From the IMG/VR virus record IMGVR_UViG_3300009103_001934, positions 114,488 through 178,487 of that record: 64,000 bases of DNA, one strand, 5' to 3'. Source of the DNA: a virus. The translations under genes were made by a program, and so were the position numbers. The notes below the pieces were generated by a model that worked only from the letters and a program-made list of their open reading frames with translations, made no database searches and had not been told where the DNA came from. Of this stretch, positions 1-64,000 are shown piece after piece; positions within the stretch are counted from its first letter, which is position 1, and each line of letters begins with the position of its first letter.

Positions 1-22
1 CCAAGGGCATCGTCGCGGAATC

Positions 23-1036
23 ATGGGCAAAGTATTGCCTTACATTCTGGAACAGGAGAAGAATGTCTATTTAATTAAATTTAATAGCGAGGCAGAGAAG
101 AAGCGTTGGAAAGCGTATGCGGGTTTCGACACTAAAATGCTCAAATTGAGCGAGATGGAGAAACGTCCGTTGAGTGATTTCGCTGGATACTCTGCTGCTC
201 CTGCTGGTTCTGGAGTGGGTGAGAAGAACAAAAAGCACTCTGCAAAGTGTTTCACGTTCAAATTCGACCACAAGGGACAGTATTGGGACAGAAAGAAGTC
301 CTCTTGGTGGAGCATCGCAGACGTAGACGTAGCAGACACTAGCGAAACGCGAGTGTACGTTATCCTAGACCAATTCCAAGCAGAGAGGAATAATGGCGAT
401 GGATACCCAACTACCGAAGTACCTAACAAGATTAAGGAACTGAAGAACTGCTTTGAGCAAGCTCATATCCCCTTCCCCGAAAACGTGTATGGGTTCAAGC
501 TCAAGAATCGTAGTGATGTGGAAGGTAAGGACGGTTGGATTACCCTCTGGGATTACATCCAAGTCACGCTCAAGGAGAAGCTCAAGGACGGTGAGTATGA
601 ATTGGCATGGGCCGATATGCTGGAATTGAAGGCACTTGAGAATGACCGTGACCTTGTGGAAGATTACTGGAATTGGGACGCTAAAGGACTCCTGACGCAA
701 TTAAGAGCCTCCATAGAGGATATGGCACTCAAGGATGCAGAAGGTTCTGCTCATGCGTTAGCGTGTAATTTCGGGCTAATGAAGGCACGTTCTGGACGCG
801 ATGGCGTTGAGACAATCAAGAACCTTTGCTCTCAATTCGGCATCGAAGTGAATCTGAAGGGTAAACCATCATTTCCGCTCATAAAAGAGTTCAAAAAGGC
901 ACTGAAACGCTACCCGATGCTCAAGCACATCAAATCCGATGTGTGGAGGCACGGCAAAGTGCAAGGTATGAAGGAAATCGTCAACTACATCAATCTGGTT
1001 GACGTATGTAACCAATCCTCAAGCACAGAGGAGTAA
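23..1036 (+). CDS. Hypothetical protein, possibly 5'-truncated
   Basis: This 337-residue soluble protein is not recognised. No signal peptide, membrane segment or known catalytic motif is visible. The N-terminal third holds a short hydrophobic, aromatic-rich segment (VYLIKFN) and a run with WDRKKSSWW; the rest is largely charged and helical. The reading frame stays open upstream to the window edge (no stop in positions 2-22), so the ATG at 23 is only the first visible start and the protein may be longer. A GC-rich hairpin follows the stop. Function cannot be assigned. Confidence 0.75.
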   Translation: MGKVLPYILEQEKNVYLIKFNSEAEKKRWKAYAGFDTKMLKLSEMEKRPLSDFAGYSAAPAGSGVGEKNKKHSAKCFTFKFDHKGQYWDRKKSSWWSIADVDVADTSETRVYVILDQFQAERNNGDGYPTTEVPNKIKELKNCFEQAHIPFPENVYGFKLKNRSDVEGKDGWITLWDYIQVTLKEKLKDGEYELAWADMLELKALENDRDLVEDYWNWDAKGLLTQLRASIEDMALKDAEGSAHALACNFGLMKARSGRDGVETIKNLCSQFGIEVNLKGKPSFPLIKEFKKALKRYPMLKHIKSDVWRHGKVQGMKEIVNYINLVDVCNQSSSTEE

Positions 1037-1042
1037 AAAACA

Positions 1043-1083
1043 GGGGGGCGTGAGGGTTTAGTAGGTTTTCCCTCGCGCTCCCC
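1043..1083 (+). terminator. GC-rich hairpin after first gene
   Basis: An inverted repeat pairs GGGGGGCGTGAGGG with CCCTCGCGCTCCCC around a 13-nt loop. A clear U-tract is missing (GTCTTAAAA follows), so it may be a weak terminator or an mRNA-stabilising hairpin. Confidence 0.5.
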
Positions 1084-1133
1084 GTCTTAAAAAACGAACA
1101 AAAAAACTAATTAAATTAATTTTATTAAGAAAA

Positions 1134-1544
1134 ATGGAAAACAACGAACTATCAAAAACGGAAAAGCTCGACGTAGCACTCCAAAGTCATAAGTTCTACA
1201 ATCACCAGTGCGTAGAATTAGAGAAGAAAATCAACATTAAGATTGATAGCATTTTTCAAACAGAAGAAACAGGAAAGAATATAAGTAAGAAAGATATTTT
1301 CGAGACGGTTGGTTTGGTAAATCAACTACTCTCCCTGTCAAGTAAGTATATGATGGAAGGCAAAAATGTTGTAAGTGAGTTAGAAAAAGTAGACCCAAAA
1401 GAAATTGAAGCGGATTTTGCAAAAGTAATGAAAAAGCAATTAACCGCGATGAACGAAAAACAAGAGGCAATTCACGATAGAGTGAGAGAGATACAACAAA
1501 TGCTGATTGAGATGTATAATGTTGATGAAGATGATACTTTTTAG
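1134..1544 (+). CDS. Hypothetical coiled-coil protein
   Basis: This is a 136-residue, Lys/Glu-rich, all-helical protein with heptad-like stretches, notably in the middle (IFETVGLVNQLLSLSSKYM) and from about residue 85 to the acidic C-terminus (DEDDTF). No catalytic motif or membrane segment is seen. It lies between the first gene and the RIIB-like gene, each with its own signals. A structural or adaptor role is possible, but no family is recognised. Confidence 0.75.
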   Translation: MENNELSKTEKLDVALQSHKFYNHQCVELEKKINIKIDSIFQTEETGKNISKKDIFETVGLVNQLLSLSSKYMMEGKNVVSELEKVDPKEIEADFAKVMKKQLTAMNEKQEAIHDRVREIQQMLIEMYNVDEDDTF

Positions 1545-1554
1545 TAAAAAAGAC

Positions 1555-1583
1555 TTGTGTTAGAATAGGAAATCGACTAGAAT
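1555..1583 (+). promoter_or_regulatory. sigma70-type promoter for RIIB-like gene
   Basis: TTGTGT at 1555-1560 and TAGAAT at 1578-1583 are separated by 17 nt. The leader to the ATG at 1607 contains GAGG as a ribosome-binding site. Confidence 0.6.
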
Positions 1584-1606
1584 AGAAAGATAGAGGAAAC
1601 AAAATT

Positions 1607-2416
1607 ATGATACCGCACATATTAACAGAAAACAGTCTGACAGTGGTGATAAATGGTCAGGCTCAAACCATGAACAGTGACCATCCAGCTTGGGAACAAG
1701 CGAAGGATGCACTCAAGAGTTCCGAATGGGAACGGCTTGAGAAGATGTTCGATGTGTCTCATGCCGTAGAGGATTACCTCGACGATGATGCCAACATCGA
1801 GGTAAAGGACGGAGCAGTATTCTACGGGGGCGAATCCGTTCATAACTATTGCGTAGACAAGATTCTCGATTTCATGCGGGATGGTCTACCATATCAACCC
1901 TTGGTTAAATTCCTTGGAAAGCTCATGGCGAATCCCTCTCGTCGTGCCACAGAGGAGTTGTATCGGTTCTTGGAGCATAAATCCATGCCCCTGACCCCAG
2001 AAGGCAACTTCCTCGCTTACAAAGGCGTGACGAACGATTTCAAGGATTGTTATAGCCGCAAGTTTGACAACTCTGTTGGACAGACCTTGAGCATGATTCG
2101 TAACAGTGTTTGCGATGATGCCAATATCGGTTGCTCTAACGGGTTTCATGCTGGCAGTTATGAATATGCCAAGGGTTACGCTTCTAGCGGGGGCAATCTG
2201 ATGATTGTGGAAATTGACCCATCTGATGTGGTCAGCGTCCCTCACGATTGCGACTGTCAGAAGTTGCGTACTGCGTCATATAAAGTCGTAGGTCACATGG
2301 AGAGTATCGACGCTCCCCCGCTGGACGATGGTATCAATTACGACTATTACTCCGACGAGGAGAATGAGGCATACGCCGAAGGGTACGAACAAGCCAAAAA
2401 GGACTTGGGGTACTAG
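1607..2416 (+). CDS. rIIB: RIIB-like protein
   Basis: This 269-residue protein resembles the RIIB family of T4-like and other lytic phages. The recognisable block is residues about 125-225: an LAYKGV segment, a conserved region around SRKFDNSVGQ, a GFHAGSYEYAKGY segment, then VEIDPSDVVSVPHDC and KLR..YKVVGH. In T4, RIIB works with RIIA at the membrane in lysis inhibition and exclusion phenotypes; the molecular role is unclear. The C-terminus is acidic (YDYYSDEENE). No RIIA-like gene is visible in this window. It has its own promoter and a terminator directly downstream, so it is probably a single-gene unit. Confidence 0.85.
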   Translation: MIPHILTENSLTVVINGQAQTMNSDHPAWEQAKDALKSSEWERLEKMFDVSHAVEDYLDDDANIEVKDGAVFYGGESVHNYCVDKILDFMRDGLPYQPLVKFLGKLMANPSRRATEELYRFLEHKSMPLTPEGNFLAYKGVTNDFKDCYSRKFDNSVGQTLSMIRNSVCDDANIGCSNGFHAGSYEYAKGYASSGGNLMIVEIDPSDVVSVPHDCDCQKLRTASYKVVGHMESIDAPPLDDGINYDYYSDEENEAYAEGYEQAKKDLGY

Positions 2417-2422
2417 AAGCAC

Positions 2423-2450
2423 GGGGGGCGGGGAATAAACCCCGCTCCCC
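2423..2450 (+). terminator. Terminator after RIIB-like gene
   Basis: GGGGGGCGGGG pairs with CCCCGCTCCCC across a short AATAAA loop and is followed by an AT/T-rich tract (ATATTATTTTT). Confidence 0.8.
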
Positions 2451-2533
2451 ATATTATTTTTATTATTTTAATTAGCAAGTGCGGTTAATTGACTGAACTT
2501 TCATACCTTATACATATACAAAGGAACCTACTT

Positions 2534-2629
2534 ATGATGAAATTACAACCTTATAGATATACCTTAACATATAATGGAATTTATTTTCTTTGTGGCGTTC
2601 TTTATTTGGTTTATGAAGAACGGAGATGA
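2534..2629 (+). CDS. Putative 31-residue membrane microprotein
   Basis: This short ORF starts at a doubled ATGATG with AAGGA 8 nt upstream. The product, MMKLQPYRYTLTYNG then IYFLCGVLYLVYEERR, has one potential membrane segment and a basic tail. It overlaps another hydrophobic short ORF (2574-2657) in a different frame, and only one may be real. The Shine-Dalgarno signal favours this one. Confidence 0.4.
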   Translation: MMKLQPYRYTLTYNGIYFLCGVLYLVYEERR

Positions 2630-2657
2630 CTTATTCGGAGGGATGGGGGGAGATTAA
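2574..2657 (+). CDS. Putative 27-residue membrane microprotein
   Basis: The ORF encodes MEFIFFVAFFIWFMKNG followed by an acidic, Gly-rich tail (DDLFGGMGGD), the layout of a small single-pass membrane protein. No Shine-Dalgarno is visible before it. It resembles the N-terminus of the microprotein at 10010 (MEFIVLVAIGLYF), which mildly supports it. A G6A/TC6 hairpin follows at about 2644-2670. The rest of the 2660-2890 interval shows only AT-rich sequence without a convincing gene. Confidence 0.35.
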   Translation: MEFIFFVAFFIWFMKNGDDLFGGMGGD

Positions 2658-2878
2658 ATCCCCCCTTTCCCCCACTTTCCTCCCCTTTTCCCCACTTTAT
2701 CTTCAACAAATTCACATCCAAAATATACCTAGACAGACAGTAGTAATAGAAAGAAAGAATAAAGGTATTACTTATTGTCATATATTACGGGTCTGCGCGA
2801 TTTATATTTATTAAAATATATTTAATTAATTTAATCTATTTATATAAGCAGGGGCAAAAATCATCTTATTATATTATA

Positions 2879-2889
2879 GTGTATTTATT
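2879..2889 (+). promoter_or_regulatory. GTGTA-type motif before metallopeptidase gene
   Basis: GTGTATTTATT lies just before the ATG at 2893. It resembles the GTGTAATA motif found before many late-region genes. A conventional -35 box is not evident. Confidence 0.4.
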
Positions 2890-2892
2890 TAT

Positions 2893-3144
2893 ATGGCTAA
2901 TAGTCATAAAATTAAAGTTGTTGACAAACCTTTAGGTAGACAGAAGGCAGTAGGACAGGCTTATACAGAAGCAAGAGTAATTGAAATAGACCCAAGACAA
3001 AAAAGTAAAGCATATTTAGATACATTAATACATGAAATGCTTCATGTCTATAATCCAGAGTGGTCTGAAAACAAAGTTACTAAAACTGCAAATGAAATGA
3101 CTGAAATTATTTGGCAAAAAAATTATAGAAGAATCAAAAGATAA
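2893..3144 (+). CDS. Small HExxH zincin-like metallopeptidase
   Basis: This 83-residue protein carries HEMLH at residues 47-51, a zinc-metallopeptidase signature, preceded by a helix (YLDTLI) and followed by an acidic segment (PEWSENK) that could supply a third ligand. The size and spacing resemble minimal SprT-like or phage zincin domains; the exact family is uncertain. In such enzymes the two His bind zinc and the Glu activates water. It is a single gene in an AT-rich stretch. The substrate is unknown. Confidence 0.7.
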   Translation: MANSHKIKVVDKPLGRQKAVGQAYTEARVIEIDPRQKSKAYLDTLIHEMLHVYNPEWSENKVTKTANEMTEIIWQKNYRRIKR

Positions 3145-3202
3145 TTAGCCGCCAATTTTAATTATTTTATTTATTAAATTTAGGTTCGACGAATGTGACC
3201 TC

Positions 3203-3301
3203 GAAATATAGCAGGTTCGACTAGGGTGATGGTGAAATATAGCAAAAATGAAAATGACTTCGAACATTTTGACCTCGAAATATAGCGCGGCGAAATATAG
3301 C
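3203..3301 (+). repeat. Four direct repeats of GAAATATAGC
   Basis: GAAATATAGC occurs at 3203-3212, 3234-3243, 3277-3286 and 3292-3301, some preceded by CCTC. A GGTTCGAC element also occurs twice nearby. The surrounding 3145-3494 interval has no convincing gene. The arrangement is iteron-like and could be a replication or repressor site. Confidence 0.8.
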
Positions 3302-3349
3302 CCCATCTCCACTGGAATGTCAAGAAAAAAATGCCCCAGACCCGTCCTT

Positions 3350-3362
3350 GAGAATGAGTCTC
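3350..3362. repeat. GAGAC-type palindrome
   Basis: GAGAATGAGTCTC is an imperfect palindrome related to the GAGAC..GTCTC elements that follow the GGGACCGGTCCC palindromes at 11.9-15.3 kb. Confidence 0.5.
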
Positions 3363-3455
3363 ATTTGCGATTTTTAAGAAAATAACAAAGAAAAATGCTA
3401 ATTTTATTCATTTTAATAATTTTAATTGCAATTATAGATATTTTTACGAATAATC

Positions 3456-3484
3456 TTGACACAAATTAGGAAATAGTTCAATAT
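3456..3484 (+). promoter_or_regulatory. sigma70-type promoter
   Basis: TTGACA at 3456-3461 is 17 nt from CAATAT at 3479-3484. The ATG at 3495 is 10 nt downstream, leaving a leader of only a few nucleotides. Confidence 0.6.
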
Positions 3485-3494
3485 ATTTAATAAC

Positions 3495-3734
3495 ATGACT
3501 GCTCCCAAAAAGAAAACCAAGAAAAATAAATATAAGTTAGATGAAGCTGGACTAAAACTCGCCCAACGCTACGAAATGGCATGGCATAAGTTGTTTTATT
3601 CTAAAAGTAGATGGACACAAGAAGAAATAATTAATGAGCCGCATGGTAGACACGCGAATGAGTTTGCCAAGGAAGTAAGAAGGATGGCAGAGAACAATAG
3701 TATAGATATAAAAGTAAGTGGGAAGATTTATTAA
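3495..3734 (+). CDS. Hypothetical small basic protein
   Basis: This 79-residue, Lys-rich protein starts with a basic tail (APKKKTKKNKYK) and is otherwise helical with a few aromatics. There is no Shine-Dalgarno, and the start lies just downstream of a -10 box. The basic N-terminus could contact nucleic acid. No family is recognised. Confidence 0.65.
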   Translation: MTAPKKKTKKNKYKLDEAGLKLAQRYEMAWHKLFYSKSRWTQEEIINEPHGRHANEFAKEVRRMAENNSIDIKVSGKIY

Positions 3735-3758
3735 ATTTAATTTTATTATTTTATTTAC

Positions 3759-3787
3759 TTGACCTCAACTTGGATAACCCTTATACT
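3759..3787 (+). promoter_or_regulatory. sigma70-type promoter
   Basis: TTGACC at 3759-3764 and TATACT at 3782-3787 are 17 nt apart, directly upstream of the ATG at 3797. Confidence 0.75.
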
Positions 3788-3796
3788 GGTTGAAGG

Positions 3797-4084
3797 ATGA
3801 ACGAAAAGAAAAAACGTAAATCGGGTGCGGGTCGGAAGAAAGGGAGCGTTAGCTTCTGTATGGTTCCCCTCACAGAGTTAGTATCCAAACTGCCTAGCGG
3901 GGCAATTATCGTAGTGAGTAGGAAGTTCTGCGAATCTATGGGTATCGAGGGGCAACCTGTCGTATCCACGCCGACCATGATGATGCCTCTTGCTACTGCT
4001 GCCAAAGCTAATGCCGTACAGGTTACTGACTTGAATGAAAGTAAGAAAGAAACCGCGCCAGACTTTAGCGTTGACAACTGGTAA
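3797..4084 (+). CDS. Hypothetical basic-tail protein
   Basis: This 95-residue protein has a basic N-terminus (KKKRKSGAGRKKGS), like phage and bacterial DNA-binding tails, followed by a small mixed domain (VPLTELVSKLPSGAIIVVSRKF) and a Met/Ala-rich stretch. The RuvB-like ATPase gene follows 23 nt later with no terminator between, so the two are probably co-transcribed. A role as a DNA-binding partner of that ATPase is only an inference. Confidence 0.7.
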   Translation: MNEKKKRKSGAGRKKGSVSFCMVPLTELVSKLPSGAIIVVSRKFCESMGIEGQPVVSTPTMMMPLATAAKANAVQVTDLNESKKETAPDFSVDNW

Positions 4085-4107
4085 GAAATCCCTTACAATT
4101 AAAGACG

Positions 4108-5082
4108 ATGAGTGAAACCTACTTCCCAGATATAATTGGTCAGAACCGTGTCAAAAAAGCGTTGGGCTTTTATATTGACGGTTATCAAGAAACGAATTGC
4201 ATACCGCATCTGATGTTTACTGCACCTCGCGGGTGCGGCAAGACTACGATGGCAACTGCTATGGCAAAGAACCTTGTTGGGCCTGACGGTGCGATTAAGC
4301 CTCTTATTACTATCAACTGTTCTACCATCAAGAGCCTCAAGCAGTTTTTCAATATGATTGTGATACCTCATATGGTTGAGCGTGATGCCACCGTGCTGTT
4401 TGACGAATGTTCTGAATTGCCCAAGGATGTGACGATGGCACTACTGACCATCACCAACCCTAATCCAGAGAACCAGAACGAGTTCTCCTATGAGGACTAT
4501 AACGTGGTGTTTGACTTTCGCCGCTTGAGCTTCATGTTCGCCACTACCGAAGGGCAAAGTATCTTCCATGCACTCATGGACAGAATGGAGCGCATCGACT
4601 TGGAAGAATATAAGTTAGATGAACTTGGTAAGATTGTGTTGCTTGGATTAGACGGTTATACTGTCGAGCAAAAAACGCTAGAGAGTATTTCTAACGTCCT
4701 GCGAGGCAACGCCCGTGCTGGTCAGAAAATGGCGATGAAGATGCGCCTATACCTTGATGCTAAAGGTCAGACTCATTTTGCCGACAAGGATTGGAAGGAA
4801 CTTATGGACAAGCTCGGTATCCTGCCGCTTGGCATCTCCGTCCAAGAACTCAACCTCATGCGTTACATGGCGCGGAAGAAGGCAACTCGCCTTACCGAAC
4901 TCGCCGCAATCACTGGACTCTCCAAGGGAGCAATCCAAAAAGATTATGAGTTATATCTCTCCAAAATGGGTCTAATGGAGATACAACCAGAGGGTCGCTC
5001 CCTCACAACAAAAGGATTGGAGTATCTTAATGACCTCGATGGAGTTAAAAAGAACAAGTCTAACAAGGCTAGTAAAAAATAA
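4108..5082 (+). CDS. RuvB-like AAA+ ATPase
   Basis: This 324-residue protein resembles the Holliday-junction motor RuvB. It opens with a DIIGQNRVKKAL motif, has Walker A APRGCGKTT (39-47) and Walker B TVLFDECSE (95-102), a sensor-like FMFATTEG, and a C-terminal winged-helix-like region (TRLTELAAITGLSKGAIQKDY). RuvB drives branch migration as a hexamer on DNA; a phage version would act in recombination or replication. RuvA and RuvC partners are not seen here. It is about the length of cellular RuvB. A clamp-loader-like or other AAA+ role cannot be excluded. Confidence 0.8.
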   Translation: MSETYFPDIIGQNRVKKALGFYIDGYQETNCIPHLMFTAPRGCGKTTMATAMAKNLVGPDGAIKPLITINCSTIKSLKQFFNMIVIPHMVERDATVLFDECSELPKDVTMALLTITNPNPENQNEFSYEDYNVVFDFRRLSFMFATTEGQSIFHALMDRMERIDLEEYKLDELGKIVLLGLDGYTVEQKTLESISNVLRGNARAGQKMAMKMRLYLDAKGQTHFADKDWKELMDKLGILPLGISVQELNLMRYMARKKATRLTELAAITGLSKGAIQKDYELYLSKMGLMEIQPEGRSLTTKGLEYLNDLDGVKKNKSNKASKK

Positions 5083-5332
5083 ATATAAAATAGATGATGA
5101 GCCTATACGGATGTCTGATTACGAATGGCGCGGCACATTAAATAATAGTGATTTATTTGTAGTTATTAAATATAACCTTGGTGCTTGGAAAGTAAAATAT
5201 GCTGAAACAGAATACGATCTAAATAATGTAGATTATATATATGTAGCGCAAGAATGGAGTCCGATGAAGTATATTATAAATAAAGATAAGATAGAAATAA
5301 ATAACTTAATAACATTTTTAGGATGGAAATAA
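5030..5332 (+). CDS. Hypothetical protein overlapping RuvB-like gene
   Basis: This 100-residue protein has beta-rich, aromatic composition (DYEWRGTL, WKVKYAE, DYIYVAQEW). The ATG at 5030 has GGAG 7 nt upstream, so this start is preferred, although it overlaps the RuvB-like gene by 53 nt; an internal start at 5111 would avoid the overlap. It is expected to be translated from the same mRNA. No family is recognised. Confidence 0.65.
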   Translation: MTSMELKRTSLTRLVKNKYKIDDEPIRMSDYEWRGTLNNSDLFVVIKYNLGAWKVKYAETEYDLNNVDYIYVAQEWSPMKYIINKDKIEINNLITFLGWK

Positions 5333-5344
5333 ATAAAAATAAAC

Positions 5345-5373
5345 TTGAATTTAGTCAGGAAGTAGGCTAATAT
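5345..5373 (+). promoter_or_regulatory. sigma70-type promoter of small RNA
   Basis: TTGAAT at 5345-5350 and TAATAT at 5368-5373 are 17 nt apart. Transcription would start near 5380 and run into a terminator about 70 nt later. Confidence 0.65.
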
Positions 5374-5379
5374 ATAGAT

Positions 5380-5451
5380 GTGGGTGCAACGCCCACAGTT
5401 CGTTCATCATCATCGAATCCTCCTGCGGGAAACTGCGGGGGGATTTTTTTT
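5380..5451 (+). ncRNA. Candidate ~70-nt small RNA
   Basis: A predicted short transcript holds a 5' hairpin (GTGGG/CCCAC) and ends in a hairpin (ATCCTCCTGC with GCGGGGGGAT, 5417-5444) followed by eight T residues, a typical intrinsic terminator. A 28-codon ORF (MWVQRPQFVHHHR...) starts at 5378, only 4 nt after the -10, so it could instead be a leader peptide. No gene follows in the next kilobase, which fits a stand-alone RNA better than an attenuator. Confidence 0.5.
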
Positions 5452-5621
5452 GTATTTTCTTTAAAACAGTGTAAATAATAATAAGACCTTGCTAAATAAA
5501 TAAATAAGGCAAGCTCAACAGGTTATGTTCAAATAAGCTTTGTAGAATAGGTTCGTCAAATATAGAACTGAAATAAAGTAAAAATAAAACAGGCCCAAAT
5601 AAGGTAAGGTTTAAACTAAAT

Positions 5622-5669
5622 GAGAGTCAATCTCAACGTCCCTCCTTTATGCTAATGAGACTCATTCTC
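5622..5669. repeat. Two GAGAC-type palindromes and half a GGGACCGGTCCC site
   Basis: GAGAGTCAATCTC (5622-5634) and GAGACTCATTCTC (5657-5669) are imperfect palindromes of the same class as those at 11.9-15.3 kb. A right half-site ACCGGTCCCG follows at about 5677, suggesting a degenerate copy of the same module. The 5452-5620 stretch shows nothing else I can support. Confidence 0.5.
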
Positions 5670-5710
5670 AATTTCACCGGTCCCGATGTTGGCAATCAAA
5701 ATTCCAAGAA

Positions 5711-5793
5711 AATGATCGACAAACTATTTTGCCGCTCACGAATGATCGACAAACAAATTTGCCAATCAAAATCTTCCCAAAATGATCGACAAA
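5711..5793 (+). repeat. Three direct repeats of AATGATCGACAAA
   Basis: AATGATCGACAAA occurs at 5711-5723, 5741-5753 and 5781-5793. A second element, G(G/C)CAATCAAAAT, occurs at 5691 and 5761. The repeats lie directly upstream of the strong promoter of the structured RNA. They look like iterons or an operator array. Confidence 0.85.
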
Positions 5794-5810
5794 AAAAAGT
5801 AAAAAAAGGC

Positions 5811-5839
5811 TTGCACTAAAATGGGATGTACGGTATACT
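5811..5839 (+). promoter_or_regulatory. Strong sigma70-type promoter of structured RNA
   Basis: TTGCAC at 5811-5816 and TATACT at 5834-5839 are separated by 17 nt. No ORF follows; the transcript would cover the structured region beginning near 5846. Confidence 0.75.
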
Positions 5840-5845
5840 ATTAAA

Positions 5846-6328
5846 ACAGTGAGGGTAACACCTCCACGATCTTTGAGACAATTTAAGAAGGCGACTGTGG
5901 TAGTCCTCACGCAAGTGAGTGCCCTCGCGGGAAAGCCCCCAGTGGAAGCGCGACGAAACTGGACGGTGATACGATACCGGAGGGATGGGGTTCGACTCCT
6001 CACGCCCTAACAATTTAAGCCTTGGGTGACGGAACAAACGTCCGACAGAGGAAACGGCCCAAGCAATTTTTACTCCGGCGACGGTTGGAGTAAGGGAATG
6101 GCTGAATAACCCTCCATCATAAGGGGTAAGGCACAGGGCCGCGCGTTAGAGTGCAATCGTATGAGGCGCGTGGTTCTGGTAGACTGGTAAACTTGAACTG
6201 TATTGTGCACTGGTCTTGATGGTAATGCAGCAATCCATCTTCCCATTAATTTAGCATAATCCTGAGGTTGGTGAAAACCATTAAAGAGATATTAAGCAAC
6301 AACGCCGAAATCCGCCTCTGATTTTTTT
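5846..6328 (+). ncRNA. Large structured RNA candidate (~480 nt)
   Basis: The region has no plausible ORF but many designed-looking helices: CTCAC-GCAA-GTGAG with a GNRA tetraloop (5906-5919); a perfect tRNA-like T-arm, TGGGG-TTCGACT-CCTCA (5986-6002); a three-way junction closed by CTTGGG/CCCAAG (6021-6063) with inner GACG/CGTC and CCG/CGG hairpins; TTACTCC/GGAGTAA (6070-6093); and a long wobble-containing helix near 6180-6220. CAATTTAAG occurs at 5879 and 6011. A T8 run at 6321-6328 is a possible 3' end. Large ornate phage RNAs such as GOLLD and ROOL are possible relatives, but I cannot match the sequence to either from memory. Confidence 0.6.
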
Positions 6329-6348
6329 TGCCCTAATGTTAATTTTTT

Positions 6349-6386
6349 GCTTGACACGCCGGGACCGGTCCCGGCGCCTGTCAAGC
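6349..6386. terminator. GGGACCGGTCCC module 1, bidirectional hairpin
   Basis: GCTTGACA and TGTCAAGC bracket a perfect 20-bp palindrome, CGCCGGGACCGGTCCCGGCG. T-runs lie on both outer sides (TTTTTT before, CTTTTTTT after), so it should terminate transcription in both directions. It is followed by TTATTCACA, a DnaA-box-like nonamer (6392-6400). The interval 6401-6570 shows no gene. Confidence 0.8.
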
Positions 6387-6575
6387 TTTTTTTATTCACA
6401 GCCTGTGAGAATTTCTTAAAAAGGGGCGATTTCTCCGGTGTGAAATTCGGCGTATATAAGAAACTATTTGACCCCATACCCTGCAAAAACAGTGTCAAGC
6501 TCAAAAACAATTACCCTATATAAACGCATTTAATTAGCCTAATTAAAAAAGATGTGTGTGACGTGCATTTTTTTC

Positions 6576-6604
6576 TTGCCAGTGATTAGGAAGTGTGAGA
6601 TAAT
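6576..6604 (+). promoter_or_regulatory. sigma70-type promoter
   Basis: TTGCCA at 6576-6581 and GATAAT at 6599-6604 are 17 nt apart. The leader is about 40 nt and contains AGAGAACGAACT before the ATG; a GAACGAACT element also precedes the gene at 10215. Confidence 0.7.
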
Positions 6605-6650
6605 GGTTTTAGTCGATTGAGACATAACTACTAACGAAAGAGAACGAACT

Positions 6651-7586
6651 ATGCCTATTACCGCAAAACAAAGCAAAAACAAAGATTGGGATTTCACCGT
6701 AGCACAGGAGGAGCTTTTCCTGCCTGACGGCAAGAAGTCCGGTTTCTTCGCGTCCCGCCGCCTCGACAACAACGAGGTGCTGGGCTGTCACACTAGCCGC
6801 TACGGCATCGTCCAGAATGGCGACCTAGTGGAAAAAGCCGAGAGTGCTTTTCGCCGCAAGGGATTGGGCGATTTTGAGCGCAACATCTATGTGACTGACG
6901 GCGGAGCCAAGCTGCGCGTCAATTACGACTTCCAAGGTCACGATATTGAAGTGCCAGAAGTGGGTGACAAGATGGGCTTTCGCCTGACCTTGCAAAACTC
7001 ATTTGACCGCTCGCTGCGCGTGTCCTTTGCGCTCGGTATGCTTCGCCTCGTTTGCACCAACGGTATGCAGACGCTCGAAAAGGAATTGGATATGCTCAAG
7101 AAGCACTCCAAGAACTTTGACCTCGGCGCGTTGCTGACTGATGACGCAATCGACAAGGCTATGGCTACGTTCACCAACACGGGGAACACATACGCCGCGC
7201 TGGCTCGCGTTGGAGTTACTCAAGAGCAAGGCATCTTCGCCCTGCAAAACCAAGCCAACACTGGTTTGATTTCTGACAAGGTGCGCGAGGGTATCGCAAG
7301 CGTGTGGAACAACCCACGCGAGGATGGTGCTGACGGTTCGGTTGGTGATGACCGCAACCTCTACCAACTCTACAACGCTGCCACGCAGTACCTCACCAGT
7401 GACAACTTGGTTGACAAGAAGTCTGGCGATGCTGTCGGCACGTTCGAGTCCACCCGCTTCGAGTACGCGAACCGCGTTAGCTCGCAACTGCTCAAGCGGT
7501 TCAACCTCGCCAGCGACAACCCCAAGCGGTTTGACAAACTGGTTGCGGTTGCCAAGGCTGACGGCGTAAAGGTCGAGAACAACTAG
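6651..7586 (+). CDS. DUF932-family phage protein
   Basis: This 311-residue protein matches the DUF932 phage/plasmid-like family. Recognisable parts are an N-terminal LGCHTSRYGIVQNGDLVEKAE block (about 44-64), a central F-R-L-TLQNSFDRSLRVSFA segment, and the RLVCTNGM motif (about 131-138), then a helical C-terminal part. The family is widespread in phages and plasmids; its biochemical role is unknown. The gene has its own promoter and a clean terminator, making it monocistronic. Its base composition is more GC-rich than the right-hand half of the window, like its small-gene neighbours. Confidence 0.85.
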   Translation: MPITAKQSKNKDWDFTVAQEELFLPDGKKSGFFASRRLDNNEVLGCHTSRYGIVQNGDLVEKAESAFRRKGLGDFERNIYVTDGGAKLRVNYDFQGHDIEVPEVGDKMGFRLTLQNSFDRSLRVSFALGMLRLVCTNGMQTLEKELDMLKKHSKNFDLGALLTDDAIDKAMATFTNTGNTYAALARVGVTQEQGIFALQNQANTGLISDKVREGIASVWNNPREDGADGSVGDDRNLYQLYNAATQYLTSDNLVDKKSGDAVGTFESTRFEYANRVSSQLLKRFNLASDNPKRFDKLVAVAKADGVKVENN

Positions 7587-7604
7587 GCCAAACCTACAAA
7601 CACC

Positions 7605-7630
7605 CCCCGCCTTCGGGCGGGGATTTTTTT
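7605..7630 (+). terminator. UUCG-loop terminator
   Basis: CCCCGCC-TTCG-GGCGGGG (7605-7622) is followed by T7. This is a textbook intrinsic terminator after the DUF932 gene. Confidence 0.95.
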
Positions 7631-7649
7631 GCGATTGTGGAAACTTTTT

Positions 7650-7688
7650 GCTTGACATTCGGCGGGACCGGTCCCGATTTTGTCAAGC
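7650..7688. terminator. GGGACCGGTCCC module 2, bidirectional hairpin
   Basis: GCTTGACA/TGTCAAGC arms enclose GGGACCGGTCCC at 7664-7675, with T-runs on both sides. Confidence 0.8.
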
Positions 7689-7719
7689 TTTTTTTGTGCG
7701 TTTGCGAATAACTTTCTTC

Positions 7720-7748
7720 TTGACGTAAAAGCGGATGTGTAGTACTAT
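7720..7748 (+). promoter_or_regulatory. Promoter for a leaderless gene
   Basis: TTGACG at 7720-7725 and TACTAT at 7743-7748 are 17 nt apart. The ATGATG start at 7755 begins exactly 6 nt after the -10 hexamer, so the A is expected to be +1. Confidence 0.75.
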
Positions 7749-7754
7749 ATAAAC

Positions 7755-7991
7755 ATGATGAACGAATTAGATCAACTCAAAGAAGACATTTGCATGAAGA
7801 GCTTCGGTCGCAGCCGAAGTCTCGCGCTAGCCGCAGGGCAGTGTGTTAAGTGTGGAACCTATGACCTCGACTTTCGCGATGAACCATCGCAACGTGAGTA
7901 CAAACTCACCGTGTGGTGTCAGTCGTGCCAAGACGATTTCTTCGGGCTGGATTCGGACGGTGAAATCGCATGGGAGGAGGATGAGGATTAA
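7755..7991 (+). CDS. Small zinc-ribbon protein
   Basis: This 78-residue protein starts with a doubled Met and has two CxxC knuckles, CVKCG (about 30-34) and WCQSCQ (about 54-59), forming a probable zinc ribbon. A conserved-looking SFGRSRSLALAAGQC stretch precedes the first knuckle, and an acidic tail (WEEDED) ends the protein. It probably binds a protein or nucleic acid. It has no leader and no Shine-Dalgarno. Its stop overlaps the next start (TAATG), implying coupled translation. Confidence 0.85.
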   Translation: MMNELDQLKEDICMKSFGRSRSLALAAGQCVKCGTYDLDFRDEPSQREYKLTVWCQSCQDDFFGLDSDGEIAWEEDED

Positions 7992-8503
7992 TGGATATCG
8001 CAAACACACTTAAGCGCGAGGTCTATCGCAACCTTCACTTCAGGAACGAGACCGTTTATTCTGTACGTAAGGAAGGCCTTGTAGAGGGGCATGCCCTGAT
8101 GGTCATCATGGACGGAACGACTAAGACCCCAATTAAGTTTGCGGTCGGCCCTAAGGGCAACCAGCGCGTACGTGATGAAGAGCGCAAGAACGTGCACGCT
8201 GTTATCCGCGGGCACATCAACAACGCCGTGTGGTATACAAGTGACATGGATGTGGATGCATTCGAAATGGGTCATGCTAAGGATGCCTGCGAGTACTTTA
8301 AAAAACAGTACATGATCGAGCGTGAGGGATATCGATGGCTTGAGGTTGTATATAATCCTTACAAGTACCGCACCTTCATGACTCGTGACACGGATCCTTT
8401 CAGATCGAATGAAGACGTCTATGAGCCTATCTTTACCGCTCGCACAGTCATCATCGGCGAGACGTGCTGGGCGCAAGTCCGGGCGGAGCACGAGATGAAT
8501 TAA
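7991..8503 (+). CDS. Hypothetical protein
   Basis: This 170-residue mixed alpha/beta protein has no recognised motif. Segments such as HALMVIMDGTTKTPIKFAVG and ARTVIIGETCWAQVRAEHEMN suggest a small compact beta-containing domain. It is translated from the same leaderless mRNA as the zinc-ribbon protein (1-nt stop/start overlap) and ends at a strong terminator. The reverse strand also holds a 167-codon open frame, but the operon context supports this strand. Confidence 0.75.
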   Translation: MDIANTLKREVYRNLHFRNETVYSVRKEGLVEGHALMVIMDGTTKTPIKFAVGPKGNQRVRDEERKNVHAVIRGHINNAVWYTSDMDVDAFEMGHAKDACEYFKKQYMIEREGYRWLEVVYNPYKYRTFMTRDTDPFRSNEDVYEPIFTARTVIIGETCWAQVRAEHEMN

Positions 8504-8519
8504 TATTTTTCCTCCATCA

Positions 8520-8556
8520 GGCGGGTCCGGGTTTTATGTGTTTGACCGGGCCCGCC
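8520..8556 (+). terminator. Terminator of the 7755-8503 operon
   Basis: GGCGGGTCCGG pairs with CCGGGCCCGCC (one wobble) and is followed by TACTTTTTT. Confidence 0.85.
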
Positions 8557-8565
8557 TACTTTTTT

Positions 8566-8603
8566 GCTTGACATTTCGGGACCGGTCCCGCGGCTTGTCA
8601 AGC
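8566..8603. terminator. GGGACCGGTCCC module 3, bidirectional hairpin
   Basis: GCTTGACA/TGTCAAGC arms flank GGGACCGGTCCC (8578-8589), with T-runs both sides. TTATCCACA, a perfect DnaA-box sequence, follows at 8609-8617. Confidence 0.8.
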
Positions 8604-8645
8604 TTTTTTTATCCACAACCTGTGAATTATTTTTTCATTTTTTTC

Positions 8646-8673
8646 TTGCCTTTTTCTGCTCAACCTGTATAAT
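8646..8673 (+). promoter_or_regulatory. Promoter for a leaderless gene
   Basis: TTGCCT at 8646-8651 and TATAAT at 8668-8673 are 16 nt apart; ATG follows exactly 6 nt after the -10. Confidence 0.75.
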
Positions 8674-8679
8674 GCTCGC

Positions 8680-8808
8680 ATGAAGATTAAAGCAAGAGTA
8701 AGCAAACAAGGATTTATGGGCAGCGCGTCCCGTGAACACAGAGTGAAGAAGGGCAAAGGCTCTTTCACTCGCAAACAAAAACACAAAAAAAGTATTGACA
8801 CAAACTAG
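8680..8808 (+). CDS. Small very basic protein (42 aa)
   Basis: The ORF encodes MKIKARVSKQGFMGSASREH followed by a Lys/Arg/His-rich tail (RVKKGKGSFTRKQKHKK). The strong charge suggests nucleic-acid binding. It starts 6 nt after a perfect TATAAT, so it would be leaderless. Its last codons contain the TTGACA -35 box of the next promoter, tying the two genes together. No family is recognised. Confidence 0.65.
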   Translation: MKIKARVSKQGFMGSASREHRVKKGKGSFTRKQKHKKSIDTN

Positions 8809-8823
8809 GATATAGGAGATAAT
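8795..8823 (+). promoter_or_regulatory. Promoter embedded in preceding gene
   Basis: TTGACA at 8795-8800 lies inside the previous coding sequence; GATAAT at 8818-8823 is 17 nt on. A triple ATG begins 4 nt downstream. Confidence 0.75.
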
Positions 8824-8827
8824 CATA

Positions 8828-9259
8828 ATGATGATGGACGATATAAAACTGACCTACATTCCAGACTCTCACGACTGGATTAAAGTATATTTGCAAGCAC
8901 CTAACGCAGAACTTGCCGAGGCGTGGTTTAATTCCTTTTGGAATCACAACGCTACAAGCCAAGACGAGCCAGAATGGATATTCAAAAACGAGTTGGCATT
9001 TTGTACCACTTGGGACAAGCTAACCAAGGCCATGAATGATATTTTTCTTTTCATCCTTCTTAATGATGATGAAGATGCTTTCAAAGGCGAGGAAGGCGGC
9101 GCGATGCCGTTTGCCAAGGAACTAGCCAAGGCCAAGATTGCAGAGATGAACAAAAAAGATTCATCCATGCGCTACGGTCGCCAAGGTCACGTTTACACAC
9201 TCGGCGATGTTTACACCAACGAGGAAAAGTCATTTTCTTCTGGAACGTGCGACGTTTAA
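8828..9259 (+). CDS. Hypothetical protein
   Basis: This 143-residue protein starts with three consecutive ATG codons directly after a promoter -10, so any of MMMDD may be used; near-leaderless initiation is expected. The middle is aromatic and acidic (EAWFNSFWNH, DIFLFILLNDDEDAF), and the C-terminus is Tyr/Gly-rich. No known domain is recognised. Confidence 0.75.
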   Translation: MMMDDIKLTYIPDSHDWIKVYLQAPNAELAEAWFNSFWNHNATSQDEPEWIFKNELAFCTTWDKLTKAMNDIFLFILLNDDEDAFKGEEGGAMPFAKELAKAKIAEMNKKDSSMRYGRQGHVYTLGDVYTNEEKSFSSGTCDV

Positions 9260-9261
9260 GC

Positions 9262-9290
9262 TTGACCTTTAACCCTCAAACCTTTATTAT
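9262..9290 (+). promoter_or_regulatory. Promoter for a leaderless gene
   Basis: TTGACC at 9262-9267 and TATTAT at 9285-9290 are 17 nt apart; the ATG at 9297 is exactly 6 nt after the -10. Confidence 0.75.
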
Positions 9291-9296
9291 ACTCTG

Positions 9297-10010
9297 ATGT
9301 TGAAATTCAAAGATGCAAACGGTAAACTCAAGAAGATGGCAAAGAAGCTTGGCGTTAAGCTTAAAACCTTCACTCTCCCTGCGGGCTATACTTGCGGCGG
9401 TGCAAAGGATTGCCTCGCGTATGCCGACAGAAAAACGGGCAAAGTGAGAGACGGCAAGGAAACACAATTCCGTTGTTTCATGGCATCGCTCGAAGCCACC
9501 TTTCCAAGTCTCCGCGCTATGGTGTGGGAGAATTACGAGCAGTTACAAGCGGCACTGAAAAACGGCGTTGATGCTTGCGCGGATCTGATCCACAACAGCT
9601 TGCCAAAGAAGTTTGACGTAATGCGCGTTCACGTTGGCGGCGATTACTTCAGCAGGGCGTATTTGCAAGCGTGGATTGAAGTTGCCAAGCGAAACCCTGA
9701 CAAGGTGTTTTACTCTTACAGCAAAAGCTTGCACCTGTTCAAGCAATTTGCGTTACCGGAAAACCTTGTGTTGACCGCTTCCCGTGGTGGCAAGTACGAT
9801 GATTTGATTGACCTCCACGCATGGAAAGAGGCGATTGTCGTATTCAGTGAAGAGGAAGCGGAAGAGCTTGACTTGGAAATTGACCACGACGATTCACACG
9901 CAGCGTTTGGCGCGGAGAATTTCGCGTTACTCATTCACGGCACACAGCCAGCAGGGAGCGCAGCAAGTGAAGCTTTGAAAGTCATAAAGAAAAAGGCAAG
10001 GGCTGCGTGA
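9297..10010 (+). CDS. Gp88-family phage protein
   Basis: This 237-residue protein resembles the mycobacteriophage Gp88 family. The features are TFTLPAGYTCGGAKDCLAYA (about 25-44) with paired Cys, a third Cys in QFRCFMA, a VHVGGDYFSRAYLQAWIEVA segment (about 112-131) and VFYSYSKSLHLF, followed by ASRGGKYDD. The conserved Cys residues could bind a metal, but no activity is established for the family. It is predicted to be leaderless, and its stop overlaps the start of a 19-residue membrane peptide. Confidence 0.8.
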   Translation: MLKFKDANGKLKKMAKKLGVKLKTFTLPAGYTCGGAKDCLAYADRKTGKVRDGKETQFRCFMASLEATFPSLRAMVWENYEQLQAALKNGVDACADLIHNSLPKKFDVMRVHVGGDYFSRAYLQAWIEVAKRNPDKVFYSYSKSLHLFKQFALPENLVLTASRGGKYDDLIDLHAWKEAIVVFSEEEAEELDLEIDHDDSHAAFGAENFALLIHGTQPAGSAASEALKVIKKKARAA

Positions 10011-10069
10011 TGGAATTTATTGTCCTTGTTGCCATCGGGTTGTATTTCGGCGCAAAGCTTAGTCGATAA
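10010..10069 (+). CDS. 19-residue membrane microprotein
   Basis: The ORF MEFIVLVAIGLYFGAKLSR starts on the stop codon of the Gp88-like gene (TGATG), the classic arrangement for translational coupling. It has one hydrophobic segment and a short basic tail. Its N-terminus resembles the candidate at 2574. It is small, so it may be fortuitous. Confidence 0.45.
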   Translation: MEFIVLVAIGLYFGAKLSR

Positions 10070-10083
10070 AAATGACATTTTTT

Positions 10084-10123
10084 GCTTGACAGCCGGCGGG
10101 ACCGGTCCCGCGAGATGTCAAGC
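10084..10123. terminator. GGGACCGGTCCC module 4, bidirectional hairpin
   Basis: GCTTGACA/TGTCAAGC arms flank GGGACCGGTCCC (10098-10109), with T-rich outer sides. Confidence 0.8.
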
Positions 10124-10145
10124 TTTTTCTTTGTTATTTTTTTAT

Positions 10146-10174
10146 TTGACACAAAGTCGGAAGTGGGGTATTAT
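10146..10174 (+). promoter_or_regulatory. sigma70-type promoter
   Basis: TTGACA at 10146-10151 and TATTAT at 10169-10174 are 17 nt apart. A leader of about 35 nt, containing GAACGAACT, separates it from the ATG at 10215. Confidence 0.75.
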
Positions 10175-10214
10175 ATAAACAGTGCGAACGAACTAACTAA
10201 AACTAAAAAAACTG

Positions 10215-10682
10215 ATGAACAACCTACATTCATATACTAACTACATCACTGGCACAGAACTTGAGAACGGAAAGATTCTCCTGTATGCTGGCAAAACACG
10301 CAACGGTATCGATGACCGTAAGAAAGGCAAAATGGCTTGCGGATTCATCGCTGGCGTTGGCCTAGATGGTCGTCTGTTTGACACCGTCCATTCTAACACT
10401 AACACCAAAAACGATAAGCTCACGGAGCAACGTCACATCAACACGATTCGTGCCGTGGCGCAATTACTCCCTGACGTTATCGTTGCTGGTAACACTTATG
10501 ACGATGGATTTTATGGGGGAATCATTTCGTCCATCAGTCCTAGCGTCTACGACAAAGTCGTAAGCTGGGTACAGGGTACGCGCACTATGACAGAAAAGCG
10601 CATGGTGGCGAACAAGCGAAAGCTGGCTCGAAAGCTCGCTCAAGTGAAGCGAGCTAGGCAAGCAAAGAAGGCTTTGGCTTAA
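10215..10682 (+). CDS. Hypothetical protein with basic tail
   Basis: This 155-residue protein has an N-terminal compact domain (ENGKILLYAGKTRNGIDDRK, then a CGFIAGVGLDGRLFDTV strand-like run) and a long Lys/Arg/Ala-rich C-terminal helix (MVANKRKLARKLAQVKRARQ). The basic helix could bind nucleic acid. No Shine-Dalgarno is evident. It is a single-gene unit ending at a large hairpin. No family is recognised. Confidence 0.75.
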   Translation: MNNLHSYTNYITGTELENGKILLYAGKTRNGIDDRKKGKMACGFIAGVGLDGRLFDTVHSNTNTKNDKLTEQRHINTIRAVAQLLPDVIVAGNTYDDGFYGGIISSISPSVYDKVVSWVQGTRTMTEKRMVANKRKLARKLAQVKRARQAKKALA

Positions 10683-10690
10683 CCCTAGTA

Positions 10691-10742
10691 GGGGGGAGAG
10701 AGTTTGGCGTGAATGCTTCGCCTCTTGAGTGGCTCTCTCCCC
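10691..10742 (+). terminator. Large branched hairpin terminator
   Basis: GGGGAGAGAG pairs with CTCTCTCCCC; the apical part holds a second GGCG/CGCC hairpin. TCTTGACTTTT follows, so the exit overlaps the next promoter. Confidence 0.7.
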
Positions 10743-10744
10743 TC

Positions 10745-10773
10745 TTGACTTTTCAACAGAAACCCATTATACT
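10745..10773 (+). promoter_or_regulatory. Promoter of endolysin gene
   Basis: TTGACT at 10745-10750 and TATACT at 10768-10773 are 17 nt apart. The ATG at 10783 is 9 nt downstream, leaving a leader of about 3 nt. Confidence 0.75.
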
Positions 10774-10782
10774 TTTATACTT

Positions 10783-11256
10783 ATGGAGAGAATACATATA
10801 ATTATTGGATTGATAATCTTCTTTATTATTAGCATAACCGCTTCGGGCGATGAAGTCTTAACAAGGGACGAGCGTATTGTTGCACTCACTATACTGGGAG
10901 AAGCCCGTGGTGAAGGTAAAAAAGGAATGTATGCTGTCGCCTGTGTAATTCAGAAACGCGCGTCAGAACGCAACCTCACGCCAGCAAAGGTATGCCACCA
11001 ACCTTATCAGTTCAGCATTTGGAACGCTGGAAAGGGTAAGATAAAAAAAGAAAGTGAGTTGTATTATTTGTGGAAATCTAAATCCATGATGTACGCCAGA
11101 GAGTTAGCGAGAACAGTTTGCAAAGGTAAATTGTTAGATCAAAAATTCACTGGTAACGCAAATCACTATTGCAGAAAAGAAATCAATAACTATTGGACAA
11201 AGAAAGGAACAATAACAAAGGTAATTGGAAATCATAAATTTTTCAAATTACGATAG
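10783..11256 (+). CDS. SleB-type cell wall hydrolase with signal/anchor
   Basis: This 157-residue protein has an N-terminal hydrophobic segment (about residues 4-20, IHIIIGLIIFFIISITA) that could be a signal peptide or signal-anchor-release sequence. It is followed by a SleB/CwlJ-type hydrolase domain: TILGEARGEGKKGMYAVACV with a likely catalytic Glu at about 40, then KRASERNLTPAKVC, QPYQFSIWN and a His-containing GNANHY. SleB enzymes cut the peptidoglycan glycan strand; here it would be the endolysin, exported by the host Sec route. The start at 10783 is chosen over an upstream in-frame codon because the promoter lies between them. No holin is recognised nearby. Confidence 0.85.
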   Translation: MERIHIIIGLIIFFIISITASGDEVLTRDERIVALTILGEARGEGKKGMYAVACVIQKRASERNLTPAKVCHQPYQFSIWNAGKGKIKKESELYYLWKSKSMMYARELARTVCKGKLLDQKFTGNANHYCRKEINNYWTKKGTITKVIGNHKFFKLR

Positions 11257-11286
11257 GCTTCAAATAATAAATCAGTGCAAATATGA

Positions 11287-11315
11287 CCCGTCCCGAATAA
11301 GGGGCGGGTTTTTTT
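11287..11315 (+). terminator. Endolysin terminator
   Basis: CCCGTCCC pairs with GGGGCGGG around GAATAA, followed by T7. Confidence 0.9.
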
Positions 11316-11320
11316 AGGGC

Positions 11321-11344
11321 AAAAAAAAGGCCCGCTTTCGCGGG
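11321..11344 (-). terminator. Terminator of the minus-strand pair
   Basis: Read on the minus strand, CCCGC-GAAA-GCGGG is followed by CC and T8, directly after the minus-strand gene at 11351-11557. Confidence 0.85.
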
Positions 11345-11350
11345 TTGTGT

Positions 11351-11557
11351 TTAGCCCTCCAAACTGGAGGGGGTGAAATCACCGTGTCCGGTGATCTCAA
11401 GGGCACGCCCGTGATCATACTCACGGATATGCTCCTCGCGCATCCGCACGGTGCGACCATCATCCTTGAGGATGAGCCACTTGCCGTGGCGCGGAGAGGC
11501 GGCGACCACGCCAACGTAACCGTTGACGTCTTCGACTTCCATTCCTAATGTAATCAT
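11351..11557 (-). CDS. Small SH3-like barrel protein
   Basis: This 68-residue protein, MEVEDVNGYVGVVAASPRHG then KWLILKDDGRTVRMREEHI, has the look of a small SH3-like/KOW-type barrel and resembles the gene at 15085 (V-x-G-W-V-G-V-V). The plus strand is also open here, but the minus-strand terminator, the upstream minus-strand gene and the paralogue support this strand. It is the second gene of a two-gene minus-strand operon, about 50 nt after the first. A 16-codon ORF in the gap overlaps its start. Confidence 0.7.
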   Translation of the reverse strand: MITLGMEVEDVNGYVGVVAASPRHGKWLILKDDGRTVRMREEHIREYDHGRALEITGHGDFTPSSLEG

Positions 11558-11608
11558 AATGATATTGATAGGGCGCGAATTCTTAGGCAGTCGCGCTCGC
11601 CCATGATG

Positions 11609-11818
11609 TTAGTCCTTCCAGACCATGTCCAGATATTCACCGTAAGTAGCAAGGTAATCCTGCCATTCGGTGTCCGTCATTAGCGGCCCATGGATTGCAA
11701 CCAGATTCGCCCAACGATCTTGGGTTTCCTGTTCGCGTGTCCACTCTTCATGCTCAAGCTGAGCTTCGATGTCTGCACTTATGGTCTCTTCTATGGTTGG
11801 CATCATGTCGTTCATCAT
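11609..11818 (-). CDS. Small acidic hypothetical protein
   Basis: This is a 69-residue acidic, Trp-rich helical protein (MMNDMMPTIEETISADIEAQ). The start chosen is the ATGATG at 11818, 7 nt downstream of a minus-strand -10 box, rather than the upstream ATG at 11839 inside the promoter. The MMND start resembles the leaderless genes at 7755 and 12012. No family is recognised. Confidence 0.7.
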   Translation of the reverse strand: MMNDMMPTIEETISADIEAQLEHEEWTREQETQDRWANLVAIHGPLMTDTEWQDYLATYGEYLDMVWKD

Positions 11819-11825
11819 TAGAAAG

Positions 11826-11854
11826 AATATAACACGCATCTAAGAAAAGCACAA
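11826..11854 (-). promoter_or_regulatory. Minus-strand promoter, near-leaderless
   Basis: On the minus strand TTGTGC and TATATT are separated by 17 nt; the ATGATG start lies 7 nt after the -10. Confidence 0.7.
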
Positions 11855-11919
11855 GGAAAAAATTCAAAAACTATTAACAAAAAAAATGCAATTGTGAGCA
11901 AAAAAGACTTGACAGCCGC

Positions 11920-11951
11920 GGGACCGGTCCCGCTTATTGAGACCGAGTCTC
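11920..11951. repeat. GGGACCGGTCCC module 5 with GAGAC palindrome
   Basis: GGGACCGGTCCC at 11920-11931 follows CTTGACAG. Instead of the TGTCAAG arm seen in modules 1-4, a second palindrome GAGACCGAGTCTC follows at 11939-11951, then TGTGAATAA (11960-11968). Confidence 0.85.
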
Positions 11952-11976
11952 ACTAAAGTTGTGAATAACTTTCTCC

Positions 11977-12005
11977 TTGACAATTACATCCTTTTGTAGT
12001 ATATT
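11977..12005 (+). promoter_or_regulatory. Promoter for a leaderless gene
   Basis: TTGACA at 11977-11982 and TATATT at 12000-12005 are 17 nt apart; ATGATG follows exactly 6 nt later. Confidence 0.8.
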
Positions 12006-12011
12006 ATTTAC

Positions 12012-12200
12012 ATGATGAACGATCCATATAGCCAGATAACCAGCGGAGACCGTGACAACCTGCGTGCGGAGTTTGACGAACAAATGGCGATAATTGACGG
12101 CGCGAATAACCCTGACATGATTTGGGTTCGTGGCACCCTGCCCTATGATGATGAGGGTGTACGGTGCGGGTGCGAAGACTACCCCTGTTGTGGGCATTAG
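12012..12200 (+). CDS. Small protein with Cys-rich C-terminus
   Basis: This 62-residue acidic protein begins MMNDPYSQ and ends in a cysteine cluster (CGCEDYPCCGH) that could bind a metal. It is predicted leaderless. The next GGGACCGGTCCC module follows within 35 nt. No family is recognised. Confidence 0.65.
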   Translation: MMNDPYSQITSGDRDNLRAEFDEQMAIIDGANNPDMIWVRGTLPYDDEGVRCGCEDYPCCGH

Positions 12201-12232
12201 TAACTTGTGAGTAAAAAAGACTTGACAGCCGC

Positions 12233-12260
12233 GGGACCGGTCCCGTTGAGACTCAGTCTC
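12233..12260. repeat. GGGACCGGTCCC module 6 with GAGAC palindrome
   Basis: GGGACCGGTCCC (12233-12244) and GAGACTCAGTCTC (12248-12260) are followed by TGTGAATAA (12269-12277) and the next promoter. Confidence 0.85.
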
Positions 12261-12294
12261 ATTAAGATTGTGAATAACTTTTTGAAAAAACCGC

Positions 12295-12323
12295 TTGACT
12301 TTTTGGCATTTATGGGTTATATT
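12295..12323 (+). promoter_or_regulatory. Promoter for a leaderless gene
   Basis: TTGACT at 12295-12300 and TATATT at 12318-12323 are 17 nt apart; the ATG starts 5 nt after the -10. The TTGACTTTTTGNCATT block recurs at 14280 and 15379. Confidence 0.8.
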
Positions 12324-12328
12324 TAAGC

Positions 12329-12562
12329 ATGATTAAAACGAACATGAAAACTTACAACGTAGAGTTTACGACAGCATTCGCTGGCTCTCCGTTCGTCAAC
12401 ATCGTTCTTGAAGCCAAGGACGAAAAACAAGCTGAATGGGTTGCCCGTAACCTTTGCCGTTTCGGTTACATTAGCAACATCACAAAAACTGATGAAGTTG
12501 CTGCTTTTACCGAAGAAACTCACGCTTTTGCTTATGATGAAGATTATGAGATTTATTCATAG
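12329..12562 (+). CDS. Tiny duplicated-family protein, copy 1
   Basis: This 77-residue protein has a beta-beta-alpha-like core, YNVEFTTAF...FVNIVLEAKDEKQAEWVARN, that resembles the proteins at 14315 and 15454 (V-x-F, then an A-rich/R-rich helix). The three genes also share the same upstream promoter block, so gene and promoter were duplicated together. An acidic, aromatic C-terminal extension (YDEDYEIYS) is specific to this copy. Function is unknown. Confidence 0.7.
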   Translation: MIKTNMKTYNVEFTTAFAGSPFVNIVLEAKDEKQAEWVARNLCRFGYISNITKTDEVAAFTEETHAFAYDEDYEIYS

Positions 12563-12598
12563 GTGGGACTGCGGATGTCCCACCCAGTATGCTATACT
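12562..12598 (+). promoter_or_regulatory. Hairpin-linked extended -10 promoter, copy 1
   Basis: GGTGGGAC (12562-12569) and GTCCCACC (12577-12584) form an 8-bp palindrome; 8 nt later lies TATACT (12593-12598) with a TG extension. No -35 box is seen, so the palindrome occupies the -35 region. Confidence 0.75.
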
Positions 12599-12604
12599 AG
12601 ACGC

Positions 12605-13060
12605 ATGATAATTAAGAACGAGATGAAAGAAAAACTAAAACCACTATTTGACCTAGACGGAACCCTTATCCGCGAGGAGCGCGGCTCAGATCGCCTATTT
12701 GATTTCCTACGGCCTCACGCTATTCTTAATCTCACAGAACACGACCTCACTCCTCTCGGAGTGTTAGTCAGAGACTCAGGCAAAGAATTTGACATTCTTA
12801 CAGCACGCGGCCCAGAGAATGCGCAGTTTATCCGTATAGCTCTTGAAGCTCTCGGATTCAACGTCGGTCGAATCGTAACCGTAGGCGTAGACATTAACGA
12901 GCCAAAGGATTGGGCTAATGTTAGCAGCAAAAGAGTAGCGGCAAAGAAAATCAGAATTGCCAAATTCGTCCAAAGGAAATTGGTTGACAACGATGCTAGG
13001 AATCTGGTAGGATTAGGAGAGTTAGGAGAGCTAGTAGCTCAAGACCAAACAGAGTTTTAA
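12605..13060 (+). CDS. HAD-superfamily phosphatase
   Basis: This 151-residue protein has HAD motif I PLFDLDGTLI (Asp16 and Asp18), motif II in DILTARGPEN, a lysine-rich region (AAKKIRIAKF) and a LVDNDARN motif that can supply the acidic metal ligands. HAD phosphatases form a phospho-aspartate intermediate; phage versions act on nucleotides or nucleic-acid ends. The start at 12605 is used because the upstream in-frame codons translate the hairpin promoter. It is exactly 6 nt after the -10, so leaderless. Confidence 0.8.
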   Translation: MIIKNEMKEKLKPLFDLDGTLIREERGSDRLFDFLRPHAILNLTEHDLTPLGVLVRDSGKEFDILTARGPENAQFIRIALEALGFNVGRIVTVGVDINEPKDWANVSSKRVAAKKIRIAKFVQRKLVDNDARNLVGLGELGELVAQDQTEF

Positions 13061-13061
13061 G

Positions 13062-13316
13062 ATGATGAATAAGATTATTACAATTAAAGCAAAAGCCAAC
13101 GCAAGCCGGCGCACTAAAAACCGCATTCGTGGATTTGGCCCACGTTTCATCGTAGAGAAGAAACATGACCTTAATGACATCATGGCCCTTATCGGCAAGC
13201 GTGATTCAGAGTCTTGGTTGCTGCGCGAAGTGGGCGGCCCAGACGGTGATCCGTGGTTTGGCTGGCTGCCAGCTAATGAATTTGAAATTGTTGAAACTGA
13301 AGGATTTTGGTCTTGA
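13062..13316 (+). CDS. Small basic hypothetical protein
   Basis: This 84-residue protein begins MMNK with a basic stretch (KAKANASRRTKNRIRGFGPR) and ends in an aromatic, Gly/Pro-rich part (GGPDGDPWFGWLPANEFEIV). The start is 1 nt after the HAD gene stop, so the two are co-transcribed. Its stop codon overlaps the TTGACA box of the next promoter. No family is recognised. Confidence 0.7.
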   Translation: MMNKIITIKAKANASRRTKNRIRGFGPRFIVEKKHDLNDIMALIGKRDSESWLLREVGGPDGDPWFGWLPANEFEIVETEGFWS

Positions 13317-13341
13317 CATTTAATCGGAAAACCCATATACT
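13313..13341 (+). promoter_or_regulatory. Promoter overlapping a stop codon
   Basis: TTGACA at 13313-13318 contains the TGA stop of the preceding gene; TATACT at 13336-13341 is 17 nt on. ATGATG follows 8 nt later. Confidence 0.8.
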
Positions 13342-13349
13342 ATAAACAG

Positions 13350-13574
13350 ATGATGAAGAAACACAACATACAAAACGCAAGCGTATTTGCCACAAAGCAA
13401 TTACGCGACAATCTTAACAAAGTGCTTACTCGCAAAGAGCGGCAACAACTTGACGAAAAAGATGCTAAAACAAAATGGTATCTTGAATTGATGATTGCTG
13501 CTTGTCTCGGTGCTGCTCTTGCCCTTGGCTTTGTAGTCGCTCACGGTATGCTCACAACTGACTGGACTTGGTAA
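13350..13574 (+). CDS. Single-pass membrane protein
   Basis: This 74-residue protein has a basic, helical N-terminal half (LNKVLTRKERQQLDEKDAK) and a C-terminal transmembrane segment (LMIAACLGAALALGFVVAHG). It is the first of three consecutive small membrane protein genes in one transcript. The layout would fit a holin-like or membrane-modifying set, but there is no direct evidence. Confidence 0.7.
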   Translation: MMKKHNIQNASVFATKQLRDNLNKVLTRKERQQLDEKDAKTKWYLELMIAACLGAALALGFVVAHGMLTTDWTW

Positions 13575-13580
13575 AGAACG

Positions 13581-13691
13581 ATGAAAACACTATTCGAAGC
13601 AATTGACTCCCTTGTGATGCCACTCACATTCTTTATTATGATGCACCTTGTTGTGCTTTACATTATTATTCCTTTAATTATTTGGCTTTAA
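13581..13691 (+). CDS. 36-residue membrane microprotein
   Basis: The ORF begins 6 nt after the previous stop and encodes MKTLFEAIDSLVMP followed by a 22-residue hydrophobic stretch (LTFFIMMHLVVLYIIIP) ending in LIIWL. It is very likely membrane-inserted. No family is recognised. Confidence 0.6.
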   Translation: MKTLFEAIDSLVMPLTFFIMMHLVVLYIIIPLIIWL

Positions 13692-13705
13692 CAAAAAACA
13701 AACCT

Positions 13706-13822
13706 ATGCAAACTAAAACAAAAAAAGATTGGACACAAGCTCTGTTTGTGGGAAACATCGCAACCGTAACATTTATTGTCGGCGTGATCGTCGGTCAATT
13801 TGTCAAAGTCATAATTATGTGA
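13706..13822 (+). CDS. 38-residue membrane microprotein
   Basis: MQTKTKKDWTQALFVGNIA is followed by a hydrophobic segment (TVTFIVGVIVGQFVKVIIM). A basic N-terminus and one membrane span are visible. It is 14 nt after the previous microprotein gene, apparently in the same operon. Confidence 0.6.
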   Translation: MQTKTKKDWTQALFVGNIATVTFIVGVIVGQFVKVIIM

Positions 13823-13830
13823 TTTTGATA

Positions 13831-13901
13831 GGGGTCTGAAAACCTACGCTTGAGCCTTTGAGGTCTGACCTGTAGCGACACAGCGTGATGACTACGACCC
13901 C
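13831..13901 (+). other. Structured element after the membrane operon
   Basis: GGGGTC (13831) pairs with GACCCC (13896), enclosing GTAG/CTAC and AGGT/ACCT hairpins, giving a branched fold of about 70 nt. A run of C/G blocks (CCCCCTAGGGGTACCCCCC) follows. It could be a complex terminator or a small RNA. Confidence 0.35.
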
Positions 13902-13956
13902 ACCCCCCTAGGGGTACCCCCCGGGGGGGGTCTAAACTTTTTGCTTGACATCCGGC

Positions 13957-13988
13957 GGGACCGGTCCCGCTTATTGCGACTCGGTCTC
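13957..13988. repeat. GGGACCGGTCCC module 7
   Basis: GGGACCGGTCCC at 13957-13968 is preceded by GCTTGACA and followed by a degenerate GAGAC-type element, GCGACTCGGTCTC (13976-13988). Confidence 0.85.
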
Positions 13989-14015
13989 AGTAAAACTTTT
14001 TTTAATTATCTTATG

Positions 14016-14052
14016 GGTAGGACTGCGGATGTCCCACCCTCTGTGCTATACT
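14016..14052 (+). promoter_or_regulatory. Hairpin-linked extended -10 promoter, copy 2
   Basis: GGTAGGAC (14016-14023)/GTCCCACC (14031-14038) is followed exactly 8 nt later by TATACT (14047-14052) with a TG extension. The ATG is 6 nt further on. Confidence 0.75.
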
Positions 14053-14058
14053 ATACGC

Positions 14059-14262
14059 ATGATGATTAAAGAAGATAAGAAACCAACATACACCCTCTGG
14101 AACGGTGTGCAACTCATCGCCACCTACCCACACACACGTGAGGGCATGAATGCAGCCATGCTACGTGCATCAGAGCTAGGCATAGGGGCCAAGCTATACT
14201 CATCACGTGATGACCTAGTGTGGAGCGCACGCATGGCAGATGACATGATGGATTGTGAATAA
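14059..14262 (+). CDS. Small hypothetical protein
   Basis: This 67-residue protein, MMIKEDKKPTYTLWNGVQLI, is mixed alpha/beta. The start at 14059 is 6 nt after the -10 (leaderless); the upstream in-frame ATG lies in the palindrome module and is rejected. Its last codons encode CE-stop within TGTGAATAA, so the DnaA-box-like nonamer of the next module overlaps the end of this gene. Confidence 0.7.
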   Translation: MMIKEDKKPTYTLWNGVQLIATYPHTREGMNAAMLRASELGIGAKLYSSRDDLVWSARMADDMMDCE

Positions 14263-14279
14263 CTTTCTTAAAAAACCGC

Positions 14280-14308
14280 TTGACTTTTTGACATTAATGA
14301 GCTATATT
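14280..14308 (+). promoter_or_regulatory. Promoter for a leaderless gene
   Basis: TTGACT at 14280-14285 and TATATT at 14303-14308 are 17 nt apart; ATG follows exactly 6 nt later. Confidence 0.8.
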
Positions 14309-14314
14309 ATACGT

Positions 14315-14491
14315 ATGTTAAACAAGATAGAAAGCATATTCACAGTAACATTCACCAACGACAGTACCGTGTTCATTAAGGCAAGGGATAGGGGACACGC
14401 GCGCCGCATCGTGGAGCGGAACGGTAGCACATGGACACGCGCTGATGAGAGCGTTGAAATGGTGATTAAAAAAATTGAAAGAAGTTGCTAG
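14315..14491 (+). CDS. Tiny duplicated-family protein, copy 2
   Basis: This 58-residue protein, MLNKIESIFTVTFTNDSTVF then IKARDRGHARRIVERN, is clearly paralogous to the 15454 product (shared NDSTVFI-A-R and HARRIVE) and more distantly to 12329. The start at 14315 is fixed by the promoter 6 nt before it. A larger minus-strand open frame crosses here but lacks any start signal. The predicted fold is two strands and a helix. Function is unknown. Confidence 0.75.
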   Translation: MLNKIESIFTVTFTNDSTVFIKARDRGHARRIVERNGSTWTRADESVEMVIKKIERSC

Positions 14492-14527
14492 GTAGGACAG
14501 CAGATGTCCCACCTCGTATGCTATACT
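14491..14527 (+). promoter_or_regulatory. Hairpin-linked extended -10 promoter, copy 3
   Basis: GGTAGGAC (14491-14498)/GTCCCACC (14506-14513), 8 nt, then TATACT (14522-14527) with TG extension. The hairpin overlaps the stop of the preceding gene. Confidence 0.75.
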
Positions 14528-14545
14528 AGACGCAGTTAAAAGATT

Positions 14546-14836
14546 ATGGAAAAGAACAAGATGAACGAAACGATGACAGTAGAACAAGAAGCCCAACTCC
14601 TCCTTAATCAGGATGTACGCGTGACATTCGCGCAAAGCCAATTTTGGAACTGCACAGGTCGTGTGCGTAACATCATGGCCGATGGTCGCACACTTGAGAT
14701 TGACCTTGATTGGGACGGCAAGACCGTTCTTCTCGATGTCACCTTCGTGGGTGAGATTCAAGAGCGGACACAGTTCGCCAAGACCGAGCAAAGCCTCGGC
14801 CCAATCGCTAACAGTGTTGTAAAGTCTACCCTTTAA
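14546..14836 (+). CDS. Small hypothetical protein
   Basis: This 96-residue protein, MEKNKMNETMTVEQEAQLLL, has a helical N-terminus and a beta-rich core (VRVTFAQSQFWNCTGRVRNI, TLEIDLDWDGKTVLLDVTFV) like a small barrel. The leader GCAGTTAAAAGATT before the ATG is shared with the gene at 15705. It appears to head an operon with 14838 and 15085. No family is recognised. Confidence 0.75.
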   Translation: MEKNKMNETMTVEQEAQLLLNQDVRVTFAQSQFWNCTGRVRNIMADGRTLEIDLDWDGKTVLLDVTFVGEIQERTQFAKTEQSLGPIANSVVKSTL

Positions 14837-14837
14837 G

Positions 14838-15080
14838 ATGAACTACCATTATCAATTCGGCATGATTAAAACCACATCAAACAAAGAGCCTGTTGTAACT
14901 GATTTAGATAGTCAGTTTATGACTATCGACGGAGTGCTGCACTCTATTATCAGCCATCATTCATTTGATGATTTTGGTGCTACGTTGGACACTTTCAAAG
15001 TGATTAACTACGCTGGAACCATTCGAGAGATTTACTCTTTTGATGAGTGCGAAACATTCACCTTTGACAACGGAGAATAA
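14838..15080 (+). CDS. Small hypothetical protein
   Basis: This 80-residue acidic protein (IDGVLHSIISHHSFDDFG) starts 1 nt after the preceding stop, implying co-translation. It has no recognised motif. Confidence 0.7.
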   Translation: MNYHYQFGMIKTTSNKEPVVTDLDSQFMTIDGVLHSIISHHSFDDFGATLDTFKVINYAGTIREIYSFDECETFTFDNGE

Positions 15081-15084
15081 TTAT

Positions 15085-15261
15085 ATGTATAATCCAGAAA
15101 ACCTTAAAGTAGGCGACAGAGTAAAGTCAACGGCCAGTGGTTGGGTTGGCGTAGTAGTCGGCGAAGGCTTTGGCAAACCAGACAAGGGAATGCTGCGCGT
15201 TCAACTCTCTTTCGGATTGACGCACGACTTTTATCCTAGCCACTTGGAAAAGATTAACTAA
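15085..15261 (+). CDS. Small SH3-like barrel protein
   Basis: This 58-residue protein, MYNPENLKVGDRVKSTASGW then VGVVVGEGF, ends DFYPSHLEKIN. GDRV...GWVGVV is typical of short SH3-like/KOW-like barrels and resembles the 11351 product. GGAG 9 nt before the ATG at 15085 favours that start over an upstream ATG inside the previous gene. Confidence 0.7.
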   Translation: MYNPENLKVGDRVKSTASGWVGVVVGEGFGKPDKGMLRVQLSFGLTHDFYPSHLEKIN

Positions 15262-15312
15262 AAGAGCCTACCCCCTAGGGGGGGTGTGAATAACTTTTGC
15301 TTGACAGCCGGC

Positions 15313-15344
15313 GGGACCGGTCCCGCTTATTGAGACTTAGTCTC
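15313..15344. repeat. GGGACCGGTCCC module 8 with GAGAC palindrome
   Basis: GGGACCGGTCCC (15313-15324) and GAGACTTAGTCTC (15332-15344) are flanked on both sides by TGTGAATAA (15285-15293 and 15353-15361). Confidence 0.85.
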
Positions 15345-15378
15345 ATTCCAATTGTGAATAACTTTTTCATTTTAGGGG

Positions 15379-15407
15379 TTGACTTTTTGTCATTTTTGTG
15401 GCATACT
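15379..15407 (+). promoter_or_regulatory. sigma70-type promoter
   Basis: TTGACT at 15379-15384 and CATACT at 15402-15407 are 17 nt apart. An in-frame TTG lies 7 nt after the -10, and the better ATG is at 15454. Confidence 0.7.
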
Positions 15408-15453
15408 ATATGTATTGAGAGTGAGAGAAACAAAAGAAGAAACTAAAAAGATT

Positions 15454-15648
15454 ATGAGAAACCTACCAGCACTACCAGAGATGACCTTCGAGGTTACATT
15501 TGACAACGACAGCACGGTGTTCATTAGCGCACGCAACAAAGAACACGCTCGCCGCATCGTGGAAAACAACAAAGGATTTAGCCTGTGGCGTAGAAGAGAC
15601 GACGAAGAGTGGCAAAAGCGCACCATAAAAAAGATTGAGATAAATTAA
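15454..15648 (+). CDS. Tiny duplicated-family protein, copy 3
   Basis: This 64-residue protein, MRNLPALPEMTFEVTFDNDS then TVFISARNKEHARRIVEN, is a paralogue of the 14315 product. A leaderless TTG start at 15415 would add 13 residues (LRVRETKEETKKI) and cannot be excluded. Promoter block, gene and the following hairpin promoter repeat the 14254-14527 arrangement. Confidence 0.75.
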   Translation: MRNLPALPEMTFEVTFDNDSTVFISARNKEHARRIVENNKGFSLWRRRDDEEWQKRTIKKIEIN

Positions 15649-15649
15649 T

Positions 15650-15686
15650 GGTAGGACTACAGATGTCCCACCCTATGTGATATACT
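15650..15686 (+). promoter_or_regulatory. Hairpin-linked extended -10 promoter, copy 4
   Basis: GGTAGGAC (15650-15657)/GTCCCACC (15665-15672), 8 nt, then TATACT (15681-15686). Confidence 0.75.
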
Positions 15687-15704
15687 AGACGCAGTTAAAT
15701 GATT

Positions 15705-16130
15705 ATGAAAGAACAAAACACTATGAAAGCAAACAACCTAATCCTCGGAGCGGTTTACATCAACGCAACCACTGGCCAGCCTTGCCGCTTGGTCAACATC
15801 GTATCCTGCCAAGGTGTTTGGCTTGAGTCCTATGATGGACAAGGGTATGGTGAACTAGTCAGCTTCGATGATTGCCACTATGCAAGTCAGGATGAAGTGG
15901 AAGATTATCTTGAGGACTTGCGCGTTTACACCGCAAGCAACAAAGCACCATCTCACAAGTCACCAGTGAGCTATGATGAAGGATTAGACGAGGATGAAAT
16001 TGCAAGCTATGAAAGCAAGCATGACATCACACCGAACACTTCCTCGCGCGTTAAGAACTACGACACGTATTGGAACGTGCAAGGTTACTACGAGGACAGC
16101 TACGGCAACGACATCCGTTGCAGGGATTAA
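15705..16130 (+). CDS. Hypothetical acidic protein
   Basis: This 141-residue protein has an N-terminal barrel-like part (NLILGAVYINATTGQPCRLV) and an acidic, Tyr/Asn-rich C-terminal half (YDEGLDEDEIASYESKHD). The ATG at 15705 aligns with the start of 14546 behind the identical promoter; an ATG at 15699 is also in frame. It is the last gene of the early-type block before the strand switch. No family is recognised. Confidence 0.7.
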   Translation: MKEQNTMKANNLILGAVYINATTGQPCRLVNIVSCQGVWLESYDGQGYGELVSFDDCHYASQDEVEDYLEDLRVYTASNKAPSHKSPVSYDEGLDEDEIASYESKHDITPNTSSRVKNYDTYWNVQGYYEDSYGNDIRCRD

Positions 16131-16140
16131 CCCCCCCACT

Positions 16141-16179
16141 CCCCCCGTATTTATGAAAAAACGGGGGGTGACGTTTTTT
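16141..16179 (+). terminator. Terminator ending the early block
   Basis: CCCCCCGT pairs with ACGGGGGG across TATTTATGAAAA and is followed by TGACGTTTTTT. A second G/C-rich inverted region (16185-16238) separates it from the convergent glycosyltransferase gene. Confidence 0.85.
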
Positions 16180-16238
16180 AAAAAACCGGGGGGTGGGGTC
16201 GAAAAGAGTCTCCCCGAAGGGTCGAAAAATCCCGGGGG

Positions 16239-17123
16239 TTATACGTTTTTTAGGGGATGCGGAGATTGATTGTTCCTTTTCGCGTTTTCGTACTTTTTCT
16301 TGAGCACGTATTCGGCTATGCCTTTATATAGCTCTTCTCGGGAAGGCGGCTCATCAATTATGTTTTGTTTGTTTTTGAGCATTTCTTTTAAAGCCCAAAA
16401 GGAGTTTCTTTGGAAATTGACTTTGTCTTTGTCACTTGTGTTAGAAACGCTTTCCGAATGGACATAATATAGGTGTACGGGCTCTGAGTTATTAGTATGA
16501 GCGATAGGTTCATGTTTTTTAATGTACTTTAAGTAGTTCCACGCGAGGAGGTCTTCATATCCGCAGTTATTGATTTCGTCTTCTGGAAAGAACTTTCCGT
16601 CTTGAGGAAGAAAATCGCAGTGAAATAAAGTGGCCCACGGTCCGAATTGTAATTTTTTAGCGGCCGATCGGGCCGTTTTTTTCATTTCCTTGTCCCAGCC
16701 GTAGCTTTTAGGCACAGACGAGTGTTTTAATCGTTGCCAGCAGCCAACAACATATTTAGAATTATATTTTTTTGCGGTTTCGAGCATCTTTGGGCGCTCC
16801 GGTAACATTTGATCATCTGCATCCATCATAAGGACCGCGGGATATTCGTCCTTATACTTATGACATTCTTTAATTAATTTGTTTTTCGCTTGACCAACGG
16901 TGTCGGCCTTATTAAAATTAAAAAAATGAACTTTTTGAGCGGTAGATTTAGGAATATATTCTATAATTTCCAAAAGGCTACCGTCAGTACTGCAGTCGTT
17001 ACCGATAAGAAGTACCCACTTGTATTCTTTTAATGAATTTTCAAGGCTATCGAGACACATCTTAAGATACTTCTCAGCGTTATATACTGATAGTAACACT
17101 TGAATTCCATCTGTCGTCCACAT
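16239..17123 (-). CDS. GT-A family 2 glycosyltransferase
   Basis: This 294-residue protein starts VLLSVYNAEKYLKMCLDSLE, the N-terminal signature of family 2 transferases, and has the DxD-type motif MMDADDQM near residue 100. Later blocks (GPWATLFHCDF, CGYEDLLAWNYL) resemble the acceptor region with an ED catalytic pair. It would transfer a sugar from an NDP-sugar to a cytoplasmic acceptor. It is divergent from the plus-strand gene at 17172 and convergent to the early block. It belongs to the surface-modification cassette on the other strand. Confidence 0.85.
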   Translation of the reverse strand: MWTTDGIQVLLSVYNAEKYLKMCLDSLENSLKEYKWVLLIGNDCSTDGSLLEIIEYIPKSTAQKVHFFNFNKADTVGQAKNKLIKECHKYKDEYPAVLMMDADDQMLPERPKMLETAKKYNSKYVVGCWQRLKHSSVPKSYGWDKEMKKTARSAAKKLQFGPWATLFHCDFLPQDGKFFPEDEINNCGYEDLLAWNYLKYIKKHEPIAHTNNSEPVHLYYVHSESVSNTSDKDKVNFQRNSFWALKEMLKNKQNIIDEPPSREELYKGIAEYVLKKKYENAKRNNQSPHPLKNV

Positions 17124-17135
17124 TTTAGTTTTTAG

Positions 17136-17164
17136 TTGATTTCTTTGCAGAAAAAGTATATTAT
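17136..17164 (+). promoter_or_regulatory. Promoter of the sugar-modification operon
   Basis: TTGATT at 17136-17141 and TATTAT at 17159-17164 are 17 nt apart; the ATG at 17172 is 7 nt after the -10, so leaderless. Confidence 0.7.
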
Positions 17165-17171
17165 ATATTAC

Positions 17172-17888
17172 ATGAAATCTTTCATTTTTGCAACATCTTA
17201 CATAGACAGTGACGAAAAATATGAAAAAAGATACTTAAAATGGATTAATTACCACAAGACTCTTCCTTTCGCAGAAGATAAACAGATTTTCCTCATGGAC
17301 GATGGCTCACCCGAAGAGTATGTCTCTAGATTCGAAGCGAAAATAATCAAACCAGAAGAAATCAATACAAATTATAAAGTTCCCCAAGGAAAATTGTGGC
17401 TAGACAAAGTTAACGTCTACCATTTTGACCAAAGACTAGGCATTAACCCCAAAGACAACACCCCGGGTATTTATGGAAGCACCTTGGGGTGGTACAGAAG
17501 CGTTTTCGAAACAGTCAAAATCGCTCGTAAATTTCAATATGATAAAATTATTCATGTTGAATCCGACGCTTATTTAATTTCCAAACAAATATGTACTTTT
17601 ATTGACGCTTTAGACTCGGGATGGACAGCGTTATGGTGCCCTAAGTACTCTTTTCCGGAGACTTCTATACAAATTATTTGTAAAGATCAATTTGATAAAC
17701 TAGAAGAGCTAAGAAATGCGGATTTAAATCAATTTAAAAATCTTCAAGCAGAATGGAACCTTCCAATTAGTCAGGTAGCAAAGTCTTTTGAGGGAGATAG
17801 GTATGGAGAAATGACAAATAAACAATTACCGGGAATAGATTACTATTGTCAGTGTGGATTGGACACAATTTTAAAATACAAAGGCTAA
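17172..17888 (+). CDS. Putative glycosyltransferase
   Basis: This 238-residue protein looks like a GT-A-fold transferase: an N-terminal strand (SFIFATSYIDSD), the acidic LMDDGSPEEY, then IIHVESDAYLISKQ with an ExD motif where the metal would bind. It heads the operon that runs into rmlA (TAATG overlap). The specific family is not recognised, and donor and acceptor are unknown. The ATG at 17172, set by the promoter, is preferred to one 12 codons upstream. Confidence 0.65.
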   Translation: MKSFIFATSYIDSDEKYEKRYLKWINYHKTLPFAEDKQIFLMDDGSPEEYVSRFEAKIIKPEEINTNYKVPQGKLWLDKVNVYHFDQRLGINPKDNTPGIYGSTLGWYRSVFETVKIARKFQYDKIIHVESDAYLISKQICTFIDALDSGWTALWCPKYSFPETSIQIICKDQFDKLEELRNADLNQFKNLQAEWNLPISQVAKSFEGDRYGEMTNKQLPGIDYYCQCGLDTILKYKG

Positions 17889-18754
17889 TGAAAGGAATAA
17901 TTTTAACTGGAGGGCACGGCTCAAGACTTTACCCCTCTACCTTGGCGACAAATAAACAGCTTTTGCCTGTATTTGATAAGCCTATGATTTATTATCCCAT
18001 TACGACTTTAATAGAAAATGGAGTAAATGACATTTGTATTATTACTAATCCCGTATCTACATCAAATTTCAAACAACTGTTGGGGGATGGATCCCAGTGG
18101 GGTGTAAAAATTTCATATAAAGTTCAGAAACATCCGAATGGGATACCCGAGGCGTTTATAATTGCTAAAAGTTTTTTAAATAAAAACGAAGGAGTAACGT
18201 TAGTACTTGGTGATAACATATATTCTGGAGCAAATGATATTTTAACTGACGCTTTTCTTAATTTTAGCTCTGGCGGAACCGTATTTGGTTATAGAGTAGA
18301 AGATCCGGAAAGGTACGGTGTTGTAGAAATGAGCGGAAACAAAGTTTTGTCCATAGAAGAAAAACCTAAAAAGCCTAAAAGTAATTATGCGATACCGGGA
18401 CTCTATATTTTTGATTATGAAGTAATAGAAATTGCAGAAAAATTAAAGCCCTCTAAACGCGGCGAACTTGAGATTACAGACGTTATAAAAGCGTACCTGC
18501 GTGATGATACTCTAAGCGTATTTAAACTTCCTAGGGGCACTGTGTGGCTCGATGCGGGTACTTCTAGTAGCTTGTTTGACAGCTCCGCATACGTTCAAGC
18601 TATCGAAAAGCGGCAAGGAATAAAAATTGGCTGTCCAGAGGAAGCAACATACAATCAGGGCAATATAAACAAAACACAATTAAGAAAACTAATAAAAAAT
18701 ATTCCTAATTCTGAATATAAGAATTACTTATCAACGGTATTAAAATATGAATAA
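17888..18754 (+). CDS. rmlA: Glucose-1-phosphate thymidylyltransferase
   Basis: This 288-residue protein is RmlA. It begins MKGIILTGGHGSRLYPSTLA with the nucleotide-binding GG-x-GSRL, followed by NKQLLPVFDKPMIYYP, and has LVLGDNIYSG and a VEEPERYGVVE-like stretch (here VEDPERYGVVE). It makes dTDP-glucose from dTTP and glucose-1-phosphate, the first step of dTDP-rhamnose synthesis. Length is typical. The start overlaps the previous stop by one base. rmlD and rmlB follow in the same operon. Confidence 0.95.
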   Translation: MKGIILTGGHGSRLYPSTLATNKQLLPVFDKPMIYYPITTLIENGVNDICIITNPVSTSNFKQLLGDGSQWGVKISYKVQKHPNGIPEAFIIAKSFLNKNEGVTLVLGDNIYSGANDILTDAFLNFSSGGTVFGYRVEDPERYGVVEMSGNKVLSIEEKPKKPKSNYAIPGLYIFDYEVIEIAEKLKPSKRGELEITDVIKAYLRDDTLSVFKLPRGTVWLDAGTSSSLFDSSAYVQAIEKRQGIKIGCPEEATYNQGNINKTQLRKLIKNIPNSEYKNYLSTVLKYE

Positions 18755-18953
18755 AGACTTTTATAATGATTTTATGTCTCCTATACCAAAACATCTCACG
18801 CCAGAAGAGAGAGAAGAGTGGGAAAAGGAACTAGAGTGGGAGCGACAGGAAAGAAAAAGAAGGGAAAAAGAGGGTTTTTACGGAGAAAAACCCAAAAAGA
18901 AGGTTATTGGTTGGAAAACTATACAAAATTTATTTAGGAGAAAGAAAAAATGA
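18747..18953 (+). CDS. Small highly charged protein
   Basis: This 68-residue protein consists of a Glu/Arg/Lys-rich helix (PEEREEWEKELEWERQERKR) and a basic tail (LFRRKKK). It overlaps rmlA by 8 nt and rmlD by 4 nt, so it is translated with them. No function can be assigned. Confidence 0.65.
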   Translation: MNKDFYNDFMSPIPKHLTPEEREEWEKELEWERQERKRREKEGFYGEKPKKKVIGWKTIQNLFRRKKK

Positions 18954-19861
18954 TATTCTTAATAGGAGGAACCGGTTATATAGGCAGCCAATTTGCCACA
19001 GACTTAGAAAGAAGAGGTATAGAATACCTGAATCTTTCAAGAAGCGAATATGATTATTATAATTATGATTTGTTTTTACAATTATTGAAACAATATAAAC
19101 CAGATTTCGTAATTAATTGCGCTGGATATACAGGTAAGCCTAACGTAGACGCTTGCGAGTACTTTCAAGAAGAAACTTACAAAGGAAATGTCACTCTTCC
19201 CGCTGTAATTGGCAAGGCTTGCGAAATGACAGATACTCCTTGGGGGCATGTTTCGTCCGGATGCATCTATAATGGCTACAAAAAGGACTTTACAGAGAAA
19301 GACGACCCTAATTTCTGTTTTGATATGCCTCCCTGTAGTCATTACAGCGGAACCAAGGCTCTCGGCGAGCAAAGGGTACAGGAAATCGGCGGTGAATACT
19401 ATATTTGGCGCTTAAGAATAGCTTTTGATGAATTCGATAACCCAAGAAATTACCTTACCAAGTTGCTAAGCTATCCAAGATTACTCGACGCTAAGAATTC
19501 TATTTCACATAGGGCTGATTTTGCTAAGTATTGTAATGATTTGTGGCTACATGAATGTGAATTAGGTATTTATAACGTTGTTAACACAAATGCCGTATCA
19601 ACTAAACAAGTTACTGATAGAATAAACAAATATCTTAAAATTAACAAAAACTTTGATTTCTTTAAAGATGAGAAAGAGATGTATGAGTTTGCAGCTAATA
19701 CCCCTAGGTCTAACTGTATATTAGATAATTCTAAATTAAGAAAGCAATTAGGTAAACACAACATTAAAGTAAGAACAACTCTCAAGGCGATAGAGCACGC
19801 GTTGAAGAACTGGACGGGAGAAAATGAAGATAGCAGTGTTGACAAGTCTTTTTGGGAGTGA
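18950..19861 (+). CDS. rmlD: RmlD-like NAD(P)-dependent reductase
   Basis: This 303-residue extended SDR protein has the Rossmann motif GGTGYIGS near the N-terminus, CAGYTGKPNVDACE (similar to the RmlD A-AYT-VD-AE block), and the catalytic Y-x3-K as YSGTKALGE. RmlD reduces dTDP-4-dehydrorhamnose to dTDP-rhamnose. With rmlA and rmlB nearby this is the best assignment, though a related nucleotide-sugar reductase is possible. The end overlaps the next gene by 38 nt. Confidence 0.8.
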   Translation: MIFLIGGTGYIGSQFATDLERRGIEYLNLSRSEYDYYNYDLFLQLLKQYKPDFVINCAGYTGKPNVDACEYFQEETYKGNVTLPAVIGKACEMTDTPWGHVSSGCIYNGYKKDFTEKDDPNFCFDMPPCSHYSGTKALGEQRVQEIGGEYYIWRLRIAFDEFDNPRNYLTKLLSYPRLLDAKNSISHRADFAKYCNDLWLHECELGIYNVVNTNAVSTKQVTDRINKYLKINKNFDFFKDEKEMYEFAANTPRSNCILDNSKLRKQLGKHNIKVRTTLKAIEHALKNWTGENEDSSVDKSFWE

Positions 19862-20552
19862 GCACGATCTCTTTCCCTTAGCGAATCCATACGAAAGCGC
19901 AGATTACTACGCATTCGTCGATCGTGACCATCCGAATGCGGAAGGCTGGCGGCTAATTAATTCTCCTGACTTTTCTATTTGCGACTCTGTATACTATAAT
20001 AGAAGAAATGCTAAAATATATAAAGTAGCCCCCAGTTTATTTTTGCCAGATTATGATTATTATATTTGGATGGATGCTTGTAATTGTCTTTCTATAGATC
20101 CTAAAGAACTAATAGAAGGATATGTGGGAGAATCAGATTTAGGACTGTTTGCCCATCCCCATAGAAACTGTCTTTATGAAGAAGCGCAAGTAATATATCA
20201 ATATGAATTAGATTTACCTGAAATCGTACAAGACCAGATGAACGCTTATAAGATGTCACGCTTTCCTAGTAATTATGGTTTATATGAATTATCTTGTTTT
20301 ATTATGAAAAACAACGAAACCACACGCAAGATGGGTCTCATGTGGTGGGAGCAAATCTGCCGTTTTAGTTCTAGAGATCAAATTAGTTTTCCTTTTGTCT
20401 TGGCACAAGTACAAGAGGAATTAAACATTTCCATTCTTCCCGGATACGTTCATCATGAAGATGGAAATAAGCTTTTCCTTTTCTTAGATAAACATGGACA
20501 GCCTACTGAATGGGCTAACCGAGCATCCCTTGTGAAAAGGCAAAATTTATAA
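19824..20552 (+). CDS. DUF616/TOD1-MUCI70-type glycosyltransferase-like protein
   Basis: This 242-residue protein has YYIWMDACNCL (an acidic metal-site-like strand), the FAHPHRNCLYEEA block and the SSRDQISFPF motif, which are characteristic of the DUF616 glycosyltransferase-like family. It likely transfers sugar in this cassette; the substrate is unknown. It overlaps rmlD by 38 nt and its stop overlaps the asnB start (TAATG). Confidence 0.75.
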   Translation: MKIAVLTSLFGSEHDLFPLANPYESADYYAFVDRDHPNAEGWRLINSPDFSICDSVYYNRRNAKIYKVAPSLFLPDYDYYIWMDACNCLSIDPKELIEGYVGESDLGLFAHPHRNCLYEEAQVIYQYELDLPEIVQDQMNAYKMSRFPSNYGLYELSCFIMKNNETTRKMGLMWWEQICRFSSRDQISFPFVLAQVQEELNISILPGYVHHEDGNKLFLFLDKHGQPTEWANRASLVKRQNL

Positions 20553-21883
20553 TGTGCAGTATATATTCGTCAAATATTGATCAAGATAATTATGATGATA
20601 TTAATTTCTTGTTAAAGCCTAGAGGTCCAGATAATACGTCTATAGAGCGTGTCTCTCATGGTTTTACCCTAATACATAATTTATTGAGCATAACTGGGGA
20701 ATATACTATCCAGCCCTTTATCGAAGATGATATTGCATGTTTGTATAATGGGGAAATTTATAACTTTAAAGAATTTGGAGATTATAAAAGCGACGGCTTA
20801 TGTTTAATAGATTTATATCGAGAATATGGAGAACAATTCGTACGAAAGCTTGATGGCGAATTCGCAATTCAAATATTTGATTTTAAAAACAACAAAATTC
20901 TAATATCGTCGGATATTTTTAGGACTAAGCCTTTATTTTACTCTATAGATTACGACAAGTTTGGATGTAGCACTTTTCGGACTCCTTTAGAGCTATCTGG
21001 ACACAAAAATATCAAGAAAATGCCGCCCAATACAACCAAGGTGTTTGATCTAAGCAGTCTGGACTTAATCGCTGAATATCCGATATATGAATTCGACTTG
21101 GATCAGAATAAAAATTATTACGATGATTGGAATATCGCATTTGAAAAATCTATATCCAAAAGGGTCTCAAATACGGCCTGTGAGGTCTTTATGGGCCTTA
21201 GCAGCGGGTATGACAGTGGCGCGATATGTAACGAGCTCATACGCCAATCTGCGCCTTTTAAAACGTATACTGTGATGGGGTCTGAAGACGAAAAAGTCAT
21301 GAGCGAAAGATTCTTTATTTTAGATTCTAATGAAGGGTGTTCTTATGCAAAGCTAGACAAAACAACAGATAATTTGACAAGAAACTATGAGCATATTAAG
21401 AGGTATACTGATCATTTTGTTTATACCATTAAGTCTTCTCGTGGATATACTGATTTTATTAAGTTAATAGATGATGCTGGTTCTTCTTGGTTATCTTTCG
21501 TATGTGAAGAAGCTAAAAAAGAAAATAGAAAAATTTACCTTTCTGGAATGGGGGCGGACGAAATATTTTCAGATTATGGATTTAATGGTAAGCCTAAATT
21601 TAGACACAGTAATTTCGGGGGGCTATTTCCTAAAGACTTGACTACGATATTTCCGTGGAATAGCTTTTATGGTAGTACTATGGAATCTTATCTAGCTAAA
21701 GAAGAATATGTCGCTGGCGCGCACGGACTGGAAGGCCGTTATCCATTTTTAGACAAAGAGGTCGTGCAAGAATTTCTCAATTTATCCGAAGATATTAAGA
21801 ACTACTCTTATAAGAGTGTTTTAGATAATTATTTATCAAAGCATGAGTATCCTTATGAAATCGGTAAGAAAAGGGGCTTTTAG
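20552..21883 (+). CDS. asnB: Asparagine synthetase, glutamine-hydrolysing type
   Basis: This 443-residue protein has the class II amidotransferase N-terminus with nucleophile Cys2 (MCSIYSSN), LLKPRGPDNTS, YNGEIYNF and DGEFAIQIFD. The synthetase half carries an altered PP-loop MGLSSGYDSGA and the C-terminal GLEGRYPFLDKEVVQEF. It is shorter than bacterial AsnB (about 500-630), and the SGGxDS loop reads SSGYDSG. It could make asparagine or amidate a sugar/acid in this cassette, as related enzymes do in glycan loci. Part of the operon from 17172. Confidence 0.85.
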   Translation: MCSIYSSNIDQDNYDDINFLLKPRGPDNTSIERVSHGFTLIHNLLSITGEYTIQPFIEDDIACLYNGEIYNFKEFGDYKSDGLCLIDLYREYGEQFVRKLDGEFAIQIFDFKNNKILISSDIFRTKPLFYSIDYDKFGCSTFRTPLELSGHKNIKKMPPNTTKVFDLSSLDLIAEYPIYEFDLDQNKNYYDDWNIAFEKSISKRVSNTACEVFMGLSSGYDSGAICNELIRQSAPFKTYTVMGSEDEKVMSERFFILDSNEGCSYAKLDKTTDNLTRNYEHIKRYTDHFVYTIKSSRGYTDFIKLIDDAGSSWLSFVCEEAKKENRKIYLSGMGADEIFSDYGFNGKPKFRHSNFGGLFPKDLTTIFPWNSFYGSTMESYLAKEEYVAGAHGLEGRYPFLDKEVVQEFLNLSEDIKNYSYKSVLDNYLSKHEYPYEIGKKRGF

Positions 21884-21894
21884 GAGCGTAAGGG

Positions 21895-21904
21895 GTGTAA
21901 TAAT
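21895..21904 (+). promoter_or_regulatory. GTGTAATA motif (candidate phage promoter)
   Basis: GTGTAATAAT lies 4-14 nt before the ATG at 21909. It matches the motif before many right-half genes; no -35 box is seen. Confidence 0.5.
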
Positions 21905-21908
21905 TATT

Positions 21909-22433
21909 ATGTCGCACAGAAAACAAAGACATTACTGTAATGAAATTAGGGATATTTTCCCGAATCATTTCAACGGTAAAAAAGTTTTAGAAGTCGGTTC
22001 TCTAGACATTAATGGTAACAATAATCGTTTGTTCGAAAATTGTGAATTATTGAGAATAGATTTAGGTCCGGGCAAAAACGTAGACTTAGTATGCCATGGG
22101 GCAGATCTAGATCACCCAGACAATAGTTACGAAACAATTTTATCAACAGAGGCTTTCGAACATGATAGCAGGCTAGAAGAGACACTAAAAAATATTATCA
22201 GGCTTTTATCAAACGGGGGGTTATTCATCTTTACTTGCGCTGGCATAGGAAGAAAAGAACACGGGACAAGCGCGTATCATTCTTTCGCTAGCCCCTATAC
22301 CCTAGATTTCTATAAAAACCGCTCAGAAGACGAAATCAGGCGAATAATCGACATCGACGAAACTTTCGAGACATACGAATTTCAATTTAATGCGACCTCT
22401 TCAGATCTTTATTTTTGGGGGATTAAAAAATGA
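21909..22433 (+). CDS. SAM-dependent methyltransferase
   Basis: This 174-residue class I methyltransferase has motif I VLEVGSLDINGNN, an acidic strand end (LLRIDLGPGKNVD), LSTEAFEHDSRLEETL and the GGLFIFTCAG strand. It probably methylates a sugar or small molecule in this cassette. The ATG at 21909 is preferred to one 66 nt upstream inside asnB because it follows the GTGTAATA motif. Its end overlaps rmlB by 4 nt. Confidence 0.8.
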   Translation: MSHRKQRHYCNEIRDIFPNHFNGKKVLEVGSLDINGNNNRLFENCELLRIDLGPGKNVDLVCHGADLDHPDNSYETILSTEAFEHDSRLEETLKNIIRLLSNGGLFIFTCAGIGRKEHGTSAYHSFASPYTLDFYKNRSEDEIRRIIDIDETFETYEFQFNATSSDLYFWGIKK

Positions 22434-23404
22434 ATTTACTAATTACAGGTGGCGCGGGGTTCATAGGGACCAATTTTGTTAAGATGATGCTCAAAAAAAG
22501 GGCTGGTCAAAAATTAATGGTTGTTATGGATAGCTTAACCTACGCTTCGGACTACAAAAACATTAAAGAAGATATTTACGATCATCCCAAATTAAAATTT
22601 GCAAATGTTGATATAAGAGACTCTAGATATGTAAACGCTACGTTTGAAAAATATGGTATAACTCATGTTGTTCATTTTGCTGCAGAATCTCACGTCGATA
22701 ATTCTATCCTTGGCCCAAAAACGTTTATCGAAACAAATGTGCTAGGAACGCTTAACCTTTTAGAGGCGGCGAAGACATACCAAGTAGAAAGATTCCATCA
22801 CATTTCCACAGACGAAGTGTTCGGCCACTTGGGTGACAAAGGTAAGTTCTCAGAAAATACCCCTTATGCTCCTAGGAACCCATATTCTGCTTCTAAGGCG
22901 GCTTCTGATCATTTGGTTAGATCATACTACTATACCTATGAACTGCCCGTAACGATATCAAACTGCTCCAATAACTACGGTCCCTATCAGCATGATGAAA
23001 AGTTTATTCCAACAATCATCAATTCGATATTGAAAAGAAAAAAGATTCCCCTATATGGACAAGGTTTAAATGTAAGAGATTGGATTCATGCAGAAGATCA
23101 CTGTAATGCGCTGTTAACTATTTTAAAAAAGGGCAAAGTGGGAGAAACATATAATATTGGTGCTGACTGCGAAATGAGAAATCTTGATGTAGTTAACTTA
23201 ATATGCGAGATCTTAAAGGTAGAGCCTGACGACTGTATAGAATTTGTCTGTGATCGATTAGGGCATGATTTTAGATATGCAATAGATTCATCTAGAATCA
23301 GAAAAGAATTGAGATGGAAGCCTAAAATTTCATTCGAAAAAGGTATACTTAAAACCGTATCTTATTACAAAAGTAAGTATGATACTGAATTTAGAGACTT
23401 ATAG
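22430..23404 (+). CDS. rmlB: dTDP-glucose 4,6-dehydratase
   Basis: This 324-residue extended SDR enzyme has GGAGFIGTNF at the N-terminus, HFAAESHVDNSI, the catalytic STDEVFGHLG (Asp/Glu), YSASKAASDHLVRSYY with Y-x3-K, and NCSNNYGPYQ. It converts dTDP-glucose to dTDP-4-keto-6-deoxyglucose. Length and motifs are typical of RmlB. With RmlA and RmlD it gives most of the dTDP-rhamnose pathway; the RmlC epimerase is not in this window. Confidence 0.95.
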   Translation: MNLLITGGAGFIGTNFVKMMLKKRAGQKLMVVMDSLTYASDYKNIKEDIYDHPKLKFANVDIRDSRYVNATFEKYGITHVVHFAAESHVDNSILGPKTFIETNVLGTLNLLEAAKTYQVERFHHISTDEVFGHLGDKGKFSENTPYAPRNPYSASKAASDHLVRSYYYTYELPVTISNCSNNYGPYQHDEKFIPTIINSILKRKKIPLYGQGLNVRDWIHAEDHCNALLTILKKGKVGETYNIGADCEMRNLDVVNLICEILKVEPDDCIEFVCDRLGHDFRYAIDSSRIRKELRWKPKISFEKGILKTVSYYKSKYDTEFRDL

Positions 23405-23405
23405 T

Positions 23406-23415
23406 GTGTAATTAT
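23406..23415 (+). promoter_or_regulatory. GTGTAATT motif (candidate phage promoter)
   Basis: GTGTAATTAT lies just before the ATG of phoH at 23421. Confidence 0.5.
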
Positions 23416-23420
23416 AATTA

Positions 23421-24212
23421 ATGCCTACTAAGAAGACTAATTCTGATGGTAAGGTTAAGATCCGACGCGACCGAGAGTTTGCAGAACATCTAAACGAAAC
23501 TGAAAACAAATTTGTCCCAGATAATCCAATCAAAAGACAAATTAAAATTAACCAACTACCGTGGACTGATAAGCAAAAAGAGTTTTTCCGAATAGCGCTA
23601 GATTATCATACTAAGATAGTCTTTGTTAATGGACCAGCGGGTACATCTAAGACTTTGTTATCGGTCTATTGTGGATTACAGCTTTTAAATATGAAAGCTA
23701 TCTCAGATATTATGTATTTGAGATCCGCAGTAGAAAGTTCTGAATCTAAACTGGGTTTTCTCCCGGGGTCAGCAGACGATAAACTAAAATTTTATAACTT
23801 GCCATTTTTAGATAAATTAGACGAGCTACTAATAACTACCAAGCCCGAAAAGCTAGAAGAGGAAAAAAGAGTTTCCATGTTTCCAGTAAACTTCGCAAGA
23901 GGAATGAACTGGAAAGGTAAATGCATTATTTTAGATGAAGCGCAAAACTCTACCATGAAGGAGATTACGACCGTTCTTACTAGAATGGGTGAGGGGAGCA
24001 GATGCTTTGTATTGGCGGACCCTATGCAAACCGACTTGAGAGCAGACTATCAACAGGGAGCCTTCGAAAAGTTAGGGGGTATATTCTCCGATGAGGAAAG
24101 CATGAATATGGGGATTTATAATTTTAACTTTACTGAAGAAGATATTATGAGGTCTGAATTAGTTAAGTTTATCGTTCGAAAAATCAACCGAGAGGGAGAG
24201 AACCATGAGTGA
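23421..24212 (+). CDS. phoH: PhoH-like ATPase
   Basis: This 263-residue protein has Walker A GPAGTSKT (71-78), an RSAVESSESKLGFLPGSADDK segment typical of PhoH, Walker B CIILDEAQN (about 168-176) and VLADPMQTD. PhoH-like ATPases are very common in marine and freshwater phages; proposed roles include RNA metabolism and phosphate-stress functions, but these are not settled. The end overlaps clpP by 8 nt. Confidence 0.9.
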   Translation: MPTKKTNSDGKVKIRRDREFAEHLNETENKFVPDNPIKRQIKINQLPWTDKQKEFFRIALDYHTKIVFVNGPAGTSKTLLSVYCGLQLLNMKAISDIMYLRSAVESSESKLGFLPGSADDKLKFYNLPFLDKLDELLITTKPEKLEEEKRVSMFPVNFARGMNWKGKCIILDEAQNSTMKEITTVLTRMGEGSRCFVLADPMQTDLRADYQQGAFEKLGGIFSDEESMNMGIYNFNFTEEDIMRSELVKFIVRKINREGENHE

Positions 24213-24984
24213 AGAAGTAAAAAGAACTAAAAAAGAAATAGAAGCTGATTTGCTCTTAAAGCAAGCAGAGTTAGATCAGAAACTAGCCGAAATAGAAAAG
24301 ACCAAGGCTGAGACAGAAAAAATGCAAGCTGAAGCCGGAAAGGCTCACCTCGAATATGAGAAGGCCCACAATAACAGGAGCAAAGAGCTATATACAGATG
24401 AAGAAAATTATTTATATAGATTTTCTAAAGACGTTTCTCATCACTCAGTTCAGGCCTGTATGAGTAAGCTTACAGAATGGCACAGAAAGGATCCAAAGTG
24501 CGCAATAGAAATTATCTTCTCATCTCCCGGAGGAAGTATTATTGATGGATTTGAATTATTCGATTTCATACAAGAGCTTAGGCAAAAGGGGCACAAAATA
24601 ACTACGGGCTCCTTGGGCATGGCCGCTTCCATGGCAGGCATCTTATTGCAAGCGGGAGACGTAAGGTGGATCGGGCATCAAGCATGGATGATGATCCATA
24701 GGGCTGCATTCGGAGCGATTGGTAAAACATATGAGGTGGAAGATGAAGTAAGGTTGGTAAAAAGAATTGAAGGAAGAATTTTAGATATCTTTACTTCTAG
24801 ATCTAACCTAACTAAAATTAAAATAAAAAGAAATTGGGACAGAAAAGACTGGTGGATAGACGCTGACGAAGCTGTATCTTTAGGGTTAGTCGACGAAATT
24901 CGAGCGATGATGCCTGAGCACCAAAATAATAAAAAAATAACAAAGAAAGTAAAAGCAAATGTACGGAAGACTAAAAGATCCTGA
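24205..24984 (+). CDS. clpP: ClpP-like serine protease
   Basis: This 259-residue protein starts with a coiled coil (about 1-60, Lys/Glu/Ala-rich) followed by a ClpP fold: FSSPGGSIIDGFELFD, the nucleophile Ser142 in GMAASMAG, and His165 in MMIHRAAFG, with a later Asp expected. ClpP-like phage proteases often mature the prohead, but this window also has a separate protease/scaffold gene (39110), so this one may instead act on host or phage proteins. Both catalytic residues are present. Confidence 0.85.
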   Translation: MSEEVKRTKKEIEADLLLKQAELDQKLAEIEKTKAETEKMQAEAGKAHLEYEKAHNNRSKELYTDEENYLYRFSKDVSHHSVQACMSKLTEWHRKDPKCAIEIIFSSPGGSIIDGFELFDFIQELRQKGHKITTGSLGMAASMAGILLQAGDVRWIGHQAWMMIHRAAFGAIGKTYEVEDEVRLVKRIEGRILDIFTSRSNLTKIKIKRNWDRKDWWIDADEAVSLGLVDEIRAMMPEHQNNKKITKKVKANVRKTKRS

Positions 24985-25117
24985 AAAATACGGAGCGTGG
25001 ACTAGAGCAATTAAGAGTTGGCTTAAAAAAGCTTGGAAAAAAATTAGACATTATTGCTGTAGCGTGGGATTATGTACTATAGATAAGTGCAAATGCTCAT
25101 GTCATGAGAGTAAGTAG
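24959..25117 (+). CDS. Small basic Cys-cluster protein (52 aa)
   Basis: The ORF overlaps the end of clpP by 26 nt in another frame and the next gene by 14 nt. It encodes a basic, Trp-containing helix (AIKSWLKKAWKKIRHY) and a C-terminal cluster of six Cys and one His (CCSVGLCTIDKCKCSCH) suited to zinc binding. No family is recognised; the tight packing supports a real gene. Confidence 0.5.
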   Translation: MYGRLKDPEKYGAWTRAIKSWLKKAWKKIRHYCCSVGLCTIDKCKCSCHESK

Positions 25118-25814
25118 CAAACATAAGTTTATATTCCTCAGTAATCCTAAGTGCGGATCTACAAGTATAGATTACGCTTTACAAGATTATTCTACCTTCG
25201 GGCACGAACACTGTAGGCCTGACGAAAACTATGTCCCTCCAGAAGACGGAGGATTTGATAATAGAGCAATACGACATATTAACGCTTACCAACTAAAAGT
25301 TTACTTTGATCACATGAAATCTACGGACGACAGTGATTTTGATTGGGAGTGGGATAATTATTATAAATTTACCACAATCCGAAATCCTTGGGAAAAAATG
25401 GTGTCCTATTATTTTCTCTCCAAGCCCGATAAAGATAACAACTTCTTTATGGAAGTGGATAAGTGGAATAAAGACACAGCATTTAGCAACGGATTTAATA
25501 GTTGGCTAAAGTGGGTTATATCCCTCCACGGACTCCCTTCTTACGAATACTTTTGTTTAAATCACGAAACGAAAGAAGAAATGATTGATGAAGTCTTTGA
25601 CGTGGCCGAAATAAATGGAGGACTAATTACTAAACTAAATGAATTAGGATTGGATATTGAAGAAATTCCCAAAAGGCAACCTATGAGCTTAGAGGTAACT
25701 GCTTCGAACATAACGGAAGACTATTTTTCTTTGTATAATACAGAATCAAAAGAAATTATAGAAAAAGTGTATGCCTCAGATATAGATAAGTTCGGCTATA
25801 CTTTTGGGGCTTAA
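25104..25814 (+). CDS. Sulfotransferase-like protein
   Basis: This 236-residue protein carries the 5'-phosphosulfate loop FLSNPKCGSTSI (about 11-22) and the 3'-phosphate motif TTIRNPWEKMVSYY (about 89-102) of PAPS-dependent sulfotransferases (sulfotransferase family 2-like). It would transfer sulfate to a glycan or other hydroxyl acceptor, fitting the adjacent sugar cassette. A His-rich segment (FGHEHCRP) may be near the active site. Its stop overlaps the stop of a convergent small gene. Confidence 0.8.
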   Translation: MRVSSKHKFIFLSNPKCGSTSIDYALQDYSTFGHEHCRPDENYVPPEDGGFDNRAIRHINAYQLKVYFDHMKSTDDSDFDWEWDNYYKFTTIRNPWEKMVSYYFLSKPDKDNNFFMEVDKWNKDTAFSNGFNSWLKWVISLHGLPSYEYFCLNHETKEEMIDEVFDVAEINGGLITKLNELGLDIEEIPKRQPMSLEVTASNITEDYFSLYNTESKEIIEKVYASDIDKFGYTFGA

Positions 25815-25975
25815 TTTAGCCGTCTTTCTATTAGAACTTTAAGTTCATGCGCTATATTATTAACCCTTATTGAATAAGCTCTGATCTCATCATCTGTATC
25901 TTTACAGTAATGTAGAGATAACTTCATAATCTCCTCAGCCTTTTCTGCAGCTTCCTTTTTAGCCAAGTTATCCAT
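25811..25975 (-). CDS. Small helical protein on minus strand (54 aa)
   Basis: This minus-strand ORF encodes MDNLAKKEAAEKAEEIMKLS then DDEIRAYSIRVNNIAHELKV, a single long charged helix. Its stop overlaps that of the sulfotransferase gene. It fills an otherwise empty interval, which supports it. No family is recognised. Confidence 0.55.
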   Translation of the reverse strand: MDNLAKKEAAEKAEEIMKLSLHYCKDTDDEIRAYSIRVNNIAHELKVLIERRLN

Positions 25976-26026
25976 ATCTTATTTTAGCCTAAAGTTAGAA
26001 AAAATTAATAAAATATTTCAAATATG

Positions 26027-26035
26027 TGGTATAAT
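26027..26035 (+). promoter_or_regulatory. Extended -10 promoter
   Basis: TGGTATAAT is a perfect extended -10 (TATAAT at 26030-26035). The ATG at 26044 is 8 nt downstream, so nearly leaderless. Confidence 0.6.
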
Positions 26036-26043
26036 AAGTAGAT

Positions 26044-26403
26044 ATGTTAAAAATATATTGTCAAAAATGCGGGGGCTTAAATGCTTATGTCTCAGAAAAG
26101 CCAAAATTCTGCCAAAAATGTGGTAATACTTTCGGCTCAATAGGCGCACCAAAAAAACTTGAAAAACAGGCGCGAGCTTTTGCTGAAGATGAAGATTTAG
26201 AAATACATCATATCCCCGATATTGATGGATTGTTGGTAGACATAGATGTAGCCGGACCCAGTAGTAGCACAATCGGTAATATTGCCGGAACGAATAAAGA
26301 AGGATTAAAAATAGAGCGGAGAGAGTTATCTCCGGAAGAAGCCAATATGGACCCCGTGGCTGAGTTAAAAAGAGAAGGGTCAACACTAAGACAAAATGAA
26401 TAA
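26044..26403 (+). CDS. Zinc-ribbon protein preceding sigma factor
   Basis: This 119-residue protein begins MLKIYCQKCGGLNAYVSEKP with two CxxC knuckles (CQKC at about 6-9 and 23-26), a zinc ribbon, followed by an acidic, disordered-looking tail. It overlaps the sigma-factor gene by 8 nt, so the two are co-expressed. A role in late transcription, as a co-activator, is possible but unproven. Confidence 0.8.
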   Translation: MLKIYCQKCGGLNAYVSEKPKFCQKCGNTFGSIGAPKKLEKQARAFAEDEDLEIHHIPDIDGLLVDIDVAGPSSSTIGNIAGTNKEGLKIERRELSPEEANMDPVAELKREGSTLRQNE

Positions 26404-27124
26404 AAAAAAGCCTAGCAAAAAAGCTAAGGCGCAAGCAAAGAAAAAAAAGGAATTAAGGTTTGAGGACTGCTTAGGGATAATTAACGAAGAGATAGCGAAA
26501 AGGAGAGGAAAATGGAATTTATCGGTTATAGCTTGGATGGATTTTGAAGATGTATCACAGATACTAAGAATACACATTTATAGAAAATGGCATCTTTATG
26601 ATCAAACCAAAAATCTAAAGCCATGGATTAGGACAATAATTGGGAATCAAATTAAAAATTTAGTTAGAAATAACTATACTAATTTTGTTAAACCCTGTGC
26701 TAAATGCGCTGCAGCTGTAGAAGAGCATGGTTGCCTAATTTATGAGCAACAGTGCAGCGCTTGCCCATTATACAAAAATTGGGAAAAAAATAAAAAAAGT
26801 GGATACCAAGCAAAAATGCCCTTATCTCTTGAAAACCACTCTCAAGAAGTTTATCATTTACCAACGCATAATGAATTTAATCTTGAGATATCTATTAAAA
26901 ATTTAAATAATAAGATGCAGGAAGTTTTAAAGCCTCACGAATGGAAAATTTATTGCTATTTATATGTTGATAACTTATCGGAGTTAGAGGTAGCAAAGAA
27001 AATGGGCTACAAAACTTCAGAAAAGAATAGGTCCCCGGGGTATAAACAAATTAAAAATGTTAAAAAGAAAATCATATTAAAAGCCAAACAGTGTTTGGAG
27101 AACGACGAAATAGATATATATTAA
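26396..27124 (+). CDS. Phage-encoded sigma factor (region 2 and region 4)
   Basis: This 242-residue protein has sigma region 2 (about 42-95): FEDVSQILRIHIYRKWHLYD, then KPWIRTIIGNQIKNLVRNNY, the core-binding and -10-reading helices. Region 4-like HTH sequence lies at about 175-235 (LSELEVAKKMGY and a basic recognition helix). Between them is an insertion with Cys at about 101, 104, 113, 120 and 123, likely zinc-binding. It should redirect host RNA polymerase to phage promoters, as T4 gp55 does. The GTGTAATA motifs are candidate targets. The N-terminus is Lys-rich. Confidence 0.8.
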   Translation: MNKKKPSKKAKAQAKKKKELRFEDCLGIINEEIAKRRGKWNLSVIAWMDFEDVSQILRIHIYRKWHLYDQTKNLKPWIRTIIGNQIKNLVRNNYTNFVKPCAKCAAAVEEHGCLIYEQQCSACPLYKNWEKNKKSGYQAKMPLSLENHSQEVYHLPTHNEFNLEISIKNLNNKMQEVLKPHEWKIYCYLYVDNLSELEVAKKMGYKTSEKNRSPGYKQIKNVKKKIILKAKQCLENDEIDIY

Positions 27125-27132
27125 AGTAAATT

Positions 27133-28221
27133 ATGTCCGGCGCAAATTTAACAGAGGAGCAAAAGGAGGAAGTTTTAAAAGAGTGGGAAAAGAGATCTGA
27201 TAATCCACCCTCACTTTTAGAACTAATTAGAATCGCTTACCCAGATCAACCACATTTAGACGGAAGAAGTAAAGAAGGAAAAGCGGTTAAAGCTTTTCTA
27301 GCGACGAAAGAAATCTCGCCCCTAGCATCTCATCAATACCAGCCTAAAAAGATCGAATTAACAGAGGAACACAAAGAGTTTATTCGTAACAATTTTCAAA
27401 TGATGTCATCAGTAGAAATGGCAAGAGTATTGTTCAAAAATAACGAACTGACAAACCTTAGTGCGGAATCAAGAGCGGTAGACGAATACGTTAAGACTCT
27501 AAACCCTACTATCGCTTTTCGACCAGAATCGGAAATTCCCGATGAGGATTATAAACCCCCAAAAACTACCCACGCCGCCATAACGAAAATAAATACTTAT
27601 GTTTTAGAAGGCATAGATAAAAATAAAATAACTCCCAGCGAAAAAAAAGGCATTAATAGTTTAATCGGCTATCTTCATACTTACAGATTCCTTCATCAAA
27701 TAAATACCTATGAAAATCAAACTGTTCGAGAGTTATTTGAAAGTAGCTTTATTAGATATACGTGGGACAAATATGATCTAACACAAGAAGAAGTAGATCA
27801 ATATATAGTTTTATCTGGTGAAGTAGTTATAGCCTCTAATATTCAAAGGCGAGTAGAAAGACTACAGCAGCATCTAGACGAGTCCGCGGAAGATTCGGAA
27901 GGAAGGCGTATAGCTATGTCTCTCGTAGAGTCCATAAGCACGGCGCAAACGGAATATAATCAGTGCGTCAATCGACAACAAAAATTACTCGAAAGCCTTA
28001 AGGAAAAACGTAGCGATAGACTTAAAAAGCAAGTGTCAGATACGGCGAGCATACTTAACTTAGTCGAGATGTGGAAGGAAGAGGAGTCTCGTAAAAAAAT
28101 GATTCAAATCGCCGAATTGAGAAAAGAAGTAATTAAAGACGAAATCGAAAATCTTACTTCTATGGACGAGATGAAAGCAAAAATAATGGGAATATCACAG
28201 GGGGAAATTTTAGATGGTTAA
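27133..28221 (+). CDS. Hypothetical protein, possible packaging-associated
   Basis: This 362-residue protein has an N-terminal region with HTH-like helices (LTEEQKEEVLKEWEKRS, LLELIRIAYPDQ) and a second similar unit (LTEEHKEFIRNNFQMMSSVE), then a helical body ending in a coiled coil. It lies three genes before terminase with no terminator. A small-terminase-like or DNA-recognition role is conceivable from position and the repeated HTH-like units, but no family is recognised. Confidence 0.7.
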   Translation: MSGANLTEEQKEEVLKEWEKRSDNPPSLLELIRIAYPDQPHLDGRSKEGKAVKAFLATKEISPLASHQYQPKKIELTEEHKEFIRNNFQMMSSVEMARVLFKNNELTNLSAESRAVDEYVKTLNPTIAFRPESEIPDEDYKPPKTTHAAITKINTYVLEGIDKNKITPSEKKGINSLIGYLHTYRFLHQINTYENQTVRELFESSFIRYTWDKYDLTQEEVDQYIVLSGEVVIASNIQRRVERLQQHLDESAEDSEGRRIAMSLVESISTAQTEYNQCVNRQQKLLESLKEKRSDRLKKQVSDTASILNLVEMWKEEESRKKMIQIAELRKEVIKDEIENLTSMDEMKAKIMGISQGEILDG

Positions 28222-29167
28222 ATGTGCGATATGTAAAGAAGAATACGAATCCGATAAGGAACTGCATAGGCATTTGAGAAGTCACAAAATGTTATTGGTA
28301 GATTATTATCATAAATATTTTCCAAGGAAAGACCTTTACACTGGCAACTTACTAAAATTTAAAAACAAAGAATCATACTTTGAAAACGACTTTGATAATA
28401 AAACGCATTTAAAGAAATGGTTAAATGATCAAGAAGAAAACGTAGCAAAAAGTTATTGCGTAAGGCTTTTATCTAAAAGGGTGAGAAGGCTAGGCCTAAA
28501 ATACGTTCCCACTGAAGTAGAACTTAAAAGCTCCATGATACCGCCCACATTATATCTAGAAAGAATTTTGGAAGGGTATTATTCTTTTTGTCGAGAACAG
28601 CTGTCTTTAACTCAAAAATTTAAGGCGCTCCCCAAGGGACTGGGTATGCCTCACGATCTATCCGAAAATAGCTTTAACGTATCTAACTTTACTATTTATG
28701 TAGACACTAGGGAGCAAAGGCCTTTAAAATTTAATTTTCCGATTGAAGTCAAAACTCTAAGTTTCGGAGATTACGCTTGTAGCGATAATAGAATAAGCGC
28801 GAATATTTATATAGAAAGAAAGTCTTTAACGGATTTTATAGGGACTATGAGCGGGGGGCTAGAAAGATTTAAAAAAGAAATAGAGCGATCTAAAGAAGAA
28901 AAATGCAAGTTAATTGTTTTGGTCGAAGAATCGTTAAGTAACGCGCTGTCTTTTAAATATTTACCATACATTTCGAAAAAGATAAGAGCCACGCCAGAGT
29001 TTATCTTTCATAATGTTCGAAGCCTATGTCAAGACTATGATAATATACAATTTCTATTTGTAAAGGGAAGAAAAGAAGCAACAAGGGTAATAGAAAAACT
29101 TTTTACTTACGGCTCAAAGTACGCACAATATGATTTACAATTAGCTTATGATAATAAGGAATTATAA
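28214..29167 (+). CDS. ERCC4-type nuclease with C2H2 zinc finger
   Basis: This 317-residue protein starts with a C2H2 finger (C4, C7, H20, H24) and carries an XPF/ERCC4-type nuclease domain at about 158-260: IYVDTREQRPLKF, SFGDYAC, YIERKSLTDFIGTMSGG, the VD-x-RE, GDY and ERK-x3-D metal-site residues. Such nucleases cut branched or flapped DNA. Its place two genes before terminase suggests resolving branched concatemers before packaging, like T4 gp49 functionally; that is inference. It overlaps the previous gene by 8 nt. Confidence 0.85.
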   Translation: MVKCAICKEEYESDKELHRHLRSHKMLLVDYYHKYFPRKDLYTGNLLKFKNKESYFENDFDNKTHLKKWLNDQEENVAKSYCVRLLSKRVRRLGLKYVPTEVELKSSMIPPTLYLERILEGYYSFCREQLSLTQKFKALPKGLGMPHDLSENSFNVSNFTIYVDTREQRPLKFNFPIEVKTLSFGDYACSDNRISANIYIERKSLTDFIGTMSGGLERFKKEIERSKEEKCKLIVLVEESLSNALSFKYLPYISKKIRATPEFIFHNVRSLCQDYDNIQFLFVKGRKEATRVIEKLFTYGSKYAQYDLQLAYDNKEL

Positions 29168-29169
29168 TT

Positions 29170-29787
29170 ATGAATATCAATATAAAACGAGAAGAATATT
29201 TTGATCATCCCCATAATACGACGATAGAAAACGAGCGGGCTATAGAAGTAGTTATGGGACTTAGATACCTTAAAGAATGCGGAAAAAGCTTAACAAAAGA
29301 TAGGATAATCGAAATTGGCTCAGTTATGCCTCATTACTTGAAACAACCAGTATCTCATGAAGTTTTAGACCCAGAAGACCCATACGCTACGATAGTAGAT
29401 TTTGCGGAAAATCATAGCTATAAAGGAGATCATGTCTTAAGTATATCAACAATCGAACACATAGGAAAAGTGGGACCACGAGACCAATTTAAAAACGCAG
29501 AAGAAGAAAATTTGCCCTTGGGCTACAATTTGTTATGCAGAATCTATGAAGAAAGTAAATCATGTTTGATTTCTTGGCCGATAGGCTATAATACATTCCT
29601 TGATAATAGCGTCTTAAACTCTAAAGAAAATGGTGTTGAATTAAATTATTTTTTTTATATAAAAATGTGTTCCGAGCCCGAGCCCGTATGGGAATTGGAG
29701 CAAAGTGATGAAGGATTTAAACATTTTTATGGTACGCCGTTTTCACATGCGAACAGCGTAATTTTTGTCCATAACATGACTTCATAA
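29170..29787 (+). CDS. Putative methyltransferase-fold protein
   Basis: This 205-residue protein has RIIEIGSVMPHYL (motif I-like), an acidic HEVLDPEDPYATIVD and HVLSISTIEHIGKVGP, resembling SAM-dependent methyltransferases. Motif I lacks the canonical GxGxG. It sits directly between the nuclease and terminase genes (0-2 nt gaps). Acceptor unknown. Confidence 0.6.
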   Translation: MNINIKREEYFDHPHNTTIENERAIEVVMGLRYLKECGKSLTKDRIIEIGSVMPHYLKQPVSHEVLDPEDPYATIVDFAENHSYKGDHVLSISTIEHIGKVGPRDQFKNAEEENLPLGYNLLCRIYEESKSCLISWPIGYNTFLDNSVLNSKENGVELNYFFYIKMCSEPEPVWELEQSDEGFKHFYGTPFSHANSVIFVHNMTS

Positions 29788-31614
29788 ATGTGGTACTGTC
29801 CAGAAAAGTATACAAAAGATATTCCGAGCGTTAACGGAGAACTTCTTAAACTAGAAGGAGACCTTAATACTAAGGAAGCCAAGATTTCTTTAGCTAAGTT
29901 CTTGCGAGCAAATCTAGGCTTTACCACAGAATTGATCTCAGGGATCAAACTCGCCCCCTTTCAAGAGATAACCCTAAAGGGTATGATGAATCGAAATTTT
30001 TCGATGTGCGTCTGGGGTCGCGGTTGCGGTAAAACCTTCATAGCTTCCATCTTTTGTTTCTTGCAGTGCATTTTTGAGCCCGGAACTAAAATACTTATAG
30101 CTGGCCCTACATTCCGTACCGCCCGTTTTATTTTTGAAAATTTAGAGAAAATCGTAGACTCAAAAGGCGCACAATTTTTAATGCAGTGTTTCGGCGCAAA
30201 GTCCAAACGGAATGATCAATTTAAGTGGGATATTAATGGGGGAACTATCACCGCTATTCCGTTATCTGGAGAAAAGATCCGCGGTTTTCGTGCAAACGTT
30301 TTGGTCTTGGACGAATATTTATTACTTCCCGAAGATCTCATTAAAACTGTACTTATGCCATTCTTAGTCGCTCCTCAAGACATGAAGGAGAGAATAGAAA
30401 TAAGAGAAATAGAAGATAAGCTAATTAAAGAGGGCAAAATGAAAGAGAGCCAGAGAATGGTATTTGAAAATGATTCTAAAATGATTGCTCTTTCCTCTGC
30501 CTCTTACACGTTTGAAAATTTATATAAACAATATAAAGAATGGACAGACAAAATTTACTCTAAAGAATCTATAGACGCAGATTATTTTATTTCACAAATG
30601 GGTTATGAGTCCTTACCGGAGCATATGATTGATACGACAATTATCGAAGAGGCTCAAAATGGTGGCCAAAGTCATTCTAGTTTTTTACGTGAATATTGCG
30701 CTCAATTTACTGACGGCTCAGATAGCTATTTTAGCGCAAAGAAAATGTATGAATGTACTATCCCTGATGGAGAGTTACCCAGCACAAAAATAGTGGGAGA
30801 CTCAGGAGCTAAGTATATTTTAGCTATTGACCCTAGTTTTTCTAATAGCCCCACTTCTGACTATTTTGCTATGTCTATTTTAGAATTGAATGACGAAACT
30901 CAACAAGGGACTCTTGTTCATAATTATGCTGTTGCTGGCGGAAATCTAAAGGATCATATTCATTATATGTATCATGTTGTCAAAAATTTTGATTTAGAAA
31001 TGATCGTTATCGATAATGCAGGATATCAATTTATTGATAGCTGTAACGAAAACGCCCTTTTTAAAAAGGATAAAATTGAATTAAAATTCTTTGAGTTTAA
31101 AAGCGATGCGGACGGGGCAGATTATCAAAAAGCATTAACGAAAGTAAGAAGGCAATATAACAAAGAAAACCAAACTATAGTGTTTAAACAAGTATTTACT
31201 TCAGATTTTATTAGACAAGCGAACGAGCATTTACAAGCCTGTATAGACCACAAAAAGATTTGGTTTGCTTCTAAAACCGTCGCTAATCCGGAAGCTTTTA
31301 ATCGGTATTCTGGCAAAAAAGTAACCTTAAAACATATCGGAGAAAAAAGCCTTATAGAATTTATAGAGGCTCAAGACGCATTAATATACCAAACGAAGAA
31401 GCAGTGCACCTTAATCGAAGTAAAGTCAACGGCTAGGGGTACACAGACCTTTGACCTCCCCTTGCATTTAAAACGCTCCACAAGCTCGTCTAGAGCCCGC
31501 AAGGATAATTATACGACGCTTATGTTATCTAATTGGGGAGTTAAAAGTTATTATGATATCATGTCCAAACCGCTTGACGATAATACTGGCACTTTTGTTC
31601 CAAGGATGATATAA
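29788..31614 (+). CDS. terL: Terminase large subunit
   Basis: This 608-residue protein has Walker A WGRGCGKT (76-83), a motif-rich ATPase domain with Walker B VLVLDEY (about 168-174), a coupling segment MIALSSASYTFENL, and a C-terminal RNase H-like nuclease with YILAIDPSFSN, MIVIDNAGYQ and a late Asp (ARKDNYTTLML). It pumps DNA into the prohead and cuts concatemers. It begins right at the previous stop. The length and layout are T4-like. Confidence 0.95.
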   Translation: MWYCPEKYTKDIPSVNGELLKLEGDLNTKEAKISLAKFLRANLGFTTELISGIKLAPFQEITLKGMMNRNFSMCVWGRGCGKTFIASIFCFLQCIFEPGTKILIAGPTFRTARFIFENLEKIVDSKGAQFLMQCFGAKSKRNDQFKWDINGGTITAIPLSGEKIRGFRANVLVLDEYLLLPEDLIKTVLMPFLVAPQDMKERIEIREIEDKLIKEGKMKESQRMVFENDSKMIALSSASYTFENLYKQYKEWTDKIYSKESIDADYFISQMGYESLPEHMIDTTIIEEAQNGGQSHSSFLREYCAQFTDGSDSYFSAKKMYECTIPDGELPSTKIVGDSGAKYILAIDPSFSNSPTSDYFAMSILELNDETQQGTLVHNYAVAGGNLKDHIHYMYHVVKNFDLEMIVIDNAGYQFIDSCNENALFKKDKIELKFFEFKSDADGADYQKALTKVRRQYNKENQTIVFKQVFTSDFIRQANEHLQACIDHKKIWFASKTVANPEAFNRYSGKKVTLKHIGEKSLIEFIEAQDALIYQTKKQCTLIEVKSTARGTQTFDLPLHLKRSTSSSRARKDNYTTLMLSNWGVKSYYDIMSKPLDDNTGTFVPRMI

Positions 31615-31617
31615 TTA

Positions 31618-31626
31618 GTGTAATAA
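31618..31626 (+). promoter_or_regulatory. GTGTAATA motif (candidate phage promoter)
   Basis: GTGTAATAA lies in the 19-nt gap between terminase and portal genes; the portal ATG is at 31634. Confidence 0.55.
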
Positions 31627-31633
31627 CAAAAAG

Positions 31634-33673
31634 ATGAAAAAAGGTCAAACAAGGTTAAAACAGACTAAACCAGTAAAAGAAGAAATCGTTGCTACTTCTG
31701 CTCAACCGCTCATGACAGAAAGCACAGCTTCTTATTCGGCTCGGCCGACAAGGAGTCGCAGGAATAAAGCAGGAAATATAGAAAGAACGGACAGATTTAG
31801 TAATATTGAAAGCGGAATCGTCCCCTTTAATTATAGTACAACCGGATACGGCAGTAAAACATCTAATATTGACATTAGGGATACAGTTATGCTGTGTCAA
31901 AAAGCTTATTATAATTTTGCCGTATTTAGGAACGCCATCGATTTGATGACTGAATTTTCTATTAGCAAGCTCTTTATGAGAGGCGGAAGTAAAAAGTCTC
32001 AAGTTTTCTTCGAGGCCTTCTTCGATAAAGTCGACGTTTTGTCTTTAATGGATAGATTTTTTAGAGAGTATTACAGAAGCGGTAATGTTTTTGTTTATAG
32101 GTACGACGGGCTTATTAATAAAAAGGACCTAAATAGAATGAGTCAGACCTTCGGAGTGTCAAGAGCAAACACAAAGTATTCTATACCTCTTAGGTATTCG
32201 ATTTTAAATCCTGCGGATATACAGGTGGGAGGAAATATCTCATTTGCTAATAGTCAATATTACAAGCTGGTAAATGGCTATGAATTAGAAAGACTTAGAA
32301 ACCCAAGAACGGACGAGGATGCGAGCGTTTTTGAAAGTCTCCCGGAACAAATTAAAGATCAAATTAAACAAAAAAGCGCTAACGTGACTATTCCGCTAGA
32401 GCAAGAAAAAATTAACGCTGTATTCTATAAAAAACAAGATTACGAACCATTCGCTGTTCCCATGGGATACCCAGTGCTAGATGATATAAATTGGAAAGCG
32501 GAAATGAAGAAGATGGACATGGCTGTAGCAAGAACTATGCAGCAGACTATCCTGTTGGTCACCATGGGTACCGAACCCGATAAGGGGGGCGTTAACCAAC
32601 GGAACTTGGCTGCCATGCAGGACTTATTTACAAACCAATCTGTAGGCAGAGTATTAATCGCGGATTATACTACAAAAGCTCAATTTGTCATCCCAGAGGT
32701 AGGGAGCATTTTGGATGCAAAAAAATATGAGGTAGTAAATAAAGATATAGAACTGGGATTAGGAACAATTATCACTGGCGGAGCAGAAAAATTTGCAAAT
32801 CAAAGCGTGAAAGTAGAAATGTTCATGGCTAAGTTAAAACAGGCGAGAGAGGCCTTTCTGCATCAGTTTTTGATTCCCGAAGTCAAGCGGGTCGCTAAAG
32901 ATTTGGGTTTTAAAAATTACCCTACTCCTTATTTTCATAAGCTATCTTTAAAAAATGATGATATTATGGCTCGTATATATGCAAGACTAATTGAAATGGG
33001 TATTTTAACTCCAGAAGAAGGCATGGAGGCCTTAGACACAGGAAGACTGCCGACAAATACAGAATCTATTGAGTCTCAAGAAGCGTTATTAAAATTAAAA
33101 GAGAAAGGCTTTTATGAACCCATGGTGGGCGGGCCTCAAACTCAAATGGAACTGGCAGACAAGCAGGCCGATGTTCAAATTGAGATGCAAGATAAAAACC
33201 TTAAGACTCAAGAAAAAATAAATCATGAAAAAGTAAAACAAGCCGAAAAATCTAGCAAACAAAACGCGTCTCCTGCTAAGAAGCCGGGGCAACAAGCGGG
33301 AAGGCCTTCGGGGACGAGCTCTCCGCAGACAACAAAGAAAGTTTCTCCGATCGGGGCCAACGAATCTTATTCAGTTCTTAAGGTTAAAGACAATTTCGCT
33401 TTAGCGGACAAGTTATATAGAAAAGTAGTCACCTCTTTAAAACGTAAGCATAAAATTAAAGAATTATCAGAAAGCCAAGAAGGTATAGCTTTTGAAATTA
33501 CGAAAACGATTGTGGCCAACGAAGAATCTTCAAATTGGAATAAAAAAGTAAAAGACTATCTCAAAAGCCCAATTGACACCAACCCGGAAAGAATTGCTAA
33601 GATACAAAAAATATCTTATGATCACCAAGTAGACGATTATCTAGCCAGTATTTTATACATTAGTAAAATATGA
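31634..33673 (+). CDS. Portal protein
   Basis: This 679-residue protein follows terminase and has portal-like features: FAVFRNAIDLMTEFSISKLF, FFREYYRSGNVFVYRYDG, a helical region (VARTMQQTILLVTMGTEPDK), a long coiled-coil/Lys-rich C-terminal segment, and a terminal helical domain (DYLKSPIDTNPERIAKIQKI). The portal forms the dodecameric ring at one capsid vertex through which DNA passes. Position directly after terL is the standard order. Assignment rests on order and pattern, not on a single motif. Confidence 0.85.
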   Translation: MKKGQTRLKQTKPVKEEIVATSAQPLMTESTASYSARPTRSRRNKAGNIERTDRFSNIESGIVPFNYSTTGYGSKTSNIDIRDTVMLCQKAYYNFAVFRNAIDLMTEFSISKLFMRGGSKKSQVFFEAFFDKVDVLSLMDRFFREYYRSGNVFVYRYDGLINKKDLNRMSQTFGVSRANTKYSIPLRYSILNPADIQVGGNISFANSQYYKLVNGYELERLRNPRTDEDASVFESLPEQIKDQIKQKSANVTIPLEQEKINAVFYKKQDYEPFAVPMGYPVLDDINWKAEMKKMDMAVARTMQQTILLVTMGTEPDKGGVNQRNLAAMQDLFTNQSVGRVLIADYTTKAQFVIPEVGSILDAKKYEVVNKDIELGLGTIITGGAEKFANQSVKVEMFMAKLKQAREAFLHQFLIPEVKRVAKDLGFKNYPTPYFHKLSLKNDDIMARIYARLIEMGILTPEEGMEALDTGRLPTNTESIESQEALLKLKEKGFYEPMVGGPQTQMELADKQADVQIEMQDKNLKTQEKINHEKVKQAEKSSKQNASPAKKPGQQAGRPSGTSSPQTTKKVSPIGANESYSVLKVKDNFALADKLYRKVVTSLKRKHKIKELSESQEGIAFEITKTIVANEESSNWNKKVKDYLKSPIDTNPERIAKIQKISYDHQVDDYLASILYISKI

Positions 33674-33677
33674 TATT

Positions 33678-35504
33678 ATGTCCAGAAATAGAATTATACA
33701 TAATGTCCAAGAGGTCCTTGTTGGTTCTCCAGACGGTGAAGATGATGCAATCGTAACGGGAATAATTGGGCATCAAATTTTAAAAAGATTAAACCTCGTT
33801 CAGTCTTTTAATTATACCGTCGGCACTAAAACAAATACGGCTGATGTCTTAGGAAAATCTGCTCCCATAGCGGAAAAAGTAGATCGGCCTCCGGACATAA
33901 CATTAGATTTAAGCTATTATTTAGACGGAGTGAACAACGAAAAAAGGTTAGGGCTCACATGCGCAAATGGAGCAACTACAACAGACCTTTGGAATAAAAA
34001 TATAATTCACGAAATAACTGATAATTCAAGAGATAAAGACAAAAGGAATATATATCTTATAGTTAATAAAAATGCTCAAGATATAAATAATCCGACGAAA
34101 GACTACCCTAGAGTAGACTACATGAATGACTCTACGCTCGAAACCCAGAAGGGCGATTTAATTAATCCAGAAAGTACGGGATATGGAGTGGTAATTTTTC
34201 AAAATTGTTATTTAGACTCTTACTCATTAAATGTTGAACCGGGATCTATGCCTCTTGTAAATATTAGTTATGTCGCAGATAACATAGTAGCTTACGCTTC
34301 TGGGAGTGGAATTAATATTCCTTATTTGGATTCGAAAAAGGGAGAGGTAACGGATACTGTTGCTAGTGTTTATACTTCAGATTTTTACAGCGACACCGTA
34401 AGACTTCAATCCGCAGGAAGCGCAATTGAAGGTTGGACGCCCAGTGATGGAGAGATATCTTGGGGCATAACAAGTTACAACGGAGAAACTTATCCTCTAA
34501 AAGTTATATTTAGTACAACTAACGGCGGCCAAGATAATAGTAGTGGCCATTATACTTATAAAGACTTTCTAACTGTAGGAAAAAAATATAGGATAACAGG
34601 AAAAGTATACATCAATTCTAGCAATAGCAAAGTGAATGTCGTCGGAATTGACAATTATATTCCCGGAAACCAAGCAACAATAAAAGACATTACCACCAAA
34701 GGAGAATGGGTTAGTTTCGATGAAGAATTTACGGCTGTTGGATCTGTCCTATATTTCTGGGCAAAAGAAGGTACGGGAGACTATACTTTTCAAATCACTT
34801 CTGGAAGTGACGAATTTGCAATTAAAGATATTGTAGTAACAGAAATCAAAGAATTCATTATACCAAGACATTTTAAAAATATTTCAAATACGGACACGCT
34901 TGACTTTAAGAGTCTTGAGATAGACAGTGGCACCGAAAGGGAAGCTTTAAAGTCTAATAATATTGAATTTACTTTATCTCCGGAAAGCGAGAACGGTATA
35001 GCTTTTTATAAAGATACGGTTCAGTCTTGTAGTATCGATTTTTCATTAGAGAGAGAAAATATAAATCTCTTTGCACATAATTTATATTCCGATCGACTCC
35101 CTGAATTTCCCGTAGAAGTATCCATGTCGGTAGATCTTTTATCGAAAGAAACCTTAACGGGTTCTTTTTTAACTAACGTAGACGAAAACACTTATTATAA
35201 TGCGACTATAGATTTTAAAAATGAAAGTGGAGAAATCGCAGCGAGGTACAGCTTATCTAAGGCTAAATTAAAATCCACCTCGCAAGACTCTTCAGTACGG
35301 GAGAATAAAACTGCGTCACTTAATCTCAAAAGCTATATGAATTTCGAAGATAACGATAGGGGACTGTTCGTCAGCGGGAAGGTCCTAGGCTTAGTCGTAA
35401 ACATATTAAATGAAGATCAAAGTACACCACCAGAGGGGCCGGAGTACGTTTTAAATGACGATGGGGAGATATTAAAAGCGACCGTAGGGAATCCTCAATT
35501 TTAA
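33678..35504 (+). CDS. Virion structural protein with carbohydrate-binding-like insert
   Basis: This 608-residue protein is beta-rich. Residues about 1-215 and 400-590 look like one fold (SFNYTVGTKTNTADVLG ... SYSLNVEPGSMPLVNISYVA ... TLSPESENGIAFYKDTVQSC). Residues about 230-390 (SDTVRLQSAGSAIEGWTPSD ... YRITGKVYINSSNSKVNVVG) resemble a jelly-roll carbohydrate-binding module inserted into it. A tail-tube or neck-type protein with a decoration domain would fit, but the family is not recognised. It lies 4 nt after portal. Confidence 0.6.
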   Translation: MSRNRIIHNVQEVLVGSPDGEDDAIVTGIIGHQILKRLNLVQSFNYTVGTKTNTADVLGKSAPIAEKVDRPPDITLDLSYYLDGVNNEKRLGLTCANGATTTDLWNKNIIHEITDNSRDKDKRNIYLIVNKNAQDINNPTKDYPRVDYMNDSTLETQKGDLINPESTGYGVVIFQNCYLDSYSLNVEPGSMPLVNISYVADNIVAYASGSGINIPYLDSKKGEVTDTVASVYTSDFYSDTVRLQSAGSAIEGWTPSDGEISWGITSYNGETYPLKVIFSTTNGGQDNSSGHYTYKDFLTVGKKYRITGKVYINSSNSKVNVVGIDNYIPGNQATIKDITTKGEWVSFDEEFTAVGSVLYFWAKEGTGDYTFQITSGSDEFAIKDIVVTEIKEFIIPRHFKNISNTDTLDFKSLEIDSGTEREALKSNNIEFTLSPESENGIAFYKDTVQSCSIDFSLERENINLFAHNLYSDRLPEFPVEVSMSVDLLSKETLTGSFLTNVDENTYYNATIDFKNESGEIAARYSLSKAKLKSTSQDSSVRENKTASLNLKSYMNFEDNDRGLFVSGKVLGLVVNILNEDQSTPPEGPEYVLNDDGEILKATVGNPQF

Positions 35505-35506
35505 AA

Positions 35507-35515
35507 GTGTAATAT
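35507..35515 (+). promoter_or_regulatory. GTGTAATA motif (candidate phage promoter)
   Basis: GTGTAATAT, followed by AAGGAAG, lies just before the ATG at 35527. Confidence 0.55.
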
Positions 35516-35526
35516 AAGGAAGAAAA

Positions 35527-35946
35527 ATGGCACAGAGTACAAAATTAAAAGATCTAGATAAAGTAATCATCATGGGTAAGGTCGGTATTGGAGATACACA
35601 ACCCGCAGACCGATTGGTTTTAAAGCCGGACGCGAATGGAAACTCCACAATTCGCGTAGACCATAGTAATGACGGCAACGGCGTAAGATTTACCTCAATT
35701 GATAACGCGGGATACAAGGCGGGAATTTATTGGAACAATTCTGGCGGGCTAGAAAAATGGAGAATAATCGCAGATCCTAATGGAGATAATACCGGAAATT
35801 TACAAATTAGAGCATATTCAAATACCATAACTGCAATTGAATTAACACAAAACGGTGAAATAATTATGCCCAATTTACCTACGGAAGAGCCTGATACTAC
35901 AGGGGCCATTTGGAACGATGGAGGCACTTTAAAGATTAAAAGCTAG
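35527..35946 (+). CDS. Fibre-like virion protein
   Basis: This 139-residue protein, with KVGIGDTQPADRLVLKPDAN, STIRVDHSND and WNDGGTLKIKS, has the short repeated beta strands and the VGIG..P signature seen in phage fibre and structural proteins. It is probably a small virion component. An AAGGAAG ribosome-binding site precedes it. Confidence 0.65.
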   Translation: MAQSTKLKDLDKVIIMGKVGIGDTQPADRLVLKPDANGNSTIRVDHSNDGNGVRFTSIDNAGYKAGIYWNNSGGLEKWRIIADPNGDNTGNLQIRAYSNTITAIELTQNGEIIMPNLPTEEPDTTGAIWNDGGTLKIKS

Positions 35947-35953
35947 TTATACG

Positions 35954-35961
35954 GTGTAACT
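35954..35961 (+). promoter_or_regulatory. GTGTAACT motif (candidate phage promoter)
   Basis: GTGTAACT lies a few nucleotides before the GTG start at 35968. Confidence 0.45.
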
Positions 35962-35967
35962 ATATAT

Positions 35968-36156
35968 GTGCTAACCTATCCAGAAATTCGAGGCGTCTTG
36001 GCCGAAATGGAGGCAGAATTTAAGGAGTCTGCAGAAAAGCCTCAACAAGAATCGTTTTCTAAAAACGCTATTTTTGTCTTAGCTATGGTTGACCGTAGGC
36101 TTGGAAAAAGACTCCAAGCAAAGGTAGCTAAGAGTAAACAAAAATTCTTTTTTTAA
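35968..36156 (+). CDS. Small hypothetical protein, GTG start
   Basis: This 62-residue protein is helical and basic at its C-terminus (RRLGKRLQAKVAKSKQK). It uses a GTG start next to the GTGTAAC motif. No family is recognised. The stop lies 2 nt before the next ATG. Confidence 0.6.
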   Translation: MLTYPEIRGVLAEMEAEFKESAEKPQQESFSKNAIFVLAMVDRRLGKRLQAKVAKSKQKFFF

Positions 36157-36158
36157 TT

Positions 36159-36611
36159 ATGAAAAACCTACTACTTAAATTTAAAGGCTTGCTCGGCTCC
36201 GTATGGAGTCGCGTATTGAATCATTATATTACTGTTTGCGCCGTATTAATTGTATCTATATGTTTCTTGGGAAATACATTAAGGATTCAAGTAGATTATG
36301 AAAAACAACTGTTAGATTTAGAAAAAAATCATATTGAAGCGATGGGGTTGATAGAAGAGCAAGCGGTAGTTATAACTGAGCAAAACGAGGGCCTTGAAGA
36401 CCAAAGTGGTCTCATACAGGAACAAGGAGCTTTAATCAATAGGCTGATAGGTATAGTTAATGAGCAAAAGAGTATTATTCATTATCAAGGGCAAATCATT
36501 CAAGAGCTAATGAAAAGACTCAGAGATAACGGGCTTTTACCTAAGGCCCCGAACAAGGACAGGAGCGACGCGAATTGGATTCTCTATGAAAGACCTTCGG
36601 ATACTCAATAA
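36159..36611 (+). CDS. Membrane-anchored coiled-coil protein, i-spanin candidate
   Basis: This 150-residue protein has an N-terminal transmembrane segment (about 24-42, YITVCAVLIVSICFLGNTL) followed by a long coiled coil with QE/EQ repeats (ITEQNEGLEDQSGLIQEQGA). This is the topology of an inner-membrane spanin (Rz-like). Small lipoproteins that could be the outer-membrane partner lie 0.8-1.5 kb downstream. If true, it would help disrupt a Gram-negative outer membrane at lysis. Confidence 0.6.
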   Translation: MKNLLLKFKGLLGSVWSRVLNHYITVCAVLIVSICFLGNTLRIQVDYEKQLLDLEKNHIEAMGLIEEQAVVITEQNEGLEDQSGLIQEQGALINRLIGIVNEQKSIIHYQGQIIQELMKRLRDNGLLPKAPNKDRSDANWILYERPSDTQ

Positions 36612-36867
36612 AACCAACGTTCACTACTGGAATAAAAAAAAGACAGACTGGGCTGTTCAGGATAAAGACGGATACTGGTGGATAATCCCCGGGTCTGAGA
36701 TGGCGGAAACGAGGCTTGATAAAAACAAAAAGATGAAGATGCCGTCAAAAAAGAAAATACGCCAATCCTCTGTCAGGGCGTCTTTAGAAATTATGTTGTG
36801 GATTATTTTTGCTTCTCTAGTCGGCGTGAGTTTTGCTTTAAACGTAATCTATTATTTATTAAAATGA
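36586..36867 (+). CDS. Small membrane protein
   Basis: This 93-residue protein has a basic, aromatic N-terminal part (NKTNVHYWNKKKTDWAVQDK) and a C-terminal transmembrane helix (IMLWIIFASLVGVSFALNVI). It overlaps the preceding gene by 26 nt and the next by 4 nt. It sits inside the lysis-like cluster and could be a holin or membrane partner; this is not shown by sequence. Confidence 0.6.
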   Translation: MKDLRILNKTNVHYWNKKKTDWAVQDKDGYWWIIPGSEMAETRLDKNKKMKMPSKKKIRQSSVRASLEIMLWIIFASLVGVSFALNVIYYLLK

Positions 36868-37385
36868 ATTTAATTAAAAAGCCAGCTTGGATTTTAGCTT
36901 TGATGTTAGCTTTAGGACCAATACCGGGGTGCGCTTTATTCGACAGGCACCAAAAAAATTCAGAAGGATATTACGAAAGACACTTCTGGGCGTGTGGGCC
37001 CATAGCCTTGGAAAAGGCCTTCTCGAAGAAATATGAAAGACGAGGTATTGCTTATTGCGTAAGCAGAGAAGAATTAAGCAAGCAGATCCAAGATTATGGA
37101 ATGCTTAGAAAAGAGCTACTTTCTTATTTCGATAAAGAAGCCGTGGGCATTACTTGGCCGTCAGAAATTAAAAAGCTTGCAAGGAAGCATGGATTCGATG
37201 TTACAAAGATAGACGATATAAACTCTTTGGATTCAAATGAAGATATTGCAATTGTTTTAATTCATGGTAAATTTTTTAGCAAGCAGTATCACTGGTTGGT
37301 ATATCCACTGGATGACGTTAAAAATTTTTATGGGAAAAAAACAGTAATTGACGTCATATACTTGTTAAAATGGAAAGGAGAATAA
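36864..37385 (+). CDS. Lipoprotein with C39-like cysteine peptidase domain
   Basis: This 173-residue protein has a lipoprotein signal peptide with lipobox LGPIPGC (Cys23) and a papain-like C39-type domain: FWACGPIALEKAF with catalytic Cys44 and YHWLVYPLDD with the His-Asp pair. C39-like peptidases cut peptides after Gly-Gly or act on other short substrates. A secreted, membrane-anchored peptidase is unusual in a virion gene block. The ATG at 36864 is chosen because it directly precedes the signal peptide; an upstream in-frame start lies inside the previous gene. Confidence 0.7.
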   Translation: MNLIKKPAWILALMLALGPIPGCALFDRHQKNSEGYYERHFWACGPIALEKAFSKKYERRGIAYCVSREELSKQIQDYGMLRKELLSYFDKEAVGITWPSEIKKLARKHGFDVTKIDDINSLDSNEDIAIVLIHGKFFSKQYHWLVYPLDDVKNFYGKKTVIDVIYLLKWKGE

Positions 37386-37389
37386 AATT

Positions 37390-37527
37390 ATGAAAAAATT
37401 ATTAGCACTTTTTGCCGCAGTACTATTCATGGGCTGCAATTGGGGTTCGAGTGTCTGCTCTTGTGGGGTAGATTGCTGCGAGTCTGGTAATTGCTCTACA
37501 GTTGATTGTAATTGTGCCTGTAAGTGA
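37390..37527 (+). CDS. Cysteine-rich mini-lipoprotein (45 aa)
   Basis: This short ORF encodes a signal peptide MKKLLALFAAVLFMGC (lipobox FMGC) and a mature part with eight further Cys (SVCSCGVDCCESGNCSTV). It starts 4 nt after the C39-like gene. A candidate o-spanin or a metal/disulfide-rich surface peptide; the function is unknown. Confidence 0.65.
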   Translation: MKKLLALFAAVLFMGCNWGSSVCSCGVDCCESGNCSTVDCNCACK

Positions 37528-37537
37528 AATTTTTTAC

Positions 37538-37566
37538 TTGCTTTTAGTCTGGTACTCTGCTATTAT
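37538..37566 (+). promoter_or_regulatory. sigma70-type promoter with extended -10
   Basis: TTGCTT at 37538-37543 and TATTAT at 37561-37566 are 17 nt apart, with TGC before the -10. Confidence 0.7.
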
Positions 37567-37604
37567 TAAATCACCCTTAAGTAAGGGGTTTATTGATAAA
37601 TAGT

Positions 37605-37829
37605 ATGAAAATGATTAAAATTATCTGTATCGGGGCACTGCTCGCGGCTTATTCCGTGGGTTGTGCCGTAACTCAAAATCTGCCGTCGGTCACCCTTGGC
37701 CCTAAAGCTAACCACGATAAGTTGCTTGGCGCTAGCGTCAGTAAGGATGGTGTAGCGGTAGTTGCTCCTCTCGTAGAGGTCGGTATTCCGGCCCCATCCC
37801 TAAGGGTAGGAGACGGAAAGAAGAAGTAA
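37605..37829 (+). CDS. Small lipoprotein, o-spanin candidate
   Basis: This 74-residue protein has a signal peptide with lipobox YSVGC (MKMIKIICIGALLAAYSVGC) and a Pro/Val-rich mature part without Cys. The size and lipoprotein nature fit an outer-membrane spanin partner to 36159. It has its own promoter and terminator, so it may be expressed separately. Confidence 0.65.
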   Translation: MKMIKIICIGALLAAYSVGCAVTQNLPSVTLGPKANHDKLLGASVSKDGVAVVAPLVEVGIPAPSLRVGDGKKK

Positions 37830-37854
37830 GTAAATTCTATATTTAGAATTAGCA

Positions 37855-37880
37855 AGCCTCCCATTTTATATGGGGGGTTA
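37855..37880 (+). terminator. Terminator of the lipoprotein gene
   Basis: GCCTCCCAT pairs with ATGGGGGGT across TTTAT and is followed by a T-run. Confidence 0.85.
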
Positions 37881-37918
37881 TTTTTTTTTAGTTTTAAGTC
37901 TAAATCAGACTAAAATAA

Positions 37919-37928
37919 GTGTATTTTA
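37919..37928 (+). promoter_or_regulatory. GTGTATTT motif (candidate phage promoter)
   Basis: GTGTATTTTA lies about 25 nt before the ATG at 37953; a TATAATA sequence also occurs just downstream of it. Confidence 0.4.
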
Positions 37929-37952
37929 TTATAGCGCTTATAATATACCTGT

Positions 37953-38477
37953 ATGGAAAATTTAGAATTCGAAAATTTTGATGTGAACGAAGAGACTGTT
38001 TCCAGTTCTCAGCCTGATTCTGTTTCCCCAGAGGAAGAGCAACGGGAGAATATAAACTTTTCCAATAAGGTCATCAAAGCGCTGGAAGACAAAATTAAAT
38101 TAAATAATACTAATTCAAATTTTAACATTATTCAACTGAAAAGGGTATATACACATGGAGCTAAAGCGGCAGAAGAAGACAGGGGACTATTCGCTATGGC
38201 TAGAGTTAATATGTACATGAGGATGAAGAACGAAAAACAAATTATCTTAGGTAAGAAAAAAAGCGCTAAAAAAGAAAAACTTACCGAACTAGTCTTGGAA
38301 GATTCATCTGTTAATCGTATAGATAAATATATAGATGCGACAGCAAATTGGCATCCTTCCGAAAAAGATTTCGAAGAGGCTAAAGTCGATATTGTTAAAT
38401 ATGAGTTAGATTACGAATTTAAAGATATAGATGATTTATATTTGGACGAATACAAAAGAATAGAATTCGAGTATTGA
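37953..38477 (+). CDS. Hypothetical protein of virion block
   Basis: This 174-residue protein is acidic at both ends (DVNEETVSSSQPDSVSPEEE; DDLYLDEYKRIEFEY) with a helical basic middle (YMRMKNEKQIILGKKKSAKK). It starts the run into the capsid genes with 1-nt spacing to the next gene. No family is recognised. Confidence 0.7.
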   Translation: MENLEFENFDVNEETVSSSQPDSVSPEEEQRENINFSNKVIKALEDKIKLNNTNSNFNIIQLKRVYTHGAKAAEEDRGLFAMARVNMYMRMKNEKQIILGKKKSAKKEKLTELVLEDSSVNRIDKYIDATANWHPSEKDFEEAKVDIVKYELDYEFKDIDDLYLDEYKRIEFEY

Positions 38478-38478
38478 C

Positions 38479-38790
38479 ATGGAAATAGACTTTACAGATC
38501 AAATTAAGCAGTTAAGGGCTGATGACAAAGCGGGGTACCCGCCTAACTGTAAAGAGGGATATGAAGAAAAAGAGGGCAAGTGTGTTGAAATAGAAGGCTA
38601 CTGGAAGAAAAACGTAGCCAAAGATTATCCGGGTAAAAATGTAAAACGCCGTAAAGATGGAGTGCCCGTGAAAAAGAAAAAAAAGAGAGCCTGTAAGCCG
38701 GGAGAGCATAGAGATAAAAGCGGCAAGCTGATTAAAAATAGTAAATCAGCGTGCTACAAAGAACTATATAAGAAAGTAAAAGGACTTTAA
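38479..38790 (+). CDS. Small Lys-rich protein
   Basis: This 103-residue, strongly basic protein has Cys-containing short repeats (PPNCKEGYEEKEGKCVE and RACKPGEHRDKSGK) reminiscent of Pro/Gly/Cys-rich phage internal proteins. The charge suggests DNA contact inside the head. No family is recognised. Confidence 0.65.
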   Translation: MEIDFTDQIKQLRADDKAGYPPNCKEGYEEKEGKCVEIEGYWKKNVAKDYPGKNVKRRKDGVPVKKKKKRACKPGEHRDKSGKLIKNSKSACYKELYKKVKGL

Positions 38791-38791
38791 G

Positions 38792-39097
38792 ATGCAAGGA
38801 AACAAAAGATATCAACCAGAAACGTTCCAATACGTAAACTCGAGTGGGGCAGCGGCATCCATTTTAATTCCCACTCCGGGAACGGACAAGCGAATTGTGG
38901 TGCATAGTGTATTAAGTGACACTCAAGGTTGGTTAGTTTGGGGAAATGATAATAGCGTGGGGCAAAACGGGGGGAAAGTGTGCCGCGTAGACAATCAAGG
39001 TCAAGTTACTTATGACATAGTTATGGGCGAAGACAAATCTCTTTGGAAGGGGCCGAACCTCGGGGGGAACTTAACTGTAACTTATTATATTATATAA
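38792..39097 (+). CDS. Small beta-rich virion protein
   Basis: This 101-residue protein (ASILIPTPGTDKRIVVHSVL, NLTVTYYII) is beta-rich and hydrophobic, like small capsid decoration or fibre-tip proteins. It lies 1 nt after the previous gene, directly before the protease/scaffold gene. No specific family is recognised. Confidence 0.65.
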   Translation: MQGNKRYQPETFQYVNSSGAAASILIPTPGTDKRIVVHSVLSDTQGWLVWGNDNSVGQNGGKVCRVDNQGQVTYDIVMGEDKSLWKGPNLGGNLTVTYYII

Positions 39098-39109
39098 GGA
39101 GAATTTGAA

Positions 39110-40609
39110 ATGGAAGACCATAAGTATACAAGTATTTTTAGCTCAACAATTAAACCGTTAGTCTCAGAAGAGAAAGACAAGTATCTTTCTCTTGCGAGTC
39201 TAGTAAATATATCTGAGTTTATACCCGACGTGGACACAGAAAAGAACGTAGATCTATTACCTATCGCCTTTAACGCTTGTGTGGCTAATAGAGTTAATAA
39301 GAATGGGGATGTAATTGATACCTCTGTTGCCTCTAAAATATATGAGAATTTTATTAATAAACCTATCAATATTGAACATAATAGAGATAGAGTAGTTGGT
39401 GTTATCTTAACCGCTGGGTTTAGTGAGTTTGGAACCGACAACGTAATTAAAGCCGAAGACCTTTCTGAGAAGAAGGGTCCGTTTAATATTACCCTAGGCG
39501 GTGTTATTTGGCGGGTGGTTAATAGCGACCTAACGGATTTAATTGAGGATTCGGGTGATCCTACTAGCGAGAATTATAGAAAAATCTCTGCTAGCTGGGA
39601 GTTAGGATTCTCAGACTATAATTTAGTTTTACTACCAGAAGGGCAGAAAAACATAGAAAATGGAAAATTTATTACAGATGCATCCGAAATTGAAGATATG
39701 GAAAAGCATCTTAGGAGTTTTGGTGGAGACGGGTCGTTGGAAGACGGCCGATGCGTTTATCGCCAAGTAATAGCTGAGGTTGTTCCCCTTGGGATCGGCC
39801 TCACCGAATCACCAGCCGCGGATGTCAAAGGGCTAGTAACAAAAGGGGAGGAAGAAAGGCCTCAAAATGAAGAACTTGAAAGTTCTCAAAATAACAAAAA
39901 TAATGTAAAAATAGATAAAGTTATGAATATTAAGATTGACAATATGAAAGATATCAACGATGAGTCGTTGAAAGAATTATCTGCTTCGTCCATCACAGAC
40001 TTTATCCAAAGTGAACTCGAAAAAGCTTCCGAGCAATATAAGAAGGAAATGACCGAAGCCGAGGAGGCCCTTAATGCCGCCAACGAAAAGGCTGAGACAC
40101 TCCAGACTGAGCAAGAGAAGATTGATAAAGAGCTAGCGGAGGTAAAGTCTAATTTGGCTGAGCTTGAAAAAGCTAATGCCGAAAGAGCGGCCGAAGAAAG
40201 ATTTAATCAACGCATGTCTCTTATGGACGACACGTACGAATTAAGCGATGAAGATCGCGAGGTTCTTGCTAAGGACATTAAAGACATGGAAGAAGAAACA
40301 TTTTCTAACTATCAAGAGAAACTAAGTATTCTTTTGAAAGAGAAAAACAAAGAAGTTCTTCGAGAAAAAGCTGAAGCTGAAGCTAAGGCCGTGGAAGACG
40401 CTGCTGTTGAAGTAGCCGAAACCGAGGTTAAAGAAGAAGCAAACGCCTCTACCGAAGAAGCAACCGAAGTGTTGGATCAGGCTGTTGAGAACGCCGAAGG
40501 CGAAAATCTGGAAGTACCAGAGGCCGCAGAAGCCGAAGAGCCCACGCTGTATGATAAATACGCTAAAGCTTTCGCTCCTGACCAATTCGAAATCAAAGTT
40601 AAACAATAA
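39110..40609 (+). CDS. Prohead protease fused to scaffold
   Basis: This 499-residue protein joins an N-terminal protease-like domain (about 1-235) with INIEHNRDRVVGV (His90) and KISASWELGF (Ser160/Ser162), the His-Ser pattern of herpesvirus-like prohead proteases. It is followed by a long Glu/Ala-rich coiled coil (about 280-490) typical of scaffolds. It would guide and then mature the prohead; the scaffold part is expected to be cleaved off. AAGGAG (39096-39101) precedes the ATG. The decoration-like and capsid genes follow. Confidence 0.8.
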   Translation: MEDHKYTSIFSSTIKPLVSEEKDKYLSLASLVNISEFIPDVDTEKNVDLLPIAFNACVANRVNKNGDVIDTSVASKIYENFINKPINIEHNRDRVVGVILTAGFSEFGTDNVIKAEDLSEKKGPFNITLGGVIWRVVNSDLTDLIEDSGDPTSENYRKISASWELGFSDYNLVLLPEGQKNIENGKFITDASEIEDMEKHLRSFGGDGSLEDGRCVYRQVIAEVVPLGIGLTESPAADVKGLVTKGEEERPQNEELESSQNNKNNVKIDKVMNIKIDNMKDINDESLKELSASSITDFIQSELEKASEQYKKEMTEAEEALNAANEKAETLQTEQEKIDKELAEVKSNLAELEKANAERAAEERFNQRMSLMDDTYELSDEDREVLAKDIKDMEEETFSNYQEKLSILLKEKNKEVLREKAEAEAKAVEDAAVEVAETEVKEEANASTEEATEVLDQAVENAEGENLEVPEAAEAEEPTLYDKYAKAFAPDQFEIKVKQ

Positions 40610-40636
40610 TTTATTAACAATTAAGGAGAAAATATT

Positions 40637-41227
40637 ATGGCAACATTAAGACCATTTAGACAAATTAGTGAAAACGACGTTGTTAACCTCTATGCGTTTG
40701 ATTATGCCGGTACGGCAATCACGCGGGGGCACCTCGTCAAGTTACGTAGTGATCGCGGTTGGATGGCTGACGATGAATTCCTGACGGAGTCCATCAATAA
40801 CGACTATACCAATACCGTTTCTGATCGTTACGGATTAAACAGCCGAGTGCAAACTTGCACATCGGGAGATACGCCGCTTGGCATGCTTATGTATGACGTA
40901 GCGGAAGTGGATGAGAATGGAGAGAAGCTCGTGTGGCATCCTCGTAAAGCTCATGAAATGCAAACTGCGCTTAGTGGACAAGCTGTTCCGATCTTGACTC
41001 GCGGTATCGTTCTTGTGAACGGTATTGACGTATTCAACGGAGAGACTGTCGCTGCGGGGACACCGCTTTATGCTGGTGACAACGGAGCAATTATCACTAA
41101 TACACTTGCCGAGAAAGAAAATTTGGTTAAAATCGGTCAGGCTTTAGGTCCTGCTGTAGATAATACGGCTGCCACCTATAATAGTCTCGGTAACCACGGT
41201 GACGTGTTAATCAAACTGGAACTCTAA
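40637..41227 (+). CDS. Capsid-associated (decoration-like) protein
   Basis: This 196-residue beta-rich protein (AVPILTRGIVLVNGIDVFNG, GTPLYAGDNGAIIT) lies between scaffold and major capsid genes, where head decoration or stabilisation proteins usually lie. AAGGAG (40623-40628) indicates strong translation. The barrel-like G-x-V-L and GDNG turns fit, but no family was named with certainty. Confidence 0.7.
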   Translation: MATLRPFRQISENDVVNLYAFDYAGTAITRGHLVKLRSDRGWMADDEFLTESINNDYTNTVSDRYGLNSRVQTCTSGDTPLGMLMYDVAEVDENGEKLVWHPRKAHEMQTALSGQAVPILTRGIVLVNGIDVFNGETVAAGTPLYAGDNGAIITNTLAEKENLVKIGQALGPAVDNTAATYNSLGNHGDVLIKLEL

Positions 41228-41251
41228 ACTTATTAAGGAGAAAGAATTATA

Positions 41252-42400
41252 ATGAAATTGAAATTAAAAAATACTCCAGAACAAGTTGAGCTTATTAGAG
41301 CGTTGGGATCGAAAGATAACAACATTTCTACAGAGGCAGCAACTGCGTTTGCCGCTTTCATCGGTCCAGTTATTCAGAAAGTAATCGCTCAGGCTAGTAC
41401 AGCCGGACTGATTTTCTCTGATAGCTCTTACGATGAAGATGATAGCCCATCTTATCCTCTGGATTTATACTATAACGAAGGTGTTGGTTATATCAACACT
41501 TGGTCACAAACAATTGCTGGTGGTATGCCTACCTCGCAAGTCGAAGGTGTGAAAGAGATGAAAATCTCCACCTATCGCCTCGATAGCGCAGTTAGCTTCC
41601 TCAAAAAGTATGCTCGTAAGAGCCGCTTGGATGTCATCAGTAAGGCTCTCGAGCGCATGGCGCAAGAGGTCTTGGTCAAGCAGGAAAGAAATGCTTGGTC
41701 GGTAATCATGAAGGCTCTGGCTGACGCCAGATCCACAGTGTCTACCGCCACGTCCGACGGACACGTGTTCGCTTCTATGGCTGCGAATCAGTTTAAGGTC
41801 CATGATCTTAGCAGACTGATGACCTTAATGCGTAGACTTAGTGGGTCTTTTGCTTCCGGTACTCCGGCTGGCGCAGACACCTATGGTCTTACGGACTTGT
41901 TCGTAAGCCCCGAAGTCAAGCAAGAAGTTCGCGGTTTTGCTTATCAGCCGATGAATACTTACACCACTGGTGGTGGCGGTATTGCTTTGCCGGACAGCGT
42001 TCGTGAAGATGTCTTCCGTGCAGCTGGAACCAACGAGATCTACGGTGTGAGAATCACTGACTTGATCGAATTGGGTGACGGACAAAAGTATACCAAGCTG
42101 TTCAGAGAGTTCAATCAAGCATCTACTGGCACTCCTACCGTGGCTCATACGAGCAATACGGATTCGGGCGCGCAAAGTAGCGCTATGAGCGCTACAGTTG
42201 ACGATCTTATCGTCGGTGTAGACGCTTCTCGTGAAGCGTTCATCCGTCCTGTTGCACAGCAGCATGATAGCGGTGGCTCATTTGTGACACTTCCTGATGA
42301 TCAGTTCGCGTCTCGCGCTGACAAGACCGGCTTCTACGGTTTCCTAGAAGAGGGTCGTGTTTGTATCGATTCACGGGCGATTGTTGGTATGATCGTCTAA
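41252..42400 (+). CDS. Major capsid protein
   Basis: This 382-residue protein follows scaffold and decoration-like genes, has a strong AAGGAG site (41235-41240) and a strong terminator right after, all expected for the major head protein. Composition (Ala/Ser/Thr-rich, few Cys) and segments such as IGPVIQKVIAQASTAGLIFS and DLFVSPEVKQEVRGFAY are compatible with an HK97-like fold. It would self-assemble into the icosahedral shell. Confidence 0.85.
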   Translation: MKLKLKNTPEQVELIRALGSKDNNISTEAATAFAAFIGPVIQKVIAQASTAGLIFSDSSYDEDDSPSYPLDLYYNEGVGYINTWSQTIAGGMPTSQVEGVKEMKISTYRLDSAVSFLKKYARKSRLDVISKALERMAQEVLVKQERNAWSVIMKALADARSTVSTATSDGHVFASMAANQFKVHDLSRLMTLMRRLSGSFASGTPAGADTYGLTDLFVSPEVKQEVRGFAYQPMNTYTTGGGGIALPDSVREDVFRAAGTNEIYGVRITDLIELGDGQKYTKLFREFNQASTGTPTVAHTSNTDSGAQSSAMSATVDDLIVGVDASREAFIRPVAQQHDSGGSFVTLPDDQFASRADKTGFYGFLEEGRVCIDSRAIVGMIV

Positions 42401-42419
42401 TCTACGGTTTTATTACCGG

Positions 42420-42449
42420 ACTCGGGGGGTTTCCCCCGAGTTTTTTTTT
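42420..42449 (+). terminator. Terminator after major capsid gene
   Basis: ACTCGGGGG pairs with CCCCCGAGT across GTTT and is followed by T9. Confidence 0.95.
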
Positions 42450-42479
42450 GTTTTTATATAGCGCCCGTGCTATAATATT

Positions 42480-42487
42480 GTGTAACT
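42480..42487 (+). promoter_or_regulatory. GTGTAACT motif (candidate phage promoter)
   Basis: GTGTAACT lies 18 nt before the ATG at 42505; a TATAATAT just upstream may add a conventional -10. Confidence 0.5.
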
Positions 42488-42504
42488 TTTTATTAGTATT
42501 TATA

Positions 42505-44046
42505 ATGGCAGATAACACCTATAGCCCGCAAACCCCGCCAATACAGGATTTAGATTATAAATCTTTCGGTCCGGATAGCATGGACGAAAACAAAAAACTG
42601 ATGGTTTATAACGATGGGTCCGTATTGGTTGAAAATATAGAAGAGCGAACTGCGGACGGGCTAAGCTACGAATTGGATAAAAAGAATAATTATGTTTATT
42701 TTTCAAATAACTTAGATGCCAATACTAAGGTAAAATATATCCCTAAAAACGTAGATAAAGTTTATTGTACTACTATTAATAAAACCTTTTCTATCAAAGG
42801 GGCTTTGGCTGTTTTTAAAAATGACGTAAGAAAGTTTATTGTTAAAAATTTAGATAGATACAAAACATCTAAGAAGTCACTCAAAAAAGAGATAGACAAG
42901 ATCCTACTAAAGAAAAATCAATTTCTTTGGACCGAAAAAAGACTAAGTAGCGAATGGAACAAAACTTACGTTGATAGCGTTACTCTAGGACCGTATAGCT
43001 GCGACACCACCCTAACCGTTACCAAAGATATAGAAATGATTAATGACTTAATAGTTATTAAAACAGGGGATTGGGGCCAGCTTTATGACTCGAAAACAAA
43101 AAAGATGAACACGGTAGCTCGCGCAGGAAAAATTGTTTGGGTATCTCCCCACGAAATTTTAAATTATTCCGGAGAGGCAAATTATTATTCAAGCGGTGAA
43201 GTATGGACCTATAACACAACTAACAGCGGTGTGTATTCAGGAGAAACTTTTTTGAATGTAAGTTATGGAGTAGGAAACAATAGGGAATCTTACGGTTTAT
43301 CTTCTCGGTTTATAAAAATTCCAAAAGACACTCAGATTAAGACTGAATTTCCATATGAAGAAATCCCAAGAGACGAAACACAATTATTTCTTGACACTCG
43401 TCAGGGGGTGGGGATTGAAAAACAATTTTTTAATGGTATATATTCAGAGTGGGATTGGGCTCAAAGGGTATTAACTGGGACTTGGGATGGAGTCGTTCCT
43501 TCGGGTTCATATATTGAATTGCAAACTTGGTCTACAAACCCTCAGTTCGTTGGCTTTAATGGAGAAATTACTGTTAAGCCTGTAGATACCACTTTAGTCG
43601 AGGATATTGATTTGTCTTACAATATAAGCGCTACAGCGTCGGATTTAAATTATCAAGCTTCAGTGAGAAAGGCGGTACAAAAGGCCAAAAATGTTTTTTA
43701 TAAAAAATTGAACAAACACTTGGTCTCTAAAGGCCTAAAGAAAAAATCTTCAAACCTTAAGAGGTATGATAAGATGCTGGAAAGAGTAGCTCAAAATGTA
43801 TACGATGGATTATCTTTTGTGAGAAATGAAAATATAGCAAAAATACAAGGCTTAGAAAGTAACCCCTTAGATGGACCGATATATTACGACGGCACAGCCA
43901 AAATGTATGGAGGAAGTAAGGAAGAGGCAGACTATGATTACTCACGAACAAAATCACAAAGAAGTTATTTAGGCTTGAATCCATCAAGCACGTCGCAATC
44001 TACCTCATCCAAGACGAACGCTGGAGACATGGGAGGAAGTTATTAA
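42505..44046 (+). CDS. Virion structural protein
   Basis: This 513-residue protein has a beta-rich N-terminal half, a helical segment (KSLKKEIDKILLKKNQFLWT) and a central region with YNISATASDL; the tail is Ser/Thr-rich (NPSSTSQSTSSKTNAG). The ATG at 42505 is chosen; the longer frame reaches back through the terminator. It is probably a head-tail or tail protein. No family is recognised. Confidence 0.65.
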   Translation: MADNTYSPQTPPIQDLDYKSFGPDSMDENKKLMVYNDGSVLVENIEERTADGLSYELDKKNNYVYFSNNLDANTKVKYIPKNVDKVYCTTINKTFSIKGALAVFKNDVRKFIVKNLDRYKTSKKSLKKEIDKILLKKNQFLWTEKRLSSEWNKTYVDSVTLGPYSCDTTLTVTKDIEMINDLIVIKTGDWGQLYDSKTKKMNTVARAGKIVWVSPHEILNYSGEANYYSSGEVWTYNTTNSGVYSGETFLNVSYGVGNNRESYGLSSRFIKIPKDTQIKTEFPYEEIPRDETQLFLDTRQGVGIEKQFFNGIYSEWDWAQRVLTGTWDGVVPSGSYIELQTWSTNPQFVGFNGEITVKPVDTTLVEDIDLSYNISATASDLNYQASVRKAVQKAKNVFYKKLNKHLVSKGLKKKSSNLKRYDKMLERVAQNVYDGLSFVRNENIAKIQGLESNPLDGPIYYDGTAKMYGGSKEEADYDYSRTKSQRSYLGLNPSSTSQSTSSKTNAGDMGGSY

Positions 44047-45530
44047 TGAGCTTTAAAACAAATAGAGTTAACAGAAATTTTGTTTTAACAACAAATTTAT
44101 ATTTTAATAGTAGCTCTTGGAATAGGTCTGGAGATACTACTCCTAGATTTTATTTAAAACCTTCGAACCTTACTCATCTAGAAAAAGTAGCTTTTAACTA
44201 CAGCGGAGCGAAAGCTAATGACTATGTAAAACGAGGGCATAAATTTTGGGGATATAAAAAAGATGATACCCTTACTAATAAAGAGGTCCTAGAGCATTAT
44301 GATCAAATTAAAACATCTTATCCATATGGATTTGTACAGGGAGATATAGCGAGCGAGAATAAATATAATATTGATGTAAAAAATAATGATGCTTTTCAGT
44401 CTTTTTACAAATCTTATTGGGATAATAATCCAGATAAGATAAAACAACCCAAAAAGGATACGAAAGGCGAATGGGATCACCCTCACCCTTATATATCTTT
44501 TACGACAAATGAAATTATTACCGCGAAACATAATGTAGGTACGGTCCCGGTTTTAGAGGCGGGAATACCGACATGGGCCGAATATGGCGTTGGCACCCCT
44601 TACTATTCTCAACCAGAAGCCTATTCATGCATGGATCAAAACTTAAGCGCAGTTGCTTATGATTATTATGGCGATAATAAACTCGCTTTTATTATTGAAG
44701 GCGGCGCGCATATGCCCTTAGTGCTAGCTAACAGTGGTCATTCTTATACATTTAATTTACAAAGTGGCGCTACTCCATGGGCTACCTCTAATGTGTGGCC
44801 CACAGGGGTCGGAGGAGCACACTCAGGAATAGATTTACACTTTAGCACTGGAAGGGATGGCACTTGGAATGGTTTCGACAAATTGGATGACGGCGTAGCC
44901 GGTGACGCGTTTATTAGAAGAGCATACGAAAAACCGGGCACACACACCTATTACGTATCCTCTGCAGTTAAAGACGGTGATCCAAATACCGGGCATCCTT
45001 GGTATAATTCAGGTAGCGTTTCTGGATTTGTTATAAGTGGTGAAAGCCAACAGTCTGGACCATTAAATTTATATAGGGGTTGGACCTATGTTTTCAATCT
45101 AACTGGATCCTCTAACGTGTCTGAGCGAGGAACGGATGGCAATTCACAAAACGCTGGAGGGGACTATGATCGTAGCGCGTTATACTTCACTAATAGCCTT
45201 GTATCGGGCGAGTGGGGAAATGAATCTGAAAACGAACTTGGCGGCGGGATTTGGGCAACCGGTATCGGCGCAGGAATTTATACAATTAGTTTGGACTGGG
45301 ACTGTCCAGACACCTTCTTTTATCAAAATAGATATGCTGCGTATTATGGCGGCGTAGTAAACGTAACTGATCCTCCTACAGCTTTGGGTGATAAGCCGGG
45401 GCAAATAGTAAGGATCACCTTAAGCGGGGGTAAAGACGAATATCTATTTTATTATTCTCCTAATCAATCTGGAATGGGAGGATTAATGATACTAAAGGGA
45501 ACTTGCGACGGTAAAGTGGCGAGTATTTAA
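44046..45530 (+). CDS. Virion protein with two Y-x-F-N-L beta domains
   Basis: This 494-residue protein has two related C-terminal units, each beginning with a strand-like HSYTFNLQSG or WTYVFNLTGS and ending with a Tyr/Gly strand (THTYYVSS; IYTISLDWDC). The units resemble cupredoxin-like or adhesin-type beta sandwiches. It overlaps the previous stop (TAATG). It may be a tail or fibre-associated protein; the function is not established. The gene is directly upstream of the group I intron. Confidence 0.65.
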   Translation: MSFKTNRVNRNFVLTTNLYFNSSSWNRSGDTTPRFYLKPSNLTHLEKVAFNYSGAKANDYVKRGHKFWGYKKDDTLTNKEVLEHYDQIKTSYPYGFVQGDIASENKYNIDVKNNDAFQSFYKSYWDNNPDKIKQPKKDTKGEWDHPHPYISFTTNEIITAKHNVGTVPVLEAGIPTWAEYGVGTPYYSQPEAYSCMDQNLSAVAYDYYGDNKLAFIIEGGAHMPLVLANSGHSYTFNLQSGATPWATSNVWPTGVGGAHSGIDLHFSTGRDGTWNGFDKLDDGVAGDAFIRRAYEKPGTHTYYVSSAVKDGDPNTGHPWYNSGSVSGFVISGESQQSGPLNLYRGWTYVFNLTGSSNVSERGTDGNSQNAGGDYDRSALYFTNSLVSGEWGNESENELGGGIWATGIGAGIYTISLDWDCPDTFFYQNRYAAYYGGVVNVTDPPTALGDKPGQIVRITLSGGKDEYLFYYSPNQSGMGGLMILKGTCDGKVASI

Positions 45531-45555
45531 ATAAAAAACTTTTTGCATAACATTT

Positions 45556-45862
45556 TAATATGTGTTATAATAAATTAGATTGGCCGTATTGGGTGAACTC
45601 GGTAGAACTCTCTCGTAGACAATACCGAGCCAAGCCGGAAGTGGGCTTAGTGCTTCCGGAAGGTGTAGAGACTAGAGGGTGAGTCCCAACAATAACCCCT
45701 CCACGAGCGCCCAACACCGTAAAGGTGAAGATATAGTCCGAACTGCATGGCGACATGTAGAAGTCGTAATTAAAAAAGCGTCGATAACAACTTGGACTAC
45801 GAGATGAGTGCAGCGTACTAACTAGTGTCTATGCAGACATTAGCCCAGTATACTCAATTTTG
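45556..45862 (+). ncRNA. Group I intron, T4 td-like (IA type)
   Basis: Core elements resemble phage T4 td: AACTCTCTCGTAGACAATAC matches the td P3/P4 region (CCTCTCTAGTAGACAATC). Helices seen: P1 TTTAATA/TATTGGG (45554-60/45587-93, with U.G pairs), P2-like CTCGGTA/TACCGAG, P5 AAGCC/GGCTT, P7 GACTA (45670)/TAGTC (45734), P8 CACC/GGTG, P9 CTGCAT/ATGTAG, plus 3' helices to about 45855. AAGATATAGTCC is the classic S element. No homing endonuclease ORF is present. Exact ends are estimates; the 5' site after T45555 is suggested by the U.G pair and TAAT start as in td. Confidence 0.85.
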
Positions 45863-45874
45863 TGTCGGCTAAAC

Positions 45875-46264
45875 ATGAGTACCAAGAAAACAACGAAAAA
45901 GACCAAGGCCTCTGAGAAGAAACTCAAAGTAAAAGAGATGTCTCAAACTCACGGAATGGTTGAAGGGAAAAAGTATGAGCCCACGACCTTGGATCAAGTA
46001 TGGGGCGATGATGGACTGTCGAAATATCAAACGATGGACGCGGCCGAATACGAGAGCAAAGTTGAAAATATGCCTTTAGCGGACCTTAAGGAAGAGGCTA
46101 TAAGAGTAGGTCTTTTGCCTGTGGATAATGCAGAAATGCTGAAAGAAAGATTACTTAGGCAGTTTAATGTCCATATTAGTTCTTATCGTAAGCCGGTGGA
46201 AAATCCCCAACAAGCTCATAAGGTAAGCCCGGAAATAAATAAAATCCTTAAGGAAGGTAGATAG
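45875..46264 (+). CDS. Hypothetical virion-block protein (SAP-like region)
   Basis: This 129-residue protein has a Lys-rich N-terminus (STKKTTKKTKASEKKLKVK) and a SAP-like helical motif (MPLADLKEEAIRVGLLPV). The ATG at 45875 is preferred to an upstream TTG at 45860. It follows the intron directly, and an in-frame open stretch continues back into the intron's 3' part, so the mature N-terminus depends on splicing. Function is unknown. Confidence 0.65.
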   Translation: MSTKKTTKKTKASEKKLKVKEMSQTHGMVEGKKYEPTTLDQVWGDDGLSKYQTMDAAEYESKVENMPLADLKEEAIRVGLLPVDNAEMLKERLLRQFNVHISSYRKPVENPQQAHKVSPEINKILKEGR

Positions 46265-46287
46265 TTACAATAATATCTCAAATACAG

Positions 46288-46296
46288 GTGTAATAT
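46288..46296 (+). promoter_or_regulatory. GTGTAATA motif (candidate phage promoter)
   Basis: GTGTAATAT lies 12 nt before the ATG at 46309. Confidence 0.55.
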
Positions 46297-46308
46297 TAGT
46301 TAGATATT

Positions 46309-46677
46309 ATGCCTGTAAATTATAATTTAGATATAACCCAAGGTTCTAGTTTTTCTGCTCAGCTTTTCGCAAAAAATTCTGACGGTACAGCTGTCGACTT
46401 AAATGGATACTCACTTAGCGGCGTAATGAAATATAATTACGGTACGGGAGCTAGCTTGGTCGATCTTTCTCCAACCATAAATCTCGGCGCTAATTCTCTT
46501 GGTCAAACAAATACTGCCGCCAGCGGTGTGGTAGATATAAGTTTAACTCATGCCCAAACCTCCACTCTTCCTGTTACTATGGCCGTATATGACGTTGAGA
46601 TGTACAACGCGAATTTTACAGAAGTAAGAAAATTACTAGATGGAAGGGTTACCGTACATCCTGAAGTTACGAGATAA
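46309..46677 (+). CDS. Ig-like/baseplate-type virion protein
   Basis: This 122-residue beta-sandwich-like protein (YNLDITQGSSFSAQLFAKNS ... DLNGYSLSGVMKYNYG) resembles the N-terminal domain of baseplate upper proteins and similar phage Ig-like domains. It lies 6 nt before a fibre gene and probably forms part of the fibre or baseplate attachment. Confidence 0.7.
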   Translation: MPVNYNLDITQGSSFSAQLFAKNSDGTAVDLNGYSLSGVMKYNYGTGASLVDLSPTINLGANSLGQTNTAASGVVDISLTHAQTSTLPVTMAVYDVEMYNANFTEVRKLLDGRVTVHPEVTR

Positions 46678-46683
46678 AGGTGA

Positions 46684-47763
46684 ATGTCAGATCAGAATTA
46701 CAAAGTTGACGTCGTACTCTCTGGTGCACAACAAACCAGCGTAGTCGTTGGTGGACCACCCTCAGTTAACGTCTCCGTGGGAGGAGCATCGAGTACCTCT
46801 GTTCAACAAGGCGCGACGAGTGCCTCGGTTTTATCAACCACACCAACCGCACACCCGACTGTAGGATTTGTGGGCGTACAAGGCCCCCCGGGAGAAATGG
46901 TATTCGCCAAGGGGGATCACGGTCAAATACAATATAATAGGCTGGGTTATATATCTGGCGTATCAAATTTTTTCTTTTATCCTGAAGCAAATAATTTATA
47001 TTTAAGCGGGGGATTGTTGTCTTCAAGAGGGGGTAAGTTTCAAATAACTGGTCTAGCTGTAGACACTGGAGCCTTTTTATTAAGGGATCCCGGAAATGAT
47101 AAAAATTTATTTAAAATAGATACAACTAATAAAAGAATCTCTATATCAGATACAACTACGGCTAATGAATATTATGTAGGAATAGGAACTGGGGTCGCTC
47201 GAGAGAGACTCCATGTCGCAGGAGGTAACTTAAGGGTCGATGGGGATATAGTTTTAGGGGGTAATATAGTCCCAACAGAAAGCGGTATTTATAACTTGGG
47301 CTCGCCCACTAGGCCTTTTAAAGAATTATATATTGAGGGGGATTCTATTCATTTTGTGAATTCTCAATCGAAAATTTCTGCCAGTTCAGATGGATTTGCG
47401 TTTACTACCCAAGAGGACGATGGTACACAAAAAGTACTTTTTCAGGTGACAAATGAAGGCGTGCATGCTGATGGATCTCTAATTACTGGCGTACCGTATA
47501 CTGGATTGAGAGACGGTGGAGCCTATTTGTCTTTTGACGTCCCAGATAAGGCGGCTAGTTTAGAAATAGATTACGGAAAAACTCTTAATTATGACCCACA
47601 AGTCCTATGCGATTTGGAGCCTCCACAGGGAAAAAATGAAATTTATTTTACGTCAGTACATAATGTAGAAAGAACTGGCTGTAACGTGTTCTTTAGTAAT
47701 AAAATCAGCGGAAATGGTTATATTTTGAATTGTCACGTGGGACCGAGGAATCCGCTTTTCTAG
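46684..47763 (+). CDS. Tail fibre-like protein
   Basis: This 359-residue protein has a Ser/Val-rich N-terminal repeat (VVVGGPPSVNVSVGGASSTS), a short Gly-Pro-Pro collagen-like turn, then beta repeats with GIGTGVARERLHVAGGNLRV and GNIVPTESGIYNLGSPTRPF, typical of fibre trunks (the LHV-GNL-V/GD type). C-terminal IYFTSVHNVERTGCNVFFSN could be the tip. It is one of a series of fibre genes. Confidence 0.75.
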   Translation: MSDQNYKVDVVLSGAQQTSVVVGGPPSVNVSVGGASSTSVQQGATSASVLSTTPTAHPTVGFVGVQGPPGEMVFAKGDHGQIQYNRLGYISGVSNFFFYPEANNLYLSGGLLSSRGGKFQITGLAVDTGAFLLRDPGNDKNLFKIDTTNKRISISDTTTANEYYVGIGTGVARERLHVAGGNLRVDGDIVLGGNIVPTESGIYNLGSPTRPFKELYIEGDSIHFVNSQSKISASSDGFAFTTQEDDGTQKVLFQVTNEGVHADGSLITGVPYTGLRDGGAYLSFDVPDKAASLEIDYGKTLNYDPQVLCDLEPPQGKNEIYFTSVHNVERTGCNVFFSNKISGNGYILNCHVGPRNPLF

Positions 47764-47782
47764 TCTATTTCTTTTTTATCTG

Positions 47783-47791
47783 GTGTATTTA
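47783..47791 (+). promoter_or_regulatory. GTGTATTTA motif (candidate phage promoter)
   Basis: GTGTATTTA lies 23 nt before the ATG at 47815, with GATAGGAG as a ribosome-binding site between. Confidence 0.45.
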
Positions 47792-47814
47792 ATAGATAGG
47801 AGCTTTATAGGACC

Positions 47815-49629
47815 ATGCCATCAAAAACATTTTCAGTAGAACAATTAAGACTTAACGATAGGTTGCTTACGGGTAGTGCTGAGGGCCTATTTATCGACGG
47901 ACAACAGCTTGCGGTAGGAAGCTCTGCCGTACCATTAGCTAGAAAGATCTATGCCGGTAACGCCCTTAAGATTCAAGGTGCGCAAGGTACAGCTTGGTCT
48001 GATTTAAGTCTTGATGTTACTATCGATGTTGATCTCCCAGATCCAGTAGGCACGAATAATGGTGTGGGCGCACTTGGAATTGACGGAAATGATCAACTTT
48101 ACGTCGTAGATCAGGGTATTAATAAGGACATGTTGTCCACCAATATTTGGGGATTAGGCCTCGAAGGTGGAGGAGGTAATGTTGTTAACATCGGTCCCGG
48201 CTCTGGTCTTTCTGCTCAAGACAATCATGTTGATATTGATGTAGGTGGCGTTACTGACGACATGCTCGCCGGCAGCATTTCTGACGGTAAGCTCGCTACT
48301 ATTACCGCTGGGGGTAAAGTGGCTGGTTCGGCAGTTCAGTTAAATGCGGGCGGGACTATTGCGGATGATTCGGGACTAAAAGTAGCAGCAAATAAAATTG
48401 GCAAACTTCACTTGACGACCGACGTTGCCGGTGACGGTTTAGCCGGAGGAAATGATACGGCGCTTTCTGTCGGTGCGGGATCCGGTCTTTATGTTCAAGC
48501 AGGCGCGGACACAGTAAACATTAATGTAGGTGGCGTAACTAATGATATGCTCGCCGGTAGCATTCAAGACAATAAGCTTAATCAAATTGTTACCGCAAAT
48601 AAAGTCGCTGGTTCCTCAGTCGAACTCCACGATAAGGATGGAGCCTCTCAAAGTATTTCTGATGATAACGGACTTGAAGTTAAAGCAGGTAGTATTAAAT
48701 CAGTACACCTTTCTTCGTCGAACCTTCTCGGAGTAGGCCTTAATGGCGGAAATAATACAGATATTTACGTCGGCGCTGGTTCCGGTATTCACGTTGAAGG
48801 CGGAGAAGTTCATTTAAATAACACGGGAGTTACTACAGCAAAAATTGTAGATCTTGCAGTCACATCAGCAAAACTTGCTGGTAGTATTCCGATGGCTAAA
48901 ACGAACTTCTCCGACGGTAACGGTTTAGTTTTATCTACCGCTGGTAATGTTGACACATTAGATATCGTGGCAGGAACGGGTATCCTCGTTAACGCTAATG
49001 ATATTAATGTCGATACTAATGTCGTAAGAACTGACTCGGACGTGACTCAGACTTTAGAAGGTAATTATACCTTTACTAATTCACTTCTGCTTAGCTCAGG
49101 CATTACGATTGCAGGAGACCTAACGGTAAGAGGGCAAACTGTAATTACAGAGCAAAATCAAGTTAACATCGGCGATAATATTATCGTACTTAATTCTGAT
49201 TTTGTAGGTAATGATCCGCCCGACGCGGGCATAGAAGTTTATCGCGATAATGCTGCAGGCGGAGACGCTTCACTTATCTTTGATGACGACACTTTAGCCT
49301 CCGCTGGCGGAGATGTCTGGAAAGCTGGCTTCAAGGGATCCGAGCAGATGATCCATACCGCAAAAACCATGCGGACATATTCAAAGATAGTCAAATCTGG
49401 CCTTACTCGAGAAAGCGTCCTATTTGGCTATACTTTCACTGCCGTTCCAAATGTGGTCGTTTCTTTGCAAAATACCACTACCGAACTGGAGCCCAGCAGA
49501 GAGCCTGACTTAATGGCTATGTTGGTAACGACAGTAAATACTACTGGGTTTAATGTTGATTTCTCTTGTCCGGTAGATGGAGATAGTTATTACATTAAAG
49601 CCTTCGTTGAGGGGGGAGCAATCTACTAA
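47815..49629 (+). CDS. Tail fibre with internal ~85-residue repeats
   Basis: This 604-residue protein has at least three degenerate repeats of VGGVTDDMLAGSISDGKL / GDGLAGGN / GAGSGLYVQ type (VGGVTNDMLAGSIQDNKL, then GVGLNGGNN and GAGSGIHVEG) in a beta-helical trunk. It is followed by a YTFTNSLLLSSGITIAGDLT segment and a head-like end (FGYTFTAVPNVVVSLQNTTT). This is the usual layout of trimeric phage fibres. It is followed by a strong terminator. Confidence 0.8.
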   Translation: MPSKTFSVEQLRLNDRLLTGSAEGLFIDGQQLAVGSSAVPLARKIYAGNALKIQGAQGTAWSDLSLDVTIDVDLPDPVGTNNGVGALGIDGNDQLYVVDQGINKDMLSTNIWGLGLEGGGGNVVNIGPGSGLSAQDNHVDIDVGGVTDDMLAGSISDGKLATITAGGKVAGSAVQLNAGGTIADDSGLKVAANKIGKLHLTTDVAGDGLAGGNDTALSVGAGSGLYVQAGADTVNINVGGVTNDMLAGSIQDNKLNQIVTANKVAGSSVELHDKDGASQSISDDNGLEVKAGSIKSVHLSSSNLLGVGLNGGNNTDIYVGAGSGIHVEGGEVHLNNTGVTTAKIVDLAVTSAKLAGSIPMAKTNFSDGNGLVLSTAGNVDTLDIVAGTGILVNANDINVDTNVVRTDSDVTQTLEGNYTFTNSLLLSSGITIAGDLTVRGQTVITEQNQVNIGDNIIVLNSDFVGNDPPDAGIEVYRDNAAGGDASLIFDDDTLASAGGDVWKAGFKGSEQMIHTAKTMRTYSKIVKSGLTRESVLFGYTFTAVPNVVVSLQNTTTELEPSREPDLMAMLVTTVNTTGFNVDFSCPVDGDSYYIKAFVEGGAIY

Positions 49630-49653
49630 AATATTGGGAATAAAAGCCTCCTT

Positions 49654-49684
49654 ACCCCCCGTTTTCGGAACGGGGGGTTTTTTT
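49654..49684 (+). terminator. Terminator after repeat fibre
   Basis: ACCCCCCGTT pairs with AACGGGGGGT around a TTCGG loop, followed by a T-run. Confidence 0.9.
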
Positions 49685-49737
49685 ATATTTACATTTCTTA
49701 CCATTTAAAAATATAATAACTGAGGTATTTTACGTGT

Positions 49738-50094
49738 ATGGCTGACGAAAGAACATGGAACAAAAAGAAGAAAATAGAGGAAATAGCCAACTATATTATA
49801 AATAATATTACCATGGCTGAAGTTACCCATATTTTGATAGAAAGAGCCACGGAAACAGCAACAGAAATAGTAGAAAATGATTTGCCAGCAGAGGAGTATA
49901 GGGCGATCATCTTTTACAAGAAAAAAAGGAAAAAAAATAACTCTAAATTAATTAATAATATCAAAAACTCAGTTAACTCATTTTGGAGTACTGTAAAGTC
50001 AAAATTTACTAAAAAAGAAGAAGATCCATTATCTAAATTAATTAAACGAGACGGATTCACCACCAAGAAGACAAGAGACGAAGATGGCACATAG
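49738..50094 (+). CDS. Small basic hypothetical protein
   Basis: This 118-residue protein has a helical N-terminal half ([20 protein letters not shown]) and a Lys-rich second half ([20 protein letters not shown]). It overlaps the first collagen-like fibre gene by 11 nt and could be a small partner of it. No family is recognised. Confidence 0.65.
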
Positions 50095-51103
50095 AAAAAA
50101 TTTATTTTTAGGTAACATTCTCGGCGCTACGGGACCCACAGGGCCTTCGGGGCCGACCGGGCCCTCGGGGCCGAGCGGAGCCACGGGACCTGCGGGAGGT
50201 CCCACGGGCCCTACCGGGCCGACCGGGGCCACGGGACCTATTGGTCCGACAGGCGTTCGAGGCGTTTCGGGTTATGGATTCGTTACTTCTTCCAGCGACT
50301 CCATAGACCTTGATGCCGCTTCCCTTGGTACATCAATAACAAAAAACATAGAGTCAGGATTAGCGTACCAAGCGGGCACGAGGATAAGATTCTCAAGCGA
50401 GAATTCTTCTGACTGCTTTTTTGAAGGAAAGGTACTTTCTTATACGCCCGCATCTGAAAACATTACTCTTTATATAGATTATATAAAGGGCACGTGCGCA
50501 GACGCGCAGTGGAATGTTAACCTAGCGGGAGAAGTGGGAGCGACGGGCCCTGAAGGGGCGACCGGGCCCGATGGAAGAATACTCAATACAAATTATGATA
50601 AACAATTAACATATAATGATAATGGCTCGTTAAGTTATGCGGGAGGAGTATATGATAAGAGTAATGAATATTTTGCGCTAGGTCATTTATCTCCAGAATG
50701 TATTTTAGATGTAAGTGGTAATTCAAAATTCAGAGGAAACGTAAATATTACTGGAAACTTATATGTTTCTGGACTAGGAGAATTAATTGTCGATGACTTG
50801 GCTGTTGCTCAACATAACACGGCTACTTCTGGTTACTTGGTTACAGATCCGGACAACACTGGCGTATCGATTAAATGTATTGTACCCAAAATAGAATATG
50901 AAGAATTTACGGGAGATGGAATGATCAGTGAATTTATTTTGTCTACGGCCTGCAAAGGTCCGGAGTGGCTCATCATATGGGATAGTTACGCTGGAACCCC
51001 TCGTTCTCCTACTGAATATAGTGTTAATGGGTCAACGATAACTTTTCTTGATCAACAATCTTTACCCATGGGCAAATTAACCGTTAGGCATATTATACTG
51101 TAA
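50084..51103 (+). CDS. Collagen-like fibre protein, copy 1
   Basis: This 339-residue protein opens [20 protein letters not shown], a run of Gly-x-y triplets (about 15 triplets), then a globular beta domain ([20 protein letters not shown]) and a second short collagen run ([13 protein letters not shown]), ending with a fibre-tip-like region. The same N-terminus occurs in the genes at 52997 and 53929. Triplet repeats would form a trimeric collagen-like stalk with the N-terminus attached to the tail. One-nt spacing to the next gene. Confidence 0.85.
50108..50225 (+). repeat. Collagen-coding repeat shared by three fibre genes
   Basis: The stretch starting TTAGGTAACATTCTCGG and encoding [16 protein letters not shown] recurs at about 53009 and 53946; each copy continues in GGN-rich triplets. 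Nucleotide identity between the copies at 50.1 and 53.9 kb is high. Confidence 0.85.
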
Positions 51104-52995
51104 TGGCAAAAAAAATATTCAGAGCAGAAAAAATAAAAGCCGATGAAATATGCGGGATAACTGGTAATTTTGTCGTTGATGGTAATGTAATAGCTAGCGG
51201 GGGATATGTACACGCTCAGACATATGTAAGCGGAGCTACTGGATATTTCGGAACTCTCCACGCAGATAATTTTGAACAAAATCAAGACTTAGTTTACGCT
51301 TTTAGATTCGGAGGACCCCCGATAAATGTGCCGAGTAGGCTCCCAGTTATGACCGCTACGGGTTTGAGGCTAACCGGTTGCGGCCCCGGGCAAGAAGCTC
51401 TTCCCGCTAACGGACACGTACCATATTGGTGTGATGTGTCAGAAGATCAATCTACATGGCCTGTTACTTTTGGGTTTACTGGCCTAGCTTCAGGACACAA
51501 TTTAGTTTTCGTAGAAGATCCCAGTTCATTTCCAATTGGAGAACACATTATAATTAACCCCGGAGGATTATATGGAGACGGCATTCCTCAAGAAGAGCAT
51601 ACAGTTATAGATTCAACTTATTATTGGCCCACAGGCTGTTGTAACTCTCAGGTTAGTGGATACTATAACGCCGGAAACGACGGCATATTGCATACCGATA
51701 CCATAAGTGGCGGTTATAATTTTATTAAAGGAGATCACGTAAAAATTTCAGGCTCAGAAACGGTATATACTATTACTCAAACTGGGTCGAGCGTAACAGA
51801 AGGAATTAGAACTTTAGATTTTGCTCCGGTCTTACAAGAAAATGCTTTAGACAGCGGATGCATATGCTTGGTTCAACCCACGCTACTTTTAGAAGATAAA
51901 TTACAAAATGATTATCCAACGGGAACGAAAATAGCAAACGTATTTCCTAGGACAAGCACTACGGTAGCAAAAGATAGCTGCCTGCTTAATCTTGATGGGC
52001 ATCTTGATCCTTGGTATTCAAACGCAGACCCCTATTGGGATAAGACTGTGTTAATTTTACAGTCTACCGGAGCTCATGGATCTATTAAGTTCTGTGATTC
52101 GTCTCCAGTTCTTCATTTAGTAACAGGTTTTGGAGACGTACATCAATCAAATGTACAAAGTAAATTTGGACATTCTATCTACTTCGATGGGAATGGAGAC
52201 TATTTAACTATCGGCGAAGACTCTGCGGGTTCTTTAGACCTTGACGCTAATCCATTCGCAATCGAATTTTGGTTTTATACCACTGGGCACAATTATATTG
52301 ATCCTATTACGTTATTACCTTCTTCTGGGACAATTTTATCAAAGGGATCAGTGGGTACAGATCTTTATGAAGACTTTAGTGTATTCTACGGCTCTGGCGA
52401 AAAAATTCACGTTCATGGATTAAATCAGGCCAATAGCGGGTTGGCCGCGGTATCAACGAACACCCTTGCTCTGGACACGTGGCATCATATTGCTATAGTA
52501 AGGGAGGACGCTACGCCTAATCAGATGAAGCTATACGTTAATGGTTCTGAAGAGGCCGCTTGGGCGAAAACTAATACAGTATATAATAGCACAAGGCCCC
52601 TTTACGTAGGCAAAAATGAATACAACTTAGATCAACCAACTGATTATTTTAAAGGGTACGTAGAAGAAGTAAGAATAACTAAGGGTGTTCCTCGTTACGA
52701 AGATAAAGATCGATTCACTACGTCAAATACTTTTGTTGTTCCGACTAGCCGGGCAGCCATGCCTCCGTTCAATAAGTATGTCGCGGCTAATTATGGGTGT
52801 ATAAATCAAATATGCTATAATACCCAATATTTATATTTAGAGACTTTTACTGGAATGGGGAGGTGGATGGCGACGGGCTATAGAGAGTGGTTCGTGGGAG
52901 AGTCCGGCATCGAAGTTCACATAACTGGCGCCCCTCATGGAACGGTTATCCCTAATATATTAACTCTCTCATACCCACACAATTTACCAACTTAA
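51103..52995 (+). CDS. LamG-domain fibre protein
   Basis: This 630-residue protein has an N-terminal fibre-like stretch (GNFVVDGNVIASGGYVHAQT) and a laminin-G/concanavalin-type jelly roll at about 345-545: YFDGNGDYLTIGEDSAG, NPFAIEFWFYTTGHN, TWHHIAIVRED, MKLYVNGSEEAAW and GYVEEVRITKGVPRY. LamG domains bind glycans, fitting a receptor-binding role. It sits in the fibre operon between collagen-like genes. Confidence 0.85.
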   Translation: MAKKIFRAEKIKADEICGITGNFVVDGNVIASGGYVHAQTYVSGATGYFGTLHADNFEQNQDLVYAFRFGGPPINVPSRLPVMTATGLRLTGCGPGQEALPANGHVPYWCDVSEDQSTWPVTFGFTGLASGHNLVFVEDPSSFPIGEHIIINPGGLYGDGIPQEEHTVIDSTYYWPTGCCNSQVSGYYNAGNDGILHTDTISGGYNFIKGDHVKISGSETVYTITQTGSSVTEGIRTLDFAPVLQENALDSGCICLVQPTLLLEDKLQNDYPTGTKIANVFPRTSTTVAKDSCLLNLDGHLDPWYSNADPYWDKTVLILQSTGAHGSIKFCDSSPVLHLVTGFGDVHQSNVQSKFGHSIYFDGNGDYLTIGEDSAGSLDLDANPFAIEFWFYTTGHNYIDPITLLPSSGTILSKGSVGTDLYEDFSVFYGSGEKIHVHGLNQANSGLAAVSTNTLALDTWHHIAIVREDATPNQMKLYVNGSEEAAWAKTNTVYNSTRPLYVGKNEYNLDQPTDYFKGYVEEVRITKGVPRYEDKDRFTTSNTFVVPTSRAAMPPFNKYVAANYGCINQICYNTQYLYLETFTGMGRWMATGYREWFVGESGIEVHITGAPHGTVIPNILTLSYPHNLPT

Positions 52996-52996
52996 T

Positions 52997-53929
52997 ATGG
53001 CTAATTTATATCTAGGTAACATTCTCGGAGCCACCGGTCCTACGGGCCCAAGCGGCCCTGTAGGGCCTTCCGGGGTCACGGGGGCTACGGGCCCAGCGGG
53101 CTCTCCCGGAGGCGCCACAGGGCCTTCTGGGGCCACTGGAGCCACAGGACCGAGCGGGCCAGCAGCGCCTTTATGTAATGGAACATCTGTGGATTATCTT
53201 GATCTACTAAGTGACACAACATCAGTTGGATCTACTGTTAGTCTAACGACCCAATTAGACAAATGTTGGACAGTCGGCCAACACGTTATGATTACGTCTA
53301 ATGCTGATAATAGTCAATTTTTGGTGGGATCCATAGTTTCTTATATAAATTATACTCTTACGCTTGACATCGTATATCGACAGGGAATAGTCAATCACAA
53401 CTCTTGGCTTATTAATCTTAGTGGTCCCGTAGGCGCAACTGGGCCCGTGGGAGTAGCTATAGCTGTTGATGCAGACACAATCAATTATTTTTCGGATGAT
53501 ATAGCGGGTGGATATCTCTGGACTGGAACTTGCGGTATCAGTGGGAACGATTTTAACGCTATTGATGACACCTCAAGTACGGCTTTCGCTGTTTCTTTTT
53601 CTGGAGATAACGGGGTCAGCCTTAATCCTGTCTTAAAAATAAATTACCAAGGAAATAGAACAATAATTAATAAATATTATCTTCATTTAGGTAGTGATGA
53701 AGATGTAAAATATGCGCCGAAGTATTGGCATATTGAAGCCTCAAACGATGATACTATTTGGACCACTTTGGATACAAGAGCAAATCAAAATTTTATAATA
53801 GGAAAATTTAATTATAATTTCGCTAACGGAGATCAGTATCAATATTATAGAATGAGTTTATTATCTGGAGAAGAAACTGTATATCATAAAGCTAGAATAA
53901 GTCATTTAGATTTTGTAACACAACAATAA
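52997..53929 (+). CDS. Collagen-like fibre protein, copy 2
   Basis: This 310-residue protein repeats the N-terminus [20 protein letters not shown], with about 17 Gly-x-y triplets, then a copy-1-like domain (DLLSDTTSVGSTVSLTTQLD). A distinct C-terminal part (NKYYLHLGSDEDVKYAPKYW, HIEASNDDTIWTTLDTR) resembles an F5/8-type C (discoidin) sugar-binding domain. The shared N-terminus suggests a common attachment point or assembly with copies 1 and 3. Confidence 0.85.
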   Translation: MANLYLGNILGATGPTGPSGPVGPSGVTGATGPAGSPGGATGPSGATGATGPSGPAAPLCNGTSVDYLDLLSDTTSVGSTVSLTTQLDKCWTVGQHVMITSNADNSQFLVGSIVSYINYTLTLDIVYRQGIVNHNSWLINLSGPVGATGPVGVAIAVDADTINYFSDDIAGGYLWTGTCGISGNDFNAIDDTSSTAFAVSFSGDNGVSLNPVLKINYQGNRTIINKYYLHLGSDEDVKYAPKYWHIEASNDDTIWTTLDTRANQNFIIGKFNYNFANGDQYQYYRMSLLSGEETVYHKARISHLDFVTQQ

Positions 53930-54786
53930 TGCCCGTAACACATACATATTTAGGTAATATCTTGGGAGCGACAGGGCCCACGGGGCCTTCGGGACCAACC
54001 GGGCCTTCGGGGCCGAGCGGAGCCACAGGACCTGCGGGGGGACCCACGGGCCCGACGGGCCCCTCTGGTCCTACCGGTCCCAGTGGAATTGCGCTTCTTA
54101 GTCACGGTAATACGACCGACAGTATAGATCTTTCTCATGCGTCAACCGCTGTGGGACAAACAGTTTGTGTTACTACTAATCAAGATAGGGCTTGGGGGAA
54201 CGGCGAATATATAATACTAACTTTACCGGCTGATACCTCTAACTTTTTAGTAGGGTGTGTCACTTCTTATTCGGGCACATCGCTTTGTTTCGAAGTAAAA
54301 TATCGCTCTGGAACTCAAGCTGCTGCTCTTTGGAATATTAACCCAAGCGCGGTACCGGGTCCTAGCGGACCACCGGGAGCGACTGGGCCGATTGGCATCG
54401 CTGGACCCACAGGGCCAGTTGGCGCAGCCTCTCCGCCTTCTTCTAGAGGAGCCACAAATGCTGTAATTAGTTTAGCGGGAGGAACAACAATTTTAGATTG
54501 CGGAGCTACAGAGCTTTTCAGGTGCGATCTAACATCGACCTCGACGCTTAAGCTTAATAATGCGGGTTCTGGTCAAGTTATTTACATTTTGGTTTCCTAT
54601 GCAAATGTTATGGCGGATCTTTCTTGGTCGAATCCTAGTGATGGATCTATATATTGGGAAAACGACACAATTCCATACTCCCCGAGCTTTACGGGTTATA
54701 GTAAACTATATCAATTTATTAAAATATATCACGCTACATCTAATAGTATATACTTAGCTAAGGACTTGGGAGAATTTAACATTTAG
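53929..54786 (+). CDS. Collagen-like fibre protein, copy 3
   Basis: This 285-residue protein starts [20 protein letters not shown] with about 17 triplets, the shared intermediate domain (SIDLSHASTAVGQTVCVTTN), a second collagen run (VPGPSGPPGATGPIGIAGPT) and a different C-terminal domain. At DNA level the first 100 bp match copy 1 closely, indicating duplication or recombination. It ends convergently with the minus-strand glycosyltransferase, overlapping by 11 nt. Confidence 0.85.
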   Translation: MPVTHTYLGNILGATGPTGPSGPTGPSGPSGATGPAGGPTGPTGPSGPTGPSGIALLSHGNTTDSIDLSHASTAVGQTVCVTTNQDRAWGNGEYIILTLPADTSNFLVGCVTSYSGTSLCFEVKYRSGTQAAALWNINPSAVPGPSGPPGATGPIGIAGPTGPVGAASPPSSRGATNAVISLAGGTTILDCGATELFRCDLTSTSTLKLNNAGSGQVIYILVSYANVMADLSWSNPSDGSIYWENDTIPYSPSFTGYSKLYQFIKIYHATSNSIYLAKDLGEFNI

Positions 54787-55900
54787 GGTATTTTTTATTA
54801 AGCCACTCTAAATTTGAGTCGGCTATTTGATAAAAGCCGTCTTCTTTTAAATTATTAATATTATTAAAATATGAACTATACATTTTACTTATAGCTCCTA
54901 GGGAGAAGTTATTTTTTGACCAATACCTACAATCTTTGGGCTTTATATCTTGTATATTTTTAATGGCCCAATAAAAATCATTCATATTTCTACAGCGATA
55001 CCCAGTAACCCCATGAAGATTATTCTCTGCAAAGCATCCCCAGTCGCTAGTAATAATAGGTGTACCACAAAGCATAGCCTCTATAGTCACTCCCCCAAAA
55101 GGTTCTATATAATGCGTGGGTAAAATAAGCGCCTTCGCGTTCTTCATTAATTCTTTTCTTTTTTCTACATCAGCATACCCAACATATTCTACATGACTGG
55201 GTGTCCTGTCGTATCCCATATCCTCCAGATTTCCCTGCCCAGCAAGGACTAACTTGTCTCCAGTTTTTTCTGTAGCCTGAATGGCTATATTTACCCCTTT
55301 AATTTCCGCTATCCTGCCGAGATATAAAACATAATCTTCTTTATTTTCTTTATACTCAAAGTCTTCGAGATCAAAATAATTTGGAATTACCGCGTCAAAC
55401 CAAGCTGGGTGGGCTACTTTATTCTCTCCGTATATCGCATGCATGACTGCATAAGATTCAAAAACTTTGTGAGGAGCAAAAGTCGCCCCCGCGTTATAAC
55501 CTATTCCGGGTTCAATTATGAAACATTTATGTCCGAATTTGTCTGCGACCGCTTGATGGCCGTTACCCCAAAAACATAATATTGCATCACCCTCTTCTAC
55601 CCTACTGTTTAATGCCTCTTCCGCTCTTCGATAAAACGTTTGGTGAGCATAATCATCCGTACCGTGTCTGAAAAACTCTTTTTTCCAATCATATTCTCCA
55701 TATGCGGTATTTAATGCTAAATCGTCTGTAACAGCAACATGTTCGTGACAAATAACCTCTGATTTTTCATGCCCATAATGTATTATTTGATAAAAAGGGC
55801 TCATCATCTTACAAAATTTAAGTACTTTTTGAGTAAAAGCGCATGATAGGTATTCTTTAGAGGTAATTGTGTGGGGAATAGCTAAAACATGTAATTTCAT
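54776..55900 (-). CDS. GT4-type glycosyltransferase
   Basis: This 374-residue GT-B enzyme has the C-terminal donor-binding signature VLYLGRIAEIKGVNIAIQAT, LVLAGQGNLE, ALILPTHYIEPFGGVTIEAM (the E-x7-E motif) and LCGTPIITSDWGCFAEN. It transfers a sugar from an NDP-sugar donor. Located among fibre genes on the opposite strand, it could glycosylate fibres or remodel a host glycan; this is inference. It is divergent from the gene at 55974. Confidence 0.9.
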   Translation of the reverse strand: MKLHVLAIPHTITSKEYLSCAFTQKVLKFCKMMSPFYQIIHYGHEKSEVICHEHVAVTDDLALNTAYGEYDWKKEFFRHGTDDYAHQTFYRRAEEALNSRVEEGDAILCFWGNGHQAVADKFGHKCFIIEPGIGYNAGATFAPHKVFESYAVMHAIYGENKVAHPAWFDAVIPNYFDLEDFEYKENKEDYVLYLGRIAEIKGVNIAIQATEKTGDKLVLAGQGNLEDMGYDRTPSHVEYVGYADVEKRKELMKNAKALILPTHYIEPFGGVTIEAMLCGTPIITSDWGCFAENNLHGVTGYRCRNMNDFYWAIKNIQDIKPKDCRYWSKNNFSLGAISKMYSSYFNNINNLKEDGFYQIADSNLEWLNKKYPKC

Positions 55901-55973
55901 TAAAATATTTCCTAAAAAAATATATTACAAAAAAGGTCATTTTTCAAGATAATATTATTGGGATAGTCCACAT

Positions 55974-56579
55974 ATGTCACATAAAGAATCAGATGCTGCA
56001 TCTTGCAATTCTTACTTTAAATACGGAAAATCTTTTCCCGATAACGTAAGGGATGCCATTTGCGATCTTCCCGAAGTCATAGGAAGCACGGGCCCTACGG
56101 GGCCAGAAGGACCTAAGGGCTCTACGGGAGATATAGGCAATTTTAGTCCAGCTACTTTGGATGATATCTTAGCTGGAAGAAATTCTGATCCGCCGTCCTA
56201 CGTAGATGCTTCAGGCTGGTATCACGGATCTAATCAGTATGCGCCTCTCGTGCAAACTGATACTATATTAGAACAAACTTATTATCCTGACGCTTTGGAT
56301 CATAATATATTTGATTTGACCATAAGTGGCAATTGTGTTTTAGGCACTCCCGTAAACATGAAAAATGGAAGGACCATAAGCGTTGTCGTTAGACAGCACT
56401 TAGCCACACAGGGACTTAATGAATTGAATATGGATCCAGCTTATGAATTCGACGGAGGTTATAATCAGCTAACTTTAACCTCTGGAGCTAAAGACGTAAT
56501 CGTTGCGACAAAAATTAATGATTTTTATTTTTGTACTTTAGCCGTTGATATTAAAACTGGAATAAATACAGCATATTAA
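55974..56579 (+). CDS. Short collagen-like virion protein
   Basis: This 201-residue protein has an N-terminal domain with two Cys (SDAASCNSYFKYGKSFPDNV), a short collagen run (GSTGPTGPEGPKGSTGDIGN) and a beta-rich C-terminal part (NGRTISVVVRQHLATQGLNE). It is related to the collagen-like fibres in style but has a different N-terminus. Probably a minor fibre or neck appendage. Confidence 0.75.
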   Translation: MSHKESDAASCNSYFKYGKSFPDNVRDAICDLPEVIGSTGPTGPEGPKGSTGDIGNFSPATLDDILAGRNSDPPSYVDASGWYHGSNQYAPLVQTDTILEQTYYPDALDHNIFDLTISGNCVLGTPVNMKNGRTISVVVRQHLATQGLNELNMDPAYEFDGGYNQLTLTSGAKDVIVATKINDFYFCTLAVDIKTGINTAY

Positions 56580-56607
56580 TTCCGTTTAATATTGAGGTTA
56601 ATACAAA

Positions 56608-59600
56608 ATGAGATCTACAGTACAGCCGTTTAGGAGAAACTCTGCTTTGTACAGGGTATATGATGATCTTATTTTATATCTCAAAAGCGAATTAAACTGG
56701 CAAGATCTAAGTTATTATTATCAAGAGGTTATTGAGCCTTCTGGTTTAAATCAAAATATTCTTCCAGATAATCATTTTGTGCCCTTACCGGGGTTTGATA
56801 TAAATCACAAAACTCATTCTTTAATTTCTCTCCATAAAACTAATGTGGCATCGGTTTTCTTTTCTGGGGAAGCGCTTCATGAAAACGGTGATATGATGAG
56901 TGGTCAATCTATTCCCGTAAGTGGAACAGGAGTATATACTACTGGCCCCGAGTTAGATTCCGCTTCCGAGTTTGACTTAAAGAATGATTTCTGTATAGAA
57001 TTTTGGGCTCAATTCAGCGGGGTGCCAGATGCACCCGACCCTTCGTATTTGTTCGATTTTGGTAATATTAAATTTAGTTGTTTAAGTGGAATGCTTAGTA
57101 TAGAAGCTCCAGATTCTGCAGAAAAATATTTTGACTATTATGACCCGGGTTTTATACATGAGCCAGACCTTACTAAGCCGAGCTTAACTAATCGATTTAG
57201 TCATTATGCTATACAAAAAAGAGATGACTATATTCAACTTTTTATTGGCCCCCAAGAGAATGATGGATCGCCGGGACCGATGTTTAAAATCTTAGAAGAG
57301 CCACTTCGTGATAAAAGACTATTGTGGCCGGATAATAAATATCTTATTACGGGCAACTCTGCTCATCCATATTATAATATTAGAACTTTTGGTTCAACTA
57401 TAAGTGGTACAAACTTCTTTACGGGCTGGATGGATGAAATTAAGGTCTGGAAAACGTGGATTTATGATGGGCCAGTTGTCCCGGGTCCATATCCAGAAGT
57501 TAGCGGTATATATCTTGGCTTCGATGATCATCGAGTGGGACGATGTAAGGCTGGCACGGGCCCCGGCACAACGAAGCCCTGCGAAACATTTAATCAAGTA
57601 GACTTGATGAGGCAAAGATTAACCCGACCTCATCAGTATATGCCCTGCTCAACTATCGGTGGATTCCGGGACCAATTCGTTGGTAAAATAGAATTTTTTA
57701 TACAAGTCAAAGCTCCTATTGATCCTAGATATAGTATGCATCGACCACTTCCTTATATAGTCAGATGGTATCACCAAAAAGAATCTGTTGGTCCTCCGGG
57801 AGGTGGCATTAGCACTCAGTTGCCTAGGCCAAGAAAACTAGTTGCTTCTACCGAGTGGGGTATTGGTCGGCGAAGGCAATATGGACAGGGGCACTACACA
57901 TTTAATGAGGGAGGTTTATGTAATTTAATTATAGATCCGCTTACTTATAATGAAAGGGGTATTTATAGCTGCAAGGTTATTTTCGGCGATCCGAATAGGC
58001 CGGTTAATGTAATTGAATCGAAGGGGGTTTATAAAACCACACCCGGAGCGCCTAATCACTATGGAACCAAAGAGATAGCTTTTACATGCGGTTGTATTTC
58101 ATCACAGCAATTATATAATGGGCCGGGGGTATATACGCGGTCAGCCAATTTGTATCATCCGGCGACCACCTGTTATCCTCCCTTGGGTAATGTCGAAATA
58201 TTGTGGATTGATGTCGTACCTACGAAGCCGCCATGGATAACTACAACTGACTGTTTTAAAAAGTGGGCGATAGGAACAGACGCTACAGTGTGTGCTCACA
58301 TGAATAATTTAAAGGCAGACAACTATACTGGCCCGATTACTTGGACTTGGGGTACTGCTGGAAATATACACGCGGGACAAACTGATGCTAAATCTTGTCT
58401 CACGATTCCGAATTTAAGAAAAAATACTAGATTTAAAGTTACTGCTGTAGATGCTGATGGAAAAAAATGGGAAGCACAGTGCGGCGCATTTATTGATTAC
58501 CCCCCCTTGCAGTGCCCGACGATTATTGATTTATTACCCAACGACCACAAAACAAATGAATATACCGTTGATCCTGTTGGCGTAATAAGTCAGGTTAAAC
58601 AAACGAATCAAAGCTGCGAATGGAGAAGAGATATCGATGTTAAACCTGATCAAACCAGTATAGATATAAAACTTGAAATTATAGCTAATGACCCTAATAT
58701 TCCAGATTTACTCACTGGAGGATTAAGATATGAATGGTGGCAAGGAAATCAGTGGGTTAATGGTTTAAGCACTAAAAACGTTACCGTTTCTGAGAATACA
58801 AATGTATGGTACAAATGCAGAGTGGGATATAATAACTATCCCGGTAACGATCCGTCGGGAGTTAGGCAGGAAGCATGGGCGACTTGTTATTTTTATATAA
58901 ATTTTCCAGATTGTAAGGGTCCTTCTGTCGAGTGGGAAGGAATATCTAGCGGGCATCAAATAAGCATGAGTACTTCTTCTTCTAACTGGAAAAAGGCTAA
59001 CTCAGGCAAGGACGAAATAACCGTAAATGTATACGCTTGCTCTGAGGATACAGAAATATGTTTGTATGGGTTTTTTAATAGAAATAACGCAAGCTTTAAT
59101 CATTTACAATACGGTAATCCTAATTGCTCGAGATCATTCGGAGGAACCACTTTACAGGGAGGGGGATACACCTATGACGATGGGCAAGGAGTTGGTGGCG
59201 CTGGTATTAAATCAAGGCAAGGGGGACCTAATGCCTCCCAAAATCCGGCCACTTTCAAAATAGAAGAATATAATGCAGCGCATGATTGTTGGGGGCCTGA
59301 GGCAGACAAACTTATAATTACAAAAGATTTATATAGTCAAGACGATGGGTCGTGGGTAGAGTTAGATTTTATTAATGAGTGTGATATTATTACTAAAAAA
59401 GTAAATTTCAAAGTATTTCAAGAGCCCAAGCCAATTATTCAGGCTATATATCCTAGCAGGTGGTACTGGGGATCGAAACGGAAGTCAACAAGACTTTCTC
59501 TTTATCGTTTTTTACACGTATTTACGTATAACGCAAGTAATCTGCGAACGGGCGTGACTAAGCAGTATAGCGATTATTGGTCTCCCTCTTCAGAAAATAT

Positions 59601-60216
59601 GTCCTTTTTACTAAAGCCTACGACGAGTGGTTGTATGTTCTGGCGTATTAGTCTTAATGGGACTGTTTTATCTGGGTGGAATCATATGCCGGGTGGTTCA
59701 AAGTGCGGGCTTTTAAACTATCCCTGTTTAGTAATTTACAACGACCATGGAATAACCCTTGGGTTCTCTACGACATTCGGGAAGAGAAGCGCAACTTTAA
59801 CTATCGACGGAAAAAAAGCTTGGAACTCTATCGCTTCTAACGTATTTCAAAAGGGTGTTAATAATTTAAAATTAGAAGTATGCAATAATCCTTCGGACAA
59901 AAATAGTGTTCATGCTGGAGACTGTGCTTCGCATGATGTAGAAATTGTTATAGAAGATTCACCAATAATTATTAGCCCAATAAATAATAAGCTCTCTGGA
60001 GTGTTTAATAAACCGGCCCAAACTTGGTGGTGGCGTTGGTGGTGGCCTTGGTATAACCCTTTCTTTAATCCTAATGGTACTCCTCCGAGGATTTATGGAT
60101 TGTTAAAAGGTCAAAATGGCTGGTGGCGCTGGAATTATGCTAATACTAGGCCACCCGGGACAAATTCTATGAATGGCACAAGGATCTCTTTGAGGACTTA
60201 TGTCGCTATGAACTAA
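56608..60216 (+). CDS. Large multi-domain virion protein with LamG-like domain
   Basis: This 1202-residue protein has an N-terminal region leading into a LamG-like domain (about 115-300: LKNDFCIEFWAQFSGVPDAP, MLSIEAPDS, TGWMDEIKVWKTWIYDG). It continues with a series of Cys-containing Ig-like units (ERGIYSCKVIFGD, TVCAHMNNLKADNY, WYKCRVGYNN), and an aromatic-rich C-terminus (WWWRWWWPWYNPF). It would be a long surface adhesin or fibre. Ig-type beta-sandwich repeats are common in phage adhesins. Confidence 0.8.
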   Translation: MRSTVQPFRRNSALYRVYDDLILYLKSELNWQDLSYYYQEVIEPSGLNQNILPDNHFVPLPGFDINHKTHSLISLHKTNVASVFFSGEALHENGDMMSGQSIPVSGTGVYTTGPELDSASEFDLKNDFCIEFWAQFSGVPDAPDPSYLFDFGNIKFSCLSGMLSIEAPDSAEKYFDYYDPGFIHEPDLTKPSLTNRFSHYAIQKRDDYIQLFIGPQENDGSPGPMFKILEEPLRDKRLLWPDNKYLITGNSAHPYYNIRTFGSTISGTNFFTGWMDEIKVWKTWIYDGPVVPGPYPEVSGIYLGFDDHRVGRCKAGTGPGTTKPCETFNQVDLMRQRLTRPHQYMPCSTIGGFRDQFVGKIEFFIQVKAPIDPRYSMHRPLPYIVRWYHQKESVGPPGGGISTQLPRPRKLVASTEWGIGRRRQYGQGHYTFNEGGLCNLIIDPLTYNERGIYSCKVIFGDPNRPVNVIESKGVYKTTPGAPNHYGTKEIAFTCGCISSQQLYNGPGVYTRSANLYHPATTCYPPLGNVEILWIDVVPTKPPWITTTDCFKKWAIGTDATVCAHMNNLKADNYTGPITWTWGTAGNIHAGQTDAKSCLTIPNLRKNTRFKVTAVDADGKKWEAQCGAFIDYPPLQCPTIIDLLPNDHKTNEYTVDPVGVISQVKQTNQSCEWRRDIDVKPDQTSIDIKLEIIANDPNIPDLLTGGLRYEWWQGNQWVNGLSTKNVTVSENTNVWYKCRVGYNNYPGNDPSGVRQEAWATCYFYINFPDCKGPSVEWEGISSGHQISMSTSSSNWKKANSGKDEITVNVYACSEDTEICLYGFFNRNNASFNHLQYGNPNCSRSFGGTTLQGGGYTYDDGQGVGGAGIKSRQGGPNASQNPATFKIEEYNAAHDCWGPEADKLIITKDLYSQDDGSWVELDFINECDIITKKVNFKVFQEPKPIIQAIYPSRWYWGSKRKSTRLSLYRFLHVFTYNASNLRTGVTKQYSDYWSPSSENMSFLLKPTTSGCMFWRISLNGTVLSGWNHMPGGSKCGLLNYPCLVIYNDHGITLGFSTTFGKRSATLTIDGKKAWNSIASNVFQKGVNNLKLEVCNNPSDKNSVHAGDCASHDVEIVIEDSPIIISPINNKLSGVFNKPAQTWWWRWWWPWYNPFFNPNGTPPRIYGLLKGQNGWWRWNYANTRPPGTNSMNGTRISLRTYVAMN

Positions 60217-60217
60217 A

Positions 60218-63200
60218 ATGAGTTGGAAGACTATATATAATTATACAGTTACAGGTAACGGCCCGTATTATTACGGCGCCGATTTACCCAACTCTAGTAA
60301 TTGGAGAATTAATCAGGCTGATGGGGAAATACAAATAAATGAAACTACTCCTGAGGGTAAGTATAAATTTGATATTTGGGTTCAAGACACTAAGGGCGGA
60401 TTTTCTATAGGGTCGCCGCATATGGCTAACGTAAATATCCCCGGAAGAAAAGACGAAAATATAGACGTAGAAGTTATAAGAAATGGAATCGATCCGTTTT
60501 GTAGTCTAGAAAAAATATATGTAGAGTTCACTGATGTTAAAATATATAAAGGAGATTGTACAGAAGGTAAAGTGGGCTGGAGATTGTATGATCAAAATTT
60601 TATTCATGTCAATAGAAACTTCGAGTTAGTAAAAAACGAAGCCCTTTCTGATCCCGCAAACGGTAAGTGCTATTTTGAATATACTGGTTGTAATTATCCG
60701 GTTTATTATGAGCGAAACCATTCCCTTAATAAAAATTGTGATTTTTGTGGGGCAGAATCTAAAGCGGGATATTTAAAAAGCGGTTTTCTATCCGCTTCAT
60801 TAGATAAAGTAGATGCAGATAATAATATTTTTAAGTTAAGGTTCGATGGAAAATATCCAAACGATAATTCTAAAAATAATTTTGCTAACATTTATCATAT
60901 AGATAGATTTTTAAGCGATCCATTTGATGCGCCCAATTTTATAGATGACGATGGTTTACGGGGATTTAAGAATTACCTCGTGGGTTTTGATCCTTTGGGG
61001 ACTTTTGATGGGTCTCAGATTTTAGGGTCGGGGGGTAGGTGTTACATAAGTTACGATTACTGTGACTGCGTAAATGTGGACTGTAACTTACGGACGCCTA
61101 CTCCCTACCCTACTTGTACAGTAAGTTATACGCCCTCTGCCACCGTGTCAGAAACACCGACACCTACAGTTACGTATACCCCCACTCTGACCGAAACAGC
61201 GACCGCGACGTTTACCGTTACGGAAACTGCGCCAAGTAGATTAAATGCGGTTTTGTTCGGCTTGAATCCTTGCGCACTAAATCGTAATGCTCCAAACCCG
61301 TGGGACCGCACTCCTTATACGGGATATTTTGCCCGCTTATTAAAAACAGGAAATGTCGGAGGAGACTGTAGAGCACTGATTGGCGCTGCTCCTTTGGACT
61401 CTAATAATTCTATAGAAAGTTATAAGTTTCCCGGCGCAGACGCGGAGTGCTTTGATTCAAATAATCCGGGACATAACCCGCACAAGTTTGATAATCCTAT
61501 TATTTCTTTTGATATAAATGGAACAGATCCTCAATACTTGGATCATCCTGACAATAACAGATTACTACGAAGAAGAGGCCAACAGGGGGTCGGTCTAATT
61601 CCTGCTCATGATGATTTTTGGAAAGCTTTAAATTATAATAGGGGCCATACAATATTTAATAACCTGACTAATTCCGCATCTTATACTACCTTTGGTGATT
61701 GTTTAAGTTGTATTGGTATAACTCCGAGCGCGACCGCCACGCCTACTGCGGATAGCAGTTGCTTTGCTTTGATTCATTTGACTGGTTGCGCAGGAAATAC
61801 TGCGTCCCAAGGTAATTTATTTTCTATGTTGTTGGACTCCAGTAATGCCTCAAGGTCTTGGAGTACTCTTTTTCAAGGGAAAACTTATAAATTTAGTCGA
61901 GACGGAATTGCTGACGACGGTTGTTTTCAGCAACCACCTTCATCACAGAGAATAGGAAATAAACCCCCGTTGGTCTGTCTCGTTAATGGCGCCCCGCAAT
62001 ATTATGATGGTCCTCCAAATAGAAGGGCTTTAAGGTCTCGGGGTAATTTGGGATTGGGTTTATTAGATCATGATCAGGACGCTTGGGATCAGCTAAATAA
62101 TTGTAGGGGTACAACTGTATATGGTAATTTTAATAGTATTGTAAGTCCTCAAGAATACAATAGTTGTACGCTTTGTTTTGGGCTTACTCATACCGCTACT
62201 GCTACTAAAACTCCAAGCGCCACGGCTACCTTTTCTTCTTCCGTTAGCGCTTCTGAAACGCCTACGGTTACAGAGTCTGCTACTCTTACCCATACGCATA
62301 CAGCAACAAGTACTTCTTCGGATACTCCTACGTTTACAGCATCACATACTCCTACTGTTTCCGCAACCGCTACCCTTACGGTTTCAGCGACCCATACGGA
62401 CTCAATTACGTCTACACCGACGCCCACTATAAGTTATAGCCCGACTGTTACGTCTACTTCTACCAGTACAGTAAGCGCAACCCCCAGTATATCGTCTACA
62501 CCAACGGTTTCATCTAGTCCTACTTTGACTCATACTGCAACCGTTACTCTTTCTGATACGGCAACTCACACTGTTTCGCATACGCCCACTTTAACATTTA
62601 CGCACCCCCTCAGTTCAACGGTAACTGGTACGGTATCGCATACCCCCACGGTTTCGCATACACCGACGTTAACTGGATCTCGTACAGCAACTTCGACCAG
62701 AACAGAAACAGCAACGGTTTCATTTACCCCTACTTTGACTCATACCACAACCGCTACCCTTTCTGATACGCCGACTCATTCAGCTACATTAAGTTATAGT
62801 CCTACGCATACTACAACGAGTACGGCATCTCACACACCGACTATAAGTCATACGCCAACGTATACCGCTTCTCATACGTCTAGCGTTTCTCATACGCCTA
62901 CTATAAGTCATACACGCACTCGGACTCACACTTCTACAGGAACGCATACTGCTACAGGTAGCGTTTCTCATACGCCCACTATGACTAGAACGGCAACTGC
63001 AACCAGTTCGCATACGTCTACATTAAGTCATACGCCTACGTTTACAGGTTCACATACATCTACCGTAAGTCACACGCCAACATATACGGGTTCATATACA
63101 GCAACGATGACTCGTACGGCTTCGGCTACTGTGTCAGCTACATCTACATTTACTGGGACAGCGACAAAAACATCTACGCGTACACTAACTCATACCGTAT

Positions 63201-64000
63201 CTCACACTCCAACTATAAGTCATACTCTTACTGGAACAGTTTCACACACGCCCACCTTGACGCATACTCCTACGGTTACTCGTTCTGCTACTGAAACTGT
63301 ATCAGATACGCCAACCGTTACAGCTTCCCATACAGTTACTGCAAGTCATACACCAACTTATACGGTATCTCACACGCCGACATTAACCGTTACCTTTACT
63401 CCTACGGTTTCTCATACGCCTACTTTAACACGTACCCCAACAGTTACTCGTTCTGGTACTGAAACTATATCGCATACGCCGACTTATACTATATCTGATA
63501 CGCCTACAATATCTCATACTCCGACCTATACCGTATCACATACGCCTACTCATACTGTATCAGATACACCTACGGTATCGCATACACCAACTGTGTCTCA
63601 TACTTTAACTGTAACTCGAACAGTTACAGCAACTGTATCTGGCACATTAACATCAACGGCGTCTTATACGCCTACGATTTCACATACACCGACCTATACG
63701 GTGTCTCATACGCCCACGTTAACTCATTCGGCGACGGCAACGGAAACTGCTACTGGAACAGTTTCTCATACCGACACAGAAACTGTTTCTCATACTCCGA
63801 CAGTAAGTCATACAGTAACTGGTACGATTTCTCACACTCCTACACGTACTGTTACATCTACGATTTCTCATACGCCTACGCTATCTGCTTCCGATACCCC
63901 AACGTTGTCCGCTTCGCATACACCGACTGTAACGTATACAGATCCGCATACTTTGACAGCAACGGGTACGGTTTCTCATACGAGGACTCGTACGCGTACT
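60218..64000 (+). CDS. Giant Thr-rich fibre protein, C-terminus beyond window
   Basis: An uninterrupted frame of 1261 codons starts at the ATG 2 nt after the preceding stop and leaves the window open. It has a beta-rich Cys-containing N-terminal region (about 1-300) and a first Thr-rich linker. Two paralogous Cys-containing modules of about 170 residues follow (61.2-61.7 and 61.7-62.2 kb; both with LR-RG-x-GLGL / DDFWKALN-type ends). From about 62.18 kb a very long Thr/Ser-x dipeptide stretch (SHTPTLTHTPTVTRSATETV type) runs to the end. It is likely a mucin-like or extended fibrous stalk on the virion surface. Confidence 0.85.
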   Translation, partial: MSWKTIYNYTVTGNGPYYYGADLPNSSNWRINQADGEIQINETTPEGKYKFDIWVQDTKGGFSIGSPHMANVNIPGRKDENIDVEVIRNGIDPFCSLEKIYVEFTDVKIYKGDCTEGKVGWRLYDQNFIHVNRNFELVKNEALSDPANGKCYFEYTGCNYPVYYERNHSLNKNCDFCGAESKAGYLKSGFLSASLDKVDADNNIFKLRFDGKYPNDNSKNNFANIYHIDRFLSDPFDAPNFIDDDGLRGFKNYLVGFDPLGTFDGSQILGSGGRCYISYDYCDCVNVDCNLRTPTPYPTCTVSYTPSATVSETPTPTVTYTPTLTETATATFTVTETAPSRLNAVLFGLNPCALNRNAPNPWDRTPYTGYFARLLKTGNVGGDCRALIGAAPLDSNNSIESYKFPGADAECFDSNNPGHNPHKFDNPIISFDINGTDPQYLDHPDNNRLLRRRGQQGVGLIPAHDDFWKALNYNRGHTIFNNLTNSASYTTFGDCLSCIGITPSATATPTADSSCFALIHLTGCAGNTASQGNLFSMLLDSSNASRSWSTLFQGKTYKFSRDGIADDGCFQQPPSSQRIGNKPPLVCLVNGAPQYYDGPPNRRALRSRGNLGLGLLDHDQDAWDQLNNCRGTTVYGNFNSIVSPQEYNSCTLCFGLTHTATATKTPSATATFSSSVSASETPTVTESATLTHTHTATSTSSDTPTFTASHTPTVSATATLTVSATHTDSITSTPTPTISYSPTVTSTSTSTVSATPSISSTPTVSSSPTLTHTATVTLSDTATHTVSHTPTLTFTHPLSSTVTGTVSHTPTVSHTPTLTGSRTATSTRTETATVSFTPTLTHTTTATLSDTPTHSATLSYSPTHTTTSTASHTPTISHTPTYTASHTSSVSHTPTISHTRTRTHTSTGTHTATGSVSHTPTMTRTATATSSHTSTLSHTPTFTGSHTSTVSHTPTYTGSYTATMTRTASATVSATSTFTGTATKTSTRTLTHTVSHTPTISHTLTGTVSHTPTLTHTPTVTRSATETVSDTPTVTASHTVTASHTPTYTVSHTPTLTVTFTPTVSHTPTLTRTPTVTRSGTETISHTPTYTISDTPTISHTPTYTVSHTPTHTVSDTPTVSHTPTVSHTLTVTRTVTATVSGTLTSTASYTPTISHTPTYTVSHTPTLTHSATATETATGTVSHTDTETVSHTPTVSHTVTGTISHTPTRTVTSTISHTPTLSASDTPTLSASHTPTVTYTDPHTLTATGTVSHTRTRTRT
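61118..61235 (+). repeat. First Thr-rich linker in giant fibre gene
   Basis: About 40 codons of (T/S)-x dipeptides (SYTPSATVSETPTPTVTYTP) lie before the first Cys module; a shorter one (ITPSATATPTA) separates the two modules. Confidence 0.8.
62180..64000 (+). repeat. Long Thr/Ser-x repeat region, open at window end
   Basis: Some 600 codons follow a strict (T/S)-x alternation with recurrent SHTPT. The x position is varied (V, H, P, A, L, R, Y, E, G). Codons for the same residues vary freely (ACG/ACT/ACA/ACC, CAT/CAC), so the DNA is not a simple tandem array, although a 6-nt period is visible. Confidence 0.95.

Follow-up and report, generated by a model that had tools for sequence, protein, structure and literature searches.

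By analogy, and without homology, the known RNA nearest in spirit to the one described here is RNAC (species 1 RNA) of phage T4, a stable RNA of about 140 nt; the functions of T4 RNAC and RNAD are unknown (PMC9697503). GOLLD and ROOL are large structured phage RNAs, also of unknown role, which are often located near tRNA islands (PMC12286853). The manA RNA is classed as cis-regulatory in Rfam and was described as a riboswitch candidate with copies in potential 5' UTRs (PMC2864571); binding of a riboswitch ligand by this family is not shown in PMC2864571 or PMC9964418. Whereas published manA RNAs are potential 5' UTR elements, in the locus studied here manA is one segment of a putative non-coding transcript running from promoter to terminator, beside a tRNA-like RNA of which our literature searches found no description.

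We studied the final 64 kb of a virus record 178,487 bases long (this whole stretch of 64,000 nt is called the window; record L005 is the same virus). Genes for a large terminase and a baseplate-wedge-like protein in the window mark the virus as a tailed phage. One large window protein that was sampled had almost no relative among 50,697 GenBank phages, and the region of interest had no blastn match in 50,697 phage records. The region presents, all in the positive strand, a promoter, a leader hairpin, a boxA-like element, the tRNA-like RNA, a small hairpin module, manA and a terminator-like hairpin, in this order. As judged from the sequence comparisons given below, positions 5811-6392 are a real, structured non-coding RNA operon, and the region is a string of modules, not a single ornate RNA. 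A previous inspection of the letters and their open reading frames (the sequence-only reading) had seen no plausible ORF here, and none is conserved in the homologues, which vary in length and have stops in most frames. The folding energy of the whole region showed a z of -1.13, with 14 of 100 shuffles folding equally well; energy folding gave no support by itself and missed the comparative fold; the evidence for a structured RNA is comparative. A search with 4227 Rfam families revealed nothing credible in the region besides manA, even at E values up to 10, and the homologues in L033, L034 and the L072 array had no family match.

The sigma-70-like promoter (TTGCAC-N17-TATACT, 5811-5839) was read directly: TTGCAC at 5811-5816, a 17 nt spacer and TATACT at 5834-5839. 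It had been called strong; the hexamers are present, and L108 has the same ones with the same spacing, but the strength did not hold, as the -35 box matches the consensus at 3 of 6 positions and a consensus scan did not call the promoter. Relatives have better promoters, of the TTGACA-17-TATAGT type, at the same place upstream of the same RNA. The leader hairpin (GTG AGG / CCT C CAC, 5849-5867, also a direct reading) has its equivalent in L108 as GATGAGG-GAAA-CCTTATC, and is followed by the boxA-like element TCTTTGAGACAATTTA (5870-5885), named for its resemblance to rRNA-type boxA. Its counterpart in L108 is GGCTCTTTGAAACAATTTAT, and elements of the GTTCTTTGA type were found in L003, L036, L023, L033, L072 and L073. 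The leader motif of the relatives, GTTCTTTGAAAATTT or GGCTCTTTGAAACAATTTAT, resembles GCTCTTTAACAATTTAT of E. coli; a 47-nt query containing GCTCTTTAACAATTTAT had matches in 5375 of 5426 E. coli genomes. The median was 7 sites per genome, which is how many rRNA operons E. coli usually has, and we take this site to be the rRNA boxA region. From this resemblance we infer, by analogy, antitermination of an untranslated transcript. At the other end of the operon a terminator-like palindrome (inverted repeats I1 and I2) is followed by a T run (6349-6392; not called by the consensus scan). The next gene, which encodes a DUF932 protein (Pfam; 6651-7586), has a separate promoter-like site, TTGCCA-17-GATAAT (positive strand, 6576-6604), with 10 of 12 matches.

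The tRNA-like RNA domain (5887-6010; 120.2 bits with our covariance model R1) showed a constant layout: in the 5' part, a 7-nt acceptor strand, 7 nt ending in UGG, a hairpin of variable length and the 5' strand of helix P2; in the middle, a GAAAGC stretch, an inner hairpin, the core GGUGAYACGAUA and the 3' strand of P2; and in the 3' part, a T-arm with a canonical T-loop, the second acceptor strand and A at position 73. In the window these correspond to the acceptor stem (5887-5893/6003-6009), a D-loop-like GG (5899-5900), the GCAA-capped insert hairpin CTCAC-GCAA-GTGAG (5906-5919), P2 (5922-5926/5980-5984), the inner hairpin (5939-5943/5958-5962), the core GGTGATACGATA (5965-5976), the T-arm TGGGG-TTCGACT-CCTCA (5986-6002) and A73 (6010). 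The GNRA-capped hairpin and the T-arm-like hairpin had been noticed from the letters and can be read directly. A 5' partner for the acceptor strand had been declared absent; the homologues, however, place it at 5887-5893, where GAAGGCG forms 5 of 7 pairs with CGCCCTA (6003-6009), the mismatches being pairs 1-72 and 3-70. The insert hairpin and P2 stand in place of the anticodon arm, and P2 encloses the core GGUGAYACGAUA, the best-conserved part of the RNA. An additional stem, CGGT/ACCG around GATACGAT, was excluded from the structure because it is not kept in L044, L060, L072 and L075.

Homologues were reached through manA. A manA pattern search led to the related phage L003, in which the sequence just upstream of manA aligned with the 5' half of the region in the window, and the shared strings, GTGGAAGCGCGACGAA and then GGTGANACGATA before the T-arm, were used as search patterns that gave L019, L020, L023, L028, L033, L034, L036, L044, L060, L072, L073 and L075. 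With model R1, 14 related virus records had exactly one match each; one of them, L019, had not been part of the seed. A fifteenth record, L108, was reached through a separate pattern made from the small module (6021-6063). Its tRNA-like RNA is very diverged (R1 32.9 bits, E 3e-5 in 795 kb), its unconstrained fold returned the acceptor stem, insert hairpin, P2 and T-arm, and its order is that of the window: promoter, leader hairpin, GGCTCTTTGAAACAATTTAT, tRNA-like RNA, small module and manA. Two broader pattern scans added no member when scored with R1; when prokaryote genome contigs were scanned with one pattern, the only match was false and lay in an apparent coding gene; and R1 did not match two cyanophage genomes and reached E 0.65 in a third, S-SSM7. 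The family is thus far drawn from uncultivated, partly fragmentary virus records.

In an alignment of 11 sequences and 23 pairs, standard pairs occupied 90.5% of the cells, against a shuffled mean of 76.6%, and 9 of the pairs had changed on both sides. The covariation score was 0.416 versus a shuffled mean of 0.170, with none of 500 shuffles as high, and fell to 0.10 or less when the partner strand was slid by 1 to 3 columns. As the shuffles ignore relatedness and the structure was drawn with the same sequences in view, the slid control and the independent checks weigh more. Covariation was seen in the acceptor stem, P2, the inner hairpin and the T-stem, and was clearest in P2, with A-U/G-C/U-A at one pair and C-G/G-C at the next, while the UGG and T-loop positions were invariant. 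The insert, 20 to 83 nt long in the aligned set, is a hairpin in all 11 sequences, with its stem remade in each subtype (UGCGC/GCGCA, UGCUAA/UUAGCA, CUCAC/GUGAG and GUAUU/AAUAC). These results bear out the large structured RNA proposed from the letters, for which covariation was the check suggested. The proposal of a new class of large phage RNA stands for the 5' half of the region, since on sequence comparison 5887-6010 is a new tRNA-like family with no Rfam match, and falls for the 3' half, which is the known manA.

Like T4 RNAC, the tRNA-like RNA would be a stable phage RNA, and RNAC (L103 1409-1547) also ends in a perfect canonical T-arm, CCGGG-TTCGAAT-CCCGG. RNAC lies within a tRNA cluster, whereas the tRNA-like RNA lies within an array of other structured RNAs, and R1 gave no match in the whole T4 genome at E values up to 10, that is, no homology to RNAC. 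Besides T4 RNAC and RNAD, phages would have another, unrelated family of tRNA-like RNA, and one in which the purpose of such stable RNAs can be studied concretely: each record has a single copy, the operon is easily recognised and a covariance model is available, so that deletion and pull-down could test the role of the family.

The modules are separated by AU-rich linkers. One linker sequence, ACAATTTAAG, appears just twice in the 64-kb window, and these copies mark precisely the 5' edge (5878-5887) and the 3' edge (6010-6019) of the tRNA-like RNA; at least two copies appeared somewhere in 7 of 100 shuffles, so the weight of the pair is in its placement. The small conserved hairpin module that follows (6021-6063, core GTGACGGAACAAACGTCCGACAGAGGAAACGGCC; no Rfam match) shares its core with L003, L036, L075 and L108, and its closing stems differ; the core reads GTGA-NG-AACAAACGTCCG-AGAGGAAACGGCC. 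Relative to manA, the module is upstream in the window and L108 and downstream in L003 and L036; in L075 it occurs alone, followed by a T run. The neighbours of the tRNA-like RNA differ between phages in general: a non-coding module with CTCAACCGGA (CTCAACCGGACGCAGATAAG) is common to L019, L023, L028, L072 and L073, and another, from GAGAGAAACATACTCG (GAGAGAAACATACTCGTTG) to CTCTCTAGG, to L020, L033 and L060. Both lacked Rfam matches, and the L073 array had none even under relaxed search settings.

We lean, with modest confidence, towards a non-coding phage RNA operon whose tRNA mimic acts on a host tRNA-handling factor or on a tRNA-attacking nuclease and whose manA is a stand-alone RNA. The host polymerase would start near 5846 and read an rRNA-like leader, whose boxA-type element may keep Rho off the long untranslated transcript. 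The transcript would yield three structured RNAs with AU-rich linkers between them, the pieces presumably being released by host RNase P and RNase E-like cleavage. The first RNA would mimic a tRNA, the acceptor stem, D-loop GG and T-loop giving a tRNA elbow and the hairpin and P2 around the conserved GGUGAYACGAUA core replacing the anticodon arm; once matured and presumably stable, it could serve as a mimic or decoy that ties up either a tRNA-handling factor of the host or a defence nuclease directed against tRNA. Sequence comparison shows the module order, the secondary structure, the single copy per record and the lack of both an encoded CCA and a conserved ORF. Taken from the shape of the RNA, a mimic or decoy function appears most likely, and fits best because the elbow, with its invariant GG and T-loop, is kept and the decoding arm is gone. 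The tRNA elbow is read by many tRNA-handling machines (PMC4810234). Phages also face immunity directed at tRNA, and PrrC and Cas12a3 are among the defence nucleases that cut tRNA. Cas12a3 cuts tRNA tails after contacting the acceptor stem and T-arm, and the CCA tail is among its contacts too (PMC12851939). More tentatively, and with the balance slightly against it, we suggest that this phage clade runs rRNA-like non-coding operons with the tRNA mimic as lead product, and that manA is a trans-acting, stand-alone RNA travelling with the mimic.

The strongest rival is a pure processing role, in which the tRNA-like fold would recruit RNase P and 3' enzymes and protect the ends, the payload being manA or the other modules. 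The AU-rich linkers between modules agree with such a device, and tRNA mimicry elsewhere recruits RNase P for end maturation (PMC4810234). Two observations weaken it. In two records, L034 and L044, acceptor G1 lies 6 nt past the end of the -10 box; transcription would therefore start at the first acceptor base, making a 5' cut unnecessary. Moreover, the inner core GGUGAYACGAUA, conserved above all the rest, would be superfluous for a processing signal. We consider this role unlikely, though deserving of attention.

The placement of manA bears on a second alternative: that the transcript is a 5' leader, a manA riboswitch for the DUF932 gene with the tRNA-like part as an extra switch domain. The window manA (6071-6249; RF01745, 77.9 bits against a cut-off of 55.2) spans the full model, positions 1-192. 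Of the 14 records, 7 have a manA match, which in three of the seven scores below the Rfam cut-off. A leader would agree with the cis-regulatory class in Rfam and the riboswitch candidacy from potential 5' UTRs (PMC2864571), and several cyanophage copies do end 10-40 nt before a gene. In the window, however, the next credible gene lies 402 nt downstream of manA, beyond the terminator-like palindrome and the second promoter-like site; no gene is positioned for control by manA, contrary to a 5' UTR placement. In G003 a convergent gene begins 5 nt past manA, and in the 1234 nt after manA there is no start of a same-strand ORF of 50 aa or more; G007 is the exception, as a gene may start there about 90 nt or less from manA. 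Gene order around manA also varies between relatives: G010 has manA and then the tRNA-like RNA, and G013 the reverse. On the upstream side, in G003, G007 and G010, manA follows 9 to 19 nt behind an ORF that, by eye, seems related to the L5 gp82-like gene of the window. We thus consider a leader very unlikely. Since in these phages there is mostly no gene directly behind manA, its location argues that manA here is probably a stand-alone RNA, not a gene leader, and such natural cases bear on whether manA is a riboswitch at all. Some further placements were recorded. The window itself has an L5 gp82-like gene at 7991-8503, with relatives in L095, L097 and L098; in related phages, such relatives often immediately precede manA or the tRNA-like RNA. 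In the Synechococcus phage S-SSM7 (L014 1483-1754) a tRNA-Gly, not an ORF, begins at the end of manA, and in the three cyanophages P-HM1, P-RSM4 and S-SSM5 (L008, L009 and L011) manA lies 61-68 nt behind the major head protein gene gp23, as if it belonged to the gp23 3' region.

Still a little less probable is a tRNA gene that has decayed or carries insertions, or else a tmRNA variant. In its favour, the acceptor stem, the GG of the D-loop, the canonical T-loop and A73 have all been kept, and the 3' third alone resembles, by blastn, tRNA-Thr genes of T5-like phages. As in a tRNA (RF00005), there are a 7-bp acceptor, UGG in the D-loop position, a T-arm and A73; unlike a tRNA, the RNA has no anticodon arm in the usual place, has large insertions and does not encode CCA. 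Neither Rfam nor ARAGORN gave a tRNA match at 5887-6010 or in the homologues. CCA is encoded in none of 14 tRNA-like copies, all of which keep A73, against 11 of 12 sampled true tRNAs of the same phages, which argues against an ordinary tRNA, and covariation maintains the structure instead of letting it decay. The RNA shares with tmRNA a large body that is not tRNA, closed by tRNA-like ends; we dropped the idea of a permuted or variant form of tmRNA, as there was no tmRNA model match or ARAGORN tmRNA call in the region and, by inspection, no tag reading frame common to the subtypes, between which the inner region varies both in sequence and in length. A GOLLD- or ROOL-type ornate RNA, raised in the sequence-only reading and suggested by the size and structure of a phage RNA (both families occur in phages, often near tRNA islands; PMC12286853), can practically be set aside: neither covariance model matched at gathering level or at E values up to 10, manA alone reached an Rfam threshold, and those RNAs are much larger single molecules, whereas here short modules are arranged differently from phage to phage.

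Two minor observations are added. Records L038, L051 and L053 gave weak R1 scores and contain what resemble minimal tRNA-like RNAs with the GGTGANACGATA motif; they were left out of the family because the search pattern itself demanded GGTGANACGATA. These short RNAs (L051 2752-2810, L053 850-1020 and L038 14310-14385) have an acceptor stem and a T-arm and were not called by ARAGORN, and both of those in L053 have a G3-U70 pair and A73, which are alanine identity signals. Elsewhere in the window, Rfam revealed a group I intron match (RF00028, 61.6 bits, 45523-45760, positive strand) located just after the ORF at 44046-45530 and before that at 46684-47763, and these two ORFs may be parts of one interrupted gene.

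What the first reader, a model, noticed from the sequence alone, without database searches (positions are those of the whole stretch)
12562..15686. Hairpin operator at a fixed 8-nt distance from four extended -10 promoters
GGTRGGAC-N7-GTCCCACC lies exactly 8 nt before TATACT at 12562, 14016, 14491 and 15650. There is no -35 box, so the palindrome takes its place. Constant spacing to the base implies a DNA-binding activator or repressor (or an alternative -35 reader) rather than an RNA hairpin, since it lies upstream of +1.
Basis: partly seen in the sequence, partly recalled or inferred. Interest (0 to 1): 0.75.

Follow-up and report, generated by a model that had tools for sequence, protein, structure and literature searches.

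The report
Phage promoters using host defence operator
A family of large, uncultured phages controls clusters of small genes with a promoter type that some Verrucomicrobiota bacteria also place next to a WYL-family regulator gene and in front of anti-phage genes such as Cas12a, which suggests that the phages have wired their genes to the host's own alarm switch.

Summary
GGTRGGAC-N7-GTCCCACC lies exactly 8 nt before TGN-TATACT at four places and has no -35 box. It is not unique to this phage: some 43 viral records carry the same unit. After removing near-duplicates, 109 units share a 7-nt centre, an 8-nt gap, an extended -10 and an A/T-rich stretch upstream. Pairing across the arms is not conserved, so this is a DNA site and not an RNA hairpin. 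The same unit occurs in Verrucomicrobiota genomes. In about ten of them it sits just upstream of a WYL-domain HTH regulator gene and fires divergently from it. Elsewhere it precedes cas12a (two genomes) and hmaA. No WYL gene was found in the phages. Geometry and regulator match DriD of Caulobacter, a WYL activator switched on by single-stranded DNA, whose sites (GAC-N7-GTC) cover the -35 at a fixed distance from the -10. Best reading: activator-dependent promoters that read a host WYL regulator. The operator's family and position are well supported. Activation, ssDNA as signal, and the identity of the phage's host are inferred.

The parts
12562..12584 (+). operator 1, GGTGGGAC-TGCGGAT-GTCCCACC
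12588..12598 (+). extended -10 of unit 1, TATGCTATACT (hexamer 12593-12598)
   Evidence: profile of 109 relatives
12605..13060 (+). gene driven by unit 1 (151 aa); ATG 12 nt after the first base of the -10, so predicted leaderless; similar proteins lie behind the unit in other phage loci
   Evidence: no Pfam or PHROG match
14016..14038 (+). operator 2, GGTAGGAC-TGCGGAT-GTCCCACC
14042..14052 (+). extended -10 of unit 2, TGTGCTATACT (hexamer 14047-14052)
14059..14262 (+). gene driven by unit 2 (67 aa, unknown)
14491..14513 (+). operator 3, GGTAGGAC-AGCAGAT-GTCCCACC; the upstream gene's TAG (14489-14491) overlaps its first base
14517..14527 (+). extended -10 of unit 3, TATGCTATACT (hexamer 14522-14527)
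14546..14836 (+). gene driven by unit 3 (96 aa, unknown)
15650..15672 (+). operator 4, GGTAGGAC-TACAGAT-GTCCCACC, one base after the upstream gene's TAA (15646-15648)
15676..15686 (+). extended -10 of unit 4, TGTGATATACT (hexamer 15681-15686)
15699..16130 (+). gene driven by unit 4 (143 aa, unknown; its cluster has 18 members behind the unit, one per locus)

Best explanation
Each unit is an activator-dependent sigma-70 promoter. A homodimeric WYL-domain winged-HTH regulator, encoded by the host and not by the phage, binds GGTRGGAC-N7-GTCCCACC across -43 to -21, where a -35 box would be. It holds RNA polymerase on the extended -10 eight bases downstream, probably also through the polymerase alpha C-terminal domains on the A/T-rich stretch at -66 to -45. 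By analogy with DriD and PafBC, the regulator is switched on by single-stranded DNA, which phage replication or DNA damage would supply. Bacteria of the phylum Verrucomicrobiota use the same promoter for the gene opposite the regulator and for defence genes. The phages have put several copies in front of small genes, so these genes come on when the host's alarm is raised. Shown here: the architecture, its spread, its presence beside WYL genes and defence genes, and no detectable WYL gene in the phages. Inferred: binding, activation, ssDNA as the signal, and that the phage's host carries this regulator.
For: (1) 109 non-redundant phage units keep arms, 7-nt centre, 8-nt gap and TRTGN-TATACT, with no -35. 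(2) The arm pair that varies does not covary, and the half-site degeneracy is the same on both sides (R/R), as for a protein site. (3) In Opitutales, all eight full or partial WYL orthologues at 57% identity or more (L263-L268, L287, L290), plus L269 and L271, have the palindrome 24-214 nt upstream of the WYL gene, facing the divergent gene, with a TANNNT-like hexamer at 7-8 nt and in most an ATG about 12 nt further on, as in the phage. Distant WYL proteins and paralogues mostly lack it at 3 mismatches or fewer. Every site with at most 1 mismatch among 177 Opitutales genomes lies beside the WYL gene. Two more genomes show the same pairing (L378, L380). (4) Only Verrucomicrobiota hits of the GTDB scan have a -10-like hexamer at 7-8 nt: 4 of 7 against 0 of 20 others, Fisher P = 0.002. 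(5) In 387 Verrucomicrobiota genomes the full pattern gives 16 sites in 9 genomes, reversed control 0. Two drive chromosomal cas12a-cas4-cas1-array loci; others lie beside a Y-family polymerase, a HIRAN protein and a NERD-helicase gene. A further site lies 231 nt before hmaA. (6) The regulator matches DriD and PafBC structures (8tp8 E 4e-10, 6sj9 E 2e-10). (7) DriD: consensus ATACGAC-N7-GTCGTAT, over the -35, fixed distance from the -10, poor -35, alpha-CTD contact, own gene divergent from the activated operon (PMC12340889). (8) No WYL domain in 16 phage records and no homologue in 2.28 Mb of phage DNA.
Against: No binding or transcription data exist. The phage's host is not identified: its terminase was not found in 387 Verrucomicrobiota genomes and its tmRNA tag differs from those of Opitutales. 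In the order with the most WYL orthologues (260 of 293 genomes; about 45-49% identical) none of the 30 inspected genes has the palindrome upstream. Whether G701 and G781 (cas12a sites) carry the regulator was not tested. Characterised WYL regulators of anti-phage systems (BrxR, CapW) are repressors. In my reading of the published promoters, DriD sites lie 2 bp closer to the -10 (11 nt from GTC to the hexamer, against 13 here). Host sites vary between 7 and 8 nt.
Confidence: 0.62

Rival explanations
1. Repressor site: the same kind of WYL protein, or another host protein, sits on the operator and blocks an otherwise strong extended -10 promoter; infection or DNA damage relieves it, as with BrxR and CapW.
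For: BrxR and CapW are WYL repressors of anti-phage operons (PMC9122601, PMC9122588). The extended -10 could work without a -35. The site would block polymerase.
Against: A repressor does not need a fixed 8-nt gap, nor the loss of the -35 in every copy, while other promoters a few hundred bases away keep TTGACA. DriD-type sites in this position activate. The BrxR site has 11-bp arms and a 5-bp centre and lies downstream of the -10.
Confidence: 0.17
2. A phage-encoded protein reads the operator: a phage activator without a WYL domain, or the phage's own sigma-70-like factor using the palindrome as its -35 substitute.
For: The phage encodes a sigma factor with regions 1.2, 2, 3 and 4. All six records over 100 kb carry it, 12 of 44 records in all.
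Against: The same unit stands in bacterial chromosomes beside WYL genes and cas12a. A sigma factor reads an asymmetric hexamer, not a 23-bp palindrome. The -10 is ordinary TATACT.
Confidence: 0.13
3. Decoys: the phage copies titrate the host regulator to dampen the host's defence regulon, and their promoter activity is secondary.
For: Up to 7 copies per record; host sites precede cas12a and hmaA.
Against: A decoy needs no conserved extended -10, 8-nt gap and start codon 12 nt further on; all are kept.
Confidence: 0.06
4. The stem-loop belongs to the upstream gene's messenger (terminator or processing hairpin), as in the promoter/stem-loop cassettes of T4-like phages, which also mediate recombination.
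For: The unit abuts the upstream stop codon in many copies and forms a repeated cassette.
Against: No U-run follows. The arm pair 4-20 is mostly A.C, with no compensatory changes. Host copies lie in divergent intergenic regions.
Confidence: 0.02

Closest known systems
DriD-dependent promoters of Caulobacter crescentus (WYL activator; PMC12340889)
   Same: GAC-N7-GTC core, site over the -35 position at a fixed distance from the -10, poor -35, conserved G at -14 (extended -10), regulator gene divergent from an activated operon, alpha-CTD contact matching the A/T-rich upstream stretch.
   Different: Outer arms GGTRG/CCACC instead of ATAC/GTAT. Operator about 2 bp further upstream by my count. The sites here are in phages and in Verrucomicrobiota. 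No ssDNA or binding test was made.
PafBC-dependent promoters of mycobacteria (sigma adaptation; PMC11804915)
   Same: WYL regulator replaces -35 recognition; ssDNA-activated.
   Different: PafBC is a heterodimer reading a -26 motif, not a 23-bp palindrome.
BrxR and CapW (WYL repressors of BREX and CBASS; PMC9122601, PMC9122588)
   Same: WYL-HTH dimer; BrxR binds an inverted repeat; tied to anti-phage genes.
   Different: Repressors; BrxR uses 11-bp arms with a 5-bp centre downstream of the -10.
Phage GIL01 and host LexA (PMC4551915)
   Same: A phage uses operators of a host DNA-damage regulator for its own promoters.
   Different: LexA is a repressor and works with a phage co-factor; here a WYL regulator and probable activation.
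Promoter/stem-loop (PeSL) cassettes of T4-like phages (Arbiol 2010, Comeau 2014; known here only from citations)
   Same: Repeated intergenic promoter plus inverted repeat in a region of small variable genes.
   Different: The PeSL stem-loop is described as a terminator (own knowledge); here the palindrome replaces the -35 and has no terminator features.

Membership tests
DriD-type WYL-activated promoter | pseudo-palindrome with GAC-N7-GTC core | tested here: met
   when centres of 3-11 nt were allowed, 317 of 335 matches have 7 nt; C8, T15, G16 and C18 are invariant and A7 and T17 nearly so
DriD-type WYL-activated promoter | site overlaps the -35 position at one fixed distance from the -10 | tested here: met
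   -43 to -21; gap 8 in 152 of 159 palindromes. The exact register differs from DriD by about 2 bp
DriD-type WYL-activated promoter | poor -35, extended -10 | tested here: met
   -35 match <=2/6 in 94 of 109; TG before the -10 nearly invariant
DriD-type WYL-activated promoter | WYL-HTH regulator linked to the site | tested here: met
   met in bacteria; no WYL gene in 16 phage records
DriD-type WYL-activated promoter | regulator binds the site and activates transcription | not testable with these tools
   needs gel shift and in vitro transcription
DriD-type WYL-activated promoter | activation by ssDNA in the WYL domain | not testable with these tools
   only homology of the WYL and C-terminal domains to DriD and PafBC
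PafBC-type promoter | heterodimeric regulator and -26 motif | tested here: not met
   symmetric 23-bp site and a single 328-aa regulator
RNA hairpin or terminator cassette (PeSL-like) | conserved pairing and/or U-run | tested here: not met
   pair 4-20 Watson-Crick in 26 of 109, no compensation, no U-run
LexA (SOS) box use by phage | host LexA motif; Verrucomicrobia consensus TGTTC-N4-GAACA | tested here: not met
   the operator sequence is different; the LexA consensus is from own knowledge (Erill 2016)

The most novel reading that the evidence does not exclude
A widespread group of large phages runs clusters of small, possibly counter-defence genes from promoters activated by the host's own ssDNA-sensing WYL regulator, the same switch that raises Cas12a, Hma and other defences in Verrucomicrobiota, so that defence and phage response come on together.
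Probability: 0.42. Interest if true: 0.9.

Novelty: new variant of a known kind. Interest (0 to 1): 0.78.

Why it matters
WYL activators are known from host DNA-damage responses, and WYL repressors from defence islands. I found no paper on phage promoters that use a WYL operator. If true, a DNA-damage and defence alarm of a poorly studied phylum gains an operator sequence, a regulon (the gene opposite the regulator, cas12a, hmaA, a Y-family polymerase) and phages that exploit it. The 23-bp site with its 8-nt gap makes direct tests simple and lets one search for further members. The small genes behind it become candidates for counter-defence.

Tried and rejected
RNA hairpin: rejected on covariation. 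Chance: rejected. Phage-encoded WYL regulator: none (a 13-residue tblastn match in L143 lies in a 21-codon noise frame). Near relatives in phage records: none by megablast. Host from tmRNA tag: the phage tag differs from Opitutales tags. Host from terminase in 387 Verrucomicrobiota genomes: nothing. Structure prediction of the Opitutaceae regulator from a single sequence: mean pLDDT 39, not used. Tyrosine-recombinase core site (inverted arms around 7 bp): considered because of the shape; rejected because the position relative to the -10 is fixed and the centres vary between copies of one genome. Autoregulatory palindrome in the order of G046: looked for in 30 loci, absent. Functions of the window genes behind the units: no Pfam or PHROG match. 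The PeSL papers themselves are not held.
Full report
OBSERVATION. The four sites are exactly as described. Each unit reads GGTRGGAC-N7-GTCCCACC, 8 nt, TATACT, with TG two bases before the hexamer. The window is the last 64 kb of a 178,487-bp virus record, and these are its only copies. Shuffled sequence gives 0.14 matches on average. Promoters with TTGAC(A/T)-N17 lie between the units, so two promoter classes are interleaved.

SPREAD. A scan of IMG/VR found 80 stretches with the palindrome. Searching 44 whole records gave about 125 full units in 43 of them, up to 7 per record, and 0 for the reversed pattern. In about 860 kb of these records, 317 of 335 matches with centres of 3 to 11 nt have a centre of 7. 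They make up 159 palindromes, and in 152 the -10 lies at 8 nt. I oriented units by that -10, so the figure is not an independent measure of spacing; but the seven others are clipped sites, one gap of 7, and weak matches.

PROFILE. After removing units over 80% identical, 109 remain. Conserved are an A/T-rich stretch at -66 to -45 (75% A/T against 48% further upstream and 56% downstream), the two arms, a centre ending in AT, TRTGN and TATACT. Unconstrained positions are scrambled, so the fixed spacing is not just recent copying. In 102 of 149 units a start codon stands exactly 12 nt after the first base of the -10, that is at the expected transcription start, so the messages are predicted to be leaderless.

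DNA SITE, NOT RNA HAIRPIN. The only arm pair that varies much (4-20) is Watson-Crick in 26 of 109 units; A.C is commonest (68), and no compensation is seen. Much of the excess of A at position 4 has another cause: in 45 of 109 units the TAG stop of the upstream gene lies inside the operator (GG-TAG-GAC); in the others A:G is 35:26.

THE SAME UNIT IN BACTERIA. A scan of 84,980 species found 27 palindromes, 7 in Verrucomicrobiota; only there (4 of 7 against 0 of 20) is a -10-like hexamer found at 7-8 nt. In two Opitutaceae the unit lies between a WYL-domain HTH regulator (328 aa; PF08279 and PF13280) and a divergent gene of about 209 aa. Among 177 Opitutales genomes, all eight full or partial WYL orthologues at 57% identity or more (L263-L268, L287, L290), plus those at 51% (L269) and 47% (L271), have the palindrome 24-214 nt upstream of the WYL gene, pointing away from it, with a hexamer at 7-8 nt and in most an ATG about 12 nt further on. 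More distant WYL proteins mostly lack it. The scan of the same genomes with up to 2 mismatches gave 0-1-mismatch sites only beside WYL genes.

HOST REGULON. A stricter pattern with the -10 gave 16 sites in 9 of 387 Verrucomicrobiota genomes, reversed control 0. Their neighbours: two chromosomal cas12a-cas4-cas1 loci with repeat arrays, the site 94-113 nt before cas12a (cas4 and cas1 named from order and sequence by eye); the divergent WYL gene again (L378, L380); a Y-family polymerase; a HIRAN-domain protein; a NERD-helicase gene (divergent); some unknowns. A further Opitutaceae site lies 231 nt before hmaA of an Hma-type defence locus. So in bacteria this promoter goes with defence and DNA-damage genes. 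The regulator itself was shown next to the site only in the Opitutales-type genomes.

PHAGE SIDE. No WYL domain was found in 16 phage records and no homologue in 2.28 Mb of phage DNA. The genes behind the units are short (median 78 aa), fall into 46 clusters, and the four in the window match no Pfam or PHROG family.

MECHANISM. DriD of Caulobacter is a WYL activator. It binds ATACGAC-N7-GTCGTAT over the -35, always at one distance from the -10, on promoters with 1-2 of 6 matches to the -35, contacts an alpha C-terminal domain, is switched on by ssDNA, and its own gene is divergent from an operon it activates (PMC12340889). PafBC replaces -35 recognition in mycobacteria and is also ssDNA-activated (PMC11804915). 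The Opitutaceae regulator matches the WYL and C-terminal domains of both. I therefore read the unit as a WYL-activated promoter. Steps shown: architecture, spread, linkage, absence of the regulator from the phages. Steps inferred: binding, activation, ssDNA signal, presence of the regulator in the phage's host. By my count the DriD site is 2 bp closer to the -10 (11 against 13 nt from GTC), so the contacts may differ.

LIMITS. The host of this phage is unknown. Repression is not excluded. The phage's own sigma factor is a possible but less likely reader.

Noticed in passing
L126:14426-15283 and L123:3147-3740 (record positions 94426-95283 and 23147-23740): The phage encodes a sigma-70-like factor with regions 1.2, 2, 3 and 4, and a second protein with a sigma region 4. 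The first is conserved in all related records over 100 kb.
   Followed up: partly
L125:10910-11327 (record 70910-71327): The phage encodes its own tmRNA with an unusual 21-residue tag, EADEILAKFGYVEEEELQLAA; a related phage (G019) has nearly the same tag.
   Followed up: partly
window 6340-6408, 7641-7696, 8557-8625, 10075-10133, 11892-11933, 12205-12245, 13934-13972, 15290-15328: A second repeated palindrome, GCTTGACA-N-CGGGACCGGTCCCG. At 6340 and 8557 it forms a strong stem (GCTTGACA ... TGTCAAGC) followed by T7, which looks like a terminator.
   Followed up: no
window 11937-12012, 12246-12321, 14253-14275, 15330-15405: Repeats of GAGACTNAGTCTC and of TTGTGAATAACTTT, which contains a perfect TGTGNATAA (DnaA-box-like), just upstream of promoters. 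The 15-mer is also found once each in a Spartobacteria and a Verrucomicrobiales genome, in the latter right beside a palindrome unit.
   Followed up: partly
relatives, e.g. L135, L130, L132: In 45 of 109 units the TAG stop codon of the upstream gene is part of the operator (GG-TAG-GAC): one sequence serves as stop codon and protein-binding site.
   Followed up: yes
G046 (Verrucomicrobiales MAG RYN_624), L249, L253, L254, L377, L384, L386: At least eight related units (GGGACGGCGGATGTCCCACCCCCCCTGCTACGAT and similar) upstream of unknown genes in one genome, a possible large regulon or a spreading cassette.
   Followed up: partly
window 50084-54786: Several structural genes with long collagen-like [10 protein letters not shown] repeats.
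   Followed up: no

Follow-up and report, generated by a model that had tools for sequence, protein, structure and literature searches.

Ser/Thr-rich and collagen-like stalks

The Ser/Thr-rich spacers of archaeal S-layer proteins, including the ST linker of SlaB, are O-glycosylated (PMC2913515; PMC6911244), and among the BclA-type glycoproteins the threonine residues in the collagen-like repeats of BclA3 are glycosylated by SgtA, a glycosyltransferase encoded adjacent to BclA3 (PMC7157674). The window (the whole 64-kb stretch of DNA that was analysed, i.e. positions 114,488–178,487, the last 64 kb, of the linear 178,487-bp virus contig G000) encodes a fibre-type protein in which Thr or Ser alternates with other residues over a very long segment. 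This protein resembles S-layer spacers and mucin-like stalks in that a long Thr/Ser-rich segment of low complexity, here 604 residues, lies beside folded domains, which such segments are thought to space. It differs from them as a phage protein with Thr/Ser strictly at every second residue over 600 residues. A repetitive stalk is also the feature shared with collagen-like phage fibres and BclA-type glycoproteins (PMC7157674), and the gene has collagen-like neighbours with an adjacent glycosyltransferase; however, the array gene contains no Gly-x-y repeat, while its neighbours do, and the analogy of the glycosyltransferase concerns these neighbours and not the array. The array gene is taken as a variant of the Ser/Thr-rich stalks and not a new kind of system, and the array itself is probably a selected, extended inter-domain stalk of a fibre protein belonging to the tail module.

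Organisation of the array gene

The contig ends within the array of this gene, which comprises the following parts:

60218–64000, plus strand: fibre-type array gene, ATG start, 1261 codons (1261 aa), 3′ end open and cut by the contig end
60218–61111, plus strand: N-terminal non-repeat region, residues 1–298, ending TPTPYP, common to the counterpart in the collinear record G003
61112–61231, plus strand: short Thr-x array of 40 residues, beginning TCTVSYTPSATVSETPTPTVTYT
61232–61717, plus strand: Cys-containing domain A, residues 339–500, ending CLSCIG, similar to domain B
61718–61747, plus strand: very short Thr-x linker, read from the sequence as ITPSATATPT
61748–62185, plus strand: Cys-containing domain B, residues 511–656, ending CTLCFGL, duplicate of domain A
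62186–64000, plus strand: long (Thr/Ser)-x array, at least 604 residues, from residue 657 to the contig end

Of the interval 60218–64000 given for the gene in the original prediction, about half, 60218–62185, encodes ordinary non-repeat protein except for the short array, and the sustained alternation starts at 62186. Domains A and B share 35.6% identity over 104 aa (E 1.6e-14). These domains and the other non-repeat parts have no significant match in Pfam or among PDB sequences, the non-repeat part as a query matches nothing in phage records or IMG/VR, and no locus with near-identical DNA across the array gene was found.

In the long array (residues 657–1260, 604 codons), Thr or Ser occupies 300 of the 302 even positions and is found just 23 times at odd positions, while 2000 shuffles of the residues give at most 182 Thr/Ser at even positions. 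The T-x-T-x pattern claimed for at least 600 codons is hence confirmed, as is the strong codon variation ascribed to it, threonine being encoded in the array by ACT (75), ACG (68), ACA (54) and ACC (29). The array units have the form S-[H/D/E]-T-P-T-x, with or without one or more additional T-x, and are 6 or 8 residues long, often joined as 14, where the weak autocorrelation of the array has its peak. Tandem units of 18, 24 and 42 nt, which mirror the protein units, are visible in the DNA.

Gene neighbourhood and the virus

The genes upstream of the array gene are as follows:

50084–51103, plus strand: collagen-like fibre protein, with PHROG tail fibre matches
51103–52995, plus strand: Laminin-G-like domain protein (PF13385, E 1e-18)
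52997–53929, plus strand: collagen-like fibre protein that also matches F5/8 C-type weakly
53929–54786, plus strand: collagen-like fibre protein (PF01391, E 7e-9)
54776–55900, minus strand: GT4-type glycosyltransferase (Pfam PF00534, phrog_3408), 70% identical and in the same place in G003
55974–56579, plus strand: short collagen-like protein (GSTGPTGPEGPKGSTG), 56% identical in G003
56608–60216, plus strand: 1202-aa protein directly upstream of the array gene; its G003 counterpart (2020-aa frame, 25–46% identity) is likewise directly upstream of an array gene

The array gene therefore sits in a collagen/LamG/tail-fibre module of a tailed phage with conserved order of neighbours, which bears out its naming as a fibre gene, and from this position its product would be located in the virion. 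The short collagen-like neighbour (55974–56579), used as a search query, yielded no relative. A homologue of the central tail fibre protein J is encoded on the minus strand of the same virus (L002:5429–10501), which very probably has a lambda-like tail tip, as this homologue suggests. The terminase (29788–31614) has at least 598 related viral stretches, a large group made up mostly of uncultivated viruses, and its relatives among isolated phages are at most remote (best about 24–27% identity over about 60%).

G003, one of the terminase relatives, is a 64-kb record collinear with the window. The protein taken for the major capsid protein is 69% identical between the two. The counterpart of the array gene in G003 (L233:4676–8515) is complete with 1279 aa, and the N-terminal regions of the two proteins share 26–27% identity (26.5% over 147 aa, E 6e-11) in an alignment that extends to a common TPTPYP[ST]CTV junction at the start of array 1. 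A two-sequence profile of this N-terminal region retrieved G003 again and nothing else. The arrays of the G003 protein are shorter and Ser-rich, and each lies between Cys-containing domains; the alternation is kept despite a very different composition, and the C-terminal end of the protein is a Cys-containing domain as well.

Downstream of its array gene, G003 contains several small genes followed by the N-terminal part of the tape-measure protein, while the contig G000 opens within the C-terminal part of a tape-measure gene and breaks off within the array gene. According to this gene order and these contig ends, the missing end of the window gene probably lies in an assembly gap that would hold several tail genes. 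By analogy with G003, further domains may follow the window array and make it internal; upstream, domains A and B are seen.

Arrays elsewhere on the contig and in other viruses

A second array gene (contig 33,547–37,455; L003:13547–17455) is located elsewhere on the contig, at a distance of about 140 kb from the window gene. It is complete, encodes 1302 aa and carries two arrays, of 140 and 112 residues, that lie between domains, so that here, as in the G003 counterpart, folded domains flank the arrays on both sides. It is followed by a very long ORF that stays open for at least 2400 codons. The arrays of all three genes, that of the window (E 1e-27), the G003 counterpart and the second array gene, are matched by the profile phrog_15511 (unknown function); in the stretches listed as best, the match falls within or close to the arrays, which is a match of composition and not evidence of common descent.

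IMG/VR was scanned with a pattern of TPT followed by eleven T/S-x units, which matched at least 120 stretches, and at least 78 loci have ORFs in which arrays account for 60 residues or more. Among the matches listed, the longest array has 864 residues, and in 54 of 92 array ORFs at least 50 non-array residues both precede and follow the arrays. Among the same matches, a cysteine lies within 12 residues upstream of 82 of 150 arrays (Fisher p 3e-20) and within 12 residues downstream of 58 of 137 (Fisher p 5e-9), compared with 20% of background 12-mers, the ORFs in these statistics being not fully independent. In the viral loci with TPTN-type arrays (L008–L127), the arrays often lie between Cys-containing stretches, and Thr/Ser at every second residue is common to them, to the window array and to TPT-type stretches on contigs of Chloroflexi and other bacteria. 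Most of the listed IMG/VR arrays are of the TPTN type with a median of 42% Pro at odd positions, whereas the window array is His-rich (S-H-T-P-T), its odd positions being largely His, Pro and Ala besides Val, with about 15% Pro. The His-rich motif by itself has matches in 26 viral stretches as well as numerous bacterial contigs, among which Chloroflexi stand out, the bacterial ones being matched by pattern alone. One terminase relative (L234:7219–17307) encodes a 3362-aa protein in which many SPTPTNTPSNTP arrays are interspersed with Cys-rich and LamG domains.

With the array or the 13-kb region as a query, tblastn and megablast gave no match in phages, low-complexity filtering being one likely reason, and blastn of the array returned nothing beyond chance matches of 38 nt. 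The open-access subset of the literature that was searched contains no description of such arrays in phages, and the strict alternation, the Cys-flanked modular layout and the breadth across environmental phages seem to be undescribed in it.

Glycosyltransferase and glycosylation

It is rather unlikely that the array is a mucin-like stalk, in which a phage or host enzyme would densely O-glycosylate the Thr/Ser residues and thereby stiffen and mask the fibre. The density of Thr/Ser and the TPT motifs fit such a stalk, O-glycosylated Ser/Thr spacers are known from archaeal S-layers (PMC2913515; PMC6911244), and the contig encodes glycosyltransferases, a proximity on which the original prediction had drawn. 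This argument loses weight as relatives of the glycosyltransferase at 54776–55900 in IMG/VR have collagen-like repeats within 10 kb in 19 of 27 loci and Thr-x arrays within 10 kb in none of the 27, some of these loci being near-duplicates; nor does the adjacent family occur in any of 120 Thr-x loci among the matches listed, so that in these loci the family does not accompany the arrays as a dedicated enzyme would. Synechococcus phage S-CAM7 encodes a glycosyltransferase (52% identical) adjoining long collagen-like genes, and the Thr-x pattern has no match in its whole 214-kb record. The window and G003 are exceptions, as they have the glycosyltransferase, collagen-like genes and arrays together. 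A further point against the mucin-like stalk is that an enzyme acting on all Thr/Ser would need no strict i, i+2 spacing.

Considering the co-occurrence with collagen-like genes, the absence of arrays from all 27 loci and the precedent of SgtA and BclA3, the glycosyltransferase is better assigned to the collagen-like neighbours than to the array, although this enzyme, or a different one, may O-glycosylate the array. The GT4-type family co-occurs with collagen-like genes across viral contigs (L390–L423) and in cyanophages, and may modify collagen-like fibres. A search of the contig for a 2OG-Fe oxygenase (PF13640), which could act as a collagen hydroxylase, gave no match.

Fold of the array

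Phage fibres are often beta-structured trimers. The alternation sets all Thr/Ser on one face of a strand, and Val, Ile, Tyr and Thr favour strands, so a regular beta-structure could be envisaged, a beta-solenoid or a trimeric beta-fibre built on the Thr face, which might bind surfaces, ice included. This proposal, part of which was made in the original prediction, appears improbable. A solenoid or TxT surface would be expected to have a fixed coil with constant spacing of turn residues, whereas proline residues of the long array follow each other at mixed intervals of 6, 8, 14 and 22, and the units vary irregularly in length (6, 8 or more residues), leaving no fixed coil length; irregular unit length and frequent proline together argue against a regular solenoid, as does the composition of the odd positions given above. 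The TPTN-type arrays of other phages, with still more Pro at these positions, and the survival of the alternation under a different composition in G003 weaken it as well. The PDB contains no sequence like the array, and no confident fold was obtained, AF2 single-sequence models, one set covering domain B with the array and the other the array by itself, reaching mean pLDDT values of 36.5 and 31.9, which at this level are weak evidence and carry no information either way on the fold.

Selection on the alternating pattern

At the third positions of even codons, variation is close to saturation, with an entropy of 1.91 bits as compared with 0.75 and 0.34 bits at positions 1 and 2. Codon changes were counted in 31 pairs of 42-nt array copies with at most 9 differences each. 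Even codons differ by 102 synonymous changes, 7 Thr/Ser exchanges and no other change, while odd codons differ by 41 synonymous and 74 nonsynonymous changes. All possible single-nucleotide changes of the even codons comprise 868 synonymous, 404 Thr/Ser and 1446 other changes, so that under neutrality about 170 other changes would be expected beside the 102 synonymous ones. The copy pairs reuse overlapping windows and are not independent, so this contrast, though strong, is not an exact test. As changes at even codons are synonymous or exchange Thr and Ser and those at odd codons are mostly nonsynonymous, the pattern is under selection at the protein level, in agreement with what had been claimed for it.

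That the array is a low-complexity DNA expansion, i.e. a slippage product tolerated in a non-essential gene with little selected function, is highly improbable: array length and composition do vary between relatives, the tandem units are visible and Thr codon usage of the array differs modestly from that of background genes (p 1.5e-4), but the expected even-codon changes to other residues are missing altogether and the alternation is kept in the relative, in the second array gene and across IMG/VR.

Proposed role of the array

In the stalk reading favoured here, the (Thr/Ser)-x runs would act as extended stalks that hold small Cys-containing domains apart, in the order N-terminal region, domain A, its duplicate B and, if G003 is a guide, more domains after the array. 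The chain would be beta- or polyproline-like and extended, with Thr/Ser at every second residue keeping it soluble and extended and the proline of TPT blocking strand pairing and aggregation. Fully extended, 604 residues would span an estimated 200 nm or so (at 0.33–0.35 nm per residue), which is an upper bound. The gain or loss of 18-, 24- and 42-nt units would shift the array length, and the reach to the host surface may therefore be tunable.

More tentatively, and with some doubt, Thr/Ser-x arrays might form a widespread stalk class of their own among phage fibres, with material properties particular to it: strictly alternating, extended strands, capped by disulfides and as long as several hundred residues, which evolve by gain and loss of units and serve unrelated environmental phages in much the way that collagen-like repeats do. 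The analysis also corrects the tempting inference from a nearby glycosyltransferase, as this enzyme tracks collagen-like fibres and not Thr-x arrays. If the proposal is true, this stalk type has been missed by standard annotation because low-complexity filters hide the arrays, and environmental phages would commonly build long receptor-reaching appendages from an alternating Thr/Ser strand capped by Cys-containing domains.
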